From the NCBI GenBank assembly GCA_021815365.1, contig JAKAGZ010000008.1, positions 5,894 through 69,893 on the forward strand: a stretch of DNA of 64,000 nt, read 5' to 3'. The translations under genes were made by a program, and so were the position numbers. The notes under the pieces are model-generated. The model was given only the letters and a program-made list of their open reading frames with translations. It was not told the origin of the DNA and ran no database searches. Positions 1 to 64,000 of this stretch are shown here, in pieces; positions within the stretch are counted from its first letter, which is position 1, and every line of letters starts with the position of its first letter. This stretch comes from Bacteroidota bacterium. GTDB lineage: Bacteria > Bacteroidota > Ignavibacteria > Ignavibacteriales > Ignavibacteriaceae.

Positions 1-2
1 AG

Positions 3-251
3 GAAGACGTTGATGTGATCGGTATCAGCATTCTATCCGGCGCACATATGACTATCTTTCCAAAAATACTTTCTCTTATGAAAGAGAAAGGATTGAATGA
101 TGTTCTTCTGACAGGCGGCGGAATAATTCCGGAAGAAGATATTAAAGAATTAAAGAAGATGGGAGTTGGACAGCTTTTCACCCCCGGTGCTCCTACCACT
201 GCAATTGCCGATTATATTAAAAAATGGAGAGAAGAAAACAGGAAGATGTGA
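3..251 (+). CDS. Methylmalonyl-CoA mutase, C-terminal cobalamin-binding domain (5' truncated by window edge)
   Basis: This is the last 82 or so residues of a B12-binding domain as found in the methylmalonyl-CoA mutase large or small-split C-terminal subunit. The reading frame is open from base 3, so the GTG at 15 is not a real start. Diagnostic segments are [12 protein letters not shown], then [13 protein letters not shown] and [10 protein letters not shown], which match the Rossmann-like cobalamin fold of the family. The cobalt-ligating DxHxxG motif lies upstream, outside the window. The enzyme interconverts succinyl-CoA and (R)-methylmalonyl-CoA in propionate metabolism. Whether this is a split small subunit or the tail of a full-length mutase cannot be seen here. 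Confidence 0.9.
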
Positions 252-262
252 GGTATTAATTT

Positions 263-802
263 TTGAATGAATTAGATATCCTGAAAGATGTTTCCACGAA
301 GCTTGAAAAATCAGGGATTAACTATATGTTATCCGGCTCTCTCGCTATGAGTTATTATGCCCAACCAAGATTGACGAGGGATATTGACATAGTACTTGAA
401 TTAAGTTCTATCTTCACTAATAAATTCTGCGGCCTCTTCCGGGATGAATATATGGTTACTGAAGAAATGGTTAATGAAGCTATAACGCATCAATCAATGT
501 TTAATATAATTCATAACCAGGCAATAATTAAAGTCGATTTTATAATCAGGAAGAACTCAAAATACCGTAAGACTGAATTTGAAAGAAGAAGAAAAATAAA
601 AATAGGTGACTTTAGTACTTACATTGTTTCAATTGAAGACCTGGTAATTTCCAAACTTGACTGGTTAAAGGAATCCGGATCCGAATTGCAGAAAAGAGAT
701 GTAAAAAATTTATTAAATTGTAAGTATGATCGCGAGTATGTAAAATTATGGACAGAAGAGCTAGGGCTCGATAAAACTTTGAGGGAGATTATTAATGATT
801 GA
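263..802 (+). CDS. Nucleotidyltransferase-fold protein (DUF6036 / AbiEii-like)
   Basis: A 179-residue protein with the minimal nucleotidyltransferase signature: SGSLAMSYYAQPRLTRDIDIV near residues 24-44 combines a GS motif with R-x-T-x-D-x-D. This layout is typical of DUF6036 and AbiEii-type NTase proteins, many of which are toxin-like or act with a small partner. The start is a TTG at 263. The next in-frame ATG would delete the N-terminal helix preceding the GS motif, so TTG is preferred. It begins 11 bases after the mutase stop and overlaps the next small gene by 8 bases, which suggests a two-gene unit. The substrate is not predictable; a toxin role is inference only. Confidence 0.7.
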   Translation: MNELDILKDVSTKLEKSGINYMLSGSLAMSYYAQPRLTRDIDIVLELSSIFTNKFCGLFRDEYMVTEEMVNEAITHQSMFNIIHNQAIIKVDFIIRKNSKYRKTEFERRRKIKIGDFSTYIVSIEDLVISKLDWLKESGSELQKRDVKNLLNCKYDREYVKLWTEELGLDKTLREIIND

Positions 803-1028
803 TACAGCGAAATCTTTTGAAGATATTTATTTTAATAAATTCTCAGCGCTGACGGGGGAAGAAAGGCTTAAGATGGCAGTCGAATCTTTTGAAGCTGCAA
901 AAATAATCTCCTTGGCATCATTTGATGCCGGCGCAGATAAAATAAGTAAAAAGATTTTTTTACTTAGACGTTTTTACGGAGATGAAAAATCTTTAAGCAC
1001 ATGGGAGAATATCTTAAATCACAAATAG
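795..1028 (+). CDS. Small hypothetical protein paired with the NTase
   Basis: A 77-residue, probably helical soluble protein with no recognised domain. It overlaps the 3' end of the nucleotidyltransferase gene by 8 bases, so the two are likely translationally coupled and may form a complex, as small partners of MNT/AbiEii-type NTases do. It has no signal peptide or membrane segment. The residues MAVESFEAAKIISLASF look like an amphipathic helix. Function unknown; an antitoxin-like role is conjecture from position. Confidence 0.55.
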   Translation: MIDTAKSFEDIYFNKFSALTGEERLKMAVESFEAAKIISLASFDAGADKISKKIFLLRRFYGDEKSLSTWENILNHK

Positions 1029-1096
1029 GTCTTAACAGAGATTAAAAATTCCGACTCTGCTTCAGCGCAAATTTGGTGATTGAAAAACAAAAATCA

Positions 1097-2011
1097 CTAA
1101 AGAGTAGCTTTCTTCCCGCTCTGCTTCAATAAAAATTCCTGCAACTTATTCAAACTTCCTCTGGCATTTTTTCTGCCATTGATGTGTTTATCTTTATCAA
1201 CGATGTTTCCATTTTCATCAACAATACCCTGATGGCAGAGGTAGCAGGCAGTTAAAGGCGCATCAATATGACCGGTCGGGGGAAGCCCATGGCAGGTTCC
1301 GCAGGAATCCTGTGAACCGTCCATCTTATTCCATATCGGCGAAAAATTATTTCCAACCATTTTATCCGAAGTATATGCAAACTGATTTGTAGGAATTGCA
1401 TCGGACTTTTTAAATTCAAAATTTCCATGGCAATAAATATTTGAGCAGGTTAAAGCTCTGACATCAAAACTTGCATTGGCTGCAATGCTGGTATCTGCCA
1501 ACCCCGAAAAATTTATCTCGGCGGGAAGTTGTTCAATGTGACCAGGGTCGCTCATTTTTTTCGGTACGATGTGGCAGTTCGAACATCTCACTATTCTTCC
1601 TAATGTGTTGGTATACAAATGGCTTGAATGTGCGCCAACTCCCGGTGAGCTTTCAGAGGTTCCACCGTTTGTGTCTCTCGGCGGTGCAATCTTTGAAGGA
1701 TCAGAAAAATCTCCGTGACATGTATTGCAGGCTTCAGGACCGGCTGGCTGTGTATGACATTTGAAACAACTCTTCCCTGTTATACCTCCTTTGTAATCTG
1801 CTGCGTGGCACTGAATACATTCTTTCATACTCCAGTTGTTCAATCTCACAAGGTTGCCGTGGAAGTTTGGTGAGTTTACGTCTTTGATTCCTTCTTTATG
1901 AACGCTGAGGACGGGTGCAGTTGTCGGTATATCTTTCCGCAGGTCACTGCAGCCGAAAAATATTAAAGCCGGAAAAAATATCAATATGTAATATTTGAAA
2001 ATCAGTTTCAT
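1097..2011 (-). CDS. Heptaheme c-type cytochrome lipoprotein (CxxxxCH/CxxCH family)
   Basis: A 304-residue secreted cytochrome. A hydrophobic leader ends in LIFFGC, a lipobox-like site that predicts lipid attachment at the outer membrane. There are seven heme-binding sites: CIQCH, CFKCH, CNTCH, CSNCH, the extended CSNIYCH (four residues between the cysteines), CGTCH and CYLCH. The CX4CH site followed by a CxxCH site is characteristic of the Geobacter C4xCH/C2xCH family (TIGR01904), which includes outer-surface electron-transfer cytochromes. The gene overlaps the 14-heme gene upstream by four bases (ATGA), so the two are probably coupled. By analogy to porin-cytochrome conduits it is the likely outer-surface partner; that topology is inference. 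Confidence 0.85.
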   Translation of the reverse strand: MKLIFKYYILIFFPALIFFGCSDLRKDIPTTAPVLSVHKEGIKDVNSPNFHGNLVRLNNWSMKECIQCHAADYKGGITGKSCFKCHTQPAGPEACNTCHGDFSDPSKIAPPRDTNGGTSESSPGVGAHSSHLYTNTLGRIVRCSNCHIVPKKMSDPGHIEQLPAEINFSGLADTSIAANASFDVRALTCSNIYCHGNFEFKKSDAIPTNQFAYTSDKMVGNNFSPIWNKMDGSQDSCGTCHGLPPTGHIDAPLTACYLCHQGIVDENGNIVDKDKHINGRKNARGSLNKLQEFLLKQSGKKATL

Positions 2012-3243
2012 TTCTTTGGTGCCCAGTATAATCTTGCATCTGATCCGTGACAGTAACCGCAGAACCCCACACCGGGCGGAGTTCTTGGCGAAGCGTTTGT
2101 ATGACAGTTAAAACAAATTGAAGCGTCAGAGTCGTGCCAGTCGCCGTGCGTATCTCTCATAAAACCGCGCGGATGAGTTTTAGGATTTGTCCCTTGTATT
2201 CCGTCGCTGTCGAGATGACAGGTAATGCAGGTTGGGTCAGCACCCTGAACATCGTGACAGGAGGCACAGGTTTCGATATCTCTTCTTGCTAAAGTAGCGT
2301 GAACACCGCCGCCGCTGCCCACACCGATCGTTACAAAATCAGGTTTTAAGTGCGAAGCGGGTTCAACTCCGCCTAATGAATAGTCAGCGTTATTTGACTG
2401 ATGACAGCTTGTGCAGAATGTTTCCAGGTCGTGACAGGTCTGGCATTGTGAAGCTTTTCCTTTTGCATCTATTCCGTGAGTGAAGCGGTAGCCCAATTGG
2501 TGAACTGTTGTTATCTGCTGCTGTTTTGTACCATCAACAAAATTTGAAGGCGAATACGGCTGATAAAAATTATTTTTCGTATTTTTTTCTGTTATCATAT
2601 TTGTAGCAGCATGACATACCTGGCAGGAAGAATTATCATGGCACATTGCACAGTTTGCATTAATAGAATTTGCTGCAAACTTATGACTGATTTTCCATGA
2701 AGGAACTTTGTGCGAAACAGGAATTAAATTCACTGTTGATGAATGACAGGATTCACAATTATTTGTTGCAACTGATTTGTTGTTATGGCAGGAGTAACAA
2801 TCCTCCATCACAGGGTTTGTCTGTTTTGCTTTGAAAGCATAATCAACTTTATCTATTCCTTTATGACAGGTTTCACATTGTATTTTATTCTTTGTAACAT
2901 GAAGACTGTGATTAAAATATCCGTTAAAAGGTTTTTGCTGAATGAGTGGTTCATTCACTCCATCGAAATGACACTTGGTGCAGTTTTTTTCATCCTGAAC
3001 ATCGTGACAACTGCCGCAACTTTCGTGATCGGGTAAAAGCCTGTCGTTTATTTTTGTGCTTGTTTCAACTTTTGTATGACAGGATTGGCAGTCAACACCG
3101 TTATCCGAATGCAGTTTGTGCGAAAATTTTATGATCTTATCATTGTGCTGTACATCGTTCGATTGGTTTTCTTTAAATGCAGATAGAAAAAGAAAAATTA
3201 AAACCGAAGGTATGAAAGCGATATATAAATATTTTAATTTCAT
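2008..3243 (-). CDS. Periplasmic multiheme cytochrome c with 14 CxxCH motifs
   Basis: Fourteen CxxCH heme sites run the length of this roughly 411-residue protein, from CQSCH to CGYCH, with many distal His residues (SHK, NHS, THG) as likely axial ligands. It resembles cytochrome c3/c7-type multiheme repeats. The chosen start is the ATG at 3243 (MKLKYLYIAFIPSV), which gives a clean signal peptide or membrane anchor. A TTG 33 bases upstream would overlap the barrel gene. It lies 11 bases after the barrel gene and overlaps the lipoprotein cytochrome by four bases. In a conduit model this is the periplasmic heme wire that docks to the barrel. Confidence 0.88.
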   Translation of the reverse strand: MKLKYLYIAFIPSVLIFLFLSAFKENQSNDVQHNDKIIKFSHKLHSDNGVDCQSCHTKVETSTKINDRLLPDHESCGSCHDVQDEKNCTKCHFDGVNEPLIQQKPFNGYFNHSLHVTKNKIQCETCHKGIDKVDYAFKAKQTNPVMEDCYSCHNNKSVATNNCESCHSSTVNLIPVSHKVPSWKISHKFAANSINANCAMCHDNSSCQVCHAATNMITEKNTKNNFYQPYSPSNFVDGTKQQQITTVHQLGYRFTHGIDAKGKASQCQTCHDLETFCTSCHQSNNADYSLGGVEPASHLKPDFVTIGVGSGGGVHATLARRDIETCASCHDVQGADPTCITCHLDSDGIQGTNPKTHPRGFMRDTHGDWHDSDASICFNCHTNASPRTPPGVGFCGYCHGSDARLYWAPKK

Positions 3244-3254
3244 TTTATATCTGT

Positions 3255-4526
3255 TCAAAAGTTTGTATTGAACCAATAATTCGCCTTAAGGAAAATCCTG
3301 AAATCATTCCTGTAAATTTTGTTGTCCATATATTGTCCCTGCAGGTCAAAAGATAAAATCCTGAATGGTCGGTAATTGAAGCCAGCGAGTATTGTAGTCA
3401 GATTATTTTTTTGATCACCTGCAGCAAGCCGGTAACTCGTATAAGAAATTCCCGCTGAAGGAGTAAATATTCCTTCAAAGAATGATCTTGCAGAATAAAG
3501 AGACAAAGCATCAAGTTCGCCGGAATAACCAAAAGTTTTGCGGTAACTTATACTTCCGAAATCTGTATTCAAACCCAGGCTTGCCCTTTGAGAATTATCG
3601 TCTCTGTATTTTACATTTCCATACCGTGCTGAGAACCAAACAGATTTATTAAAGAAATAATCTGCGCCTAACTCATACTCCTGTGTATTTCCATAATCGA
3701 AAACTGAAAAGATAGAATTGTATCTTATCAGCGGAGCTCTGTAATTATAATAAGCGGTAAAATGTATATTTTCCAGTTGTTCATAAGTTCCGCTTAACTC
3801 AAACCTGGATGTCTGCTTGAAATTTAAATCGTAGTTATACCTTGAATCAAAAGTAATTACATTTTCCAGGTTATAAATAACATAAGCACTGAGGAACTGG
3901 AATTGATTTGAATTGTTACGTATCAAAACCTGTATGGGGTTCAGGTCAGCATCGAGCCTTGTAGCCCAGTATTCCTGGGGTTTAAAATTTTTATTGATGT
4001 ATTCTAAGCTGATAAAAAAATTATTGATAGCTGATGTTGAAAATTTTCCCCCGGCAATAAAATCATTATTCCAGCCGCTGCTGATCTTAAATTTTTGATA
4101 AGCAGGCACGTTGAAACCATAATAGCCTGTCAGCAGCCAGGAATCTTTTCTGTAGTCAATATTTATTCCATCAAAAAGCCCTGCGGCAACAGAATTAAAT
4201 AATGGCTGCCTGCCAAGTTTGATCGTGAAGGCTTTCAGCAGGTCTCTTCCTTCAAGATAAAAATTATAAAGCCGCAATCTTGGATCGCCAAGCTGAGGAT
4301 TTATTATGTCGTGTTCTAAATTTAAAAATGTTCGCAGTGAAAAATTATTTTTATTTAAATTCAGGATAACAGATTGGAATGCCCTGATATGCTTTTCAGA
4401 TGAAGAGGCGGAATCAAATCTTTCAAATGTATAATAGGAAGATGATATCCGCCCGTTCAAATTTTGTGGAAAGGCTGAAACTAAAAAACTGATAAAGAAA
4501 AAAAATAAGTATAAAATTCTTTTCAT
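3255..4526 (-). CDS. Outer-membrane beta-barrel protein of the cytochrome cluster (porin of an electron conduit)
   Basis: A 423-residue protein with an N-terminal signal peptide (MKRILYLFFFFISFLVSAFPQ). The rest consists of alternating hydrophobic/polar strands rich in Tyr, Phe and Asn and ends in ...LKANYWFNTNF, a typical aromatic C-terminal strand. There are no cysteines for heme. Its size and position, directly upstream of a 14-heme and a 7-heme cytochrome gene on the same strand, fit the porin of a porin-cytochrome conduit, although no direct similarity to MtrB or OmbB can be claimed by eye. Some segments (KLGRQPLFNSVAAGLFDGINIDY) recall alginate-export or phosphate-type porins. Barrel: fairly sure; conduit role: inference. 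Confidence 0.75.
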   Translation of the reverse strand: MKRILYLFFFFISFLVSAFPQNLNGRISSSYYTFERFDSASSSEKHIRAFQSVILNLNKNNFSLRTFLNLEHDIINPQLGDPRLRLYNFYLEGRDLLKAFTIKLGRQPLFNSVAAGLFDGINIDYRKDSWLLTGYYGFNVPAYQKFKISSGWNNDFIAGGKFSTSAINNFFISLEYINKNFKPQEYWATRLDADLNPIQVLIRNNSNQFQFLSAYVIYNLENVITFDSRYNYDLNFKQTSRFELSGTYEQLENIHFTAYYNYRAPLIRYNSIFSVFDYGNTQEYELGADYFFNKSVWFSARYGNVKYRDDNSQRASLGLNTDFGSISYRKTFGYSGELDALSLYSARSFFEGIFTPSAGISYTSYRLAAGDQKNNLTTILAGFNYRPFRILSFDLQGQYMDNKIYRNDFRIFLKANYWFNTNF

Positions 4527-4564
4527 ATTTTTTACAACAAAATTTCAGCAGCCTGACTGATTTT

Positions 4565-5131
4565 CTACTTTGCAGCAGGAATTACGTGTTTAATTTTTTC
4601 CCACATTGCAGCAAAGTTTGCCGTCTTCTCATCGAAAGTCGGGCTATCAGAATTATGGCAGGTTTTGCACAATGCGACCCGTTCTTCTTCTGTACTATAA
4701 AAATGCAAGCCATTGGCGATAGCTTCTTTTTTGTCTTTCATTATTTTCAGTGTTTTATAATCTGCGCCGGGTCCGTGACAGGTTTCACATTGTACACCAT
4801 CTTCCATTTTGAATTTTGGACCTTTGAGAGATGCATCAATATTGTAACCGCTAACATGACATTTCAGGCAGGCTTCAGTTTCAACAGCTTTGGTTGTGAA
4901 GCCTTTTGCTTTTGCAATGCTGTCAGCTTTTTCAGTCTTTAACGTTTCATAAGCTTTTGCATGTGCGCTTTCTTTCCAGATAACAAACTGCTTTCCGGCT
5001 TTTTCTGTTTTATGGCACATTCCGCAAACCTCAGCTCCGACATAAGCATGTTTTGATGGTGCTTCTGTGCCTTGTGCAAGAAGCATTGGAGCTGTGAAAA
5101 CTGCAACTATAAAAATAATTTTCTTTAACAT
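4565..5131 (-). CDS. Tetraheme cytochrome c, c554-like
   Basis: A 188-residue secreted cytochrome with a signal peptide ending near MLLAQG and four heme sites, CGMCH, CLKCH, CETCH and CKTCH. The pattern YVGAEVCGMCHKTEKAG...W..S.HAKAYETL is typical of the cytochrome c554 family, where W-x-x-S-x-H precedes the second heme. A GGTGA Shine-Dalgarno-like stretch lies a few bases upstream of the ATG. It sits between the T9SS nonaheme gene and the barrel gene, 38 bases before the latter, so it probably carries electrons through the periplasm towards the conduit. Redox partner and direction of flow are not visible. Confidence 0.85.
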   Translation of the reverse strand: MLKKIIFIVAVFTAPMLLAQGTEAPSKHAYVGAEVCGMCHKTEKAGKQFVIWKESAHAKAYETLKTEKADSIAKAKGFTTKAVETEACLKCHVSGYNIDASLKGPKFKMEDGVQCETCHGPGADYKTLKIMKDKKEAIANGLHFYSTEEERVALCKTCHNSDSPTFDEKTANFAAMWEKIKHVIPAAK

Positions 5132-5194
5132 TTTATCACCTGATTTTTACTTATCTGTTCTTTTATTTGATATGAAATTAAGAATTTTTAGTTG

Positions 5195-5236
5195 AAGAGT
5201 CCATTAATCCGGCAGCTGCCGGATTAATGGGCTCTT
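5195..5236. repeat. Near-perfect 21-bp-arm palindrome
   Basis: Arms 5195-5215 and 5216-5236 are complementary over 21 bases with one G-T type mismatch and no loop, centred on GGCAGCTGCC. It lies between the nonaheme gene and the tetraheme gene on the minus strand. It could act as a processing or termination hairpin, but no long T-run follows it. The core AATCCGGCA recurs at 13492 and a related CATCCGGCAGACC occurs at 14900, so it belongs to a dispersed palindrome family. Confidence 0.8.
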
Positions 5237-5249
5237 CTCTTAAGAACAT

Positions 5250-5278
5250 GTGCGGCTCACCTCAAAGGTGAATTGCAC
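5250..5278. repeat. Short hairpin element (GTGC..CTCACCT / AGGTGA..GCAC)
   Basis: The left arm GTGCggCTCACCT and right arm AGGTGAattGCAC are separated by three bases. A sister element sits at 38421-38455, a related one with a longer loop at 52430-52481, and a half copy near 47903. This looks like a small dispersed palindrome family of the genome. No function is evident here beyond possible RNA structure at the 3' end of the nonaheme transcript. Confidence 0.6.
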
Positions 5279-5297
5279 TTCTCTCCACTAAAGGATT

Positions 5298-6998
5298 TTA
5301 CTTTATTAATACCATCTTCTTGACCATATTGAAATTCTTAGCTTCTATTCTGTAGAAGTAAATTCCCGAAGCTAAGTTAGAAGCATTCCAGGTATATCTG
5401 TATGTTCCTGAAGTCAGATAATCATTTACAAGCACTGTTACCTGTCTGCCTATTGCATCATAGATAGTCAGTTTAACATTGCCTGCCTCTGGAAGTGTAA
5501 ACTTAATTTGAGTCGAAGGATTGAATGGGTTCGGATAGTTCTGACTCAAACTGTACTGTGCAGGTATGCTGTTTGATTCTTGTTTAATGCCTACAGTAGG
5601 CGTGAAGAATAATATAGAAGCTTTTAGCAGCTTCTGTGTTAATCTTGTGTTATGAATACCCTGACTTTTATCTTCTATAACAGAACGCAGATTGAAGTTA
5701 GCTTTTTTGAAAGCGTCTGTAGTTGAATCAGCCGTAGTTGCCTTATTCAATCTGTTCTGAAGAACAGTAATTAAACTATCAGTTACAGTCTGAACTCTGC
5801 GGTAATCAAACATAGGTTCTTTAGTTCGCCAGCCTGTAGTGTCTACTGCTGACAGGTAATCCGCATGGCAGGTCAAACAAGCTTCTGGTCTTGGTGCAAA
5901 TGTATGACCTTTCGAGAAGTTACCTAATTCGTTCTTACCGTTCCTATTCATATGGCAGTTAATGCATCTTTCTGTTGCAGCATAAGTATGAGCTGAATTC
6001 TGGTAAACTGTGTCCATTCCAATAGATCTTAATTCTGCTGCTGTATATCTGTAGCCGAAAACTTTGCTTCCGCTCAGTGCAGCAGAAGGCATATTATGTG
6101 GAGTTGAATTGTAATTAACAGTATCGGTTGTGATTTCCGGGTTATGGCACTTGTCGCACACTGTAACCGAGCTTGATGTAGCTACTCTCACTTGGTGTTC
6201 ATTCCCGTTTCCATGAGGATCGTGGCAGACAACGCAGGTGATTGGTGCGATGTCAGGGTTATTGCTATCTATCAAAATTTTATCAGTATATGGTTTACCT
6301 TTATCAGCACCAGTAAAGAAGCTGCCATTTAAGAATGCAGCGGCATTTTGTGCTACGTGACACTTTGCGCAGCGGGCATTTTTTGTAACAAAACCGTTGG
6401 AAGCATTTAGTGACAGGGCATGTCCTGAAAGTTTCCATTCATCATAATCGCCATGATATTTTCCTGTATGACAAACGCCGCAAAGCTCAGCCTGATAATT
6501 TAATTTGTTCGTTGAGCTGAATGCAAAGTGCTTATCATAATCGGTTGTTAATGTATCAGTTGCTGTAGGATCATACTTTCCCAATGGTCCGTGACAAGCT
6601 TCGCAGCCAACATTTTTTGTCCTGTTCCAATTGTAAGTATCGGTTGGCTTGAAATCAGGATGGAGTGAAGTATCCTGAACAACATACTGATCAGCGCCAA
6701 AGTACCCTGTAGTATCTGTTGGGTCCCAGCCTGTCGTATGACATTTTAAGCAGCGATATCCAAAATGATTAGATTGAGCATAGCCGGAATCCGTTGCAAA
6801 AGAGTGCTTTGTGAATTTCCAGGTATCGTATTTGGGGGAAGCAATACCTTTTGCAGTATGACAAGATGCACAGGAAATACCCTGATTGCTTATATCAGCA
6901 TCAGTCCCTGTGCCGAGATAATAATTTTTAGTCTGCCCAAAAGTAAAAGCAGAAACTAAAATTATTACAAAAGCAGAAATAAGTAATTTAATTTTCAT
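5298..6998 (-). CDS. Nonaheme cytochrome c with C-terminal T9SS sorting domain
   Basis: About 566 residues. The signal peptide is MKIKLLISAFVIILVSAFTFG; the ATG at 6998 is preferred over the upstream ORF start at 7040 because it gives a clean signal sequence and follows a G-rich ribosome-site-like ACGGGG. Nine CxxCH sites follow: CASCH, CLKCH, CEACH, CGVCH, CAKCH, CVVCH, CDKCH, CINCH and CLTCH. Spacing and the W-x-x-S-x-H elements recall c554/NrfA-like multiheme proteins. The last 80 or so residues are a T9SS sorting domain (LSQNYPNPFNPST, then VKLTIYDAIG and GIYFYRIEA, ending KKMVLIK). It should therefore be exported through T9SS and fixed at or released from the cell surface. A cytochrome with this route is unusual. 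It is the first gene of the minus-strand electron-transfer cluster. Confidence 0.9.
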   Translation of the reverse strand: MKIKLLISAFVIILVSAFTFGQTKNYYLGTGTDADISNQGISCASCHTAKGIASPKYDTWKFTKHSFATDSGYAQSNHFGYRCLKCHTTGWDPTDTTGYFGADQYVVQDTSLHPDFKPTDTYNWNRTKNVGCEACHGPLGKYDPTATDTLTTDYDKHFAFSSTNKLNYQAELCGVCHTGKYHGDYDEWKLSGHALSLNASNGFVTKNARCAKCHVAQNAAAFLNGSFFTGADKGKPYTDKILIDSNNPDIAPITCVVCHDPHGNGNEHQVRVATSSSVTVCDKCHNPEITTDTVNYNSTPHNMPSAALSGSKVFGYRYTAAELRSIGMDTVYQNSAHTYAATERCINCHMNRNGKNELGNFSKGHTFAPRPEACLTCHADYLSAVDTTGWRTKEPMFDYRRVQTVTDSLITVLQNRLNKATTADSTTDAFKKANFNLRSVIEDKSQGIHNTRLTQKLLKASILFFTPTVGIKQESNSIPAQYSLSQNYPNPFNPSTQIKFTLPEAGNVKLTIYDAIGRQVTVLVNDYLTSGTYRYTWNASNLASGIYFYRIEAKNFNMVKKMVLIK

Positions 6999-7388
6999 GA
7001 TAACCCCGTAAAGTTTTAGTTGTTGATCTTTAATTGTCAAACTTTTTACTCAAATACTAAACCATTTATTTTATTTTCAAAACATTCAAAATTCGCAGCT
7101 TTTATTGTCGTTTAAGAGAATATTATTTCCTGATTTCTCTTATCGAAGAAATTTTTTTTAGAGAAAAATTATCAGAATTTTTTCTGAGGGATTATAATGA
7201 TTAGTTTTTTCATAAATAGTATTTTGGTCGCCGTAAATATTCTGTTCATAATTTAATGAATGTTCCCTTTTTAAAATTTACAATCAGGTAATCTCACAAC
7301 GAGACCCTCGAAAATTTATTTAGCGCTCATTTTCGAAATATTTTAATGGCATTTTAATTGAATTATTCTGCTAAAATACTTTTATGGA
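6999..7388. other. Divergent intergenic region
   Basis: An AT-rich 390-base gap between the minus-strand cytochrome cluster and the plus-strand dockerin gene. It must hold both promoters. TTTG-like elements occur near 7040-7060, but no convincing Bacteroidota -33/-7 pair could be fixed by eye, and no other gene is seen. Confidence 0.5.
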
Positions 7389-9551
7389 ATGAGAATATCT
7401 GAGGGCATTTTAGCTTTTATCTTTTTATTATCAGTTAACATCTTTTCTCAGCAGGGTGGCTATACGAACAGCCTTTCTGTTCAGAATGGAGATGTATTAA
7501 ATTTTTATATATCCACCTCAGCCAGCCAATATCAAATCCGGATTTACAAGCTTGGGTTAAACGCAGGTTTAGTTTATACATCGCCGAATATTCAGGGCGG
7601 TGTAAGAAGTATTCCTAATAATGCATCATCAAACGGATGCAACTGGCAATTAAGTTATTCAATGACAGTTCCATCAAACTGGGAGCCGGGAGTTTACAGT
7701 GCAGAATTTCCAGTTGGTTCTGGCAATAGTCAAAATAACGGGACAATAATATTTACTGTGAAAAATACCTTGCCGGGGACATATTCAAAACTGCTTGTTG
7801 TGTTAAGCACAAACACAATGCAGGCTTATAATAATTATGGCGGGAAAAGTTTGTATGATTTTAACTCAACTGCCGGAAGAGCGAGTCAGGTTTCATTTCT
7901 AAGACCGTATACGGCAGATGCGATAGATGATTATTACAGCAGGATAAGTTATCTGGTTGACTGGCTTGCTTTGAATAATTTAACAGCAGAATATTGTGTA
8001 GACAACGATCTTGATAAATTTCCAAATCTCCTGAATAATTACAGCGCTGTTGTTTATGCCGGTCATGATGAATACTGGTCACTTGAAGAAAGGACGCAGG
8101 CTGAAAATTATGTTGCCGGCGGCGGTAAATTAATTTTACTTTCAGGAAATACAATGTGGTGGCAGGTCCGGTTTACAAATAACAATCAGACAATGATATG
8201 TTACAAAGATAAAAATCTTGACCCGCTGACCGGTGTGGATAATACAAGAGTTACTGTTAATTGGTATGATTCTCCTGTTAACAATCCTGAAAACTCCATC
8301 ACAGGCGTAAGTTTTAGATTTGGAGGATATGTAAATGACGGAAATAATCTTCCTGCATCTCAAGGCTATGGTGATTACACAGCATATAATACCCAGAGTT
8401 GGGTCTTCGATGGAACAGGATTAGAGGAGGGCGATCCGGTTGGAACTGTAGTCCCTGTTGTAGGTTATGAAGCTGACGGAGCTGTATTTAACTGGCAGAA
8501 TGGTATTCCTGTTGTAAACGGTATAGGGGGTACTCCTTTAAATTTCAGAATACTCGGTCTTTCTCCTGCAGTTACAGATAATCCAAATATTGCGACCAAT
8601 ACTCACGCTACAATGGGAATATATACAAACACAAATGGCGGTGCAGTTTTTAATGCTTCGACCACCGATTGGGTCAGAGGATTAGATTCTGATCAGGTAG
8701 TTCAGAAGATTACGTATAACGTAATAAATAAATTTTTACAGAACAGAATTCCGCCTGAGATAGTTTCATGGCTGCCTAATAATGTAAGCAGTGCAAATAT
8801 TCATAACGAAAATGTTTTCGTCAGTAACAGAAATATAACTCTTACAGGGAACTCGCTTAATTTCAGTGTAGCTGCTGAGGACCCATATAACAATACGCTT
8901 GGATATTTCTGGACTATTGACGGAGCCGTTGTTTCACATCAACAGTCTTTCACGTATTATAATAACAGTCCTTCAGGAGTTAAGACAGTTACAGCTTATG
9001 TTTATAATTTAAAAGATACGTCATCAATTTCCTGGAATCTGACAACAGTTAATAATAATCCCGTTTTCACTTTAAGCGGCAAAGTAATTTATGATAATAA
9101 AAGCGGCACATCATTTTCTCAAACTGAAATTTTATTGATTCCGACAGCGGGCGGCGATACACTCTCGGTTATGACTGACAGCTCCGGCAATTTTTCTTTC
9201 TCAGGGATTTTTGCAGGTAGTTATAATCTTTCAGCACAGGTTACTAAATTATTTCCTGTAAACAGTGTTAACGGTACAGACGCATTATTAATTCTGAAAA
9301 CCTTCGTTGGGCAATTAACTTTATCAGGATTAAAAGCAAACTCAGCAGATGTTAATAACGATCAGCAAGTAAATGCCGGCGATGCATTATTTGTTGTAAA
9401 AAGATTTGTCGGTACAATCAATTCTTTCCCAAAAGGGAACTGGATTTCTGAAACTGATCACATCACAATTACAAATCAGAATTTGACAGGACTCAAAATA
9501 AATGTTATTGCAACAGGTGATGTCGATGATTCAGCAGCCGGGGCTTACTAA
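7389..9551 (+). CDS. Secreted N,N-dimethylformamidase beta-like protein with C-terminal dockerin-type repeat
   Basis: A 720-residue secreted protein with signal peptide MRISEGILAFIFLLSVNIFSQ. Residues from about 25 to 460 match the N,N-dimethylformamidase large-subunit-like fold: YQIRIYKLG near the start, then VVLSTNTMQAYNNYGG, YAGHDEYWSLEER and LLSGNTMWWQVRF. This family is widespread in secreted proteins and rarely a true amidase. An Ig-like segment follows, then a carboxypeptidase-regulatory-type unit (SGKVIYDNK...GNFSFSGI). A dockerin-like region near residues 620-675 has one good calcium loop, DVNNDQQVNAGD, and a degenerate first repeat. Unlike its neighbours it has no T9SS tail and ends GDVDDSAAGAY. 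The next gene carries a cohesin-like domain, so the two may dock outside the cell. Confidence 0.75.
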   Translation: MRISEGILAFIFLLSVNIFSQQGGYTNSLSVQNGDVLNFYISTSASQYQIRIYKLGLNAGLVYTSPNIQGGVRSIPNNASSNGCNWQLSYSMTVPSNWEPGVYSAEFPVGSGNSQNNGTIIFTVKNTLPGTYSKLLVVLSTNTMQAYNNYGGKSLYDFNSTAGRASQVSFLRPYTADAIDDYYSRISYLVDWLALNNLTAEYCVDNDLDKFPNLLNNYSAVVYAGHDEYWSLEERTQAENYVAGGGKLILLSGNTMWWQVRFTNNNQTMICYKDKNLDPLTGVDNTRVTVNWYDSPVNNPENSITGVSFRFGGYVNDGNNLPASQGYGDYTAYNTQSWVFDGTGLEEGDPVGTVVPVVGYEADGAVFNWQNGIPVVNGIGGTPLNFRILGLSPAVTDNPNIATNTHATMGIYTNTNGGAVFNASTTDWVRGLDSDQVVQKITYNVINKFLQNRIPPEIVSWLPNNVSSANIHNENVFVSNRNITLTGNSLNFSVAAEDPYNNTLGYFWTIDGAVVSHQQSFTYYNNSPSGVKTVTAYVYNLKDTSSISWNLTTVNNNPVFTLSGKVIYDNKSGTSFSQTEILLIPTAGGDTLSVMTDSSGNFSFSGIFAGSYNLSAQVTKLFPVNSVNGTDALLILKTFVGQLTLSGLKANSADVNNDQQVNAGDALFVVKRFVGTINSFPKGNWISETDHITITNQNLTGLKINVIATGDVDDSAAGAY

Positions 9552-9741
9552 CTTATAAAAAAAGTTTACTGCCAACTCTATTCATCCTGGAATTTTTTTT
9601 GATTAAAACCGTTAGAATTTACTAAATGAGAAATGTTTATAAATGAAACACATCAGATGATAAACCAATCCTAAAAGTGCCAAAAATAAACCATAATTAA
9701 ATGATTTTGCTGGCATTCAACTTGAATCAATACAGGAAATT

Positions 9742-12700
9742 ATGGTGAGGTGCAATTTGAAAAAATTATTACGAACAAGACCAGTTTTAATGCTGTTATT
9801 AATTATAATTTCATACCCTGTGCTTGGTCAAAGTTCAACCCCGACAGTTTACATAGAAAGTAATATAACCGCTCCTGCGATTGGTCAGCAGGTGACTATC
9901 CCTTTAAAATTTAAAAACCTTCCGAATGTAGGCTCAGTAAGTTTAAAAATAATTTTTGATACTAGCGTTCTGGATTTCGTAAGTATTACCGACAATCCAA
10001 ATCACGGGACATTTGTTACCAACAGCGATCTTGCTTCGCTTGGCGGCGTGCATGATACAATAGCAATTGCATGGTTTGATACGAACCCTATCAGCTTTAC
10101 CGATGGACCTTTCGTAAATTTACATTTTACTTACAAAGGAGGAACAAGCACTTTTCATTTTTTGCCATCACCGGTAAGTTCACTCAGCGATCAGAATGGA
10201 ACCACGATAAGTAACTTAATGCTAAATGATGGATCTATTGTACCTCCAACTCCTGCACCAACCGGTTCAATAGGAGATTACGTTTGGATTGACGCTAACG
10301 GAAACGGGATACAGGATCCTGGCGAGCACCCCCTTGCAAACGTAAAAGTTTTTTTGCTTAACGGTTCAAAAGGAATAACAATTGATTCAACAACTACAGA
10401 TGCCCAGGGAATTTATTCATTTGCCGGTTTAGCTCTTGGAAATTATAAAATTAAATTTGCAGCCCCAACAGGTTATGTGATAAGCCGTCAGCATACTGGA
10501 GGCAATTCTTCTTTGCTGGGCGATTCGGACCCTGATTCATTATCAGGTATTACTGATACAGTACAGATTGTATCCGGCTATTTAAACAGATACGATATTG
10601 ATGCAGGGATGCACATTCCGTTCACTGCACCTGTGCCGACTGGGGTGATCGGAGATTATGTTTGGAACGATGCAAACGGAAATGGTATTCAGGATCCCGG
10701 TGAACCGTCCCTTGCAAATGTGACTGTTAAATTGTTAGATCCTAATAATAGCAATGCAGTACTGAGTACAGCAACGACAGATGCCTATGGGAATTATCTT
10801 TTCTCAGGATTAAATGTTGGCATATATAAAATTCAATTTGTTGCGCCATCAGGTTATGTGATAAGTCGTCAGCATACAGGCGGAAATTCTTCCTTGTTAG
10901 GTGATTCAGATCCTGATTCATTATCAGGAATTACCGACACTGTGCAGGTCGTCTCCGGTTATTTAAATAGATATGACATTGATGCCGGAATGCACATGCC
11001 ATTCGGAAATCCTGTGCCTACAGGTTCAATTGGTGATTATGTTTGGGAAGATACAAATCAAAATGGAATTCAGAACCCCGGGGAAAATCCTCTGGCAAAT
11101 GTTAAAGTACGTTTATTGAATAGTTCTAATGATAGTGTGCTTGATTCAACAACTACTGACGCACACGGAAATTATTTGTTTAATAGTCTGGTGTCTGGCT
11201 CATATAAAATTCAGTTTGTGCTTTTAAGTGGATATGTATTTAGTCCAAAACATGCAAACAACGGGCTTTCGCCTGAAGGCGATTCAGATGCAGATTCAAC
11301 TACCGGAAAAACTGATGTGATTGTTTTGACTGCTGGGCAGAGTCTGTATTCTGTAGATGCAGGAATGTTTAAACCTGTTGTAGTTGTACATAAGCCGATA
11401 CCAACTATAAATATGATTGATGGAATAGATATTGTTCCTGATTCAGGACAAACATATAAATATACTCTCGTTGTCAAAAACACTGGTGATGCAGATTTAT
11501 TTAATACATCCGTAACAGACTCAATTCCCGGTGGATTAAAATATAAATCAAGTACCGGCGGAAGCTCTTCAGGCGAAACAACTCAGGGAAGTAATATTGT
11601 TATTTATCAATTAGGAACTTTAGCTGCTGGCCAGACTGATACCTTGATACTCGTTGTTGAAGTTTCAGGGCACGAAGCCGAATATAAAAACAGCGCATCT
11701 CTTTCAGGAACAGATGCGGGATCAAATTCATATTCTGATTATGTATTTGATATTAACTTTGGCAGCGATAACAGCGGCGGCGGCGGCTCAGGTGTAGAAT
11801 CAAGAGGTAACATGGCTCAGGCTCTGTTAAACCGTCTGCTTCGTCTGCAGAGTGGAATGATAATTCCTATGTTAGCAAAAACGGGAGTAGAAAATCTGTC
11901 GGCGCAGCATTCTTTGCAGGAAGTAATTCCTGTGTCTGGCCCTTATGCATCTAAACCTGTTGAGACAACACCTTACGATATTTTAGGAATATCAAATGCA
12001 GTTTCAAGTTATGCTGTGGACTATGACATAACTACAAATGAAAGCACAACCCGAAGAGTAGCTGGAATTTTTTCTGCTATCACACCGGCGCCTGATATTT
12101 ACGATCATTCAAAAGCAGTCTGTGACAGATTAGCTGGCGCACAGATAGATGAGATTAAGCTTGTTAATATTAATGGCTATCAGTTTTACGCATCAAAATT
12201 AGAAAAGATAAATGCGGCTATTGTTGATTATGCGATTTCATTCAGTGTTTATGAAACCGGATCAGAATATTATGTCCAGAATAAATGGACACATGATGAA
12301 TACAAGGCTCCTGCCGGTGCAACTAACGTTTACAACTTCCAGGTTTGGTCAGGCTCTTATGAGAATTCAATAAGTCTTGTTAAACAAATATTAACAAAGT
12401 TCGCCTCATTCAAACCATTGAATTATATGAATACTCTGCAGACTGTCCCTGATACTTATATTAAAAATTCATATTACTCACACGACGGCAAAATCCATCT
12501 GACTTTGTTTAACAGCGGATCTTCTAAAGATGTGACATTTAATATAAAGTACCGAAACTCACAGGGCGATATTCAGATCAGCAGGACAGATAATTACAGC
12601 ATAAACACCGGCTTAAATGATGTTGTGATCAGCAGCGGAATAATCTCTGATGCAAATGTATATCTTACACAGCCGGGAAACTTTGAAGACGAAGTTTATG

Positions 12701-13494
12701 TAAGCGGCGGCGCATATACTTATGCAATGGGCCCAAACAGTTCAGTGTCATCATTTAACACTTCCGGTTATCCACAGGAACAGATCAGCAATTATCCAAA
12801 GGGAGCGCTGGTTCTGGCTGGCGGTGCAAGTTTGTCAGGGCAGCTAAAAGATTATGTTTCAGTAATAAGATCTCTCAGCACGAATGGCAGTGCTTATGAT
12901 TTGAGCAAGTACAACAGTATAAGATTCACTGCAAGCGGTACTGGTAAGCTCGACGTTCTCTTAATTATGACGAATACAAAAAATAATAATTACTATCACT
13001 ATACAATTGATCTGACTTCGGCTGCTAAAGAATATGTAATTAACTTTAGTGATTTTAAGGAATTGTACGGAGCGCAGACACCATTTGACGCAAGCAAGAT
13101 GATGAATATCGGTTTCTCAGTAAATACAACAAACAACCCTGCATTGAGCAGCTTTAATTTTGAAGTTAAAGACATTGCCTTCTATTCACCGGGCAGCGTT
13201 ACTGCTGTAGACGATCAGACAATTGCACCAAAAGAATTCAGTCTTTCACAGAATTACCCGAACCCGTTCAATCCGTCAACTGTAATTGAATTTTCTGTTG
13301 CCAGGAAAGAGCATATATCACTGATCGTTTATAATTTATTAGGGCAGCAGGTTGCTGCTCTGATTGACGGAGAATTAGAAGCAGGTAAACACAGCATAAC
13401 ATTTAATGCAGATAACCTGGCGAGTGGTGTTTATTTCTATAAGCTGATTGGAAATTCTGTTAACATTACGAAGAAGATGATTCTGCTTCGTTAA
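9742..13494 (+). CDS. Giant cohesin / SdrD-B repeat / T9SS surface protein
   Basis: 1,250 residues with signal peptide (LMLLLIIISYPVLGQ). Domains in order: a cohesin-like domain about 33-170 (TVYIESNITAP.IGQQVTIPL, then SVSLKIIFDTSVLDFVSI, DGPFVNLHFTY); three SdrD-B-type repeats starting near 174, 301 and 428, each opening GDYVW-D-N-NGIQ-PGE; a DUF11-like segment near 553 (YTLVVKNTGDADLFNTSVTDSIP); a glycine-rich linker; a central region of unknown fold (about 690-1150); and a T9SS sorting domain from 1166 (FSLSQNYPNPFNPST ... KKMILLR). It is likely a secreted, surface-attached scaffold or adhesin. The cohesin-like head and the dockerin of the upstream gene suggest a matched pair; calcium dependence and specificity are inference. 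Confidence 0.85.
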   Translation: MVRCNLKKLLRTRPVLMLLLIIISYPVLGQSSTPTVYIESNITAPAIGQQVTIPLKFKNLPNVGSVSLKIIFDTSVLDFVSITDNPNHGTFVTNSDLASLGGVHDTIAIAWFDTNPISFTDGPFVNLHFTYKGGTSTFHFLPSPVSSLSDQNGTTISNLMLNDGSIVPPTPAPTGSIGDYVWIDANGNGIQDPGEHPLANVKVFLLNGSKGITIDSTTTDAQGIYSFAGLALGNYKIKFAAPTGYVISRQHTGGNSSLLGDSDPDSLSGITDTVQIVSGYLNRYDIDAGMHIPFTAPVPTGVIGDYVWNDANGNGIQDPGEPSLANVTVKLLDPNNSNAVLSTATTDAYGNYLFSGLNVGIYKIQFVAPSGYVISRQHTGGNSSLLGDSDPDSLSGITDTVQVVSGYLNRYDIDAGMHMPFGNPVPTGSIGDYVWEDTNQNGIQNPGENPLANVKVRLLNSSNDSVLDSTTTDAHGNYLFNSLVSGSYKIQFVLLSGYVFSPKHANNGLSPEGDSDADSTTGKTDVIVLTAGQSLYSVDAGMFKPVVVVHKPIPTINMIDGIDIVPDSGQTYKYTLVVKNTGDADLFNTSVTDSIPGGLKYKSSTGGSSSGETTQGSNIVIYQLGTLAAGQTDTLILVVEVSGHEAEYKNSASLSGTDAGSNSYSDYVFDINFGSDNSGGGGSGVESRGNMAQALLNRLLRLQSGMIIPMLAKTGVENLSAQHSLQEVIPVSGPYASKPVETTPYDILGISNAVSSYAVDYDITTNESTTRRVAGIFSAITPAPDIYDHSKAVCDRLAGAQIDEIKLVNINGYQFYASKLEKINAAIVDYAISFSVYETGSEYYVQNKWTHDEYKAPAGATNVYNFQVWSGSYENSISLVKQILTKFASFKPLNYMNTLQTVPDTYIKNSYYSHDGKIHLTLFNSGSSKDVTFNIKYRNSQGDIQISRTDNYSINTGLNDVVISSGIISDANVYLTQPGNFEDEVYVSGGAYTYAMGPNSSVSSFNTSGYPQEQISNYPKGALVLAGGASLSGQLKDYVSVIRSLSTNGSAYDLSKYNSIRFTASGTGKLDVLLIMTNTKNNNYYHYTIDLTSAAKEYVINFSDFKELYGAQTPFDASKMMNIGFSVNTTNNPALSSFNFEVKDIAFYSPGSVTAVDDQTIAPKEFSLSQNYPNPFNPSTVIEFSVARKEHISLIVYNLLGQQVAALIDGELEAGKHSITFNADNLASGVYFYKLIGNSVNITKKMILLR

Positions 13495-13705
13495 TCCGGC
13501 AACTGCCTGATGAAACAAAAGTTCTGATGAAATAATCGCATTATTGCTCCCTCATCTAAACCCTTGGACTAAATTGCACAGCGATTCAAGTTCAGGGGTT
13601 TTATATTTCCAGACAATCTCCATAATTTAGTTTTTGACAGATGTGCAACTCCCGATGTTCAGCGTGCATGCACGCAAATAGAATTGATATTCAAACGCTC
13701 TTTAA

Positions 13706-14812
<1,107 letters not shown>

Positions 14813-14819
14813 ATTCACC

Positions 14820-14856
14820 GGAGGCTGAAAGGACTTAGCCTCCACTTAATTTTTTT
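14820..14856 (+). terminator. Rho-independent terminator after gap
   Basis: GGAGGCT (14820-14826) pairs with AGCCTCC (14837-14843) across a 10-base loop. A T-rich run ends the element at about 14849-14856, five bases beyond the stem. It lies just after the gap stop codon. Confidence 0.75.
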
Positions 14857-14892
14857 AATCATTATTTCTATCTGTGAAAGAATTTTTATCAA

Positions 14893-14937
14893 AATTGACC
14901 ATCCGGCAGACCGCCGAGGTCTGACCGATGGTCAATT
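14893..14937. repeat. Palindromic element upstream of pgk
   Basis: Twenty-base arms (14893-14912 and 14918-14937) pair with two mismatches around a five-base loop GCCGA. The outer part is AATTGACCAT/ATGGTCAATT. The inner CCGGCAGACC resembles the 5195 palindrome. It sits 20 bases before the pgk start, so it may shape the pgk leader or simply be a dispersed element. It contains the spurious ATG at 14928. Confidence 0.8.
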
Positions 14938-14957
14938 CTGAAAAGGTATTAGACAAA

Positions 14958-16157
14958 ATGAACAAGCTGACTATTGATAATGTTGATCTGAAAAATAAAA
15001 GAGTTCTCGTCAGAGTTGATTTTAATGTTCCGCTCGATGCCCAGCTTAACATAACTGATGATATAAGAATTTCATCTTCGCTTCCGACTATTAAAAAAAT
15101 AATTTCAGAAAGCGGAAAGGCAGTATTAATGAGCCACCTCGGCAGACCAAAAGGGAAGCCTGATCCTAAATTCAGCCTTAAGCCTGCCGCAAAAAGACTT
15201 GGTGAACTTTTAGGTAAAGAAGTAAAACTCGCTCCTGATTGCATTGGGAATGAAGTAAAAAAAATCGTGGACTCAATGAATCCCGGGGACGTAGTTCTTC
15301 TCGAGAATTTAAGATTTCATGCTGAAGAAGAAAAAAATGATCCTCATTTCGCTGAGGCTCTTGCTTCTTTAGGCGAAGTTTATATAAACGATGCTTTTGG
15401 CTCGGCACACAGGGCACATGCTTCAACTGAGGGCGTGACAAAATTTATTAAAATCTGCGCTGCAGGTTATTTGATGCAGAAAGAACTAAATTATCTCGGT
15501 GCTGCAGTTTCAAATCCTAAAAGACCATACTGCGCAATCATCGGAGGCGCAAAGATCTCAGGTAAAATAGATGTGATAAATAATCTTCTCGAAAAAGTTG
15601 ATTGTATGATAATCGGCGGAGGGATGGCTTTTACTTTTTTTAAAGCTCAGGGAAAAGAAATCGGCAAGTCGCTGCTTGAGGACGAAAAAATCGGTCTTGC
15701 AAAAGAACTGCTGCAAAAAGTTGAGAAATCCCGTGTTAAATTTTTACTGCCTGTTGATGTAGTTGTTGCAGGAGAATTTAAAAACGAATCACCATTTGAG
15801 ACCGTAAGTGTTGATAATATTCCTGCAGAAAAAATGGGGTTGGATATAGGAAGTCAAACAATTAAATTGTTTAGTGAAGAGATAAAGAAATCTAAAATGA
15901 TAGTATGGAACGGTCCGATGGGGGTTTTTGAAATGGATAATTTTGCCAAAGGAACTTTTTCAATTGCTGAAGAATTAGCCCGCGCAACAAACGGAGGAGC
16001 AGTTACAATTATTGGCGGAGGCGATTCGGCTGCAGCAATCAGCAAAGCAGGTTTGGAAGATAAAGTTTCACACGTTTCAACAGGCGGAGGTGCTTCGCTT
16101 GAATTTTTGGAAGGGAAGACGCTCCCGGGTGTTTCAGCATTAAATGATGTAAAATAA
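14958..16157 (+). CDS. pgk: Phosphoglycerate kinase
   Basis: A 399-residue cytosolic kinase transferring phosphate between 1,3-bisphosphoglycerate and ADP. The conserved start [12 protein letters not shown], the [10 protein letters not shown] loop, the hinge [12 protein letters not shown], and the C-terminal GGGDSAAAI and [13 protein letters not shown] nucleotide-binding loops are all present. I use ATG 14958 ([11 protein letters not shown]) and not 14928, because the latter start lies in the palindrome and adds non-conserved residues. Full length and intact. It follows gap. Confidence 0.97.
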
Positions 16158-16172
16158 TATAAAGGATTTTAA

Positions 16173-17045
16173 GTGAGCGATTATTATAAACCGACAGGAT
16201 TCGGCAGATTTAGTTTTTTCCCGCCGGTGTTAAAAAATTTATTGATTATAAACGGCGTTGTTTTTTTTCTGGAACTGCTCAGTCAGAATTTAATGGTCGG
16301 CGGGGATACCGCGTATAATATAATTATGCGCTGGTTTGCTTTAATGCCATTCAGCAGCGGCTATTTTGAAACCTGGCAATTAATTTCTTATCAGTTTTTG
16401 CACGGGAGCTTTACTCATATTTTATTTAATATGATTGCCCTCTGGATGTTTGGTGTTGAAATAGAAAATATCTGGGGCTCAAAAAAATTTTTGATCTTCT
16501 ATTTATCGTGCGGAATTGTTGCCGGGATTTTTCATCTTCTTCTCTCTCCTTTGTTAGGACTTCCCCCGGCTCCCACCATAGGCGCTTCAGGAGCTATATA
16601 CGGGATACTCATTGCCTTTGCAATGCTATTTCCGGATAGATATATTTTCCTTTATTTCTTTATTCCGGTAAAAGCAAAATACCTTGTTGCATTTATGATA
16701 TTGATTGAGTTCTTCGCAGTTGACAGTGCTAACAGTAATATTGCACATCTTGCACATCTTGGCGGCGCGCTGGCGGGCTTTGTTTATGTAATGTATGATA
16801 AAAAGAAAGGCACTTCGTTCGGTAATTTTTTCAAACGTACTTCGACACGATCATTCAATCCATTCAGCAGGAAGGACGAAAATATACAGGATGCAAAATT
16901 CTACGAGATCGATCACGACGATTATGCAGAAGTTTCACAGCAGGAAATTGATAAGATTTTAGATAAGATAAGTCAGTCCGGTTATCAGAATCTTTCTGAA
17001 AAAGAAAAAAAAATTCTGTTTGAAGCCAGCAAAAAAATGAAATAA
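16173..17045 (+). CDS. Rhomboid family intramembrane serine protease
   Basis: A 290-residue inner-membrane protein with about six transmembrane helices in the first 210 residues and a charged cytoplasmic tail. The catalytic Ser is in GASGAIYG and the catalytic His in AHLAHLGGALAGF. The conserved HGSFTHILFNMIALWMFG loop-helix is also present. The start is GTG at 16173 after AAAGGA. It begins 15 bases after pgk and may be co-transcribed. The substrate is unknown. The tail (DYAEVSQQEIDKILDKISQSG...LSEKEKKIL) is a small helical domain seen in Bacteroidota-type rhomboids. Confidence 0.92.
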   Translation: MSDYYKPTGFGRFSFFPPVLKNLLIINGVVFFLELLSQNLMVGGDTAYNIIMRWFALMPFSSGYFETWQLISYQFLHGSFTHILFNMIALWMFGVEIENIWGSKKFLIFYLSCGIVAGIFHLLLSPLLGLPPAPTIGASGAIYGILIAFAMLFPDRYIFLYFFIPVKAKYLVAFMILIEFFAVDSANSNIAHLAHLGGALAGFVYVMYDKKKGTSFGNFFKRTSTRSFNPFSRKDENIQDAKFYEIDHDDYAEVSQQEIDKILDKISQSGYQNLSEKEKKILFEASKKMK

Positions 17046-17156
17046 AATTTTGAGGAATATTTTTTAACCTCAACAAGCCGTAACTAATATTGGCTAAATA
17101 ATTTATTATAGATGAAAATTTATTACCATATCTATTTAATCATTACAAGGCTTGTC

Positions 17157-17240
17157 GGGGTTAACCCCAATGTAAAATTTTATAGAATAAAATTTTACAA
17201 TCGGCCTTCGGCAAAAAATTCATTCCTAATGAATTTTTTG
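17157..17240. repeat. Cluster of three consecutive palindromes
   Basis: Within 85 bases lie GGGGTTAACCCC (17157-17168), a 12-base-arm hairpin with a 5-base loop (17171-17199, TGTAAAATTTTA/TAAAATTTTACA) and a 13-base-arm hairpin with a 3-base loop (17212-17240, CAAAAAATTCATT/AATGAATTTTTTG). They sit in the leader of the DUF4296 gene and cover its likely start codon. They could repress or time translation, or be palindromic insertions. Confidence 0.75.
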
Positions 17241-17573
17241 GGTTTAAAATATTTTATTTTCCACCGTTCGATCCTTTTCTGTTTTTTCACTGTACTTATG
17301 TTTACAACAATTTCCTGTTCAGACAACCCTCCGCTGAAAGAAGATAAATTTATCAGGATCTACGTCGATATGGTGATCGCACAGGATACAACCAATGCAG
17401 GTGCTTCGCAGATACTGACTATTAAAAAGAATGTTCTGAAAAAGTACTCAGTTTCAGAGCAAGAGTATAATTCAACATTACATTTTTACAACTCAGAGCC
17501 TAAAAGATGGCAGGCTTTTTTCGATAAAGCTATTTCTTATCTTGAACAGTTGAGGAAAGAGAAAACCTCATAA
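17229..17573 (+). CDS. DUF4296-type lipoprotein
   Basis: A small secreted lipoprotein, about 114 residues from the ATG at 17229. The leader FHRSILFCFFTVLMFTTISC ends in a lipobox (TISC). The body KEDKFIRIYVDMVIAQDTTNAG matches the DUF4296 family common in Bacteroidota, function unknown. The frame is open upstream to 17112, but that extension runs through three palindromes and is unlikely to be coding; no good ribosome site marks the chosen start, so it is uncertain. Its 3' end overlaps the convergent recQ gene by 44 bases. Confidence 0.7.
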   Translation: MNFLGLKYFIFHRSILFCFFTVLMFTTISCSDNPPLKEDKFIRIYVDMVIAQDTTNAGASQILTIKKNVLKKYSVSEQEYNSTLHFYNSEPKRWQAFFDKAISYLEQLRKEKTS

Positions 17574-20196
17574 ATTTATCTTTAGCTGCAGCAATTCTTA
17601 TCATCGGGTAAGTAATTTCTGCAGGCAGTCTTTTCTTCAGTTCTTTCAGGTCTATGAAACCATTTTTTATTTCATCATTTATTATTTCCAACTGACCTCC
17701 TTCGTAAAGGCGGGAGATATCCACTAATGGTTCATACTCAATAATGCTTTCAATTTGCATTGAGATAACAGCCTCAGAAAGTTTTCTCAACGAAGCAATA
17801 TCTTTAAGGCTGTAACCCTTTTTCAACAGATTAAAAGTCTCTTTTATATTTGAAGGAATTTTTTCTTCAGGTTCTTTATTCTTTTTTTGATCAACGCCGC
17901 CCGGTGAAAAAATATTATTGATTTCTTCTGAAGCTTCGAGTTTAACAGCTTCCAAAAATTCCTTGCCGATTTTATTGAACATGCGATGGCTGAAACCTTT
18001 TATTTGCATCAGCTCCTGTGCTGTTTCTGGTCTTTTCCTCACGACTTCTCTCATTATTTCGTCAGGGCAAATGATATTAACGCTTTGAAGAAACTTTTTA
18101 GCTGTCTTAGCCCTGATCTCACGGAGACTGTTGAAGAGCTCAAGATTTTTTTCGTAATCCTCATAACTGTCGTTTGCAGTTGAGCTGCCGCCGGTTGTTA
18201 AGATTTTTTGTGTAAGACTACCACTTATTCCCTGCAAGTTTTTATTATTTCCTTTTTTTGTAATTACTCCGGTCGAAATGAGATTATGAAGAGCTACTTT
18301 CAGGTCCTTCTTAGTATAGTTTGAACAGCTTCCAAATGATGATAACTTTTGAAGTCTTTCAGATACCTCTGTGCCAAGCAGAATTTTAATTAAAGAAGTT
18401 TCATCCAGAGCTTCCGGACTTTCGTCAATGGTATTGAGTATCAATTCTTTTAAGTATTCAGAAGTTGAAGCAGTTAGATTTTCATCTGCTGTGCAATGAT
18501 CACATTTACCGCACCGGTAAGTTTGCACATCTTCACCAAAATATCTTAAAATATATTTGAACCTGCATTCATTTGAATAGACAAAATCAACCATCTGTTC
18601 AATTTTTTTCTGGAGGTGAAGATAATTTTCATTTATCTTTTTGTAGTCTATTATTAGTCTTTCAGTTTTAACTCTCGGGGTGGTCAGCATCACATTCTCT
18701 TTAGCCAAAGATTTTTTATAGGTTACTATCCCGAGGTTATCGAGTGTGATCAGTGTTTCTTCGAGATCGTCTTCCCTCATATCTAGTTTATGTGCAAGAG
18801 ATGGAAGATTGAGATTTATTTTCGAAATCAGAATTTCATTACTGTATTCCCTGAGCAGTGAGAGAAGCACTTCCCTGATATTATTGCTTGAAGAATTTTT
18901 AATAAAAGATTTCAATCTGCTTTTTTCAAGATTTACCTGCAGTGTTGATTTCCGGTTGAATTCAGAAATTATTTTTAAATAGCCGGCATTATCAAGACTC
19001 CTGAGCACAGTGTGCAGCAAACCTCTGCTCACATCCCTTTTACAGTATGAAGAAATAAATTCAGGGTTTATCGGGATCTCATCTTCAGATTTGTTTCCGA
19101 CTGCAATTTTCCCGTAGTCACAGATGGCATTATAAACATTCTGAATTAATTCTTTATCAGGATTAGAATTTGAAATAAAAAATTTGTGAATATTTATATC
19201 ACTGTCATCGTGAAGAAGAAATGTGTAGGAAGGTTTGTTATCTCTTCCTGCTCTGCCGATTTCCTGGTAATAATTTTCAATTGAGCCGGGAGTATTGTAA
19301 TGAACGACAAGCCTGATATCTTTTTTGTCAATCCCCATACCGAATGCATTTGTCGCAGCGATTACGGGAATTTTATCATTCAGAAAATCTTCCTGTATTC
19401 TTTTTCTTTCTTCGGGCGCCATCCCTGCGTGGTAGTAAGCACAGTTGATCATGTTCATATTCAGATATTCTGAAATCTCTTCCGCTTTTCTTCTTGAAGA
19501 AGTATAAATAACAGCAGGAGTTTTAAACTGCCTGATAAGAGCGCTGCATTTTTCATTTTTATTTTTAGTAACGATTACATTTATATAAAGATTCTCTCTC
19601 TCAAAACCTTTTACGAAAATTTTTGGATTTTTAAGTGCGAGCTGCTGGCTTATATCCTCAACAACTTCGGGAGTAGCAGTGGCTGTAAAAGCAGAAATTT
19701 TTTTTATTTCTGTATACTCTGCAAATTCTTTTATTTTCCTGTAACTGGGTCTGAAGTTATGCCCCCATTCGCTGATACAATGAGCTTCATCAATAAAGAG
19801 GTAAGATGGTTTCAGCGATTTTATTCTTTCTGCGAAAGCAGTGTTTTCTAATCTTTCGGGTGCGACATATAGAATTTTGGTCTTGCCGAAAGCAATATTT
19901 TGCATCACTTTTTCAGCTTCATAAAATTCCATTGTGCTGTTGATAAATGCCGAGAGTTCCTGTGATGAGTTAAGCGAATCTACCTGGTCTTTCATAAGTG
20001 CAATAAGTGGCGAAACTACGATTGAAAAATTTTCAGACATCAATGCAGGTACCTGGTAACAGAGCGATTTGCCTGCACCTGTCGGCAAAACTGCAACCAC
20101 GTTGTTCCCCTGCAGGATTGCCTCTATAATCTCAAGCTGGTTTTTCCTGAAATCCTTAAAGCCGAAATATTTTAACAGTGCGTCACTGGGGTTCAT
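17530..20196 (-). CDS. recQ: ATP-dependent DNA helicase RecQ
   Basis: An 888-residue 3'-5' DNA helicase for recombination and replication repair. Walker A PTGAGKS is at 38-44 and the Walker B box DEAH at 136-139; TATATPEVVEDI, ATNAFGMGIDKKDIR and QEIGRAGRD are the later helicase motifs. The RQC zinc site is seen in CRFKYILRYFGE followed by CGKCDHC. An HRDC-like domain lies near 680-750 (FNSLREIRAKTAKKF...AQELMQIKGFSHRMFNKIG), followed by a helix-turn-helix-like tail (TFNLLKKGYSLKDIASLRKLSE). The length is greater than E. coli RecQ (about 610), matching Bacteroidota long forms. Its 3' end overlaps the convergent DUF4296 gene. Confidence 0.95.
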   Translation of the reverse strand: MNPSDALLKYFGFKDFRKNQLEIIEAILQGNNVVAVLPTGAGKSLCYQVPALMSENFSIVVSPLIALMKDQVDSLNSSQELSAFINSTMEFYEAEKVMQNIAFGKTKILYVAPERLENTAFAERIKSLKPSYLFIDEAHCISEWGHNFRPSYRKIKEFAEYTEIKKISAFTATATPEVVEDISQQLALKNPKIFVKGFERENLYINVIVTKNKNEKCSALIRQFKTPAVIYTSSRRKAEEISEYLNMNMINCAYYHAGMAPEERKRIQEDFLNDKIPVIAATNAFGMGIDKKDIRLVVHYNTPGSIENYYQEIGRAGRDNKPSYTFLLHDDSDINIHKFFISNSNPDKELIQNVYNAICDYGKIAVGNKSEDEIPINPEFISSYCKRDVSRGLLHTVLRSLDNAGYLKIISEFNRKSTLQVNLEKSRLKSFIKNSSSNNIREVLLSLLREYSNEILISKINLNLPSLAHKLDMREDDLEETLITLDNLGIVTYKKSLAKENVMLTTPRVKTERLIIDYKKINENYLHLQKKIEQMVDFVYSNECRFKYILRYFGEDVQTYRCGKCDHCTADENLTASTSEYLKELILNTIDESPEALDETSLIKILLGTEVSERLQKLSSFGSCSNYTKKDLKVALHNLISTGVITKKGNNKNLQGISGSLTQKILTTGGSSTANDSYEDYEKNLELFNSLREIRAKTAKKFLQSVNIICPDEIMREVVRKRPETAQELMQIKGFSHRMFNKIGKEFLEAVKLEASEEINNIFSPGGVDQKKNKEPEEKIPSNIKETFNLLKKGYSLKDIASLRKLSEAVISMQIESIIEYEPLVDISRLYEGGQLEIINDEIKNGFIDLKELKKRLPAEITYPMIRIAAAKDKFMRFSLSSTVQDKK

Positions 20197-20439
20197 TTAT
20201 AATTTCTTGAAGATGAATTAATAAACTGGACTAAAATTTATAAAAAGTTTTGCTCTCTTTCAGGAAATAAAAGTGAATACAGGAATTCAAAACTGCTTTT
20301 GTATGCTCTGCCGTAATAGAAATACAGAAATATATTACCGCTTATTTATCGGAATAATCCTTCCATCAATATTACAGGATTTTTTTGGTTATATTCACTT
20401 AGTTTTTCTGAAAAATTAATTAGGACAAAAAAAATAATT

Positions 20440-21375
20440 ATGAATGCGATTGAAACAAACGGTCTTACAAAAATTTATTCTTCTGCGTTTGGCAAGAAGC
20501 AGGTACAGGCGCTTGTTGATCTGCAGTTGAGTGTGCCTGCAGGGACAATTTTTGGTCTGCTCGGTCCGAACGGTGCGGGTAAAACAACACTTGTGAAACT
20601 TCTGCTTGCAATAACTTATCCTACTTTTGGAAATGCCACGATCCTCGGCGAAGACATAAGCAGCTACAAAATAAAAAAACGGGTAGGTTATCTTCCTGAA
20701 AATCATAAATATCCGCCGTATCTCAGCGGCGGCGAAGTATTGAATTTTTTTGGCAGGCTCAGCGGGCTGGATGGGAAATATATTAATAAAAAAATTGATG
20801 CACTTCTCGACACAATGAAATTACTGAAATGGAAAAAGACCAAGGTCAAAAATTATTCGAAAGGAATGATGCAGAGACTCGGTCTCGCCCAGGCTTTGAT
20901 AAATGACCCTGAATTAATTTTCCTGGATGAGCCGACTGATGGTGTTGACCCGATCGGCAGAAAAGAAATAAGAGATATTCTCGTTGAATTAAAGAAGCAG
21001 TCTAAGACGATTTTTCTAAACAGTCATCTTCTCTCTGAAGTTGAATTAATAACTGACAGGGTTGGAATTCTGAATAAGGGTAAATTGCTCAGGGAAGGGA
21101 CAGTTCAGGAGCTTACTGAAAAGAAGGAAGAATATCTGCTGAGAGTTGAGGATGAAAACAAAACACTACCCGAAAATTTTGATGGCGTATTGATTACAAA
21201 AATTGATTCGGGAAGATATTCTTTGAAAGTTCCTAATGCTGCCGCTTTGAACAAATATATAGACTTGCTGAGAGAAAACCAGGTAATTATAAATGAGATA
21301 ATAAAACATAAAAATTCTCTGGAAGAAATGTTCATATCTCTTATCAATGAATCTGAAAAGGAGAATGTGAAATGA
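20440..21375 (+). CDS. ABC transporter ATP-binding protein
   Basis: 311 residues with Walker A LGPNGAGKTT (41-50), the signature YSKGMMQRLGLAQAL near 139 and Walker B LIFLDEPTDGVDP near 160. This is the ATPase of an ABC-2 type exporter (NatA/CcmA-like). A C-terminal domain beyond residue 220 is typical of these subunits. It overlaps the permease gene by four bases (ATGA). The cargo is not predictable from the sequence. The 243-base gap to recQ must contain divergent promoters. Confidence 0.93.
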   Translation: MNAIETNGLTKIYSSAFGKKQVQALVDLQLSVPAGTIFGLLGPNGAGKTTLVKLLLAITYPTFGNATILGEDISSYKIKKRVGYLPENHKYPPYLSGGEVLNFFGRLSGLDGKYINKKIDALLDTMKLLKWKKTKVKNYSKGMMQRLGLAQALINDPELIFLDEPTDGVDPIGRKEIRDILVELKKQSKTIFLNSHLLSEVELITDRVGILNKGKLLREGTVQELTEKKEEYLLRVEDENKTLPENFDGVLITKIDSGRYSLKVPNAAALNKYIDLLRENQVIINEIIKHKNSLEEMFISLINESEKENVK

Positions 21376-22193
21376 AAAATGTAGCTATTGTTAGCTGGTA
21401 CACATTGAAAGAAGCTATGGCTAGGAAAGTTTTTATTTTCTTTGCAGCCATTTCTATTCTCGTTGTAATTTTCACTGCAGTGATTCTTGGTGTAACTAAC
21501 ACACAATCCATAATGACAGGTCTGCCCGGTAAAAATAATCTGCCGGATATTGGTTTTATTATTTCACGTCTGGAAGTAATGATCATTTCACCGCTTGCCG
21601 GATTAGGACTGCTGCTTGCAATTTTTGCAAGTTCGAGCTTTATTCCTGTTATGCTTGAGAAAGGAAATATTGATCTGCTTCTTTCAAAACCGGTTTCACG
21701 CTCACAGCTTTTGTGGGGAAAATATTTAGGCGGGATTCTTGTAATGTTTCTGAATATTGCCCTGCTGATCATCGGCGTGTGGCTGAGCATCTCGATAAAA
21801 TTTTCTTACTGGTCTTTTACTTTTCTTTGGGGGATACTGGTAATAACATTTACTTTCGCTGTTCTGTATGCGTTGATAGTTCTTTTCGGTGTTATCACTA
21901 AAAGCTCTATGCCGGGGATGATGTTTGCATACCTGATTTTTTTGATACTAAGCCCCCTGTTAAAATTAGCACACTATGAGATGCGGATATTAATTTCAAA
22001 TGATTTCTGGAAAAGCGCGGCAGATGCAGCTTATTATATTTTGCCAAAGACTTCTGAGTTGATGGGTACTATAATTTTAAAGCTGGCTTCAGGAGAGACG
22101 ATCACAGATTATCAGCCGGTATGGTCATCTTTTCTTTTCCTCACTGCAATGATGGGGATCGGGAATTATGTTTTTAACAAAAAGGATTTTTAA
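21372..22193 (+). CDS. ABC-2 type transporter permease
   Basis: 273 residues with about six hydrophobic helices. It starts MKNVAIVSWYTLKEAMARKVFIFFA, the usual N-terminus of NosY/ABC-2 membrane subunits. The segment GNIDLLLSKPVSRSQLLWGKYLGG is the conserved cytoplasmic loop between the second and third helices. It is coupled to the ATPase gene by an ATGA overlap, so together they form an exporter in the inner membrane. Substrate unknown. Confidence 0.88.
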   Translation: MKNVAIVSWYTLKEAMARKVFIFFAAISILVVIFTAVILGVTNTQSIMTGLPGKNNLPDIGFIISRLEVMIISPLAGLGLLLAIFASSSFIPVMLEKGNIDLLLSKPVSRSQLLWGKYLGGILVMFLNIALLIIGVWLSISIKFSYWSFTFLWGILVITFTFAVLYALIVLFGVITKSSMPGMMFAYLIFLILSPLLKLAHYEMRILISNDFWKSAADAAYYILPKTSELMGTIILKLASGETITDYQPVWSSFLFLTAMMGIGNYVFNKKDF

Positions 22194-22227
22194 ATTTGGT
22201 TACCGGATAATTAAAAATAACTTAACG

Positions 22228-23166
22228 ATGAAAGAAGAAAATTTAAAACTTGAAGACCTGTTAGACAAAACAAAATTAGCCTCAAAAGGGGAAAGAATAA
22301 ACCAGGTTGCTGTAATAGGCGGTGGTGTTATGGGGCAGGGGATAGCACAAACAATTGCCTCTGCCGGCATCGAAACAATTGTTTTCGAGAAAGATGAAGA
22401 ACATCTTGAAAAAGCAAAAAAGAATTTATCTGACTCAATTGACCGCGAAATAAAAAGATGGACTCTGACAAAAGCGGAGAAGAAATCAATAATGACGAGG
22501 ATTCAATGGTCGCTTGCTCTGGAAAAAGTAAAATCCTGCGAGCTGATCATTGAAGCTGTGGACGAAGACTTTGAATTAAAGAAAAATATTTTTAAAACGA
22601 TAGATTCGTTTGCGAAAAAAGATACGATTTTTATTTCAAACGCATCTACACTTAGCATAACAAAAATTGCAGAGACAACAAATCGCCCCGATAAAATTAT
22701 CGGTATGCACTTCCTGAATCCCGTTCCCAAAGTTCCTCTTGTTGAACTTGTAAAATGCATTCATACTTCAAACGAAACAATGGAAGTGATTAAAACTTTT
22801 GCATCGAGAATCGGAAAGACACCGGTTGAAGTTTACGAATATCCCGGTTTTATAACTACACGTGCGATAGTTCCCCTGCTGAATGAAGCTATGTATATTT
22901 TAATGGAAGGTGTTGCAACGGCAAAAGATATTGACACGGCGATGAAGCTTGGCTATAATTTTCCTAACGGTCCTCTTGAGATGGCAGACATTATGGGACT
23001 CGATGAAGTTCTCACCTGGATGGAAACACTCTGGAAAACACTTGGTGAGCCGCGTTACCGTGCTTGCCCGGTATTGAGAAAATTAGTCCGTGAAAGAAAG
23101 CTGGGCAAAAAAACAGGCGAGGGTTTTTACAAGTATGATGAAAACGGGAAAATTATATACGAATGA
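22228..23166 (+). CDS. 3-hydroxyacyl-CoA (3-hydroxybutyryl-CoA) dehydrogenase
   Basis: A 312-residue single-function NAD-dependent dehydrogenase. The NAD loop is VAVIGGGVMGQGIAQ, followed by ISNASTLSITKIA and GMHFLNPVPKVPLVELV with the catalytic His and Asn region, and a C-terminal dimer domain NGPLEMADIMGLDEVL. Start ATG 22228 (MKEENLKLEDLL) is chosen over the longer frame from 22168, which overlaps the permease gene. The N-terminal extension of about 20 residues before the NAD loop is unusual but plausible. It probably acts in beta-oxidation or butyrate metabolism; ackA follows 34 bases later. Confidence 0.93.
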   Translation: MKEENLKLEDLLDKTKLASKGERINQVAVIGGGVMGQGIAQTIASAGIETIVFEKDEEHLEKAKKNLSDSIDREIKRWTLTKAEKKSIMTRIQWSLALEKVKSCELIIEAVDEDFELKKNIFKTIDSFAKKDTIFISNASTLSITKIAETTNRPDKIIGMHFLNPVPKVPLVELVKCIHTSNETMEVIKTFASRIGKTPVEVYEYPGFITTRAIVPLLNEAMYILMEGVATAKDIDTAMKLGYNFPNGPLEMADIMGLDEVLTWMETLWKTLGEPRYRACPVLRKLVRERKLGKKTGEGFYKYDENGKIIYE

Positions 23167-23200
23167 TAAAATATTTCTTTCAGTATAAACGGAAACACTT

Positions 23201-24427
23201 ATGAAGGTTCTTGTTCTGAACTGCGGAAGCTCGTCTATTAAATACCAGTTCATTGATGCGGACAAGGAACAATGGCTGGCTAAAGGAATGGTTGAACGAA
23301 TAGGAATGACGGGCGCCGTATTAACCCACAAAAGATACGATAACCACGATATAAAAATAGTCGGCGAAATTTTAGACCATTCGATTGCTATTGAATATGT
23401 GCTTGGCGTGATGCTGAGCAAAAATCATGGCGTAATAGATTTTAAGGAAGATATTGACGCTGTAGGACACAGAGTTGTGCACGGCGGCGAAACTTTTTCA
23501 GATTCGGTATTAATCACAGATGAAGTGATAAAGGTGCTGCAGGAAAATATTGAACTGGCTCCGCTGCATAACCCGCCGAACATCAAGGGTATTCAGGCTG
23601 TGCAGAGAATTCTTCCAAACACTCCTCAGTGCGCTGTGTTTGATACGGCATTCCATAGTAAAATGCCTGCGAAAGCTTTTCTATACGGAATACCTTACGA
23701 TCTGTATAAAAAGTATAAAATAAGAAGATATGGGTTCCATGGTGCATCGCATCTTTTTGTTTCGAAAAAAGCTGCAGAGATAATGGGCAGGAATTATAAT
23801 GAATTAAAAATCATTACAGCTCATCTCGGCAACGGATGCAGTATGGCTGCAATTAAAAACGGTTTGTCGGTTGATACAACAATGGGTTTTACTCCACTTG
23901 AAGGTTTGCTGATGGGAACAAGGAGCGGCGATATTGATCCTTCAGTAATCTTATATATAATGGGCAAAGAAGGATTGACCCTTCACGAAGCCGGTACCCT
24001 TCTTAATAAACACAGCGGGCTTACGGGCATCAGCGGCGAGTCGAGTGATATGAGGGAAATAATTTCTGCTGTTAAAGATGATCATAAAAGAGCGCGCTTT
24101 GCTTTCGATGTTTTTAATTACAGGATTAAAAAATATTTGGGTGCGTATTCTGCTGCGATGGGCGGTCTGGATGCTTTTGTCTTTACAGGCGGTATAGGTG
24201 AAAATTCCCCGGAAGTCAGGAGTGAAGTTTGTTCAGACCTGAAGTTTTTAGGGATTGAGATTGACGAAGAAAAAAACAGGAATGGAGAATTAATAATTTC
24301 TTCTGCTGACTCAAAAGTTTGTTTGCTTAGAATTCCTACTAACGAAGAATTAGTGATCGCTCTCGATACAAAACAGATTGTTGAGAAGTTGCAGAAAGAT
24401 AAAAGCATAGTAAATCTAAAAGTTTGA
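23201..24427 (+). CDS. ackA: Acetate kinase
   Basis: 408 residues, converting acetyl phosphate and ADP to acetate and ATP. The N-terminal VLVLNCGSSSIKYQ, the HRVVHGGE motif, YGFHGASHLFVS, the ITAHLGNGCSMAA phosphate loop and FTGGIGENSPEVR are all typical. Full length and intact. No phosphotransacetylase gene is next to it in this window. With the dehydrogenase upstream it suggests a fermentative acyl-CoA to acetate branch. Confidence 0.97.
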   Translation: MKVLVLNCGSSSIKYQFIDADKEQWLAKGMVERIGMTGAVLTHKRYDNHDIKIVGEILDHSIAIEYVLGVMLSKNHGVIDFKEDIDAVGHRVVHGGETFSDSVLITDEVIKVLQENIELAPLHNPPNIKGIQAVQRILPNTPQCAVFDTAFHSKMPAKAFLYGIPYDLYKKYKIRRYGFHGASHLFVSKKAAEIMGRNYNELKIITAHLGNGCSMAAIKNGLSVDTTMGFTPLEGLLMGTRSGDIDPSVILYIMGKEGLTLHEAGTLLNKHSGLTGISGESSDMREIISAVKDDHKRARFAFDVFNYRIKKYLGAYSAAMGGLDAFVFTGGIGENSPEVRSEVCSDLKFLGIEIDEEKNRNGELIISSADSKVCLLRIPTNEELVIALDTKQIVEKLQKDKSIVNLKV

Positions 24428-24437
24428 GTTGAAGATT

Positions 24438-24566
24438 TCAAAATTGTAAGATTTCAAAATTAAAAGATTGGAAAATTGCAAGATTAAAATGACAATCTTG
24501 TCCGCCGTGCGAGACCTCGCCGAAGGCGGGTAATCCTGTTAATTTTGAAATTTTGTAATTTCCTAT
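24438..24566. repeat. Repeat-rich intergenic element with nested inverted repeats
   Basis: Short direct repeats of AAGATTTCAAAATT type (24438-24480) are followed by a GC-rich centre in which CCGCC (24502-24506) can pair with GGCGG (24525-24529), and then by TTAATTTTGAAA, the reverse complement of TTTCAAAATTAA on the left. The whole behaves as an imperfect palindrome between ackA and marC and contrasts strongly in composition with the surrounding DNA. Confidence 0.6.
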
Positions 24567-24619
24567 CCTTCTTTCAATTTTGATTGTTATCTTATGACTG
24601 TAAAATATAATAGCTTGGT

Positions 24620-25210
24620 ATGACATTCGAAATCTTTTTGCTTTCATTCATCCCTCTGTTTGTTGCAATTGATATTATCGGCACAACGCCGATCTTTTTA
24701 GGTTTTATTCACGATATTTCAGACAGCGAACGTAAAAAATTAATAATCGAAGCTCTGCTCACGGCTTTTATCGTTGCAAATGCTTTCCTTGTATTCGGCA
24801 AACTTATTTTCAACTTCCTTGGCATAACCATTGATGATTTCAGAATTGCGGGAGGGATTATCCTTTTAATTATTTCTGTTACCGATATTATGACCTCCCC
24901 AGAGCAGAGAAGAAATCCAAGGACGAATGTAGGCATCGTTCCGCTTGGAATTCCTTTGATAATGGGCCCGGCTGCTTTGACCACGATAATTATTCTTGTA
25001 GATAATTTCGGATACCTGACAACAATTTTATCTATGGTGCTGAATTTCATAATTGTCGGGCTTGTGCTTTTAAATGCACAGTGGCTGATAAAGATCATCG
25101 GCGAAGGCGGTACAAAAGCATTCGCAAAGATCGCATCACTTTTTTTAGCGGCAATTGCTGTGATGATGATACGCGTTGGCGTACTGAATATAATTTTTTC
25201 TATTAAATAA
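24620..25210 (+). CDS. MarC family membrane protein
   Basis: 196 residues, six predicted transmembrane helices. FIPLFVAIDIIGTTPIFLGF at the start, the central AGGIILLIISVTDI and the loop GIVPLGIPLIMGPAALTTIIIL are the MarC/UPF0056 hallmarks. The family is of unknown function despite the name (a link to multiple antibiotic resistance was not upheld in E. coli). It begins after the 24438-24566 repeat element. Confidence 0.92.
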   Translation: MTFEIFLLSFIPLFVAIDIIGTTPIFLGFIHDISDSERKKLIIEALLTAFIVANAFLVFGKLIFNFLGITIDDFRIAGGIILLIISVTDIMTSPEQRRNPRTNVGIVPLGIPLIMGPAALTTIIILVDNFGYLTTILSMVLNFIIVGLVLLNAQWLIKIIGEGGTKAFAKIASLFLAAIAVMMIRVGVLNIIFSIK

Positions 25211-25238
25211 TTTTTTGTCAGTTAATACAGGACTCAAT

Positions 25239-26030
25239 ATGGACCTGGGATTAAAAGGTAAAAAAGCATTGGTAACTGCTTCGAGCAAAGGCATAGGAAG
25301 AGCAATCGCCGAAGAGTTTGCTGCTGAAGGCTGCGATGTTGGTATCTGCTCAAGGAACAAAGAAGATCTTCTTGAAACAGTAAATGACATAAAGAGTAAA
25401 TATAATTATGACGCTTTCTGGTGCGTCTGTGATCTTAATAAGCTGAAGGATATTGAAAATACTTTTAATCATTTCATAAAGGAATTCGGACAGATAGATA
25501 TTCTTGTAAATAATTGTGGTGGACCCCCGCCGGGCAGTTTTTCTGAGCTTGATGAAGACAAATGGCAGTCCGCCTTTGAGCAGGTCCTTTTAAGCGCAGT
25601 AAGATTATCTAGGCTTGCAGTTTCCGATATGATGAAAAGAGAATGGGGAAGGATAATAAATATAACTTCCATATCAGTTAAACAGCCGTTGAGTAATCTT
25701 ATGCTTTCAAATTCACTGCGAAGCGGGCTGATAGGATTTGCAAAATCTTTGAGCAACGAGGTAGGCAAATATAATATAACGGTGAATAATATCGCTCCGG
25801 GTTTTACTTTAACGAACAGGCTCTACGAGCTTGCGGTAACGCGCGCAAAACAATCCAATGTTTCCCACGAAGATATTCTGACCGAGATGGCAAAAGAAAT
25901 TCCTATGAACAGGCTCGGCTCACCCGAAGAGATCGCCGCCGCGGTAACTTTTCTTGCATCGGTGAAGGCTGGTTACATAACCGGCGTTACTTTGCAGGTT
26001 GACGGCGGATTAATTAAAGGCTTGTTGTGA
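25239..26030 (+). CDS. Atypical short-chain dehydrogenase/reductase lacking the YxxxK catalytic pair
   Basis: 263 residues of SDR fold: the cofactor loop TASSKGIGRAIA, NNCGGPPPG in the NAG position, GRIINITS, and IAPGFT after the helix. At the usual Tyr-x-x-x-Lys site the sequence reads LSNSLRSGLIGFAKSL, so Tyr and Lys appear replaced by Ser and Arg. This SNxLRxG version is known from a distinct SDR subfamily in several phyla. Redox activity is therefore doubtful or altered. The ATG at 25239 follows CAGGA; an upstream TTG at 25215 has no ribosome site of its own. It follows marC closely and may share its transcript. Confidence 0.88.
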   Translation: MDLGLKGKKALVTASSKGIGRAIAEEFAAEGCDVGICSRNKEDLLETVNDIKSKYNYDAFWCVCDLNKLKDIENTFNHFIKEFGQIDILVNNCGGPPPGSFSELDEDKWQSAFEQVLLSAVRLSRLAVSDMMKREWGRIINITSISVKQPLSNLMLSNSLRSGLIGFAKSLSNEVGKYNITVNNIAPGFTLTNRLYELAVTRAKQSNVSHEDILTEMAKEIPMNRLGSPEEIAAAVTFLASVKAGYITGVTLQVDGGLIKGLL

Positions 26031-26144
26031 TTTTGAATTTTCTTTCTTTATGACATTGCTATGAAAATAATTCATCTCTTCTCTAAGAAAATGCAGAGGG
26101 TTTGACAGCATTAGGGGTTTATCCATAGCCAGAGACATTCAGTT

Positions 26145-26801
26145 TTATAATTGTAGCCTCAGTAAATTTATTTTTATTATTTGCGATCGTTCAACTATAT
26201 CTTTTACAAGTATGGTGCTGTTATTAATTTCTGACATTTTATAATTTTTCACAGACTGATCTTTACTCTGCCATTCAGCAAAAGATAAGGAATAAGTGAG
26301 TGAACCAATGAGAGGAGTTAATGCTATTACTACTGCACCAGCATCAGGTATGTTATTATAACTCGCAGCAAGAATTCCTGTTATTACGGCACCGACACAG
26401 CTTCCTATCGCAGCAAATTCGAGAGTCTTCCAGAATAAATGCTTTTTATTTTCAATATGAGCTATCCAATGTACTCCTGCGGCTGTTCCTAAAATGTAAA
26501 CTGGAATAGTTATCGCGCCAAAAATATCAGCAGTAGTTTTAGAACCTGATTCGGATAAAGCATTTGTAAAGGCAATGCCAAAAGAAATCATTGCAAGAAA
26601 AGTTCCCATTCCTTCTCCAACAACGGCTTGCAATAAAATATTTACCTGTGAATGTCTGGTTCTGTAATTATTAAATGATGAATCCAGGTTTGTATTATTA
26701 ATATTTATAGTATGGTGTTCAAAAATAATTTCTGATTTTATATTATCCTGTGCTGATACTTTAATTAGTAGTACGATAAAAAAAATGAGAGTTTTCACCA
26801 T
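26145..26801 (-). CDS. Hypothetical exported or membrane protein
   Basis: 218 residues with an N-terminal hydrophobic leader (VKTLIFFIVLLIKVSAQ) and three or four further hydrophobic, glycine-rich segments (FLAMISFGIAFTNAL, AAIGSCVGAVITGILAASY, VVIALTPLIGSLTYSL). The small-residue pattern resembles Bacteroidota proteins that sit in the membrane with glycine-zipper helices. No family recognised. It stands alone between convergent SDR and the minus-strand MBL gene. Confidence 0.6.
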   Translation of the reverse strand: MVKTLIFFIVLLIKVSAQDNIKSEIIFEHHTININNTNLDSSFNNYRTRHSQVNILLQAVVGEGMGTFLAMISFGIAFTNALSESGSKTTADIFGAITIPVYILGTAAGVHWIAHIENKKHLFWKTLEFAAIGSCVGAVITGILAASYNNIPDAGAVVIALTPLIGSLTYSLSFAEWQSKDQSVKNYKMSEINNSTILVKDIVERSQIIKINLLRLQL

Positions 26802-26901
26802 TTGTTCTCCTCCTGTGTTCTATTCATTATAATTATATTTTTTTAATGCTGTTAGTTTTTCTGTTTAAATAAGTGTTGTTTTGTTTCCCATATTATTTCT
26901 T

Positions 26902-27636
26902 TTAATTCATTTTCCTTACTCTGATTTCACAATCCTTTTTATCTTTCAGAAGCTCGAGCAGTTTATTTACATCAGTATTTCCGTAATGATAAGGATAAAG
27001 AATTTTTGGATTGAACATTCTCACTGCATCAGCGACCATTTCGGGAGTCATAGTGTAAGGAAGGTTCATCGGCAAAAAAGCTATGTCAATATTTTTCAGG
27101 TTTTTCATCTCAGGAATATTTTCGGTGTCACCCGCGATGTAAACTCTTTTATTTCCAAAATTCACTACATAACCATTGCAGGCACCTTTCTCGTGAAATG
27201 GTTTTCCATTATCTGCCATGTGTACAAGATTGTAAGCAGGCACAGATTCGATATTTATTCCATAAAGTTTTTTGCTTTCTCCGTTATTTAAAATTATTCC
27301 TCCCTTCAGGCTTTCCGAACAGAGTTTTGTATAAACAAGCTCAGTTCCCTTTTTCGATATTTGTTCAATCACCTTTGGATCGAAGTGATCAAAATGATGA
27401 TGGGTGATGAGAATAATATCAGCTTTTTGCAGTTTGGAATAATCTGCATATTTTGCTGCGGGGTCGGCATAAATTATGTAGCCGTTGAACCGGAACATCA
27501 GTGATGCGTGTCCGAAAAAAGTAATTATTAAATTTCCTTTTGAAGTTTTAATAGTGTCCTGCTGATATTTATCCTGTGCGAAAGGAGAAATAGCAAAGGC
27601 AAGCAAAACAAAAAATAACGTGGTTATGTTTTTCAT
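26902..27636 (-). CDS. Secreted MBL-fold metal-dependent hydrolase (UlaG-like)
   Basis: 244 residues. After signal peptide (ITTLFFVLLAFAISPFAQ) comes ITFFGHASLMFRFNGYIIYADP, then ITHHHFDHFD, the HxHxDH metal site, then GDTENIPEM and LYPYHYG, which complete the two-metal metallo-beta-lactamase centre. It resembles the UlaG/YtkL family of zinc hydrolases, but here exported. Substrate unknown. AAGGA lies about 10 bases upstream of the ATG. Confidence 0.9.
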   Translation of the reverse strand: MKNITTLFFVLLAFAISPFAQDKYQQDTIKTSKGNLIITFFGHASLMFRFNGYIIYADPAAKYADYSKLQKADIILITHHHFDHFDPKVIEQISKKGTELVYTKLCSESLKGGIILNNGESKKLYGINIESVPAYNLVHMADNGKPFHEKGACNGYVVNFGNKRVYIAGDTENIPEMKNLKNIDIAFLPMNLPYTMTPEMVADAVRMFNPKILYPYHYGNTDVNKLLELLKDKKDCEIRVRKMN

Positions 27637-27913
27637 TTTGGTATTCCTTAATGAAATTGGGAAACTTTTTTATTGATAACATAAAATATAAAAAACAGCG
27701 TTAAAAAACGTAAACGAAATTTTCTGCCCAAAGGATTTAGTCAGATTTAACGGCTATAAATCTGCTTTTTATTTTCCTATCATGCTGTTCATTTCGTATC
27801 GCTGAAATTTCTATAATCTGAAAACAAATCGTAAATTACTAAGTGATAGTTACAATAATTTTCTTACATAAATTTGTCACCCGAAACTCTGCTTCAGGCA
27901 GGAAGGAAGAGAA

Positions 27914-29491
27914 TTGAAAAAGCAAATAGAGCTGGAGATTCCCCCCGAATATCTTAATGATAAAGAATTTCTTTATTCTGCAGCCGCAGATGCACTTAAA
28001 TTAACCCTGTCTGAAATAAGTGCTGTTGTTCAGCTTCGCCGTTCTGTAGACGCCAGAAGAAAAGGACCCGTCTTTAGAGTACTGACAGATGTTTATGCAG
28101 GCGAAAATCCAAACTCCGAAAAGGAAATTATATATCATCCGGTAAGATCGAAAAAGAAAGTAGTAATTGTCGGCTGCGGGCCTGCAGGAATGTTCGCTGC
28201 CCTCCGCCTGATCGAACTCGGAATAAAACCGGTGATTGTCGAACGCGGTAAAGACGTGCAGTCGCGCAGGAAAGATTTGCGCGCAATTCATCAGGAACAT
28301 ATTGTAAATCCCGATTCAAATTATTGCTTTGGCGAAGGAGGTGCGGGTACCTACAGCGACGGTAAACTTTACACGCGCTCAACAAAACGCGGCGATGTGA
28401 AAAAAATATTAAAAATTTTAGTTCAGCACGGAGCCCAGCCGGATATTTTAATTGATGCACATCCGCATATCGGCTCAAATAAACTACCCGGCGTTGTAAA
28501 AAATATGAGAGAGACAATTCTAAGATGCGGAGGAGAAATTCATTTTAATTCGCGGGTGACGAATCTTATATTTCAAGGAAATATTCTGCAAGGAGTAATC
28601 ACCAATAATGGAAATGAATTCACCGGTGATGCTGTAATTATTGCAGCAGGGCATTCAGCACGTGACATTTATTTTCTTCTCAAGTGGTACGGGATTAATG
28701 TTGTGCCAAAACCTTTTGCAATGGGCGTGAGGATCGAACACCCGCAGGAACTGATAAATGAAATACAATATCATACCAAAGAAAAACATCCCGCTCTTCC
28801 GGCAGCAAGTTACAATTTAGCTTGCGAAGTTGAGGGCAGGGGAGTTTATTCTTTCTGTATGTGCCCGGGCGGAATAATTATTCCATCTGCAACTGCACCG
28901 GGAGAAATAGTTGTAAACGGTATGTCACTTTCAAAAAGAAATTCTCCTTTTGCAAATTCAGGGTTTGTTGTATCAGTTAATGAGAAAGATTTTTCGTCAC
29001 TGCATGAAAAAATTCTTGAAAAGAATTTCCCGTTTTATGGGTTAAGATTTCAGCAGAAGATAGAGCAGCATTGCTTTGAGCTTGCGAACAGAACACAAAG
29101 CGCTCCTGCTCAAAGAGTAACAGACTTTGTTCAGAAAAAATTTTCATCAGACTTAAAATCTCTCCCGAAAAGTTCATACATCCCCGGGTTAACTCACGCC
29201 CCTCTTCATAGTGAGCTGCCGGGCTTTATTGTCTCTGCATTAAAAAAAGCTCTTTTAATATTCAACAAAAAAATGAAAGGCTTTTATTCCGAGGAAGCAA
29301 TTCTTGTTGCTGCAGAAAGCAGAACAAGTGCACCTGTAAGAATTCCAAGGGACAAAAAAAGTCTTATGCACCCTCAGGTAAACGGGCTATTTCCTTCCGG
29401 GGAAGGAGCCGGTTATGCAGGGGGGATTGTTTCCGCAGCAATAGATGGAGAAAATTGTGCTGAGGCAGCAAATAAATACATTAATAGGTAA
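27914..29491 (+). CDS. FAD-dependent dehydrogenase of the COG2509 type
   Basis: 525 residues. An N-terminal alpha/beta domain of about 80 residues (KKQIELEIPPEYLNDKEF) precedes the FAD-binding fold VVIVGCGPAGMFAALRL with VIVERG. Next come CFGEGGAGTYSDGKLYTR and AAGHSARDIYFLL, hallmarks of this uncharacterised flavoprotein family. The C-terminus FPSGEGAGYAGGIVSAAIDGENCAEA closes the FAD site. The start is TTG 27914, right after the strong ribosome site GGAAGGAAGAG. Its role is unknown; other family members have been linked loosely to redox cofactor or tRNA/porphyrin chemistry without proof. Confidence 0.9.
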   Translation: MKKQIELEIPPEYLNDKEFLYSAAADALKLTLSEISAVVQLRRSVDARRKGPVFRVLTDVYAGENPNSEKEIIYHPVRSKKKVVIVGCGPAGMFAALRLIELGIKPVIVERGKDVQSRRKDLRAIHQEHIVNPDSNYCFGEGGAGTYSDGKLYTRSTKRGDVKKILKILVQHGAQPDILIDAHPHIGSNKLPGVVKNMRETILRCGGEIHFNSRVTNLIFQGNILQGVITNNGNEFTGDAVIIAAGHSARDIYFLLKWYGINVVPKPFAMGVRIEHPQELINEIQYHTKEKHPALPAASYNLACEVEGRGVYSFCMCPGGIIIPSATAPGEIVVNGMSLSKRNSPFANSGFVVSVNEKDFSSLHEKILEKNFPFYGLRFQQKIEQHCFELANRTQSAPAQRVTDFVQKKFSSDLKSLPKSSYIPGLTHAPLHSELPGFIVSALKKALLIFNKKMKGFYSEEAILVAAESRTSAPVRIPRDKKSLMHPQVNGLFPSGEGAGYAGGIVSAAIDGENCAEAANKYINR

Positions 29492-29500
29492 GTATGATGT

Positions 29501-29908
29501 TTATGGATGTACTTCATTCGGTAGCGCTTTCAGCACGAAAATATAAATTTTATTTGCCGCATCTGAAGCTTCGTTGAATTCTTCTTTTGATGGTTCAATA
29601 ATATCACCAGGATATCTGTAGGCTGCAACATAAGGAGTCAAAATATTGCCAGAATCTAATAAAGAAGAAAACTCTTTATTAAAGCGAATAGCTATCTGTA
29701 TTAAAACTTCAATGTCATGTGTCTTTTCGAACCTTTGATCATAAAAAACAAGAAGCCCTTTTATTGCTTTTTCAGCGGCTTGCTGACAATGATAAATTGC
29801 CGTATCAAGGTAAGGCTCAGGTTCACCAGCTAAGCGTTTTGCAGTGTCCAGATCGCGCTTAGCTTTAAGAAGCCAGTTCTTAACTAAATCATTTTTTGGA
29901 TTGCTCAT
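29501..29908 (-). CDS. HEPN-domain protein (HepT-like toxin)
   Basis: 135 residues, all helical. The HEPN signature is visible in YHCQQAAEKAIKGLL and RFEKTHD, an R-x4-H site as used by HEPN RNases. It overlaps the nucleotidyltransferase gene by 20 bases; HEPN plus MNT is a known toxin-antitoxin arrangement in which the MNT protein modifies and silences the HEPN RNase. The order here is MNT first, HEPN second on the minus strand. Confidence 0.85.
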   Translation of the reverse strand: MSNPKNDLVKNWLLKAKRDLDTAKRLAGEPEPYLDTAIYHCQQAAEKAIKGLLVFYDQRFEKTHDIEVLIQIAIRFNKEFSSLLDSGNILTPYVAAYRYPGDIIEPSKEEFNEASDAANKIYIFVLKALPNEVHP

Positions 29909-30227
29909 ACAGAACCCTACCTTTTTCCAAAATCTCTGCCTCTAGTGAAGCATAAACAGTAATATATTTATCAATTTCAGAACAGGTTCTCACAAGAATA
30001 TCTTTAGGAATTTGCAAGCCGCGCAAACAACGATGTGCACGAATAGAAAGTTGGACAGAAGATAATTTTGTTGAAATATCTGGGACTATTACAAGCAGAT
30101 CAATATCGCTGTCATTGCCTGGCTTACCCCAGGCATACGAGCCGAATAATATGATCTTCACTGGATCAAATTCATTCACCAGACGCTGAATTATTGTATT
30201 AACCATATCGGTAGTCAGAACTTTCAT
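29889..30227 (-). CDS. Nucleotidyltransferase (MntA-like), partner of the HEPN protein
   Basis: 112 residues from the ATG at 30227; a TTG nine bases upstream is also possible. GSYAWGKPGNDSDIDLLVI carries the GS-x10-D-x-D adenylyltransferase motif of minimal nucleotidyltransferases. It directly precedes and overlaps the HEPN gene, so it is probably the antitoxin that adenylylates the HEPN toxin. No signal peptide. Confidence 0.88.
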   Translation of the reverse strand: MKVLTTDMVNTIIQRLVNEFDPVKIILFGSYAWGKPGNDSDIDLLVIVPDISTKLSSVQLSIRAHRCLRGLQIPKDILVRTCSEIDKYITVYASLEAEILEKGRVLYEQSKK

Positions 30228-30251
30228 ATAGTTCAAAGTTACTCTAAAAAC

Positions 30252-33200
30252 TTAGAAATGTAAAGCTTTTTGTTGATACTCTGCTTTATTTATACCAAGC
30301 AGCAGTTCTTTTAGTCTTTGAATTTCGTATCTGCTTTCAGCGGCTTTTTTCTTCATTGTATTAAAAAATGTATAACATTCTTTGACCTTTTTCAGCACAG
30401 CCTTCTCATTAGTCCTGTTTTTTCCGAAATAATTTATAACTGATAGAAAGAAAAGCCAGTCAAGCATAGTCTCGAAACTTTCTTTATGGAAATATTTTTT
30501 CCCTTCATAATCATTAATATTTAAATATCTGACCGCATCATCTCCGGCAAGAAGATCAGAACCATAGATTATCATGTTCTCTTTTTTATTTGAGATAAGT
30601 TTTCCTTCCATCCAGAGATGTATTTTTTCTTTACTGATCAGGGTTTTAATTAAAAAAACTCTGCTGTAAACCTGATCCTCCCTGACGCCAGCCTCCTTCA
30701 AGGACTTATCCAAAACTCTGTAAGCATCAATCTGATCGAACAGATTATTTGAAGCATACTGATGAAAAATATTGTAAAGAAAAATCAAGTGGATAAGAAT
30801 TTTATTCTCAATATTCCCTTTCTTCTTAAATGGAAAACTCAGGCTTGCTTCTTTATACCATTTAGGACAATTCTTCCTTTTTAGTATGCTGAAATTTTTA
30901 GCCGAAAAATCTCTCGTGGATTCAAAGTCTCTGAGCAAATTTTCAATCACCGGTGAGCTGTTTGAATCAAAACCTGTGAAATCATTTATTTTATTGATGA
31001 CTGAAGATATTTTAGGATTTATATTGCCTGGCAGTTTATCTTCTTTGTTAAGAATAAAGTTCTCTGTTTTAATCAGAGTTTCTTTTTCAAATAAATCGAG
31101 GAGAGATTGATAAACCGGAACAAGGCTGAGCTCTTTCATTTCATTGTCGAGTGAATAAACACCTCTTCCTGCAAGATGATGATAGAGTCTTTCATACTTC
31201 CCGTTAAAGTCGTATATCTCTTTAAAGTTTATGAGCGCATAATATTGATATCCGTTCAGGTTAAAATGAAATCCGTTGTGGCAAACATTTTCGCCTGAGA
31301 TAATGTATTCGAGATTGGTCCTGTGATCGCGGTAAATGTAAAAATATTTTTTGTCTTCTCTTAATCCAAGGGCATCCGCAATTCTTTTTGATTTGGGATT
31401 ATTGTCTTCCCTTCTGGCTTTCAAAGCGCTGCGGCTGATCGTTCCGCTGCATTGATAGTATGAATTATTATATATGATCAGCGCCTTTTCATTTCCTGTA
31501 TTGTTTGAGTATGCAAAAACATTTTCATTGATGTAACCTCTGTCGTCAAAAAAATCATACAGCTCAAAATTCTTCACCTGGCTGAAAAGATATCTCTTGC
31601 TCATCAGCGGAAAAATTTCTGCCTCATGCCTGTTTACGAGATGATCATTCCTGTATTCGTCATAGTATGCGCGTTTATATTCCATTCCATATTTTTCTTT
31701 ATATCCTTCGATCTGTCCGTGCCCGAACATAGGCAGACCGGGAAGAGTGATCATCATTATTGCCACGCCGAAATATTTATCTCCGTCGCCAAACTGGTTA
31801 ATAGCCGTTTCCTCATCAGGGTTGCTCATAAAATTTACGTAACGTTTCAGGATTTCCGGGTTGAACTCAAGCGTGTTTTTCAGCAGCTCTCTGTACTTAT
31901 TATTTTCTTCCTTCATCATCATGTGCATGAAAGCGCTGTTGTAAACGCGGTGCATCCCGAGTGTGCGGACAAAATATCCTTCCATCAGCCAGAATGCTTC
32001 AGCCAGCAGAAGTGTTTCAGGCATTTCTTTATTGATCCTATCAACAACTTCGCGCCAGAATTCCTCCGGCATTGCTTTATCAAAAGAAGACCTGGTCATA
32101 GCATAGTCTGCTCTCGATGGAATTGCACCTCCAGTACCCGGCTTGGGAAACCATAAACGTGCGTAATGTTTTTTCGTAAGCGTCATCGCTGCATCAAAAC
32201 GGATGATTGGAAATTTTTTTGCGACGTGCATTATCGTCTGTATGAGCGATTCACGCACTTCCGGCTTCAATAAATTCAGTTGTGCAGTGTCATTCCACGG
32301 CATGCTTGTGCCATCGTTGCCGTGATAAATATATTTTGTACTGCCGGTCAGATTATCTTTTCTTTGAAAAGCCACTGCTGCATCTTCGCGGGAATAATAT
32401 TTGTCCTCTATTCTGATTTCAACTCGCTCGTCCTCCGATAGGTTTGGTCCGTTAAAGGTATAATTCGGGTAAGGAGGAAAATCAGACTGAATAAAATAAT
32501 CTGGTTTTTCGATCACCCATTTAGAAAAAATTCCTGTATGATTAGGTACCATATCGCTTGCAAGCCGTATTCCTCTTTGCCAGGCTCTGTATTTGAAATT
32601 TTCAAAAGCTGCTTCTCCGCCTAGTTCTTCAGCAATTACATAATCATACAGTGAATAAGCCGAAGGGGCAGCTTCGGGGTTACCAGTCATCTGTTTAATT
32701 TTTTTTGATGCGGTGCTTCTTTCCCATATTCCTATCAGCCAAAGCGCGGTGAAATTCCATTTTGCAAGCTGGTCAAGTTCTTCATCGGGTATTTGGTCAA
32801 GTTTTGAGATTTGTCCTTGATATTTTTTTGAAAGCTGATCGAGCCAGACAAAGATATTTTTTGCGATCATTACAACTTTCGGCATCCAGTCAATATCTGT
32901 AGTAAATCTTTCATATTCTTCGTAATAGTACCGGCGTTCTTCTTCTGTTAAATTCTCTCCGGTTTTTATTTTCGCCTTCAGTCTTCGGAGATATTCGGAA
33001 TCATATTCCGGTACAGTCGGCGTTGCTTTATGAAATCCTCCTATCTGGAACAGTCGTGCGTCTTCTGCAAAAAGATCTTTGCTTGAAAGCAGCCTGTCGT
33101 CAAAAACGGATTTGATATAAATTCTCCAATTTCTCATTACATAAGTAAGCTGATCCTGGAGATTATAAGGATGAGTTTCAATTGGCTTTCTTAGAAAACC

Positions 33201-33821
33201 TGTTAATGAGAGATTATCAGGTCTGAGCCACTTTTCTTTTTCAAAAAAAATCTCTGCTTTTTGTAGCAGCTTTTTGTAATCAGTTTGCCTGCTGAGACTT
33301 TCATCAGTGTAAAGCTCTTTCAGATTTTCAGCAGCTGGATTATTGTTGCCGATGTTTAGTAATATTAATTCTTCAAATATAATTTCTCTGTTAGGCTTTT
33401 GACCGGTGCTGCTGTCGAGATATTCATTTTCTGTTTTCCTTCCTGAGTGAACATCGGGAGGCGGAAAATCTTTTATGAACTGAAGTAATATTTCTTCAAA
33501 TTTTTTCTCACCGATTTCAGCGCTCAGGTTTTTTACCGCGCGTGAAAGGACGTTTTTATTTTCATTTTCCTCGTAAACTCTGATTACATAATGACAAATT
33601 TCATGGAAAAGCCCTGCTGCGTTAATCATGCCCGGTGTTACTTGTTTGCCGGTAATCCCGTCTGATTTTCTTTTTGAGTTTATCTTTTGTGCAAGTATCC
33701 TTGTCTGCCTGAAGTTTGCAATTATCAGATCGCCATTAATTGCAAAAAGTCCTTCCCCGAAGGGATCAATTTCAAACTTACTTCGTGATTTTTTTGTAAC
33801 CTGGAAATCAAACCGGAACAT
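30252..33821 (-). CDS. Very long GH13 alpha-amylase family protein
   Basis: A 1,189-residue protein containing an alpha-amylase barrel in its middle. GH13 conserved regions: I, SDMVPNHTGIF near 424; II, IIRFDAAMTL near 542 with the catalytic Asp; III, LLLAEAFW near 607 with the acid/base Glu; and NPDEETAINQFG near 672 in the position of region IV. About 350 residues precede the barrel and about 400 follow; neither end resembles a known carbohydrate-binding module. No signal peptide is seen, so it is likely cytoplasmic and may act on intracellular glycogen or maltodextrin. It stands between the HEPN/MNT pair and divergent mutS. Confidence 0.85.
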   Translation of the reverse strand: MFRFDFQVTKKSRSKFEIDPFGEGLFAINGDLIIANFRQTRILAQKINSKRKSDGITGKQVTPGMINAAGLFHEICHYVIRVYEENENKNVLSRAVKNLSAEIGEKKFEEILLQFIKDFPPPDVHSGRKTENEYLDSSTGQKPNREIIFEELILLNIGNNNPAAENLKELYTDESLSRQTDYKKLLQKAEIFFEKEKWLRPDNLSLTGFLRKPIETHPYNLQDQLTYVMRNWRIYIKSVFDDRLLSSKDLFAEDARLFQIGGFHKATPTVPEYDSEYLRRLKAKIKTGENLTEEERRYYYEEYERFTTDIDWMPKVVMIAKNIFVWLDQLSKKYQGQISKLDQIPDEELDQLAKWNFTALWLIGIWERSTASKKIKQMTGNPEAAPSAYSLYDYVIAEELGGEAAFENFKYRAWQRGIRLASDMVPNHTGIFSKWVIEKPDYFIQSDFPPYPNYTFNGPNLSEDERVEIRIEDKYYSREDAAVAFQRKDNLTGSTKYIYHGNDGTSMPWNDTAQLNLLKPEVRESLIQTIMHVAKKFPIIRFDAAMTLTKKHYARLWFPKPGTGGAIPSRADYAMTRSSFDKAMPEEFWREVVDRINKEMPETLLLAEAFWLMEGYFVRTLGMHRVYNSAFMHMMMKEENNKYRELLKNTLEFNPEILKRYVNFMSNPDEETAINQFGDGDKYFGVAIMMITLPGLPMFGHGQIEGYKEKYGMEYKRAYYDEYRNDHLVNRHEAEIFPLMSKRYLFSQVKNFELYDFFDDRGYINENVFAYSNNTGNEKALIIYNNSYYQCSGTISRSALKARREDNNPKSKRIADALGLREDKKYFYIYRDHRTNLEYIISGENVCHNGFHFNLNGYQYYALINFKEIYDFNGKYERLYHHLAGRGVYSLDNEMKELSLVPVYQSLLDLFEKETLIKTENFILNKEDKLPGNINPKISSVINKINDFTGFDSNSSPVIENLLRDFESTRDFSAKNFSILKRKNCPKWYKEASLSFPFKKKGNIENKILIHLIFLYNIFHQYASNNLFDQIDAYRVLDKSLKEAGVREDQVYSRVFLIKTLISKEKIHLWMEGKLISNKKENMIIYGSDLLAGDDAVRYLNINDYEGKKYFHKESFETMLDWLFFLSVINYFGKNRTNEKAVLKKVKECYTFFNTMKKKAAESRYEIQRLKELLLGINKAEYQQKALHF

Positions 33822-33945
33822 TTTCTAATATTAAATTTTTTGTTTGTTATAATAATATAATAAATCTTTGGTAAGAATATCCCGGAATTGATATTCTTTC
33901 CATATTACGGTAATTTTAAAATCAATTAAAAACAAAATGTGAGTT

Positions 33946-36597
33946 ATGCAGCAAACGCCATTAATGGCTCAGTACAGCAGGATTAAAGCCGCAAACCCGG
34001 ATACTGTTCTGCTGTTCAGAATGGGAGATTTTTTTGAGACTTTTGAAGAAGATGCAAAGATAGCTTCAAAAGTTTTAGGAATTACTCTGACGAGAAGGGC
34101 AAATGGTGCTGCAGAAGATGTTCCTCTTGCCGGATTTCCGCATCACGCTTTGGACGCATATTTACCTAAGCTTGTCCGCGCCGGCTACCGTGTAGCTGTA
34201 TGTGAACAGGTGGAAAACCCGAAGTTCGCAAAAGGAATTGTTAAAAGGGAAGTGATAGAAGTTGTAACTCCCGGCGTAAACTTTTCTGATAAAATTCTTG
34301 ACCACAAAAAAAATAATTACCTGATGGCAGTTTGTGCAAAGCCTGCCTCGTCCGCTTCGCAGCGAAGCGAGCCGGCAGGCTGGGATGAAATAGCGGGTAT
34401 TTCTTTCTGCGATATTTCCACCGGTGAATTTTACACGTTTGAAGTTCCTGTTAGCCAGGTTTCGCAGCAGATTGAATCAATTTCTCCATCAGAAATCCTG
34501 GTTCAGAAAAAGGATAAAGATTTTTTTACCGCGCTTATTCAAAAAATAAGTCCGTCAATAAGAATTACAAAAATGGATGACTGGGTTTTTAATTTTGAGT
34601 ATGCTAAAGAAATGCTGGTGATGCAGTTCAAAACAGTAACGCTGAAAGGTTTCGGGATTGATCATTTAATGACAGGGATAATTTCCTGCGGTGCTGTTTT
34701 AAATTATCTGCAGGAGACTCAGAGAGCAAATCTCTCGCACCTGAACAAAGTTTCAGCTTATAATCCTTCGGAATATATGATACTCGATCATTCGACAAAG
34801 AAAAATCTTGAGATCACATATTCGATGCAGGACGGCGGAAGAGAAGGCTCGCTGATCTCAATTCTTGATAAGACAGAAACTGCAATGGGCGGGAGGCTTT
34901 TGAAAAAATGGATATCCGCACCTTTAAAAAATTTAGAACTGATCCTGAAAAGACTGGAAAGTGTTGAAGAGCTTGTGCAAAATAAAACTCTCAGGAAAAA
35001 ACTGATTAATGAGCTAAGGGAGATCGGTGACCTCGAAAGACTGATCTCGAAAGTCTGTACCGGAAGAGCAAACCCACGTGAGATAGTGCAGTTAAAATTT
35101 TCATTGAAGAAAATCCCTGCTGTTAAAAATTTATTGAGCGGGCTGAAAGTTAAAACGATTAAACAAATTGAAGGCGGATTAAATCCTCTTGAAAAGATCG
35201 TTGCAAAAATTGAGAGCGCTGTAATTGATTCACCACCACTGAGCATTTCAGACGGCGGAATAATTAAAAGCGGGTTCAGTGCAGAGCTTGATGAACTGAG
35301 GGATATTTCTGTCCACGGCAAAGACTGGATCGCTAATCTTCAGAAGAATGAGAGGGAAAGGACGGGAATTTCTTCACTCAAGGTCAGCTTCAATAGAGTT
35401 TTTGGCTATTACATTGAGATAAGCAACGCTAACAAAGAAAAAGTTCCTGCAGATTATATTCGCAAGCAGACGCTGGTTAACTCCGAAAGATTTATCACTC
35501 CCGATCTTAAATCCTACGAAGATAAAATTTTAAATGCAGAAGAAAAAATTTATGAACTTGAATCACAGCTTTTCAATGAGATCAGAATAGTTGTCGGTGC
35601 TGAAGCCGAAGCAATTCAGAACAATGCAAGACTGATTGCAATGCTTGACTGCTTTCTTTCTTTTGCTGAATGTGCCGATGAATACAATTATGTTAAGCCT
35701 GAACTGAGTGAAGATGATAAAATTGAAATTATCGAAGGGAGACATCCTGTTGTTGAAAGGATTCTGCCGCCGGGGGAAAAATTTACTCCCAATTCGTGCC
35801 GTCTTGATAATTCAAAAGAGCAGATAATTTTGCTTACGGGTCCTAATATGGCAGGTAAATCTGTTTATCTCCGCCAGGTGGGGTTGATAGTTCTGCTTGC
35901 ACAGATCGGCTCTTTCGTTCCAGCAAAAGAGGCTAAGATAGGATTAGTCGACAGGATATTTACCCGTGTCGGTGCGAGCGATAACATCACAGCAGGCGAA
36001 AGCACTTTTCTTGTTGAGATGCAGGAAGCTGCAAATATTCTGAACAACGCAACTTCAAAGAGCCTGATTTTATTGGATGAAATCGGAAGAGGCACGAGCA
36101 CGTTTGACGGCATTTCGATTGCGTGGGCAATAACGGAATTCCTTCACGAAAATCCGTCAATTTCTGCTAAGACACTGTTCGCTACTCACTATCACGAATT
36201 AAATGAGATGGCTGAACTGTTTCCGAAAATAAAAAATTACAAGGTCGAAGTCCGTGAATATGAAGACAAAGTTATTTTTCTTCATAAGGTAAACCCTGGC
36301 AGAGCAGACCACAGCTATGGGATACAGGTTGCGCAGATGGCGGGTCTGCCGCAGTTCGTTACTAACCGGGCGAAAGAAATTCTGCAAAACCTCGAAAGCA
36401 AAGAGCTGACCCCTTATGAAATAAAAAAAGAAAAGTTGACTAAGCTGCAAAGAGAAAATCAAAACCAGTTCAGCTTGTTTGAAATTAAAGACGATAAGCT
36501 TAGAACTGAAATAAATGATATCGAGCTGAATAACCTTACACCGATTGAGGCACTAAATAAACTGAGCGAGCTGAAGAAGAAGGTGAAGGAGGGATGA
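33946..36597 (+). CDS. mutS: DNA mismatch repair protein MutS
   Basis: 883 residues. The mismatch-reading F-x-E is in FRMGDFFETF at the N-terminus. The ATPase has LTGPNMAGKSVYLRQ near 630, GESTFLVEM and LILLDEIGRGTSTFDG, and the HATHYHEL-type motif appears as FATHYHELNEM. It is intact and of usual length. A GC-rich palindromic 40-bp insertion lies in frame at 34341-34380 between domains I and II and adds about 13 residues (PASSASQRSEPAG), seemingly tolerated as a surface loop. No mutL is visible near it. Divergent from the GH13 gene. Confidence 0.97.
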   Translation: MQQTPLMAQYSRIKAANPDTVLLFRMGDFFETFEEDAKIASKVLGITLTRRANGAAEDVPLAGFPHHALDAYLPKLVRAGYRVAVCEQVENPKFAKGIVKREVIEVVTPGVNFSDKILDHKKNNYLMAVCAKPASSASQRSEPAGWDEIAGISFCDISTGEFYTFEVPVSQVSQQIESISPSEILVQKKDKDFFTALIQKISPSIRITKMDDWVFNFEYAKEMLVMQFKTVTLKGFGIDHLMTGIISCGAVLNYLQETQRANLSHLNKVSAYNPSEYMILDHSTKKNLEITYSMQDGGREGSLISILDKTETAMGGRLLKKWISAPLKNLELILKRLESVEELVQNKTLRKKLINELREIGDLERLISKVCTGRANPREIVQLKFSLKKIPAVKNLLSGLKVKTIKQIEGGLNPLEKIVAKIESAVIDSPPLSISDGGIIKSGFSAELDELRDISVHGKDWIANLQKNERERTGISSLKVSFNRVFGYYIEISNANKEKVPADYIRKQTLVNSERFITPDLKSYEDKILNAEEKIYELESQLFNEIRIVVGAEAEAIQNNARLIAMLDCFLSFAECADEYNYVKPELSEDDKIEIIEGRHPVVERILPPGEKFTPNSCRLDNSKEQIILLTGPNMAGKSVYLRQVGLIVLLAQIGSFVPAKEAKIGLVDRIFTRVGASDNITAGESTFLVEMQEAANILNNATSKSLILLDEIGRGTSTFDGISIAWAITEFLHENPSISAKTLFATHYHELNEMAELFPKIKNYKVEVREYEDKVIFLHKVNPGRADHSYGIQVAQMAGLPQFVTNRAKEILQNLESKELTPYEIKKEKLTKLQRENQNQFSLFEIKDDKLRTEINDIELNNLTPIEALNKLSELKKKVKEG
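34341..34380. repeat. Palindromic element inserted in-frame in mutS
   Basis: Outer arms GCCTGCC (34341-34347) and GGCAGGC (34374-34380) flank an inner hairpin CGCTTCG (34353-34359)/CGAAGCG (34363-34369). The composition is much richer in GC than the surrounding coding sequence, and the encoded residues are low-complexity (PASSASQRSEPAG). It resembles dispersed palindromic elements that insert in frame into coding genes. Confidence 0.75.
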
Positions 36598-36700
36598 GAG
36601 ATGAGAGATGGAATATGTTATATGGAGTATGGAATATGGAAAATGTTGAGCGAAGCGAAATCCGCCTTTGGCGGAGAATATGTATTATGGAGAATGAAGT
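36598..36700. repeat. Low-complexity repeats between mutS and DUF1684 gene
   Basis: The gap begins with two GAGAGATG units and continues with degenerate repeats of ATGGAATATGG / ATGGAGTATGG type; GAGCGAAGCGAAATCCGCC and a GGCGGA hairpin lie in the middle (36648-36676). The GAGCGAAGCGA part resembles the palindrome inside mutS. No coding potential is seen. Confidence 0.6.
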
Positions 36701-37330
36701 ATGGGAAAAGTGAAGAGTAATTTTAAGATATTGTTCATTGCTTTGGTTACTGTTTTATTGTCATCCTGTTCAAAGAACTATTCGCCTGAGCAGAAAAAAT
36801 ATATTGCTGAGATAGAAAAATTCAGAAAAGATAAAGACGACTTTATGAAAAATAATTCTGACTCCCCTTTTAACCAGGATCCGAATGCCCGCTTTCATCC
36901 CTTAAAATATTATGATGTTGACCCCGGCTTTGTTTTTAAAAGCAGGCTTCACGAGTATCAACGGAAAGATACTGTGCTGGTCTATGGAACAAAAGGCGAA
37001 GAGAGAAAAGCTGTGCGGTTCGGGTTTGTGAATATTAACTACAAGGACAAAATTTATAAGGTCAATGTTTATAAAAGCTGGACAAAGGACGGCAAAGAAT
37101 ATTATTCGATCTGGTTTACAGATGAAACAACTGGCAAAGATACATACGGCGTCGGCAGATACCTGGACTTTGATTTCAATCCCGATTCTGATTATTTATA
37201 CACCATAGATTTTAACTTAGCATATAATCCTTACTGCGCATACAGTTCAAAATATTCGTGTGCAATACCGACCAAAGAAGATCACATAGCGCTGGCGGTA
37301 GAAGCAGGGGAAAAGAATTTTCATAATTAA
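36701..37330 (+). CDS. DUF1684 lipoprotein
   Basis: 209 residues. A lipoprotein leader ends LLSSCSK. The remainder fits DUF1684: FRKDKDDFMKNNSDSPF near the start, then KYYDVDPGFVFKSRL, GFVNINYKDKIYKVNVYK and the tail NPYCAYSSKYSCAIPTKEDHI, which is the family's cysteine-containing C-terminal signature. Function unknown. It begins 104 bases after mutS and ends 17 bases before aroF, with which it may share a transcript. Confidence 0.88.
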   Translation: MGKVKSNFKILFIALVTVLLSSCSKNYSPEQKKYIAEIEKFRKDKDDFMKNNSDSPFNQDPNARFHPLKYYDVDPGFVFKSRLHEYQRKDTVLVYGTKGEERKAVRFGFVNINYKDKIYKVNVYKSWTKDGKEYYSIWFTDETTGKDTYGVGRYLDFDFNPDSDYLYTIDFNLAYNPYCAYSSKYSCAIPTKEDHIALAVEAGEKNFHN

Positions 37331-37347
37331 ATTTTACGGAGAAAAAA

Positions 37348-38361
37348 GTGGTTGTTGTACTTGAAAAAAATGTTACCCAGGAACAATTAGAAAATATAAT
37401 TAAACACCTGGAAGAATATAATTTTGCGGTTCATAAATCCACAGGCGAAGAGCAGATTGTATTAGGTGCTATTGGCGTTCAGCTGAATTTTGATACGAGA
37501 AAGATTAAAATACTCGAGGGCGTTGCGGAAGTCTACCGCATAACAGAGCCGTTTAAGCTTGCCAGCCGGAGCTTCAAAAAGGAAAATACGGAGATAAAGA
37601 TCAAAGATGTTGTGATCGGCGGCAGCGAAGTTGTTATGATGGCTGGACCGTGTTCAGTTGAAAATGAAGACCAGATTTTTACGATTGCAGAAATTGTTTC
37701 AAAAGCAGGCGCAAAAATTTTAAGAGGGGGAGCTTTCAAGCCCCGCACTTCTCCTTATTCTTTCCAGGGGCTTGGCGAAGAAGGATTAAAGCTGATGCGT
37801 AAAGCTGCCGATAAATATGGGCTTCTTATTATTACTGAAGTGATGGAATCGAGCAATATAGATTTAATAGAAAAGTATGCGGATATCTTCCAGGTCGGTG
37901 CAAGGAACATGCAGAACTTTCCTCTGCTTCGTGATCTTGGAAAAACTACGAAGCCGATCATGCTGAAGAGAGGTTTAGCAGCGACGGTTGAAGACCTTCT
38001 GATGTCTGCAGAATATATTCTCTCAAGCGGCAACAAGGAAGTTATGCTTTGTGAGAGGGGAATAAGGACTTTCGAAACCTATACAAGAAATACTTTTGAC
38101 CTTTCTGCAATTCCTGTTATCCATAAAAGGAGCCACCTCCCGATAATTGCCGATCCATCGCACGCAACAGGGCTGCGCGACAAAGTTCTGCCGATGGCGC
38201 GCGCAGCAGTTGCCGCAGGAGCTGACGGTCTGATGGTCGAAGTGCATCACGAACCTGAAAAAGCTCTCTCCGATGGACCTCAGGCTTTGCTGCCTGAACA
38301 GTTCGCCGAACTTATGATACAAGTAAAAACAATTGCAGAAGTTATTGGAAGAAAGATGTGA
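37348..38361 (+). CDS. aroF: 3-deoxy-7-phosphoheptulonate (DAHP) synthase, type I-beta
   Basis: 337 residues joining phosphoenolpyruvate and erythrose 4-phosphate, the first shikimate step. An N-terminal ferredoxin-like regulatory domain (VVVLEKNVTQEQLENIIKHL) precedes the barrel, which has VMMAGPCSVENEDQI, RGGAFKPRTSPYSFQGLG, VMLCERGIRTFE and PIIADPSHATGLRD. This is the Bacillus/Thermotoga AroF-beta form, usually feedback-controlled. The GTG start follows GGAG by a few bases. tyrA lies about 7.5 kb downstream; the cassette array and a T9SS gene separate them. Confidence 0.95.
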   Translation: MVVVLEKNVTQEQLENIIKHLEEYNFAVHKSTGEEQIVLGAIGVQLNFDTRKIKILEGVAEVYRITEPFKLASRSFKKENTEIKIKDVVIGGSEVVMMAGPCSVENEDQIFTIAEIVSKAGAKILRGGAFKPRTSPYSFQGLGEEGLKLMRKAADKYGLLIITEVMESSNIDLIEKYADIFQVGARNMQNFPLLRDLGKTTKPIMLKRGLAATVEDLLMSAEYILSSGNKEVMLCERGIRTFETYTRNTFDLSAIPVIHKRSHLPIIADPSHATGLRDKVLPMARAAVAAGADGLMVEVHHEPEKALSDGPQALLPEQFAELMIQVKTIAEVIGRKM

Positions 38362-38373
38362 GGTTTAAGTGTC

Positions 38374-38402
38374 GTAGGAGAGGGTTTGAAACCCTCCCCT
38401 AC
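38374..38402. repeat. GTAG...CTAC palindrome after aroF
   Basis: Fourteen-base arms GTAGGAGAGGGTTT and AAACCCTCCCCTAC flank a single G, with one mismatch at the fifth position. A structurally equal element stands at 57465-57493. It could double as an aroF transcription end, but there is no T-run. Confidence 0.75.
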
Positions 38403-38420
38403 AGAAGATTTAATTAAAGT

Positions 38421-38455
38421 AAAGTGCAGCTCACTTTGTAGGTGAGTCTTACTTT
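38421..38455. repeat. Hairpin of the CTCAC/GTGAG family
   Basis: AAAGTGCAGCTCAC (38421-38434) faces GTGAGTCTTACTTT (38442-38455). It is a sister of the 5250-5278 element (shared GTGCxGCTCAC) and of 52430-52481 (shared GTGAGTCT). Confidence 0.6.
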
Positions 38456-38461
38456 TTCTCG

Positions 38462-38620
38462 GGGAGAAGCTTAAATTTTTCTTGATTATCTTTTCGCCAT
38501 TAAATATGTTAAAGATAGAATTTATACTATAGTTTAACAAATCCTAATTTTAGGAATGGTGTTTATCCGCCTGTATTTGGTATGATAAACAAAAAGTGTG
38601 CGTTTTTACAATAGTTAGCG
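38462..38620 (+). repeat. Direct repeat copy 1 (cassette-array leader ending in GTTAGCG)
   Basis: About 159 bases starting GGGAGAAGCTTAAA and ending in the core GTTAGCG (38614-38620). It matches 40776-40932 at roughly 85% by eye, with both copies ending in a GTTRRRY-like recombination core followed by a cassette gene. Likely roles are an attI-like site, or a promoter-bearing leader, of an integron-type array. No integrase is near. Confidence 0.75.
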
Positions 38621-38666
38621 GTAAGCGTAGAGACCGACCAGCAACCAAAATTGACAACAGATTAAA

Positions 38667-39140
38667 ATGAAAATAATGAAGAAACCAATTTTAATAACTT
38701 TGACACTTGTGACAACTTTTTGTCTCGGTTTCGCATTCAAGACAATAACAACAACTAAAAACGAAAATAAAATGAAAAGAGTAACAGGAATTGGGGGCGT
38801 CTTTTTCAAATGCAAAGACCCCAAAAAAGTAACCGAATGGTATCAAAAACACCTCGGTTTAGACACTAATCCATACGGTGCGACATTTGAGTGGTATGAA
38901 AGTCCAGACAGCACAACAAAAGCTCAAACACAATGGACACCATTTGCACAAGACTCAAAATACTTTGACAAGGATTTTATGATAAATTACCGAGTAGAAA
39001 ATTTGGAAGCACTTGTTGAAGAACTGAAGAAAGAAGGTGTAACTATTGTGGACAAAATTGAAACCTACGATTATGGCAAGTTTGTTCACATACTTGACGG
39101 AGAGGGAAACAAAGTTCAGCTTTGGGAAGCAGTTGATTAA
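38667..39140 (+). CDS. Exported glyoxalase/VOC superfamily protein (cassette 1)
   Basis: 157 residues. A hydrophobic leader (ILITLTLVTTFCLGFAFK) suggests export or membrane attachment, unusual for this family. The VOC domain begins VTGIGGVFFKCKDPKKVTEWYQKHLGL and ends YGKFVHILDGEGNKVQLWEA, with the terminal Glu in the metal-ligand position of beta-alpha-beta-beta-beta units. This is one VOC module pair; the substrate (for example a lactone or an antibiotic) is unknown. Two ATGs (38667, 38676) are possible. It is the only gene in its cassette. Confidence 0.88.
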   Translation: MKIMKKPILITLTLVTTFCLGFAFKTITTTKNENKMKRVTGIGGVFFKCKDPKKVTEWYQKHLGLDTNPYGATFEWYESPDSTTKAQTQWTPFAQDSKYFDKDFMINYRVENLEALVEELKKEGVTIVDKIETYDYGKFVHILDGEGNKVQLWEAVD

Positions 39141-39192
39141 TCTTGACAGTAGACAGGCAACACAATATAGATAAACAGGAAGAACGCCTAAC

Positions 39193-39323
39193 CGCTAACA
39201 GCACCTACCCAAAAGGCGGGGTTTCGTGTTCCATAGACAGTTTGGTGGTTGATGGAAATTTAGTTTTTCAAATCAAATTTTGTGGTAAAAGTCCAGCCCT
39301 TCGGGTAGCTGAAAACGTTAGGC
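39193..39323 (+). repeat. attC recombination site, cassette 1
   Basis: The left core CCGCTAAC (39192-39199; a GCCTAAC also sits at 39186) and right core GTTAGGC (39317-39323) bound 131 bases. Inner arms CTACCC and GGGTAG pair, as the L boxes of attC do. The left core is the exact complement of GTTAGCGG at the beginning of the glyoxalase cassette. Confidence 0.75.
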
Positions 39324-39347
39324 GCAAGCAAAACGAAAGGAGCAGCA

Positions 39348-39824
39348 ATGTTAGACAAGCTTTTTCCCCAACGCATCGATAATACGTATCGAGGTCATAA
39401 AACCGCGCTCTGGATCTTCGGATTGGTCGTGGCCCTGAAGATCGCTCAGAGCGTAGCCGTCATCTCTAGCGGCTACTCTACTGCGAGGGACGCCGATGGA
39501 ATCCCGCTTGAATCATTCACATCCGAAGCCGCAAATACGGCGGTGGCACTTTTTGCCCAAGGGTCGCTCTGGCGCCTGACCTTCTGCCTAGCATGTGTAT
39601 TCATATTGGTGTGGTATCGTAGCGCGATACCAATGATGTTTGCACTACTCGTGCTGAACTATCTCGCGGGTGAGCTTATTTTCCAGTTCGTCCCGTTGGT
39701 TCGCATGGGAACACCGCCGGGGCCAATCATAAATCTCATTGCGTTCGCTCTGATGGTCATCGGCTTAGTACTATCGCTACAGGGGCGAGGTGCGCACAGC
39801 CAGTCTGACGTTAGGCAACAATAA
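39348..39824 (+). CDS. Hypothetical membrane protein of foreign composition (cassette 2)
   Basis: 158 residues with four predicted transmembrane helices (ALWIFGLVVALKIAQSVAVIS; TFCLACVFILVWYRS; PMMFALLVLNYLAGELIF; IINLIAFALMVIGLVLSL). The base composition is clearly richer in G and C than the surroundings, and codons such as CTC, GTC and CGC are used freely, so the gene is probably acquired from a different phylum. GGAGCAGCAATG gives a good ribosome site. The last residues (SDVRQQ) are encoded by a GTTAGGC-containing sequence. Function unknown; similar small membrane proteins are common in integron cassettes. Confidence 0.75.
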   Translation: MLDKLFPQRIDNTYRGHKTALWIFGLVVALKIAQSVAVISSGYSTARDADGIPLESFTSEAANTAVALFAQGSLWRLTFCLACVFILVWYRSAIPMMFALLVLNYLAGELIFQFVPLVRMGTPPGPIINLIAFALMVIGLVLSLQGRGAHSQSDVRQQ

Positions 39825-39894
39825 TTCGTCCTTATATTGCTTATCAAGCTAATTATTGTGCTGCAAAAGGCAATCAATAAAGAACTTTGCCTGC

Positions 39895-40025
39895 GCCTAA
39901 CAGCACAAACCATGACACTCCCTTTATTGAAAAGGGTTATTGTGGTCGTTCCACAGCTTTGCTCACAATGAATTTGTCGTTTGATAGTTCGCAAAACGGC
40001 AGCGTTGTTTGCCGAGACGTTATGC
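39895..40025 (+). repeat. attC recombination site, cassette 2
   Basis: The left core GCGCCTAAC (39893-39901) complements GTTAGGCGC at the start of the same cassette (39317-39325). The right core is GTTATGC (40019-40025). Between them the arms GCACAAACC and TTGTTTGC can pair imperfectly. Length 131 bases, in the usual attC range. Confidence 0.72.
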
Positions 40026-40103
40026 TTTATTGCTTTTCTGTCTTAAGGCGGCTGATAATGACTGTAATCGTAGAAAATATCTTTAGTATCTTAAAGGGCA
40101 GTC

Positions 40104-40369
40104 TCATTCGTAGTGTGTCCACATCCGAATAACCTTTACGATGTGTTGTTCTTCCAGGATTTGGTAAACAAGACGATGCTTAATATTGATGCGGCGAGAA
40201 TACGCTCCTGTCAGATCCCGACAAGTTTCTCAAATCGTGGAGGAGTCTGGAAAGGATTGAGTTCAAGGATTTTAAGAAGTTTTTCTGCCTTTGGTCTTAA
40301 TTCAGCAGAAGAAAGTTTTTTTGCGTCTTTTTGAGCCTGTGTAGTGTAAACAAGCGTCCACTTCTTCAC
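40104..40369 (-). pseudogene. YoeB/Txe family toxin, disrupted by a one-base frameshift
   Basis: On the minus strand, starting with GTG at 40369 that overlaps the antitoxin stop (GTGA), the frame reads WTLVYTTQAQKDAKKL ... RFEKLVG and then meets a stop. Restoring one G in the G-run at 40217-40219 continues DLTGAYSRRINIKHRLVYQ and ends VIRMWTHYE, the conserved C-terminus of YoeB mRNA interferases (His-Tyr catalytic end). So the gene is a recent pseudogene or has a sequencing error. It lies inside cassette 3, opposite to the cassette direction, as is common for such toxin cassettes. Confidence 0.85.
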
Positions 40370-40602
40370 CAGGCAAGCTCCGTAGAGCACTTCTCGACCG
40401 GGGTTTTAAGGCCTCGTCTGATTGTTTCACGCATCCTTGGTATCGAGAGAAGATATAATGTTTCCTGTATCGCCTGCCAATCATCAAAGGAGACAAGTAC
40501 ACCAGAGTTCTTTTTTCCAATAATCTGGATTGGTTCGTGGGATCTCTCAGATTCTGATAGGAGTTTGGTAATCTTTATCTTTGTTGTGGTGACTGTTTTC
40601 AT
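40366..40602 (-). CDS. Phd/YefM family antitoxin
   Basis: 78 residues from ATG 40602 (MKTVTTTKIKITKLL), preferable to the longer ORF start at 40629. The sequence EPIQIIGKKNSGVLVSFDDWQAIQETLYLL is the Phd/YefM DNA-binding fold, and the C-terminal tail would wrap the toxin. The stop overlaps the toxin start. It binds and blocks YoeB and represses the operon in known relatives. Since the toxin is frameshifted, this antitoxin may now have no active partner. Confidence 0.9.
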   Translation of the reverse strand: MKTVTTTKIKITKLLSESERSHEPIQIIGKKNSGVLVSFDDWQAIQETLYLLSIPRMRETIRRGLKTPVEKCSTELAW

Positions 40603-40775
40603 TTGGTTATGCCTTATTTTTAATATCAATATAATTGTTTACTGTGACAGAATCAATTAAACAAATCGTGTGATATAGATTAAGATAAATCAGTTCGCTG
40701 AACTTATGAGACATATTAAAGCACCGACTTGTCGGGGCAGAGGTGATAGGAAGGAGAATGTAAAAAAATCCCATT

Positions 40776-40932
40776 GGGAGAAGCTTAAATTTTTCTTGAT
40801 TATCTTTCAGCCATTAAATATGTTGGAGATAGAATTTGCACTATGTTTAACAAATCCTGATTTTAGCAATGGCGTTTATCCGCCAGTATTTGGTATGATA
40901 GATGAAATAGTGCGTTGTTACAAGAGTTAGGC
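40776..40932 (+). repeat. Direct repeat copy 2 (leader of the second sub-array, ends GTTAGGC)
   Basis: 157 bases matching 38462-38620 by about 85%, ending in GTTAGGC at 40926-40932. The stretch just before it (40730-40775, GACTTGTCGGGGCAGAGGTGAT and AAAAAAATCCC) matches the right border of the array near 43533-43585. So the copy forms a right-border/left-border junction. No gene lies in 40630-40968 apart from these repeats. Confidence 0.8.
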
Positions 40933-40968
40933 AAAATTTCCTGGAGAAAATGAAAAGGAGATGAAAAA

Positions 40969-41892
40969 ATGAAAATCTGCGTCTTTGGCGGTGCCGGTTT
41001 TATCGGAAGCCGAGTCGTCAGGTGCTTATTGAGCAGCGGGCACGAGGTGGTTACGCTCGTTCGCAATCAACAGAAAGGAGCTAAGCTTGCCCAACTTGGA
41101 GCGGTCGTTAAAATTGGTGACCTGAAAAATCGAGAAGATGTTCGTTCAGCAATAACTGGAACGGATGTTGTCATTAACCTTGCTGTTCCTTACTACCTTG
41201 GGCGTGTGAACTTAAGGCGGGTGCGGGCGATGGCTGTAGTGTTTATGAGGAATGTCAAGAATGTTGTAGAAGGAGCGCAGAGCGTTGGAAACATTCCAGT
41301 CATCCTTTCCGAGGGCACACCAATATGGGGTGACAGTGGCAAAGGTTGGCATGATGAGACATCCAGGTTTAATCCGATAGATATGGGTAGGATTGGCGAA
41401 TTGTCGACACCCTACACGATGCAGATGCTCGAAAAGGGTGCTCCCATCATCAGAATCATCTCTGGTCTAACTTATGGCAAGGGCAGTTGGTTTGAACATG
41501 TTGTTTACAAATTGATGAAAAAGGGATGGTTCCGTACGTATGGCGATGGAGAGAATATCTACTCACTCGTCTACGTGGATGATGTAGCCGAAGCATACCG
41601 TTTGGCTGTGGAGAAAAAGCCTCTTGGTGAAGCGTTTGCAATCGTTGATGACTGCTCGGTGAAGTTCAAGGACTTTTGTAATTATGTGGCACAAATGATG
41701 GGCAAGCCGCCAGTAAAACCAATGCCCGTCTGGCTGGGTAGAATTTTTTCAGGACAGGTCGTAGTGGAGGAGCTTACGATGAACTGCCGAGTAAAAAACA
41801 CTAAAGCCAAAACACAACTGGGCTGGAACCCAAAGTATCCAACATATAGAGAAGGTATCCCCGCTGCTCTTGCGGAAATTGAGAAATCATGA
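40969..41892 (+). CDS. NAD-dependent epimerase/dehydratase-like protein (cassette 4)
   Basis: 307 residues of extended-SDR type. The N-terminal loop VFGGAGFIGSRVVR binds NAD(P), DVVINLAVPYY and SLVYVDDVAEAYRLAV are family motifs. At the usual YxxxK site the protein reads DMGRIGELSTPY, with no obvious catalytic Tyr-Lys pair, so it may only bind cofactor or act as a non-catalytic isomerase or reductase. AAGGAG precedes the ATG by 8 bases. It starts the second sub-array. No attC is clear after it (an inverted repeat TTGCAGG/CCTGCAA at 41908-41944 may be a decayed one). Confidence 0.82.
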   Translation: MKICVFGGAGFIGSRVVRCLLSSGHEVVTLVRNQQKGAKLAQLGAVVKIGDLKNREDVRSAITGTDVVINLAVPYYLGRVNLRRVRAMAVVFMRNVKNVVEGAQSVGNIPVILSEGTPIWGDSGKGWHDETSRFNPIDMGRIGELSTPYTMQMLEKGAPIIRIISGLTYGKGSWFEHVVYKLMKKGWFRTYGDGENIYSLVYVDDVAEAYRLAVEKKPLGEAFAIVDDCSVKFKDFCNYVAQMMGKPPVKPMPVWLGRIFSGQVVVEELTMNCRVKNTKAKTQLGWNPKYPTYREGIPAALAEIEKS

Positions 41893-41975
41893 TTATCAGA
41901 AAAGTTTGCAGGCAACTTCTTTTATCCGCAGTGCGTACCTGCAAGCATAATAACACAACGACATAAGCATGTAAT

Positions 41976-43226
41976 ATGACAATAAACCTTGACAATTTAA
42001 TCAGACAATATAAATCGGACTCTGAATCGGTTTACAATACTTGGTTTATTAACAACAAGGACAGATTAAAAGCATTTCGTTCCATTAGACGAGGTGTTAA
42101 CCAAGTTGTAGAAGACATCAAAAATGGAAAATTTGGCAATGACTTTAAAGAGACATCATTAGAGTTCGTGCTCACTTGCATAACTGAACAAAAACAAGTT
42201 TTTGAAGGAGCTGCTCATCCTTTTTATTGGAAACCGAAGTTGAGAATTCCAGACATTTATGAAAACGAAAGGAATAAAATTACATTTGGACAGTTTTTAG
42301 AAAATATTTTAAATGCAACAATGGAAGAACAAATAATAAAAGAAATAATTTACTTAGACGAGTTTAAAATTAAAGGATTGGGACCTGCGGTTGCAAGTAT
42401 CATTTATTTTATTCATCCGACAATTATTCTCCCATTCAATACCGCAATTCTTAATGGATTTAACCATTTATTTAAGGACAAAAAGAAATTGGGTTCATGG
42501 AGTGAATATTTAAAAATTCGTGAGGTTCTAATAGATGTAAATAGACAACATAAAAGTGAATTTTCCCTTGACTTAGGAGCAATTGCTGGACTAATGTTCG
42601 AAATTGGCTCTCAAAAATTGCTATTAGGCAATGACGCGTATCTATCGGAACAAGAACGCAAGAAGTTAGAAACATTAATAGTAAAGCGACAAAACGAAAT
42701 TAAGGAAGACAAGCAAGAAGAAAATTTACACACTGAAATGCAGTACCATTTACTGAGAATTGGAACAGCTTTGGGTTATGATGTTATATGTGCCCAAAAC
42801 GACAAATCAAAATCATACAATAATTCTAACTTTTCATTCCTTTGCTTGCCCGACTTTCCGCAAATGAATACAGACAAAGAAACTCAAAATACCATTAAGT
42901 TAATTGACATTCTTTGGTTTCAAAAGGGGACAAACAATATTATCGGTGCTTTTGAAGTAGAAAAAAGCACAAGCATTTATTCGGGTATCCTGCGTCTAAC
43001 TGACCTTGCCTATTCTATCGCAGATGGTGATGAAGTATTTTACATCATTATACCTGACAATAGGGAAAAAGATGTAAGAATGCAACTCACCAGACCATCA
43101 ATAAAAAACATTAAAGTTCCGATTAATTATATTTTATTTTCCGATTTACGACAACATTGTGACGCGCTTTGCAAATTTGGGGATAGTCATCATATACTTG
43201 CGAAAATTGCAAAGACTGTTGCGTAA
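41976..43226 (+). CDS. Putative PD-(D/E)XK-fold nuclease-like protein (cassette 5)
   Basis: 416 residues, no signal peptide. The N-terminal half is helical (SIRRGVNQVVEDI; IKGLGPAVASIIYFIHP resembles a helix-hairpin-helix). The C-terminal half begins LHTEMQYHLLRIGTALGYDVICAQND and continues with LIDILWFQ and IGAFEVEKSTSIYSGILRLTDLAYS. The D...FEVEKST pattern, with preceding conserved E, fits a PD-(D/E)XK restriction-endonuclease-like core, seen in type II restriction-related proteins. Its place in a cassette hints at defence, but that is inference. The stop codon is part of GCGTAAC, the left core of the following attC. Confidence 0.55.
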   Translation: MTINLDNLIRQYKSDSESVYNTWFINNKDRLKAFRSIRRGVNQVVEDIKNGKFGNDFKETSLEFVLTCITEQKQVFEGAAHPFYWKPKLRIPDIYENERNKITFGQFLENILNATMEEQIIKEIIYLDEFKIKGLGPAVASIIYFIHPTIILPFNTAILNGFNHLFKDKKKLGSWSEYLKIREVLIDVNRQHKSEFSLDLGAIAGLMFEIGSQKLLLGNDAYLSEQERKKLETLIVKRQNEIKEDKQEENLHTEMQYHLLRIGTALGYDVICAQNDKSKSYNNSNFSFLCLPDFPQMNTDKETQNTIKLIDILWFQKGTNNIIGAFEVEKSTSIYSGILRLTDLAYSIADGDEVFYIIIPDNREKDVRMQLTRPSIKNIKVPINYILFSDLRQHCDALCKFGDSHHILAKIAKTVA

Positions 43227-43393
43227 CACGGCAGACAATATGCCAGCCGCCAACAAAAAATTGCTGTCAATATTTTTTTGCGAGGCAGACGAGCAAAACG
43301 AAAGTGTGTGTAAGAAATTTACTTTTGTGCACTGCGACAGTAATGAGGAACGAACCCCCCCAAAAATACTGCGGCAATTCCTGACTGTTAAGC
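43221..43393 (+). repeat. attC-like site, cassette 5
   Basis: GCGTAAC at 43221-43227 (including the stop codon) and GTTAAGC at 43387-43393 bound 173 bases; the right core is followed by sequence homologous to the start of cassette 3. The length is at the long end for attC, and the pairing of inner arms is weaker than in the other sites. Confidence 0.5.
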
Positions 43394-43510
43394 TCATTGC
43401 ATTGCTTCTAAAGGCGGCAAATAATAAGTGTAATTGAAGAGAGTATCTTGAGAGTCTTAAAAGACAGTCTCATTCATAGTGCGTCCACATCCGAATAACT
43501 TTTATAATAT
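43388..43510 (-). pseudogene. Remnant of a second YoeB toxin cassette
   Basis: Bases 43388-43510 are homologous to 40020-40147, the start of cassette 3. Reading the minus strand, 43502 to 43470 encodes KVIRMWTHYE plus stop, identical to the toxin C-terminus. The rest of the toxin and its antitoxin are missing; the region changes at about 43510 into the right-border sequence. Confidence 0.75.
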
Positions 43511-43572
43511 TTTGGTCTCCTGATACAGGTGAAAGCCTGACTTGTCGGGGCAGAGGTGATCGACAGAAGAAC

Positions 43573-43610
43573 ATAAAAAAATCCCGTGAGAAGTTTAATT
43601 CTCACGGGAT
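43573..43610 (-). terminator. Strong rho-independent terminator for the DUF5666 gene
   Basis: On the minus strand a 12-bp perfect stem (ATCCCGTGAGAA, 43599-43610 and 43581-43592) with a six-base loop is followed by seven or more T (43575-43581). It starts 18 bases after the stop codon. Confidence 0.9.
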
Positions 43611-43627
43611 ATGAAAGTTGATTTTCC

Positions 43628-45595
43628 TTACTTCAATAATACAAGCTTTTTAGTTGAAATAAAGTTACCGGATTCAATCCTGTAGAGATAGACTCCGCTT
43701 GCGAGCTGTCCCGCATCAAATCTTACTACGTAAGTGCCTGCAGGTTTTACCTCGTTAACGAGAGTTGCTACTTCTCTGCCAAGAATATCATAAACTCTCA
43801 GAGTTACCAGTCCCTGCTGCGGTAAAGTGTACCTGATATTGGTACTCGGATTGAAAGGATTAGGATAGTTCTGTGAAAGTTTATATTCTTTCGGCAGAGT
43901 TGAAGTATTATTCTTTACATCCGTAACAACCGCAGCGCTTGTCTGTATCTGCAATGCAGTTGGCTGGCTGCTGCTTAATGATGACCATATTGTTACCTGC
44001 TGCCCTGCTGATAATGATGTTGAGCTTATGGGTTTAAAGTTAGCATCAAGTACAACAGTGCTTGCAGTTATCTGGTAATTAGGTGCCGAAACAGTTATTG
44101 AATTTGAAGTAACAGAGGAAACAATACCTGTGGTCTGCGAAATATCAGGATCGTCTTCAATGCTGATTATCAGTGCAAGATAAGAACCGTTATTCTGCAG
44201 TAAAGCTTTTATCTCGACCTTCATATTTACCTTCAGGTCGCTTAATGCAACCGCGCTGTCTGCTTCGTTAAAATATACAGTGTGCGCGCTTACAATTACC
44301 TTAAGACCTGAAACTGTCAGCGTATCTCCGCTTATAGCAGTAATAGCACCGGAAATATCTGTTTCATGTGCACCGATCATTTTTATTCTCTTTGCGAGCA
44401 GTGTGGAATCAGATCTCATAATTGCATGTATTTCTACTCGTTGACCGACTAAAAGAGATGCAAAAGTAACCGATACGTTTGTCGAATCATAAATTTTCGT
44501 CTGGCTGTCCACATAGTATCTTTTATTTGTTACAACTATGAAGTCACTTCCTACCGTATCTATTATTCCGGTAACTTCAATTTTAGGACGCCAGAAATCT
44601 TTTATCCTGATCCTTCTTGCATGATAAGTTCCGTCTAGGAGTTTTACGCCTTTTACTTCTACGATCATTCCTTTTTTCAGGTCGTTAAATGTAAGCAATG
44701 TTCCGTGGGAATCTTTTATTTCTGTCGTGGAATCGGTGGAGAAAGTAATACCTGCAACGATTATGCTGCTGGTCATTATGCTGTCAATCGGGGCTGTAAT
44801 TTCAATCTGCTTTTGTTCAGGTGCTTCAACTTTAATTCGTAAAGCAAGGTATGAACTGTCAGGTTGAATTTTTGCTTTTACTTCTACCTTCATTCCGACA
44901 GCGAGATCACTGTAAGTAAGAAGCTTGTGATCGTCGCCAAAAATTTCAGTCTGAGTATTTACGGTTACTTTAGTTCCGCTTACAGAAAGTGTATCGGCAT
45001 TTTTTACTTCGATAATACCTTCGAGCTCTATCTTACTGTCTTCGGCTTCTCTTTCCGTTTCTAGTTTTATTTTTGTGGCTAAGAAAGTTTTGTCTGGTCT
45101 TACAACGGCATGTATTTCAACTAAGTCGTTCACTTTGATCATTGACAGGGTTAATGTCGAGTCGTGCTCTCCCCTGATGATCGTTGTGCTGTCGGTATGA
45201 AATACCATATTATGTACAACCAAACTATCACCGCCGACAGACTGAACGGCGCCTGATATTTCAAATTCGTTGTCTTCTGTTTTCAGCATAATTCTTTTAG
45301 CAAAGTTGGTGCTGTCGCTCCGCTTAACGTACATTATTTCAACTTTGTCTCCAACGTGAAGATCGTTGAATGAGAGAACAGAATGTAATTGATTTCTTAT
45401 TTCGGTTGTACTGTCAACGAAGAAGGTCTTGCTGTTCACCACCAGGCTGTCTTTTCCTATTGACTGTATCAGTCCTGAAGTTTCAAATCCATCGTGGTCG
45501 TCAGAAGGTGTAGCAAACAGGTAGGCGGGGGTTAATAAAAATAAAATAAATAATATTATTAAATAAGGGCTGAGAGTAAATTTGATCTTTTCCAT
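43628..45595 (-). CDS. T9SS-secreted protein with seven tandem DUF5666 repeats
   Basis: 655 residues from the ATG at 45595, selected because AAGGAG lies 5-6 bases upstream; the ORF extends further without a ribosome site. Signal peptide (LIILFILFLLTPAYLFA). Seven units of about 70 residues follow, each of the type (I/V)-SG-I-sV-DSLvV-...-T.I...-l.f.dL.vG..VEi.a....ds..lA..I (DUF5666). The C-terminus is a T9SS sorting domain (LSQNYPNPFNPST; VTLRVYDILGREVATLV; KKLVLLK). DUF5666 is a small beta-barrel OB-like fold of unknown role. The protein likely forms a rod at or outside the outer membrane. Confidence 0.9.
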   Translation of the reverse strand: MEKIKFTLSPYLIILFILFLLTPAYLFATPSDDHDGFETSGLIQSIGKDSLVVNSKTFFVDSTTEIRNQLHSVLSFNDLHVGDKVEIMYVKRSDSTNFAKRIMLKTEDNEFEISGAVQSVGGDSLVVHNMVFHTDSTTIIRGEHDSTLTLSMIKVNDLVEIHAVVRPDKTFLATKIKLETEREAEDSKIELEGIIEVKNADTLSVSGTKVTVNTQTEIFGDDHKLLTYSDLAVGMKVEVKAKIQPDSSYLALRIKVEAPEQKQIEITAPIDSIMTSSIIVAGITFSTDSTTEIKDSHGTLLTFNDLKKGMIVEVKGVKLLDGTYHARRIRIKDFWRPKIEVTGIIDTVGSDFIVVTNKRYYVDSQTKIYDSTNVSVTFASLLVGQRVEIHAIMRSDSTLLAKRIKMIGAHETDISGAITAISGDTLTVSGLKVIVSAHTVYFNEADSAVALSDLKVNMKVEIKALLQNNGSYLALIISIEDDPDISQTTGIVSSVTSNSITVSAPNYQITASTVVLDANFKPISSTSLSAGQQVTIWSSLSSSQPTALQIQTSAAVVTDVKNNTSTLPKEYKLSQNYPNPFNPSTNIRYTLPQQGLVTLRVYDILGREVATLVNEVKPAGTYVVRFDAGQLASGVYLYRIESGNFISTKKLVLLK

Positions 45596-45840
45596 AGTAA
45601 CTCCTTTTTTGTAAAATATAACATAACATTTAACATCCCGGAACACTTTTGTTCCACATAACCTATGCCCTCAAATATCAGGATATTATTTCATTTTTCC
45701 TCCTGTCATTGGTTATTTCAGATAATAAGTGCATCAAGCGTAAAAGAAGTGACAACTCTTTATGATTTTTTATGAGTTAACTTAACCTTAAATTTACGCA
45801 GGCAAAAGTCGTATAAAATATAATAATTTTAGAGGGACAG

Positions 45841-46926
45841 TTGAAAGTCAGGAAAATTGCTATTCTTGGTCTGGGGCTGATAGGAGGATCGATTGCTAAA
45901 GCGTTAAAACTATCGGGCAGGGATTTTATTATTTCTGCTTTTGATAAAAAAGAGGATGTGATAAAAAGATCATTAAAGGAAAAGATAATTGATGAAGGTC
46001 TTTCATCCGTTAATGAAGCAGTAAATTCTGACCTGATTTTTATCTGTATGCCTGCAGATAATTCATTAAAAGTGTTTGAAAAACTAATTCCAAAGCTTTC
46101 TGAGGAAAATATTATATCGGATGTCTGCGGCGTTAAAGCAATATTTGAAGACAAATGGAACGAGTTTAACTCTGAAGCACACTATATCGGTGGTCACCCG
46201 ATGGCTGGGAAAGAAACCGGTGGCTATGAGAATTCAGATCCGCATCTGTTTGAAAATTCAGCGTATATAATTTCAAGCTCAGCAGAAAAATGCAGGAGGA
46301 TAAACGAATTTCTTGAAATAATCTCGCTGCTTGGTGCAAAGCCATTATTTCTTCAGCCGTCGCTTCACGATAAAGTAGTAGCGCGCGTAAGTCATCTCCC
46401 GCAGCTATTGGCTGTAGCGCTAATCCACACAGTTGGTAGTAATAACGAAGAGATAGATTTCCTGGACTATGCTGCCGGGGGATTCAGAGATATAACGAGA
46501 ATTGCTTCGAGTCCTTTCACAAGCTGGAAGTCTATCTTAAAATTTAACCGAAGTGAAATAATTAATGCAATAGAAATTCTTTATAATAATTTAAACAAGG
46601 TTGAAGATTATTTAGAATGCGGTGACATGGAGAACCTCGATAAATTATTTAAAGATGCCCGCACTAAAAGAAAAAAGATTTCCAGGGACCCGAAAGGTTT
46701 TCTGAACCCTCTGCACGATATTTTCCTGCTGCTTGAAGACAAACCTGGTACCTTAAATAAGGTGTTAAAACTTATAGCAAAAAATTCAATTAATTTAAAA
46801 GATATTGAACTGCAGAAATTCATTAAAAATTACGGAGGGTTTTTCAAGCTGTCCTTTGACACCAGGCAGGATGCTAAAAAAGTGAAAACGATACTTAAGG
46901 AAGCGGGCTACAAGCTGAAGAATTAA
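45841..46926 (+). CDS. tyrA: Prephenate dehydrogenase with C-terminal ACT domain
   Basis: 361 residues. ILGLGLIGGSIAKAL is the NAD loop; GHPMAGKETGGYENS carries the substrate-binding His/Lys; RVSHLPQLLAVAL and AAGGFRDITRIASSPFTSW follow. An ACT domain lies at about 290-360 (DIFLLLEDKPGTLNKVLKLIAKNSINLKDIEL) and probably mediates feedback by tyrosine. The start is TTG 45841 behind AGAGGGACAG. It makes 4-hydroxyphenylpyruvate for tyrosine synthesis. aroF lies upstream beyond the cassette array. Confidence 0.95.
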   Translation: MKVRKIAILGLGLIGGSIAKALKLSGRDFIISAFDKKEDVIKRSLKEKIIDEGLSSVNEAVNSDLIFICMPADNSLKVFEKLIPKLSEENIISDVCGVKAIFEDKWNEFNSEAHYIGGHPMAGKETGGYENSDPHLFENSAYIISSSAEKCRRINEFLEIISLLGAKPLFLQPSLHDKVVARVSHLPQLLAVALIHTVGSNNEEIDFLDYAAGGFRDITRIASSPFTSWKSILKFNRSEIINAIEILYNNLNKVEDYLECGDMENLDKLFKDARTKRKKISRDPKGFLNPLHDIFLLLEDKPGTLNKVLKLIAKNSINLKDIELQKFIKNYGGFFKLSFDTRQDAKKVKTILKEAGYKLKN

Positions 46927-47062
46927 TTATTTTCAACTTCAGCTTATACTATATCATCGCGACATGTTTATTGACAAATTGTTCTTAATATAAAACGACT
47001 GAAATATAGTATATAAAACTTCGATTTGTTATCTTAAAATGTACTCTTAATTAAGGATTCAT

Positions 47063-47500
47063 ATGAAGATATATCTTGATGCCTGTAGTTTGCAAAGACC
47101 GTTTGATGACAAAACGCAGGTGAGAATCTTATTGGAATCTGATGCTGTTTTAGGTATTTTAAATTACTTTGAAATGAATAAGATAGAACTTATAAATTCA
47201 GATGTGCTAAAATATGAAATTGGAAGGATACCTAATAACCTAAGAAGGTTAAACTCGTTTAATATTTTAAATGCTGCCGATATGTATGTTAAATTAAATG
47301 GCACAATTGAAAAAAATGCTAGAATATTTTTAGAAAAAGGAATTCTGCCTTTGGATGCTTTACATCTTGCTTCTGCAGAGTATGGTAAGGCAGATTACTT
47401 TTGTACCTGCGATGATAAATTAATAGTCAGGGCAAAAAAATTGAATCTTAAATTAAAAATTGTTACACCAATCGAACTGATAGGAGAAATTGAAAAATGA
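47063..47500 (+). CDS. PIN-domain protein (VapC-like toxin)
   Basis: 145 residues, begins KIYLDACSLQRPFDD, with Asp5 as first metal ligand. LINSDVLKYEIGRIP provides a Glu, GILPLDALHLASAEYG the second Asp, and FCTCDDKLIVRAKKL the last, the usual PIN nuclease layout. AAGGA precedes the ATG. The next gene overlaps by four bases and is small and basic, so this is probably a toxin-antitoxin pair with toxin first. Confidence 0.85.
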   Translation: MKIYLDACSLQRPFDDKTQVRILLESDAVLGILNYFEMNKIELINSDVLKYEIGRIPNNLRRLNSFNILNAADMYVKLNGTIEKNARIFLEKGILPLDALHLASAEYGKADYFCTCDDKLIVRAKKLNLKLKIVTPIELIGEIEK

Positions 47501-47709
47501 GAAACGCTCAAAAAACACTAAATGAATTAAACGAAGAAATAGTCTCCTTTCTTACTAAAAAAGTTGGTATAGTAAATACTTTCAAGTTTATTAATCAGTT
47601 TACCAAAGGTCAAAGCAATTATACTTTGCAAAGAAGAGAATTTTTTAAAGATTATTCTTTTGAGCAAATCATCAATGAAATAAAAAAGAGAAGAAGATTA
47701 AAAGCATAA
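47497..47709 (+). CDS. Small basic protein, probable antitoxin of the PIN pair
   Basis: 70 residues, overlapping the PIN gene by ATGA. KTLNELNEEIVSFLTKKVGIVNTFKFINQFTKGQ is helical, and the tail IINEIKKRRRLKA is strongly basic. No recognised domain, but this size and position are typical of partners to PIN proteins. Antitoxin role is inferred from context only. Confidence 0.6.
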   Translation: MRNAQKTLNELNEEIVSFLTKKVGIVNTFKFINQFTKGQSNYTLQRREFFKDYSFEQIINEIKKRRRLKA

Positions 47710-48056
47710 TTGCCGAACGGATAGACATTATCTACTTACTGATAAATAACAAGATGTAACAAAAGAATTAAAAGATGGTATCTTCCCGAATCAAGGCAGC
47801 TTAACTTATGACGATTTTTTCCACATTATTTTTTTTACTAAAAGTATCTTTTCCCTTGAAGCATTACGCGAAGAATTAATTATGTTTTTTGTTTGTTATT
47901 AAGTGAAGTGAGTCTTACTTTGTAATGATACGGCATCAATGAGATTTCCCCCGCAGAAGACAAATACCATTGGAGTTTTTCTTATCCTGAAATTATGATA
48001 ATTTTACAGCTCGGTTATGAGAGTCTAAAAAATTTCTGCTAACTATACGGCGATTA
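47710..48056. other. Intergenic region without recognised gene
   Basis: 347 AT-rich bases. At about 47903 a half copy of the GTGAGTCTTACTTTGTA element is present. No ORF, hairpin with T-run, or other feature is convincing. Confidence 0.5.
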
Positions 48057-49373
48057 ATGAAGCTTCGTTTAGAAAACCTGATCCTGTTAATTATTACTTG
48101 TCTGATATTCACTGCCGGAATTACTGCTCAGCAAAGCTCACTTTCCGTTTTTAAAAGAACTTATTATCCCAATGGCGTTTTAAAAACGCTGGGGGAATAT
48201 GTAAACGATAAACTCGACGGCTACTATTTCGAATATTATCCCAGCGGGAAGATCTGGAAAAAATGGGAATTTAAAAACGGGAAGGAGAATGGAAAATCTT
48301 TGTGGTATTTCCCTGATGGTAAGCCGAGCATCGAATGGAATTATGAAAATGGTCTGAAAGAAGGGACCGCTAAATGGTATTATGAAACAGGAGAACTCTG
48401 GGCTGAACAAAACTATATTCACGGACAGCTTCAGGGAGTTACACGGACTTATTATAAATCCGGCGAGCTTGAAGGAAAATGGAATTATGTTAACGGCTCG
48501 CTTGAAGGGATATCATATACTTATTTCAAGTCAGGCAATGTTGAGGTTGAAAAAAAATACAAAGATGGAAAACTTAACGGAAGAACAACCGTTTTCCATG
48601 ATAATAAAGTAAAAGCCCTTACTGCTGATTTTGTAAATGATAAACTGGAGGGCGAAGTAAAAATCTACGATCTTGCGGGAAACCTTCGGGTAAAAGATTC
48701 ATACATTAACGGCGAATTGCTGAACAGAATTAAATATGATTACAGAGGGAAGTTTGAATCAGAAGAAAGCACGGTCAGAAATTATTATCCTAACGGAAGT
48801 TTAAAAGAAGAAATATTTTATAAGGGAGGAAGACGTGAGGGTATCTCGCGGATTTATTATGATAGCGGTTACTTAAAAGAAGAGCTTAATTATAAAAATG
48901 ATACTCTGGAAGGGAGAAGCAATTATTACTACGAAGGCGGGATATTAAAAAGTTCTGTTGACTATTTAAAAGGAATTCAAAAAGGTATTACTAGAAATTA
49001 TTATCCGTCAGGAAGGCTCATGTCTGAAGTAAATTATCTTGATAATCAAAAAAACGGTATCGCTCTCGAATACTTTGAAAGCGGTGTGCTGAAAGCAGCT
49101 TACTATAATAAGGACGGTATAGCTGACGGAGAGTATAAAACTTATTATGAAAACGGGCTTCTCGAATCTGAAGGAACTTACTCGAATGGAAAATTGAACG
49201 GGAAGAAAACTTATTATTTTCATTACGGCGGCGTGAAGAAAGAAGAAAATTATTTTATGGGTAAACTAGATGGCATTGTAAAGATTTTTTCTGAGGATGG
49301 CAAGCTTTTCAAAGAAGAAACCTATGTTTACGGCACTCTGATAAGAACAAAGGATTTCAGCAAAAATAACTGA
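48057..49373 (+). CDS. Secreted YwqK/MORN-variant repeat protein
   Basis: 438 residues with signal peptide (LENLILLIITCLIFTAGITAQ). The rest is about 17 repeats of roughly 23 residues of the type YYPNG.L..E.NY.NG.L.G.... (MORN-2 / YwqK antitoxin-like repeats), the ninth degenerate. Such repeats form an elongated beta-structure and occur in Bacteroidota exported proteins. No T9SS tail is present. Role unknown; the YwqK label reflects a distant similarity to a Bacillus antitoxin. Confidence 0.9.
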   Translation: MKLRLENLILLIITCLIFTAGITAQQSSLSVFKRTYYPNGVLKTLGEYVNDKLDGYYFEYYPSGKIWKKWEFKNGKENGKSLWYFPDGKPSIEWNYENGLKEGTAKWYYETGELWAEQNYIHGQLQGVTRTYYKSGELEGKWNYVNGSLEGISYTYFKSGNVEVEKKYKDGKLNGRTTVFHDNKVKALTADFVNDKLEGEVKIYDLAGNLRVKDSYINGELLNRIKYDYRGKFESEESTVRNYYPNGSLKEEIFYKGGRREGISRIYYDSGYLKEELNYKNDTLEGRSNYYYEGGILKSSVDYLKGIQKGITRNYYPSGRLMSEVNYLDNQKNGIALEYFESGVLKAAYYNKDGIADGEYKTYYENGLLESEGTYSNGKLNGKKTYYFHYGGVKKEENYFMGKLDGIVKIFSEDGKLFKEETYVYGTLIRTKDFSKNN

Positions 49374-49464
49374 GAAGAATTTTTACTTCATAAAGTTTTA
49401 ATTATGCTGTTCAATAAAAAATTCAGATTTGTTTATCTTTGTATAATTAAAAACAGAGTTTAAG

Positions 49465-50373
49465 ATGAGAAAGAAAACAAAGGGAAAGAGCGGGAAAGAT
49501 TTTACAGTAGGACTTTTGCAGCTTGCTTTCAGTGAAAATACTGATGATAATCTGAAAAAAGCTGTAAGCTGGGTTGATAAGGCTGCTAAAAAAGGGGCGC
49601 AGGTTATTTGTCTGCCGGAATTATTTCGCACACAATATTTCTGTCAGAAGGAAGACGTTGAATTTTTTAATTATGCTGAATCAATTCCGGGATCTTCGAC
49701 AGACGCTATGCAGAAAGCAGCGAAGAAAAATAAAGTAGTAATTATTGTACCGGTATTTGAAAAACGTACCGAAGGGATTTATCATAACAGTGCGGTTATT
49801 ATTGATGCAGACGGAACAATTGCCGGGCTATACAGAAAAATGCACATACCCGATGACCCTTCATTCTATGAAAAATTTTATTTCACTCCCGGCGACCTTG
49901 GATTTAAATCGTTTAAAACAAAATATGGAAATATCGGCACACTGATCTGCTGGGACCAATGGTATCCTGAAGCAGCGCGGATAACTGCATTGCAGGGTGC
50001 AGGTGTTTTATTTTATCCCACAGCTATAGGCTGGCACCCGCACGAAAAAGAGAAATATGGCAATGCACAGTTTGAATCATGGCAGACTGTTCAGCGCGGG
50101 CACGCAATCGCCAACGGTGTTTATGCTGCAGCGGTAAACAGAATTGGTCACGAGATAGTTGTTCCCGGAACTCCCGGACTTGAATTCTGGGGTTCCTCTT
50201 TTATCTGTGATCCGCAAGGTGTCATTATTGCACAAGGCTCTGTTGATAAAGAAGAAATAATTATGGCAGAGATAAATTACAAACATATTGAAAACATCAG
50301 GCAGAACTGGCCCTTCCTGAGAGACAGAAGGATAGATGCTTATGGAGATATCGAAAAGAGAATGATAGATTGA
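49465..50373 (+). CDS. aguB: N-carbamoylputrescine amidase (carbon-nitrogen hydrolase)
   Basis: 302 residues of the nitrilase superfamily. The catalytic triad is visible: Glu in CLPELFRTQYFCQ, Lys in LYRKMHIPDDP, Cys in GTLICWDQWYPEAARI. The sequences DPSFYEKFYFTPGD and FGSSFICDP-type WGSSFICDPQG match the putrescine branch. It turns N-carbamoylputrescine into putrescine, ammonia and CO2. The agmatine deiminase gene lies 850 bases downstream, so the pathway from agmatine is complete; a small DUF433/DUF5615 pair lies between. Confidence 0.93.
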   Translation: MRKKTKGKSGKDFTVGLLQLAFSENTDDNLKKAVSWVDKAAKKGAQVICLPELFRTQYFCQKEDVEFFNYAESIPGSSTDAMQKAAKKNKVVIIVPVFEKRTEGIYHNSAVIIDADGTIAGLYRKMHIPDDPSFYEKFYFTPGDLGFKSFKTKYGNIGTLICWDQWYPEAARITALQGAGVLFYPTAIGWHPHEKEKYGNAQFESWQTVQRGHAIANGVYAAAVNRIGHEIVVPGTPGLEFWGSSFICDPQGVIIAQGSVDKEEIIMAEINYKHIENIRQNWPFLRDRRIDAYGDIEKRMID

Positions 50374-50571
50374 TGATGACAAATGCAGGAGGTCGGCTTG
50401 CCACGGCGAAGTGAAACAAAGCCGGGAGGTCTAAAGCCAGATGTCGGATAGCACATTTATCAGATGTCTAATCCCTGACATTTGATCATAATGGGAAGAT
50501 TGTAGAATATGTTGAAAACAATTTTTATATTAACTATAATTAAAAGCAATAGTCAGTGAGGTAATGATTAT

Positions 50572-50826
50572 ATGAAGAGTAAAATTTATGGAAGATATAT
50601 TGTCTCTAGTCCTGAAATTTGTCATGGTAAACCTACTTTCCGGGGTACCCGAATTTTAGTAGCTGATATTTTAGAACAAATAGCTGAAGGATTAGCCTGG
50701 GAAACAATTATTGAAGAATGGAGAGGTGATATTACAAAAGAAGCCATTGCCGAAGCTATTAATTTATCGAGGAAGGCATTTTTGGAACACGCCGATAAAT
50801 ATGCTCTGGAACCAAATGCGGCATGA
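50572..50826 (+). CDS. DUF433 domain protein (antitoxin-like)
   Basis: 84 residues. YIVSSPEICHGKPTFRGTRILVADILEQIAEG followed by WRGDITKEAIAEAINLSRKAFLE is the DUF433 family, a winged-helix-like small protein often found before DUF5615 genes. Overlaps the following gene by four bases. Probably the antitoxin and autoregulator. Confidence 0.9.
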   Translation: MKSKIYGRYIVSSPEICHGKPTFRGTRILVADILEQIAEGLAWETIIEEWRGDITKEAIAEAINLSRKAFLEHADKYALEPNAA

Positions 50827-51224
50827 ATATTCTTGATGAGAATTTTATTGAAAGTCAATGCAGATTATTACGTAGCTGGCATATTCATTTCAGGCAAGTC
50901 GGATCAACATGGGGGAAGAAGGGGTTGAAAGATGAAGAAATTATTTCACACCTATTAAAATTAAATAATCCAACTTTCTTTACAAGAGACGAAGGTTTTT
51001 TTAACGATAAACTTTGCCATCCTGCATATTGTTTAGTTCATTTAGCAGTTAGAAAAGATGAGTCTGCATCATTTATGCGTCGAGTTCTAAAGCACCCGGA
51101 TTTTAATACAAAGATAAAGCGAATGGGCTGTATTATTCGTGCCTCACATGTCGGCTTGACTGTGTACAAGATAAAAACGAAGAATTATTATCATTATGAT
51201 TGGTCATGGGAAGTAATAAAATGA
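50823..51224 (+). CDS. DUF5615 PIN-like protein (toxin-like)
   Basis: 133 residues. MNILDENFIESQCRLLRSWHI supplies the DEN acidic start of this PIN-like family; LKDEEIISHLLKLNNPTFFTRDEGFF gives the second acidic cluster. Longer than most DUF5615 proteins (about 110). It pairs with DUF433 by ATGA overlap and itself overlaps the agmatine deiminase start by four bases. The three are probably co-transcribed with aguA, though this pair likely inserted between aguB and aguA. Confidence 0.8.
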   Translation: MNILDENFIESQCRLLRSWHIHFRQVGSTWGKKGLKDEEIISHLLKLNNPTFFTRDEGFFNDKLCHPAYCLVHLAVRKDESASFMRRVLKHPDFNTKIKRMGCIIRASHVGLTVYKIKTKNYYHYDWSWEVIK

Positions 51225-52279
51225 AAAATAATTTACCAGTTGATTTGAATTTTAGAATGCCCGCTGAATGGGAAAGACACGAAGCTACCTGGATCGGCTG
51301 GCCTCATAATAAAGAAGACTGGCCCGGAAAATTTTCCCCCATTCCATGGGTTTATGCTGAAATAGTAAAAAAAATTTCTGAAGGCGAGAAAGTCAGGATT
51401 GTTGTTGAATCGAAAGAACACCAGAGGAAAGCCGAAAGAGTTCTTAAATCTGCCGTTGTTGATTTTGCTCAGATCGAATTTTTTATTCTGAAAACCGACA
51501 GGGGATGGATGCGCGATTCAGGTCCCGCTTTTATAAAAAATAATTTAAATGAAATTGCACAGGTAAGTTTTAAGTTCACAGGCTGGGCGAAATATTCTAA
51601 TTATAAAAAAGATGAGAAATTTCCAAAGTATATTTCTGAAAAATTTAAGCTGAAAAATTTCATTCCTCTTTATAATAACAGGCACGCCTGCCTCGAAGGC
51701 GGCAGTATTGATATAAACGGGAACGGAACGCTTATTACTACTGAAGAATGCCTGATGGATGGAAATATCCAGGTAAGGAATCCCGGCTTTACTAAAAAAG
51801 ATTATGAAGAGGTTTTTAAAAATTATCTTGGGATAAAGAACGTTCTCTGGCTGGGGAAGGGAATCGCAGGCGATGATACTCACGGGCACGTAGATGATCT
51901 TTGCAGATTTGTAAATCACAATACTGTTGTCCTGGTGCGGGAAGAGAATGTATCGGACTCTAACTACAGAATATTAGAAGAAAACTTTGAACGGGCTGAG
52001 GACATGTTCCTTGAAGACGGTTCAAAATTGAATGTAGTCGAATTACCGATGCCGGCTCCGGTGATATTTAAGGGAGAGAGACTGCCTGCAAGCTACGCAA
52101 ATTTTTATATTTCAAATTCTTATGTGCTTGTTCCCACTTTTAATGATCCGAAAGATAGAATTGCTTTAGGTATTCTCTCAGAATTATTTAATGACAGGCA
52201 GGTTGTAGGAATTCACGCTGTTGATCTTGTATGGGGACTGGGAACGATTCACTGCCTGACGCACGAGCAGCCTATGTAA
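51221..52279 (+). CDS. aguA: Agmatine deiminase
   Basis: 352 residues. MPAEWERHEATWIGWPHN at the start, DRGWMRDSGPAF, LEGGSIDINGNGTLITTEECLM, GDDTHGHVDDLCRF and the end WGLGTIHCLTHEQP with the catalytic Cys are all present, as in guanidino-group hydrolases of this family. It converts agmatine to N-carbamoylputrescine, which AguB then hydrolyses. Start ATG 51221 overlaps the previous stop; the in-frame ATG at 51200 lies inside the DUF5615 gene. Confidence 0.96.
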   Translation: MKNNLPVDLNFRMPAEWERHEATWIGWPHNKEDWPGKFSPIPWVYAEIVKKISEGEKVRIVVESKEHQRKAERVLKSAVVDFAQIEFFILKTDRGWMRDSGPAFIKNNLNEIAQVSFKFTGWAKYSNYKKDEKFPKYISEKFKLKNFIPLYNNRHACLEGGSIDINGNGTLITTEECLMDGNIQVRNPGFTKKDYEEVFKNYLGIKNVLWLGKGIAGDDTHGHVDDLCRFVNHNTVVLVREENVSDSNYRILEENFERAEDMFLEDGSKLNVVELPMPAPVIFKGERLPASYANFYISNSYVLVPTFNDPKDRIALGILSELFNDRQVVGIHAVDLVWGLGTIHCLTHEQPM

Positions 52280-52429
52280 GCCAGATTTAACTAACGAAAA
52301 TTTGAGATCAAGAAAAATAAAGGAGATTTTTTATTTCATAACTAATACTTTCCCTTTAGCGTTGCCATCACAATGTAGGAAGGGGAACTATCTGTAAAAA
52401 CTAATTTGTTTGTAGCAGAAGGTTACACT

Positions 52430-52481
52430 GTGAGACTCACCTTTTGACGTAAGGCATCACAATGTGAAAGGTGAGTCTCAC
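52430..52481. repeat. Inverted repeat of the GTGAGTCTCACCTTT family
   Basis: Arms 52430-52444 and 52467-52481 are perfectly complementary over 15 bases with a 22-base loop. The loop repeats CATCACAATGT also seen at 52367. Related elements are at 5250 and 38421. It lies downstream of the minus-strand T9SS gene and could end its transcript. Confidence 0.75.
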
Positions 52482-52493
52482 TTTTAGTTAAAT

Positions 52494-52556
52494 TTATTTC
52501 AACACTACCAGTTTCCTGACTGAAGTAACACCTCCTTGATAGTAAATTGAACGTTT
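52494..52556 (-). pseudogene. In-frame remnant of a second T9SS sorting-domain tail
   Basis: Directly after the TAG stop of the T9SS gene (52557-52559), in the same frame, the sequence reads KRSIYYQGGVTSVRKLVVLK and then TAA. This is the last strand of a T9SS sorting domain and parallels the gene's own end SFSKKLILLK. It appears to be the residue of an older or duplicated C-terminus. Confidence 0.75.
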
Positions 52557-54095
52557 CTATTTTAACAATATTAATTTTTTGCTGAACGAGTATCCTCCCG
52601 ACCTTAGTGCGTAAATGTAAACACCGCTTGCAAGATTTTTTGCAGAAAAGTTCACTGTGTATTCACCTGCAAGCTTTTCTCCATCAACCAGGGTCTGAAC
52701 TTTCCTGCCAAGCAGATCATAAACATTAAGAGAAACATAAGAGCGCTTTGGAATTGAATATTTTATAATTGTTGTCGGATTAAACGGGTTCGGATAATTC
52801 TGGAAAAGCTTGTATTCAGATGGAGTAATATTTAGATTTTTCTCCACTCCTGAAACTGTTGTGTCTCCGTATACTTTTCCATCTATTACTGCTCCAACAA
52901 GGCTTTCATACCCTCCATCAAATGTTTCAGAACTTAAGCCTAGTCCTTTTGTAAAAGAATGCCCTGAGTAAGTGAGATCGGGATAAAGAAAGTAATATAT
53001 CCCTGCATAGCTTTTATCATCATATCTGTAAAAAGCAATGGATGAAAATCTAGTAAATGTATCACCAAGACAAGAACTAAATTTATATTTAATATTTGAA
53101 CTTGAATCAACAGAGTTCCAGCCCAAAACAGCAGCCGTTGTATTATCTACTCTTTCAAGATAATATCCTTTCCCAGGATAAGGTCCTCCATAACTTTCAT
53201 AATATAACATTGTATAAATATTATTATCCTGCATTAAAGTGTCTTTCACTGCCCAGACATACCTGGTCGTTTCAAATTGGCCCCTATCCTCACTTCCTTT
53301 ATACTTCCAGAAATCGCCGATATGTAAAGGATAGAATTCTCTCCAATCTATCTTTTGCCTCTTTGCCAGCAGGTATCCGAAAGTGGAATCATTTATCACT
53401 GCGCCGAAGAAACTCCCTTCCGGCAAATCAGGGCTTATATTTATATCGCCCTTATAATACGCCAACCCGAAATCCTGTATGACGCTAACCTTCCGTTTAA
53501 TTACCCCTGCGGAATCTATCAATCCAAAATCTATTGCGCTATGAAGGCTTCCAAACCCTTTGACAGTATATTTATTCAGTATTATCCACATATAACCGGG
53601 ATATTGGGATGAATAGACCTGACCTGAATCTTTGCTGAAATCATATAGTAGGTTATCAGCATTATTATAGAAGATGTAGATATTCCCGCTCGTATCCTTT
53701 CTGAGATATTCGTAACGCGGAGGTTCATTTACGCTGTTTGCACATTTCGACCACCTGATGATCTTGTAGGTTTTTCCGTTTGACATTAGAGTATCTCTAA
53801 GAACTTCACTAATAACAGAAAAATTTAATCCAGGATAATTTCCTGCAGAAGTTCTGAGAACAGTAGTGTCCTGCTGGATATATTCAACATAGTCGCTGTT
53901 TTTTAATGGATAAAAATCAGGCAGTCCCATTTGCTTGTTTAGCTGAAAAGGACTATCGCTTTTTTGAAAAGGTTTGTTCTCTTTATTATGAAGATTTAAC
54001 GGCAGATGGTTCTGTGGAAAAGCAGCCATTTGCATCACTGCTGTATTAAGGATAATAAACAGGTAATATTTTCTGAGGAAGGAGGCAATGCTCAT
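52557..54095 (-). CDS. T9SS-secreted protein of unknown function
   Basis: 512 residues with signal peptide (YYLFIILNTAVMQMAAFPQ) and a C-terminal sorting domain (YKLFQNYPNPFNPTT; YVSLNVYDLLGRKVQTLV; GVYIYALRSGGYSFSKKLILLK). The core consists of two similar beta-rich halves: FYPLKNSDYVEYIQQDTT with SNGKTYKIIRW, and FYPLHIGDFWKYKGSEDRG with DNNIYTMLYYES. This duplication of a 'FYPL..GD.W.Y' unit is common in extracellular proteins of the group. No catalytic motif seen. A second tail copy follows the TAG stop. Confidence 0.88.
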   Translation of the reverse strand: MSIASFLRKYYLFIILNTAVMQMAAFPQNHLPLNLHNKENKPFQKSDSPFQLNKQMGLPDFYPLKNSDYVEYIQQDTTVLRTSAGNYPGLNFSVISEVLRDTLMSNGKTYKIIRWSKCANSVNEPPRYEYLRKDTSGNIYIFYNNADNLLYDFSKDSGQVYSSQYPGYMWIILNKYTVKGFGSLHSAIDFGLIDSAGVIKRKVSVIQDFGLAYYKGDINISPDLPEGSFFGAVINDSTFGYLLAKRQKIDWREFYPLHIGDFWKYKGSEDRGQFETTRYVWAVKDTLMQDNNIYTMLYYESYGGPYPGKGYYLERVDNTTAAVLGWNSVDSSSNIKYKFSSCLGDTFTRFSSIAFYRYDDKSYAGIYYFLYPDLTYSGHSFTKGLGLSSETFDGGYESLVGAVIDGKVYGDTTVSGVEKNLNITPSEYKLFQNYPNPFNPTTIIKYSIPKRSYVSLNVYDLLGRKVQTLVDGEKLAGEYTVNFSAKNLASGVYIYALRSGGYSFSKKLILLK

Positions 54096-54507
54096 AAGTG
54101 ACCACCTAATAATTAAAAATTATTCCCGCTCTTCTTAGGGGTTGTCTTTTAGAGAAGAAGTGAATGAAAATCCAACTCCCTTTTTGCTGATTGAAAATAA
54201 GTAATATTTTTTTTTCTTGTCAATAGGGAAAGGGAATTTTCATTCACGGAAACGGGATAGATCGGATTGGTATAGATCGCACATAAGAAATCCCAGGCTT
54301 TTTATTTTATTTGAGCAATGAACTCATTATTTTATAATATGTTGATATTTTAAATTTTGTTTATGTTGTTCAGTTAAGTATAAGCTGTCAGAACATTATT
54401 ATTTGTACTTAAGATATTTTCAGACTATGCTTGATCCTTGCGAATTAATTACCCCTAAAAAGGTTTTAGTAAATTAATCTGATAAAAATTTCAGAGGAGA
54501 ATTTATT
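54096..54507. other. Divergent intergenic region with a long inverted repeat
   Basis: 412 bases between the T9SS gene and the transhydrogenase operon, holding both promoters. The only clear structure is the inverted repeat at 54160-54247: GTGAATGAAAAT (54160-54171) pairs with ATTTTCATTCAC (54236-54247), and TCCCTTT with AAAGGGA inside. No gene is seen. Confidence 0.6.
54160..54247. repeat. Inverted repeat in the divergent region
   Basis: Twelve-base perfect outer arms and an inner TCCCTTT/AAAGGGA pair enclose an AT-rich loop with a run of nine or more T. It is 65 bases upstream of the T9SS gene start. It might be an operator, an RNA hairpin or another mobile palindrome. Confidence 0.55.
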
Positions 54508-55653
54508 GTGATTATAGCTGTACCAAGAGAAATCCTGCCGGGTGAAAACAGGGTTGCAATCGTTCCCGATGTAATTTCAAAATATGTTAAAGCCGGGTTT
54601 GAAATTCATATAGAAAAAAATGCAGGGCTTAATGCCGGCTTTACTGATGAAAAATATTCTGCGGCTGGCGCAAAAATAATTGAAAGTGTAACCGATCTTT
54701 ATTCCGGTGCTGATATTGTCCTTAAAGTTCAGAGACCACTTGAGCACCCAGAGCTAAAGAAAAACGAGATTGATCTGATTAAAGGGGGAACTTTACTGAT
54801 AACTTTCCTATACCCGCTTTTCCATTTCGAGCTTGCAAAAAAATGCGCAGACAAAGGAATAAATGTTATTTCGATGGATATGATTCCGCGCACAACGCTT
54901 GCGCAGAAAATGGATGCGCTCAGTTCACAGGCGAGCATTGCCGGTTACAAGAGTGTAATAATGTGTGCAAATGAACTCGGGAAAATCTTTCCTTTGATGA
55001 TGACTGCTGCCGGTACTATTCAGCCGGCAAAGGTTGTTATAATGGGAGCGGGAGTTGCCGGTCTGCAGGCTTTAGGAACTGCAAAAAGATTAGGGGCTGT
55101 AGTTGAGGTTTCTGATGTGCGTCCTGCCGTTAAAGAAGAAGTTCAATCTCTCGGCGGTAAATTTATTGAAGTGGAGACTGATTCTTCTATGCAGGATGCC
55201 GGCGGCTATGCCAAAGAGGCTTCGGAAGAATTTTTGAAAAAGCAAAAAGAATTAATTTTCAAGCACGTTACTGAAGCAGATATTGTAATTACTACCGCAT
55301 TAGTGCCAGGTAAAAAAGCTCCTGTGCTTGTTACCGAAGAGATGGTTAAAAATATGAGACCGGGCAGTGTTGTGCTGGATATGGCAGTCGAGTTCGGCGG
55401 AAATTGTGAAGTTAGTGAAAAAGGAAAAACTGTTAAGAAGCATGGGGTTAAGATTATCGGTGAACCAAATCTGCCAAGCCTTGTCCCGACACATTCAAGC
55501 GAAGTTTATGCGAAAAATTTATTGGGGCTCGTTACATATATCAGTAAAGAGGGGAAAGTGGAGCTTGATCCTGCAAATGAAATAGTAAAAGGCTCGCTGA
55601 TAACTTATAAGGGGGAAGTGGTCCACCCAAGAATCAAAGAACTTCTTAAATAA
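54508..55653 (+). CDS. pntAA: NAD(P) transhydrogenase subunit alpha, part 1
   Basis: 381 residues, the NAD(H)-binding domain I. It opens IAVPREILPGENRVAIVPD; VVIMGAGVAGLQALGTAKRLGA is the Rossmann loop, and VVEVSDVRPAVKEEVQSLGG and AEFGGNCEVS-type (VEFGGNCEVS) motifs follow. The start is GTG after AGAGGAG. It is encoded separately from the membrane part, as in Rhodospirillum-type three-subunit enzymes. The complex couples hydride transfer from NADH to NADP with proton inflow. Confidence 0.95.
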   Translation: MIIAVPREILPGENRVAIVPDVISKYVKAGFEIHIEKNAGLNAGFTDEKYSAAGAKIIESVTDLYSGADIVLKVQRPLEHPELKKNEIDLIKGGTLLITFLYPLFHFELAKKCADKGINVISMDMIPRTTLAQKMDALSSQASIAGYKSVIMCANELGKIFPLMMTAAGTIQPAKVVIMGAGVAGLQALGTAKRLGAVVEVSDVRPAVKEEVQSLGGKFIEVETDSSMQDAGGYAKEASEEFLKKQKELIFKHVTEADIVITTALVPGKKAPVLVTEEMVKNMRPGSVVLDMAVEFGGNCEVSEKGKTVKKHGVKIIGEPNLPSLVPTHSSEVYAKNLLGLVTYISKEGKVELDPANEIVKGSLITYKGEVVHPRIKELLK

Positions 55654-55678
55654 AAAAAATTAAGACAGGAGTTTAATA

Positions 55679-56065
55679 ATGTTAAGTAAAACAAAAATTC
55701 TGCTGCTAGTAAATTTTATCCTGACGCCGGTAATTGTACTTGCTTCCGATGGTCAGCCGGCGGCGAATCAGTCAACTGATTTCGTTTCAATGCTGTTTGT
55801 TTTTATGCTTGCAACTTTTATCGGGCTGGGAGTTATCACACGTGTCTCAAGACTTCTTCACACTCCTTTAATGTCTATTACCAATGCAATCTCTGCAATT
55901 GCTGTAGTCGGTTCTCTGATTCTTACCGGTCACGACTATCCTACATATATTACAATACTCGGAGCGGTTGCTCTCTTTGCTTCAATGACAAATATAGTGA
56001 GCGGGTTTCTCATTACAGACAGGATGCTGAAGATGTTCAAGACTAAGGAGACAAAAAAATCATGA
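55679..56065 (+). CDS. pntAB: NAD(P) transhydrogenase subunit alpha, part 2 (membrane)
   Basis: 128 residues: a short N-terminal leader, then three transmembrane helices. VFMLATFIGLGVITRVSRLLHTPLMS, TNAISAIAVVGSLIL and TNIVSGFLITDRMLKMF are the domain II alpha helices. It overlaps pntB by ATGA and follows pntAA by 25 bases. The initial segment LLLVNFILTPVIVLA could be a fourth hydrophobic stretch or a cleaved signal. Confidence 0.93.
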   Translation: MLSKTKILLLVNFILTPVIVLASDGQPAANQSTDFVSMLFVFMLATFIGLGVITRVSRLLHTPLMSITNAISAIAVVGSLILTGHDYPTYITILGAVALFASMTNIVSGFLITDRMLKMFKTKETKKS

Positions 56066-57453
56066 TTACCACTGTCGTTCAGTTTGCATACATAATTGCT
56101 ACAGGTCTTTTTGTCTTTTCACTTCACTGGATGAAAGATCCAAAAACAGCGCGCCGCGGCGTCTTTGCTGGTGTAACGGCGATGGCTGTTGCAATACTCA
56201 GCACCATGCTTGAACCCGGGATCGTAAACTGGGAATGGATTGCTGTTGCAATTGCTTTCGGCTTTATTGTTGGCATCCCTTTATCACTTGTACCATTGAC
56301 TGCTGTTCCGCAGCGAACCGCACTTTCACATTCTTTCGGCGGTCTTGCGGCAGGTCTCGTAGGAACTGCAAAATATTATCTGTGGCTTAACGAAGGTCCT
56401 GAAAATCTTTCATCATTCAGGATGATCGCAATTATTGCTGAAATAATTTTAGGCTTCCTTACTTTTACCGGAAGTCTTCTGGCGGCAGGAAAACTACAGG
56501 AGATTAAATGGATCCCGCAGCGCCCTGTTACTTACAGGTTTCAAAATTTTATTAATATCGGGTTGTTGGCTGTAGCAGTAATTTTAGGAATACTTCTCAT
56601 CATAAATCCTGTTGAGTATGAATTTCTTTTTCCTGTGATAATTTTTCTCGCAGCGCTTTTTGGTGTGCTGTTGATAATACCCATCGGTGGTGCGGATATG
56701 CCGACTGTGATTTCACTTCTTAACTCTTATGCTGGGCTATCGGCAGTTGCAATGGGTTTTGTACTTGATAATAAATTATTGGTTACTGCAGGTGCTCTTG
56801 ATGGTTCTTCAGGTTTGATCCTTTCAATAATTATGTGCAGAGCAATGAACCGATCATTTACCAATGTACTGTTCGGAGCTTTTGGACAGGTTCAGAAAGC
56901 AAAAGCCGGCGTTGAGCAGCGTTCAGCCAAAACTGAAACTTTCGAAGGCGCCGCACAGATCCTGGAACAGGCTAATAAAGTTGTAATTGTTCCTGGCTAC
57001 GGCATGGCTGTAGCGCAGGCGCAGTACAGGATAAGGGAATTATATGATCTGCTTACAAAACTTGGTGTGGATGTAAAATTTGCTATTCACCCCGTTGCCG
57101 GAAGAATGCCCGGGCATATGAATGTTCTTCTTGCAGAAGCAAAAATTCCTTATGAACAATTAGTTGAGATGGATGATATTAATCCTGATATGCCACAGGT
57201 CGATGTCGTTATTGTTGTTGGTGCAAATGATGTTGTTAACCCTGCTGCAAGGACAGATAAAGGGAGTCCGATTTACGGCATGCCGATCATTGATGCCGAT
57301 AAAGCAAAAATGTGTTTTGCAATAAAGCGTTCGATGAACCCAGGCTTTGCCGGAATAGAAAATGAGCTTTATTATTCAGATCATACCTTTATGCTTTTCG
57401 GTGATGCGAAAGACGTAATTGGGAAATTGGTTGCTGAGTTGAAGAATCTATAG
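56062..57453 (+). CDS. pntB: NAD(P) transhydrogenase subunit beta
   Basis: 463 residues: about eight transmembrane helices (proton channel, domain II) and then the soluble NADP-binding domain III from about residue 285. GYGMAVAQAQYRIRELYDLL is the NADP loop, followed by FAIHPVAGRMPGHMNVLLAEA and VVIVVGANDVVNPAA. Full length, last gene of the three-gene operon. It links NADH/NADPH balance to the proton gradient. Confidence 0.96.
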   Translation: MITTVVQFAYIIATGLFVFSLHWMKDPKTARRGVFAGVTAMAVAILSTMLEPGIVNWEWIAVAIAFGFIVGIPLSLVPLTAVPQRTALSHSFGGLAAGLVGTAKYYLWLNEGPENLSSFRMIAIIAEIILGFLTFTGSLLAAGKLQEIKWIPQRPVTYRFQNFINIGLLAVAVILGILLIINPVEYEFLFPVIIFLAALFGVLLIIPIGGADMPTVISLLNSYAGLSAVAMGFVLDNKLLVTAGALDGSSGLILSIIMCRAMNRSFTNVLFGAFGQVQKAKAGVEQRSAKTETFEGAAQILEQANKVVIVPGYGMAVAQAQYRIRELYDLLTKLGVDVKFAIHPVAGRMPGHMNVLLAEAKIPYEQLVEMDDINPDMPQVDVVIVVGANDVVNPAARTDKGSPIYGMPIIDADKAKMCFAIKRSMNPGFAGIENELYYSDHTFMLFGDAKDVIGKLVAELKNL

Positions 57454-57464
57454 TAAGGAATATT

Positions 57465-57493
57465 GTAGTGACAGGTCTCAGACCTGTCGCTAC
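57465..57493. repeat. GTAG...CTAC palindrome after pntB
   Basis: GTAGTGACAGGTCT and AGACCTGTCGCTAC flank a single C, with one mismatch at the fifth position from each end. The arm length, single-base centre and mismatch position are the same as in 38374-38402. It may serve as a terminator-like structure for pntB. Confidence 0.75.
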
Positions 57494-57566
57494 AACACAA
57501 ATCATCATTTTTAATGTCTTCAAAATCCCTATATTTACTTATAAAATTTTTCTGATTTTAGGGATT

Positions 57567-58277
57567 ATGAAAAAACTGCTGATCGCTTCTCTTTTAATTT
57601 CTTCCTGCAGGCTTTTTGCTCAGAATGAAGTTTATGATTACGGGACATTTTTCCTAACAATCGAAAATACAACCCTTAAAGCTTTCAGACCGGACAGCAC
57701 AATTTTTTACCAGAAAGAATTTTTTCGTCCACAGGATTTTTCTGTTGATCTCGACAGCGATGGGGTAGATGAATTTTTAATTACAGATTACTCACAGACC
57801 AGCGGCAAAAAATTTTATACTTTATACGTTTACTGCACGCTCGATACCTTTTATCTTGTTGATTCAGTATTTTCTGGTTTGATGGAACCTTACCAGGTGA
57901 TTTCCAACGAGCTTAAAACGACTCTCCTCGCAACAGGTAACCCGGATTTTGATTCGTTGAACAGCAGCGATTCATTATTTTTTCTTCCGCTTAATTTCTG
58001 GAAATATGAAGAAGGAGGGTTATTCCTTGCAAATGCATCAGTTTATGACCTGTTTATTTCCGAAAATGATGACATTATTGATTTCATAGAAAATTTTTAT
58101 TTGCGCAGTGGTGCATCCTGCACTTCTTCTTCTGTAATAAAGGCTGCTATTGCATCGGCTTTTATAAATTATTTTAATGCAGGAGAAAAATCGTTTGCCG
58201 CCAAATTCCTGAAAAAATATTACCTGTGTCCAGACGCCGAAGATTTTAAAAACAAAATTTTAAGACTTTTGAAATGA
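57567..58277 (+). CDS. Hypothetical secreted protein
   Basis: 236 residues from ATG 57567 (MKKLLIASLLISSCRLFAQ is a signal peptide, possibly with a lipid-attachment Cys at 14 of SSC); AGGGA lies just before. The longer ORF from 57468 runs through a palindrome and is rejected. The body contains an FG-GAP-like segment (FSVDLDSDGVDEFLITDYS), suggesting a single integrin-like calcium loop. The 3' end overlaps the next ORF region by ATGA at 58274, which may be a second start of the DUF5103 gene. Confidence 0.7.
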   Translation: MKKLLIASLLISSCRLFAQNEVYDYGTFFLTIENTTLKAFRPDSTIFYQKEFFRPQDFSVDLDSDGVDEFLITDYSQTSGKKFYTLYVYCTLDTFYLVDSVFSGLMEPYQVISNELKTTLLATGNPDFDSLNSSDSLFFLPLNFWKYEEGGLFLANASVYDLFISENDDIIDFIENFYLRSGASCTSSSVIKAAIASAFINYFNAGEKSFAAKFLKKYYLCPDAEDFKNKILRLLK

Positions 58278-58318
58278 AATTTATCAACAACGTTTTTGAA
58301 ATGATAAAGGAGACCCTT

Positions 58319-59551
58319 TTGAGAAAAGTTTTTTTAATTCCCTTGCTGATTGCCCTTTCCTCCATAAATCTCTTACCACAGAATGTACAAGTTAAAAGTC
58401 TGAAGTATTATCGGGGAGCAGATCAAACCAGTTTCCCGATTGTATTCTTCGGGGGAGGGGAGGGAAATCATCTTACTATTGAATTTGATGTAGCTTCGGA
58501 ACACATACCTGATATGGATATTGTTTTCCGATTTTGCGACAGGAACTGGAAGCCTTATGATAATTTATTTCTTGCGAACTTTGGCAAGAACGTTGCAAGG
58601 AATGTGCCTCTCGAATTTCTACCGGTTACCGTCAATGAAGCACATTATCACTTTATAGGGATATTTCCTGAAGAGAATGTCGAATTCCCTTTCTCCGGCA
58701 ACTGGATGTTTTTTGTAACTGATGCACTGGATACTTCGGTTGTTTATGGGTCCGGAAAATTTTATGTGGTTAATAATATTATAGCAGTGCACGATACACT
58801 TAAAAACGAAACACTTGAAGGAGGTCATTACTTTCCGAACGAGCTTGGAAAGGTTTTTAATATCACAACAAATTTTTATCTCAGTGAAAAGCTTTTCCCG
58901 GCTTATGTCAATAATGTTACAATAATTGAAAACAGGAAACTGGATTACCCGATTGTTATAGACAGAAGTTTTAATACAAACACAAGACAGTTTTACTGGG
59001 ACGCTGACAGGAAATTTACTTTTATTGCAAGGGATATCCGCCCCGGCAATGAATACCGCCAGGTTGATCTCAGGGACATAAATAAATTTAATTCTGTAAA
59101 TGTAAGAGCACAGTTTGATGGGTTAGAATATTCGAGATTTTTTAAAGAAGGACCGAGAGACCATAACGGCGGTTCGATTATTGACTATTTTAAAAATCAG
59201 AATTCAATTTACTTGAATGTTACTTTTTCAATTCGTCCGCCCGACAAAGTTTACGGTGATGTTTTCCTGGTCGGCGCTTTTAACAACTGGGAACTTTCAC
59301 CCGATTACAGGATGGATTACAATGACGGAATTTTTTCGAAGACCATCCAGCTCAAACGCGGGGTTTATGATTACCAGTATGTTGTTGCAGATTATCAGAA
59401 TGGTAAGATAAAGAATCCTGACTGGTATATTCTCGAAGGCAATAGCTGGGATACAACTGACGAATATAATATTTTCGTTTATTACGAAGAGCCGACTTAC
59501 GGCGGTTATGATAGAATTATAGGCTATTCAAGAATCATAAGCAGAAGATAA
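58319..59551 (+). CDS. DUF5103 secreted protein
   Basis: About 410 residues. Start TTG 58319 is chosen because AAGGAG (58307-58312) stands six bases upstream and the peptide RKVFLIPLLIALSSINLLPQ is a signal sequence; an ATG at 58274 that overlaps the upstream gene is the alternative. The body is DUF5103-like: VKSLKYYRGADQTSFPIVFFG, DIVFRFCDRNWKPYDN, HYHFIGIFPEENV, NGGSIIDYFKNQNS. A C-terminal immunoglobulin-like unit with VFLVGAFNNWELSPDYRM resembles AMPK/CBM48 glycogen-binding folds. DUF5103 proteins are widely conserved in Bacteroidota and of unknown function. Confidence 0.88.
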   Translation: MRKVFLIPLLIALSSINLLPQNVQVKSLKYYRGADQTSFPIVFFGGGEGNHLTIEFDVASEHIPDMDIVFRFCDRNWKPYDNLFLANFGKNVARNVPLEFLPVTVNEAHYHFIGIFPEENVEFPFSGNWMFFVTDALDTSVVYGSGKFYVVNNIIAVHDTLKNETLEGGHYFPNELGKVFNITTNFYLSEKLFPAYVNNVTIIENRKLDYPIVIDRSFNTNTRQFYWDADRKFTFIARDIRPGNEYRQVDLRDINKFNSVNVRAQFDGLEYSRFFKEGPRDHNGGSIIDYFKNQNSIYLNVTFSIRPPDKVYGDVFLVGAFNNWELSPDYRMDYNDGIFSKTIQLKRGVYDYQYVVADYQNGKIKNPDWYILEGNSWDTTDEYNIFVYYEEPTYGGYDRIIGYSRIISRR

Positions 59552-60541
59552 ATGAACAAATTAAAAGTTGGTGTTATAGGCGCCGGCCACCTTGGAAGGC
59601 TCCATACAAAAATGCTGAATCATATTTCCGCTTGTGAGCTTGCAGGGATTTATGATATAAACCACGAGCGCGCCAGAATTGTTTCCGGTGAATTTAAAGT
59701 AAAGTCTTTTACATCTCTTGATGAGCTTCTTAATTTAGTTGATGCTGTTTCGATAGCTGCAACAACAAGTGCTCATTATGAGCTGGCAAAAAAGTGTTTT
59801 GAAAAAAATATTCACGTTTTTATTGAAAAGCCTATCACTGCTTCGATAACCCAGGCTGAAGAAATTGTTCAGATCGCTGCTGATAAAAAACTAAAACTGC
59901 AGGTAGGGCATATTGAAAGATTTAACCCCGCACTTATTTCACTTGAAAAATTTATTGTTCAGCCGATGTTTATACAGACTGACAGGCTTTCACAGTTCAA
60001 TCCAAGGGGTACAGATGTTGCAGTTGTACTCGATCTGATGATCCACGATATAGATATAATTTTAAGCCTCGTAAAAGATGATGTTAAAAATATTGAAGCG
60101 AGCGGCGTTGCTGTAGTCTCAGATACTATTGATATTGCAAATGCACGTATACAGTTCAGAAATGGCGCTGTTGCAAACGTAACAGCGAGCAGAATTTCAC
60201 AGAAGAAGATGAGGAAGATGAGAATTTTTCAGAAGGATAATTATATCGCCCTGGATTTTATCACAGGCGTTTCAGAGGTCTATCGTTTAATTCCTCTTGA
60301 CGAAAAAGTAAATTCTTCTGCAATCTCTTTCGGTGAGATCGGCATTGGCGAACGCAAAAAGAGAGTCGTTTACGAGCAGCCGGAAATAAAAGAGATTAAT
60401 GCCTTGAAATATGAGCTTGAACTTTTTATTGACTCAGTGCTGAATGATAAGCAGCCGGTTGTATCGGGCAGTGAAGGGCTGAAGGCTTTGAAAGTTGCAG
60501 ATATTATTCTGAAAAAAATTGAAGAATCAAAAATCATCTAA
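59552..60541 (+). CDS. Gfo/Idh/MocA family oxidoreductase
   Basis: 329 residues, starting directly after the DUF5103 stop. VGVIGAGHLGRLHTKML is the NAD(P) loop. The EKP motif stands in VFIEKPITAS, and QVGHIERFNP follows. Substrate likely a sugar, or a nucleotide-sugar, but undefined. Tight spacing makes co-transcription with DUF5103 likely. The sequences VLDLMIHDIDIILSLV and VTASRISQKKMRKMRIF are typical of the sub-group found near lipid A or cell-surface genes in Bacteroidota. Confidence 0.92.
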   Translation: MNKLKVGVIGAGHLGRLHTKMLNHISACELAGIYDINHERARIVSGEFKVKSFTSLDELLNLVDAVSIAATTSAHYELAKKCFEKNIHVFIEKPITASITQAEEIVQIAADKKLKLQVGHIERFNPALISLEKFIVQPMFIQTDRLSQFNPRGTDVAVVLDLMIHDIDIILSLVKDDVKNIEASGVAVVSDTIDIANARIQFRNGAVANVTASRISQKKMRKMRIFQKDNYIALDFITGVSEVYRLIPLDEKVNSSAISFGEIGIGERKKRVVYEQPEIKEINALKYELELFIDSVLNDKQPVVSGSEGLKALKVADIILKKIEESKII

Positions 60542-60605
60542 AAAACGAAATGAATCCTTAGTAGTAGTTTCTACGTCATAAGATTTTGCCCAAAATCCAA
60601 AAGAA

Positions 60606-60651
60606 ATCAGAGGTCAGAAGTCAGTCTAACCACTGACCTCAGACTTCTGAT
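60606..60651. repeat. Imperfect inverted repeat with GGTCAGAAGTCAG units
   Basis: ATCAGAGGTCAGAAGTCAG on the left and CTGACCTCAGACTTCTGAT on the right form an imperfect palindrome. A further small stem CCGGC/GCCGG follows at 60665-60678. These lie in the gap between the oxidoreductase and the LEA-like gene. Confidence 0.5.
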
Positions 60652-60708
60652 CTCTTATTTTGATTCCGGCTATGCCGGTTTAGATTATTCAGGAGTGCTA
60701 AAAGTTTC

Positions 60709-61320
60709 ATGAAAAAGAAAATTATTATAACATTACTTTTCTTACTTACAGTTTCAGGATTGAACTGCAGCATTTTTAAGACGATTACCAATCTCTCAAG
60801 ACTTCAATTCAGAATTGGTTCTGCTGTTGATTTCAGGTTAGCAGGAATTTCCCTGGCAGGCAAAAGAAGCATTAAGGATTTTTCTTCATTCGAAGTATTA
60901 AAACTGTCCTCTGCATTTGTAAGGAACTCATTGCCGTTAACTTTTACTTTAAATATCGAAGCAAGAAATCCAAATGACGGAACGGGCGGTTATCCAAGGA
61001 CAAACGCTGCTGTCATTTCCTTTCCCTGGAAACTTTTTGTTGATGATAAAGAAACCGTAACAGGAAATTTAGGTTCGGAAGTTATTGTCCCTGGCACCGG
61101 CGAAGTTTCAACGATTCCTTTAACAGTTAACCTTGATCTTGTCCGGTTCTTTAAGAATAAAGATTATGAGGGAATAATTAACCTTGCTCTGAATCTTGCA
61201 AGGCTGGGAAACTCACCGTCGAAACTTACTTTGTATGCTCAACCTACTGTCAAAACAGAAATCGGAAATATTACTTATCCCGATGAAATTAAAATTGTAA
61301 ACCTGGAGTATTCTCAATGA
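60709..61320 (+). CDS. LEA type-2-like lipoprotein
   Basis: 203 residues, lipobox SGLNCS at the leader end. SLPLTFTLNIEARNPNDGTGGYPRTNAAVISFPWKLFVDD and a following VPGTGEVSTIPLTVNLDLV correspond to the LEA14/WHy beta-sandwich found in bacterial envelope lipoproteins. Function is unknown; such proteins may bind lipids. It overlaps the ROK gene by ATGA, so the two are coupled. Confidence 0.85.
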   Translation: MKKKIIITLLFLLTVSGLNCSIFKTITNLSRLQFRIGSAVDFRLAGISLAGKRSIKDFSSFEVLKLSSAFVRNSLPLTFTLNIEARNPNDGTGGYPRTNAAVISFPWKLFVDDKETVTGNLGSEVIVPGTGEVSTIPLTVNLDLVRFFKNKDYEGIINLALNLARLGNSPSKLTLYAQPTVKTEIGNITYPDEIKIVNLEYSQ

Positions 61321-62291
61321 AAAATAAATATGCTATTGGAGTAGATATTGGTGGAACGAATATTAAACTCGGGATCATTTCAAGCCTGGGGAAAATTATA
61401 AAAAAAACAATGGTAGATACTATGGGGGAAAAAGGTCCCGACGTAGTAGTTTCTCAGCTAAAAAAAGGGATCAGCGAACTCATTCAAAAAAATAATCTGA
61501 ATGGTCGTGGAAAAATTACTGGCATCGGGATAGGATGCGCAGGCACTGTAAATCAGGAAAAAGGTATTGTCGAAAATCCTCCTAATCTTGCTGGTTGGGA
61601 TAGAGTACCACTCGGAAGCATTATCAGGAAAGAATTTGGTTTTAATGTTTTTATTGATAATGATGCTAATGCCGCTGCATTAGGAGAGATGCACTTCGGT
61701 GCAGGGAAGAAATTCAAATCATTCATTATGGTAACATTGGGAACGGGAGTTGGAGGCGGAATTATCAGCAATAGAAAAATATACCGCGGAGATTTTGGTG
61801 CTGCCGGTGAGATAGGACACAGCGTAATTGATTTTAACGGTCCGAAATGTAACTGTGGTTCATTCGGATGTATTGAAGCTTATGTCGGGAATCATTATCT
61901 CGTAAAAAGAATTCAGGGAGAGATGAAAAGTAAAACAGATACAAAAATCTGGGACCTGATAAATTATGATATCGAAAAGTTAAACCCGCGGGTTATTGAT
62001 GAAGCAGCGCAGATGGGAGATGAATATGCAAAATCAATTATTGTGCAGACCGGCGAGTATCTTGGCTGTGCATTGGCTTCGATTGCGAATATTTTAGACA
62101 TCAGTACGTTTATTTTAGGAGGAGGTGTCGCAGGTTTCGGTGAACCGCTCATCAAGGCTGCGCAGAGGAAAGCCGCCGAAAGAGCTCTTATTCCTTTAAG
62201 AAAAAGAATAAAAGTGCTGCCGGCAAAATTAAAAAATGATGCAGGAATACAAGGCTCTTCAGCACTGGTATTTTACAGGATGGATAAATAG
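61317..62291 (+). CDS. ROK family sugar kinase (glucokinase-like)
   Basis: 324 residues. VDIGGTNIKLGII is the phosphate-1 motif, ENPPNLAGWDRVPL the substrate-loop region, DNDANAAALGEMHFGAG the catalytic Asp, MVTLGTGVGGGII the phosphate-2 motif and CNCGSFGCIEAY the zinc site of ROK proteins. Probably phosphorylates glucose or a related hexose, feeding glycolysis. No DNA-binding domain is present, so it is a kinase and not a repressor. Confidence 0.94.
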   Translation: MKNKYAIGVDIGGTNIKLGIISSLGKIIKKTMVDTMGEKGPDVVVSQLKKGISELIQKNNLNGRGKITGIGIGCAGTVNQEKGIVENPPNLAGWDRVPLGSIIRKEFGFNVFIDNDANAAALGEMHFGAGKKFKSFIMVTLGTGVGGGIISNRKIYRGDFGAAGEIGHSVIDFNGPKCNCGSFGCIEAYVGNHYLVKRIQGEMKSKTDTKIWDLINYDIEKLNPRVIDEAAQMGDEYAKSIIVQTGEYLGCALASIANILDISTFILGGGVAGFGEPLIKAAQRKAAERALIPLRKRIKVLPAKLKNDAGIQGSSALVFYRMDK

Positions 62292-62384
62292 CCTAAAAAA
62301 ATTTGGGTTAAAAATATTTTTTGTTTCGCAATTTTAATTTTATTACATTGATTTAAGAATTAAAAAATAAACCCGGAGGGGAAA

Positions 62385-63584
62385 ATGAAAACCAGGAGCT
62401 TAACTTTTGCTTTATTACTTTCGCTGACTTCATATATATTTCCGCAGGCGGAGGGTGCTGTTCCGTTTTTAACTATTCAGCAGTCCCCGTTTTTGCAAGG
62501 TGCAGGACAAACCGGAGTTGCAATTATTACTAACGATCCCATCGGTTTCTATTATAATCCCGCAATATTAGGTCTTACTGCAAGGACAAATCATGTATCA
62601 CTTCTTTTTTTACCCAAGAAAGTAGACTGGCTGGGATTTAATGGTATAAGCATCAACTCTTATGGATTTAACTTTGGATATAATTTTGATAAAAGCATTC
62701 CTTTGTCTGTTGGTGCTGGATTCATACATAATAATTTTAAGTATGATATTTATCAGGATGAATCATTTAATAGCTTCAGTATAGGTGCAAGTCTCAATTA
62801 TCCTGTATCACTCAGCTTAGGTTTTTCCCTAAAGAAATTCAGTTCTACTTTTTTTGGTACAACGATGGTTAATCCGGATTCTATTCGAGCCTATGAGGCT
62901 TCCGGCACAGCTTATGACTTTGGGGCATTAGTGAATGTGCCGGTTTCTGATTTACTTTTTAAGGATGCCAGGTATGATTTTAGTGATGAATCCTTTCTCG
63001 CACCAAAATTTAATTTTGCTCTGGGTTATTCGCTTACAAATTTAGGCAAGGAAATTTCTTATTCAGACCGCAATCAGAAAGACCCTATCCCACGAACAGC
63101 AAAACTCGGTTATTCGTTCAACTTCGGGTTTGATTATAATTTTAATGGAAAAAATATTTCAATTTTCGATTATACTTTTACCGCTGAAGCGTCTGATATA
63201 CTTGTTCAGCGCGACAGTAACCGTAATCTTACTTATAAAGGTTTGCTTGGCGATATTAATATCTGGAAGAATCTCGTTGAGCTGAAGTATGATAATAATA
63301 CAATAATTCACAAAGGACACATTTTTAATTTATTTGAAACCATCAGGATTGCCTTCGGTAATTTTACCGGTAAGGGATATGAAAATAATCCTAAAACCAA
63401 CGCTCTTGTTTTTTCTACTGACGGCTTGTTTAAATATTTTCACAACGCGGATGATAATTCCATTTTTGGATTTATCACCGGGCACATTTCAATTGAATAT
63501 ACAACGAGTACGATCTTTGCCGGAAGCGGGATTGATACGGACTATAAAGCAATATCATTATTCTATAAAAATATTGTGTTATAA
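62385..63584 (+). CDS. PorV/PorQ-like outer-membrane protein
   Basis: 399 residues with signal peptide (LTFALLLSLTSYIFPQ). FLQGAGQTGVAIITNDPIGFYYNPAILGL at the start is the N-terminal pattern of the PorV/PorQ (UPF0164-like) barrel family, followed by alternating beta-strands to the end. Relatives shuttle T9SS cargo to the cell surface, which would fit the sorting-domain proteins in this window; the assignment to T9SS is inference. GGAGGGG is an excellent ribosome site. Confidence 0.8.
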   Translation: MKTRSLTFALLLSLTSYIFPQAEGAVPFLTIQQSPFLQGAGQTGVAIITNDPIGFYYNPAILGLTARTNHVSLLFLPKKVDWLGFNGISINSYGFNFGYNFDKSIPLSVGAGFIHNNFKYDIYQDESFNSFSIGASLNYPVSLSLGFSLKKFSSTFFGTTMVNPDSIRAYEASGTAYDFGALVNVPVSDLLFKDARYDFSDESFLAPKFNFALGYSLTNLGKEISYSDRNQKDPIPRTAKLGYSFNFGFDYNFNGKNISIFDYTFTAEASDILVQRDSNRNLTYKGLLGDINIWKNLVELKYDNNTIIHKGHIFNLFETIRIAFGNFTGKGYENNPKTNALVFSTDGLFKYFHNADDNSIFGFITGHISIEYTTSTIFAGSGIDTDYKAISLFYKNIVL

Positions 63585-63657
63585 ATCACAAGCTCCTCAT
63601 ACTTAACCGGGAATGATTTTGCCTTGGTAATTTATGTCAGCGATTCTGTACAGTGAT

Positions 63658-64000
63658 CTAAAAGCTCTTTTCATCTGCAGAAGGTCCGTAGATAGAAGGA
63701 ACAGGAATCCCATTAAGCCGCATGTAAACAGTTAACTGCCCTCGGTGATGCACCCAATGATTTAATGTTGAGCCAATTGTTTCTCCAACGGGAGAGCTGA
63801 ATAAAACCTGCCCCTGGTTTTTGAGATAAAACATTTTTGAAAGTATTTCATCAGAAACATTATGCAAAGCATTTTTCGCTCCCGTCAAACACTTATCAAA
63901 ATGATTTATTAGCTCGGATGTAGTTTTGGGTATGTAGCGTTCATAGGTTGCAAAATCAATTTCGCCTTTTTCAATTGTGTAAGTTATCCACTTTGGAATT
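63658..64000 (-). CDS. DinB-like protein (N-terminus beyond window)
   Basis: The minus-strand frame is open from 63658 to the window edge (KWITYTIEKGEIDFATYERY at the upstream end). SSPVGETIGSTLNHWVHHRGQLTVYMRLNGIPVPSIYGPSADE is the DinB/YfiT four-helix metal-binding fold, with HWVHHRGQ providing histidines. About 113 residues are visible, and the ATG seen at 63888 is internal. DinB-like proteins are thiol-S-transferase or damage-inducible; exact role unknown. Confidence 0.85.
   Translation of the reverse strand, partial: IPKWITYTIEKGEIDFATYERYIPKTTSELINHFDKCLTGAKNALHNVSDEILSKMFYLKNQGQVLFSSPVGETIGSTLNHWVHHRGQLTVYMRLNGIPVPSIYGPSADEKSF

Follow-up and report, generated by a model that had tools for sequence, protein, structure and literature searches.

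A predicted two-part surface-display system in an Ignavibacteriaceae genome: a T9SS-tailed single-cohesin anchor and tail-less proteins with a nested dockerin

Introduction

The anchor of clostridial cellulosomes is a Gram-positive wall anchor, whereas the one described here is a Gram-negative anchor of the type IX secretion system (T9SS). A surface-attached (T9SS-anchored) cohesin scaffold with dockerin enzymes has been proposed for Ca. Stygibacter of the Cloacimonadota (PMC8542988). The cellulases of Melioribacter roseus were reported without dockerin or scaffoldin domains (PMC3534657), and no cohesins or dockerins were reported in a T9SS study of rumen Bacteroidetes (PMC5831590).

The stretch of DNA analysed here (64,000 nucleotides, contig JAKAGZ010000008.1, referred to as the window) contains two neighbouring genes on the same strand with 190 bp between them, the first encoding a dockerin-bearing protein (protein 1) and the second a cohesin-bearing protein (protein 2). 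Because a T9SS-anchored cohesin scaffold has already been proposed for Cloacimonadota, the pair is treated as a variant of cohesin-dockerin display.

Organisation of the locus

The following features were assigned (positions in the window):

7389..9551, + strand: tail-less dockerin-bearing secreted protein, 720 aa (protein 1; ORF and domains; orthologues in genomes G135, G270 and G273)
7560..8687, + strand: DMFA2_C domain, N,N-dimethylformamidase beta-subunit-like (PF20254, E 2.2e-76; residues 58-433)
9066..9548, + strand: C-terminal module, a transthyretin/CarboxypepD_reg-like domain enclosing the dockerin and ending at the natural C-terminus (AF2, VIA-align, excision test)
9264..9404, + strand: dockerin type I, second calcium loop canonical, first degenerate (PF00404; G000:C75:15157-15297; PDB dockerin matches)
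9742..13494, + strand: cohesin-bearing T9SS surface anchor, 1250 aa (protein 2; ORF and domains; full-length similarity to the G135 orthologue)
9868..10239, + strand: cohesin head (PF00963; the only cohesin of the genome; AF2 model)
10264..11367, + strand: three SdrD_B-like repeats forming the stalk, outer limits approximate (PF17210, E 2.2e-87, three stretches)
11437..11730, + strand: DUF11 domain, residues 566-663 (PF01345, E 2.7e-13)
11791..13227, + strand: conserved anchor body, ~480 aa (A6 profile, matched in 10 of 80 family genomes)
13255..13491, + strand: T9SS type A sorting tail (TIGR04183, 40.9 bits, cut-off 23; PF18962, 39.2 bits)
58274..59551, + strand: type IX secretion system plug protein, accessory and outside the pair (NF052315, 135.6 bits, cut-off 100)

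Protein 1 starts with a signal peptide (recognised by eye), followed by the DMFA2_C domain, a weak PKD-like stretch, a CarboxypepD_reg match (residues 561-617, slightly below the cut-off) and Dockerin_1 (PF00404, residues 626-672, 27.5 bits against a cut-off of 22.9), and ends in ...ATGDVDDSAAGAY. The DMFA2_C domain is the probable catalytic head, judging from its family assignment; similarity to the DMFase large subunit 6lvd is weak. The calcium loop recognised in the initial annotation, DVNNDQQVNAGD, is the second loop of the dockerin and is canonical. The first (LFPVNSVNGTD) has lost the D-x-N-x-D start and with it the D1, N3 and D5 ligands, and is likewise degenerate in the relatives that were aligned. 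A type I dockerin has two canonical F-hand calcium loops, of which protein 1 has one; the domain is called a dockerin variant because its first loop is degenerate, yet its helices are predicted. None of the T9SS sorting-tail families (including TIGR04183) matched protein 1 at E values up to 1, which bears out the tail-less end described earlier. A frameshifted or missing tail was ruled out, since the gap of 190 bp downstream cannot hold a tail of ~85 aa; the tail-less end is, moreover, conserved in other genomes.

Protein 2, likewise with a signal peptide recognised by eye, had been described as carrying a cohesin-like head and a T9SS tail, and both were recovered: cohesin (PF00963) at residues 43-166 with 36.1 bits against a cut-off of 24.1, and the tail (Por_Secre_tail/TIGR04183) at residues 1172-1247. 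The Pfam searches proposed at the outset thus placed cohesin and dockerin above their curated cut-offs. A marginal CIA30 match (25.3 bits) lies near the end of the anchor body, and no CBM was found in protein 2. The top PDB matches listed for the model of the head (AF2, pLDDT 81.7) are cohesins (TM up to 0.79), and type I cohesins are nearest (2vn5_A, TM 0.77, top of the PDB list). The model confirms the cohesin beta-sandwich fold, and the head did not turn out to be a non-cohesin Ig-like domain. In the cohesin tree, nine of the ten anchor heads group together and that of the window stands apart with weak support.

Putative promoter and terminator sites in a scan of the gene pair were no more numerous than in shuffles. 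The predicted plug gene at 58274..59551 shows, by its profile match, T9SS machinery in the same genome.

The nested dockerin module

The C-terminal module of protein 1 was modelled with AF2 (pLDDT 93.2) as strands at residues 3-59, three helices (70-80, 88-94 and 104-114) and further strands at 126-149. VIA-align matched model residues 1..150 to one transthyretin-like domain, aligning ~80 of them (1qmu_A, Z 10.5, rmsd 1.7); as this one domain fills the list, beta-domain folds are listed and dockerins are not. Only ~60 residues precede the helices, so that the last strands must complete the beta domain; in the model, the dockerin is inserted inside the transthyretin-like domain. The match to CarboxypepD_reg covers profile positions 1-56 of 82 (31.5 bits) in the window module with the dockerin present and positions 1-79 (39.9 bits) once it is excised, and because of this lengthening the sequence agrees with the nested model. 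Two of four modules from relatives were also extended by excision, and the other two gained only score. Cutting out the dockerin raised the match of the module to NOMO2 from 62.8 to 118.6 bits.

The module profile also matches X-dockerins of known structure (4wi0 at positions 20-114; 2b59) and type I dockerins; Foldseek comparison with X-dockerin chains gave low TM and high rmsd values. Profile and Foldseek matches to the X-dockerin dyad exist, but the beta domain occupies model residues 1..150 around the dockerin, and the likeness is suggestive only. The nested layout, with one beta domain holding both ends of the dockerin, appears structurally unusual; no account of a CarboxypepD_reg domain interrupted by a dockerin was found in a literature search that covered few subscription journals. 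The tree of dockerin modules did not resolve tail-less from tailed modules, and the tail-less ones were not united.

Genome census and gene order in relatives

The genome of the window (3.09 Mb, 110 contigs, 99.95% complete) was searched with PF00963 and PF00404. Its single cohesin gene is that of the T9SS-tailed protein 2, and its two dockerin genes encode protein 1 and a polysaccharide deacetylase; the count suggested in the initial annotation thus gave two tail-less dockerin proteins out of two, beside a sole cohesin protein with a tail. The deacetylase (533 aa) is encoded on another contig, retains the Asp-Asp and His-x-x-x-His motifs that are invariant in its family, and ends right after the dockerin module (...AAGDVSKSYIP). 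A DMFA2_C paralogue without dockerin in the same genome (G000:C107, 804 aa) has a T9SS tail. Since the genome's only cohesin gene adjoins one of its two dockerin genes, the adjacency is not ascribed to chance (~0.14% under random gene placement for a dockerin gene adjoining the single cohesin gene); chance neighbours were ruled out by this census together with the conserved gene cluster.

That cluster is found on contig C12 of G135 (JACZTL01, a 'Bacteroidetes bacterium' MAG), a genome of another genus of the same family. A tail-less DMFA2_C-dockerin protein (743 aa) is followed after 16 bp by a tail-less CotH/LTD-dockerin protein (918 aa) and, after a further 217 bp, by a cohesin anchor of 1224 aa with T9SS tail. 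Identity over full lengths is 48.5% for protein 1 and 49.6% for protein 2, and the third dockerin of G135 is a deacetylase, as in the genome of the window. The DMFA2_C-dockerin gene adjoins the anchor likewise in G270 and G273, where the anchors are cut by contig ends; in G260 it stands immediately before an anchor-type cohesin head, but its product carries a T9SS tail in addition to the dockerin. Other tail-less dockerin proteins of the relatives have CotH, GH18 or C39-like peptidase heads, so that display would not be tied to one chemistry. Two proteins of G302 extend the range of architectures: one of 245 aa, consisting of signal peptide, single cohesin (grouping with the anchor cohesins) and T9SS tail, is possibly a minimal anchor, and a tail-less one of 338 aa with a cohesin and a nested dockerin looks like an adaptor.

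Co-occurrence and exchange of C-terminal ends

In a set of 80 genomes of the family, 14 have tail-less dockerin modules at a protein C-terminus and 12 have the anchor (ten by the body profile; G266 and G270 by cohesin and SdrD heads cut by contig ends). Both were present in 11 genomes, the anchor only in one, the dockerin only in three and neither in 65 (Fisher P 4e-10); within genus g134 the corresponding numbers were 4, 0, 1 and 8 (P 0.007). In G272, the sole anchor-only genome, a contig end truncates the DMFA2_C-dockerin gene. The dockerin-only genomes are G302, G262 and G251. Across the wider class, 84 genomes had cohesin and dockerin, 58 cohesin only, 39 dockerin only and 64 neither (P 0.0012), an overlap above chance; most dockerin proteins near cohesins are T9SS-tailed as well at this level. 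The P values overstate the association because the data are clade-structured and the deacetylase tree contains few exchanges.

The catalytic domain of the deacetylase was searched in the 80 family genomes and the C-terminal ends were read. A dockerin end without tail was found in 13 copies (10 genomes) and a T9SS-tail end without dockerin in 16 copies (16 genomes); no copy in these genomes had both ends, no complete copy had neither, and four were cut by contig ends. The anchor is present in nine of the ten dockerin-deacetylase genomes versus none of the 16 with the T9SS-tail form (P 3e-6). Two to three exchanges suffice in the gene tree, with one independent pair on well-supported branches, and the evidence is for this reason weaker than the counts; it is consistent, resting on few events. 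Named relatives were few and served for structure alignments and naming only; for the deacetylase, one of them is a MAG labelled 'Ignavibacteriales bacterium'. A second case is provided by DMFA2_C relatives without dockerin, which are mostly T9SS-tailed. In the simplest reading of these comparisons, the dockerin seems to take the place of the sorting tail where a tail is provided in trans by a cohesin anchor. The literature search, which covered few subscription journals, gave no description of a dockerin replacing a T9SS tail.

Proposed mechanism and alternatives

The locus probably encodes a two-part surface-display system, in which a T9SS cohesin anchor holds tail-less dockerin enzymes by predicted binding. 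The T9SS would carry the 1250-aa protein out of the cell and attach it to the outer surface (the tail is seen in the protein, and attachment is expected from its family); there its single N-terminal cohesin would be displayed on the repeat stalk. The partners would be protein 1 (720 aa, DMFA2_C) and the polysaccharide deacetylase encoded elsewhere in the genome, both of which are tail-less and end, according to sequence and model, in a nested dockerin. By binding the cohesin they would be kept at the cell surface, with the anchor's tail acting in trans. The assignment of anchor and tail-less partner made in the initial annotation is supported by the census, the conserved gene cluster, the co-occurrence and the tail-for-dockerin exchange, four lines that are not fully independent because of shared ancestry. 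Several observations speak against the proposed system: G262 and G251 have tail-less dockerins and no detected cohesin, the DMFA2_C protein of G260 combines dockerin and tail, T9SS tails are present on most dockerin proteins near cohesins in the class, dockerins occur in many f8 genomes with no cohesin detected, and the tail-less modules are not united in the dockerin tree.

There are two candidate routes by which the tail-less enzyme might pass the outer membrane: it may be exported together with the anchor, or captured by it once outside. In a stricter version of the former, enzyme and anchor would already join in the periplasm, nested dockerin to cohesin, and pass the T9SS together on the single tail of the anchor, the dockerin acting as surrogate T9SS signal; this is conceivable, and we hold it only tentatively.

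Dockerin and cohesin might instead be calcium-stabilised modules with a structural role and no affinity for one another, their adjacency reflecting a shared surface-protein operon. The degenerate first loop of protein 1 would suit this, as would family f8, in which dockerins usually occur without detected cohesin (four genomes with 22-25 dockerins each), and the frequent union of dockerin and cohesin in one T9SS-tailed polypeptide elsewhere in the class. Such modules would, however, predict neither a census of one tailed cohesin and only tail-less dockerins nor the conserved gene cluster or the exchange of tail for dockerin in company with the anchor, and the same C-terminal module recurs on several unrelated heads (78% identity between those on the two unrelated heads of the G135 cluster). 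We regard this explanation as unlikely.

It appears quite improbable that the nested-dockerin module serves by itself, without regard to the cohesin, as a signal for export or attachment. The module does occupy the exact place of the T9SS tail in orthologues, and no cohesin was detected in G262 and G251, which carry the tail-less module; yet it resembles no sorting tail at E values up to 1, it precedes a real T9SS tail in G260, G272, G261 and others, where a second signal would be redundant, and the anchor accompanies it in 11 of the 14 genomes with the tail-less form. A periplasmic location of the tail-less proteins, with tails lost for some other reason and the anchor binding something else, would fit their signal peptides (seen by eye) and the absence of a known outer-membrane export signal, but is very improbable given that the orthologues are T9SS cargo by their tails and that tail loss coincides with gain of the dockerin and the cohesin anchor.

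If the two-part display system is correct, a Gram-negative bacterium uses the T9SS together with cohesin-dockerin docking to display enzymes on its surface, and a dockerin can stand in for a sorting tail, a natural plug-and-socket for surface display in T9SS bacteria. Counts of T9SS cargo based on tails may then miss proteins attached in trans, and the testable question arises whether a protein without its own tail is exported by the T9SS.

Comparison with known systems

The term "cellulosome-like" used in the initial annotation holds for the cohesin-dockerin principle and fails for the remainder, as there is one cohesin per anchor and there are no cellulases. Cellulosomes have a scaffoldin with several cohesins and dockerin-bearing plant cell-wall hydrolases; one cohesin is present in protein 2 and in the genome, and dockerins were found only on the DMFA2_C protein and the polysaccharide deacetylase. 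The system is not a cellulosome. Clostridial cellulosome anchoring (type II cohesin and X-dockerin; 2b59, 4wi0) is alike in that a surface anchor bears the cohesin and the partner ends in an Ig/CnaB-like module with dockerin, the module profile spanning both parts of 4wi0; it differs in that the dockerin of the window lies inside the module, not after it, and that the modelled cohesin is nearest to type I. The noncellulosomal cohesins of Archaeoglobus (2xdh) and the Clostridium perfringens GH33 protein (2vo8) share the cohesin fold in a non-cellulolytic setting; unlike in these, the T9SS anchor is identified in the window and has a tail-less candidate partner within the same putative operon. 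Protein 2, the deacetylase orthologues and the paralogues of protein 1 are T9SS type A cargo by their tails (TIGR04183), whereas protein 1 and the deacetylase of the window's genome have no tail.

Separate secreted enzymes with C-terminal dockerins are shared with Ca. Stygibacter, whose scaffoldin of 3755 aa carries tandem cohesins and CBMs and whose cargo comprises GH and peptidase proteins (PMC8542988). The window system differs in its single-cohesin anchor without detected CBM, its nested dockerin and the comparative testing of dockerin/tail substitution. What is new here is the single-cohesin T9SS anchor, the nested dockerin and the comparative evidence for interchange between dockerin and sorting tail.

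Origin of the anchor architecture

The C-terminal body of the anchor, together with its T9SS tail, is present in proteins at L127 (G011:C23) and L128 (G193:C2), from families f13 and f8. Because a cohesin head was detected in neither protein, a surface protein of wide distribution may have either acquired or lost its cohesin.

Related cohesin, dockerin and DMFA2_C proteins

In G302, a genome with tail-less dockerins, one protein looks like an adaptor:

L261 3841–4857 (G302:C53): tail-less protein, 338 aa, cohesin and nested dockerin

Four f8 genomes (G155, G171, G178 and G205) each gave 22 to 25 dockerin matches, and no cohesin was found in them by PF00963 search; their dockerins may have a different partner or role. 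The DMFA2_C paralogue at L349 (G135:C16), from another genus of the window's own family, appears to be split: no tail closes the domain ORF, and a different frame contains a T9SS tail.

Other genes in the window with a possible T9SS link

The following features were recorded:

62385–63584: ORF in the neighbourhood of the gene for the T9SS plug protein, matching PorV weakly (37.9 bits against a much higher cut-off of 250 bits)
43628–45646 (minus strand): T9SS-tailed protein, 672 aa, seven DUF5666 repeats
5298–7040 (minus strand): multiheme cytochrome, MtrC/MtrF-like domain, T9SS tail

The cytochrome, in which nine CXXCH motifs were counted by eye, adjoins three further cytochromes and a 423 aa ORF (associated region 1097–5131). 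This ORF gave no Pfam match and may encode a beta-barrel; the 5298–7040 product is possibly delivered by the T9SS as a surface cytochrome.
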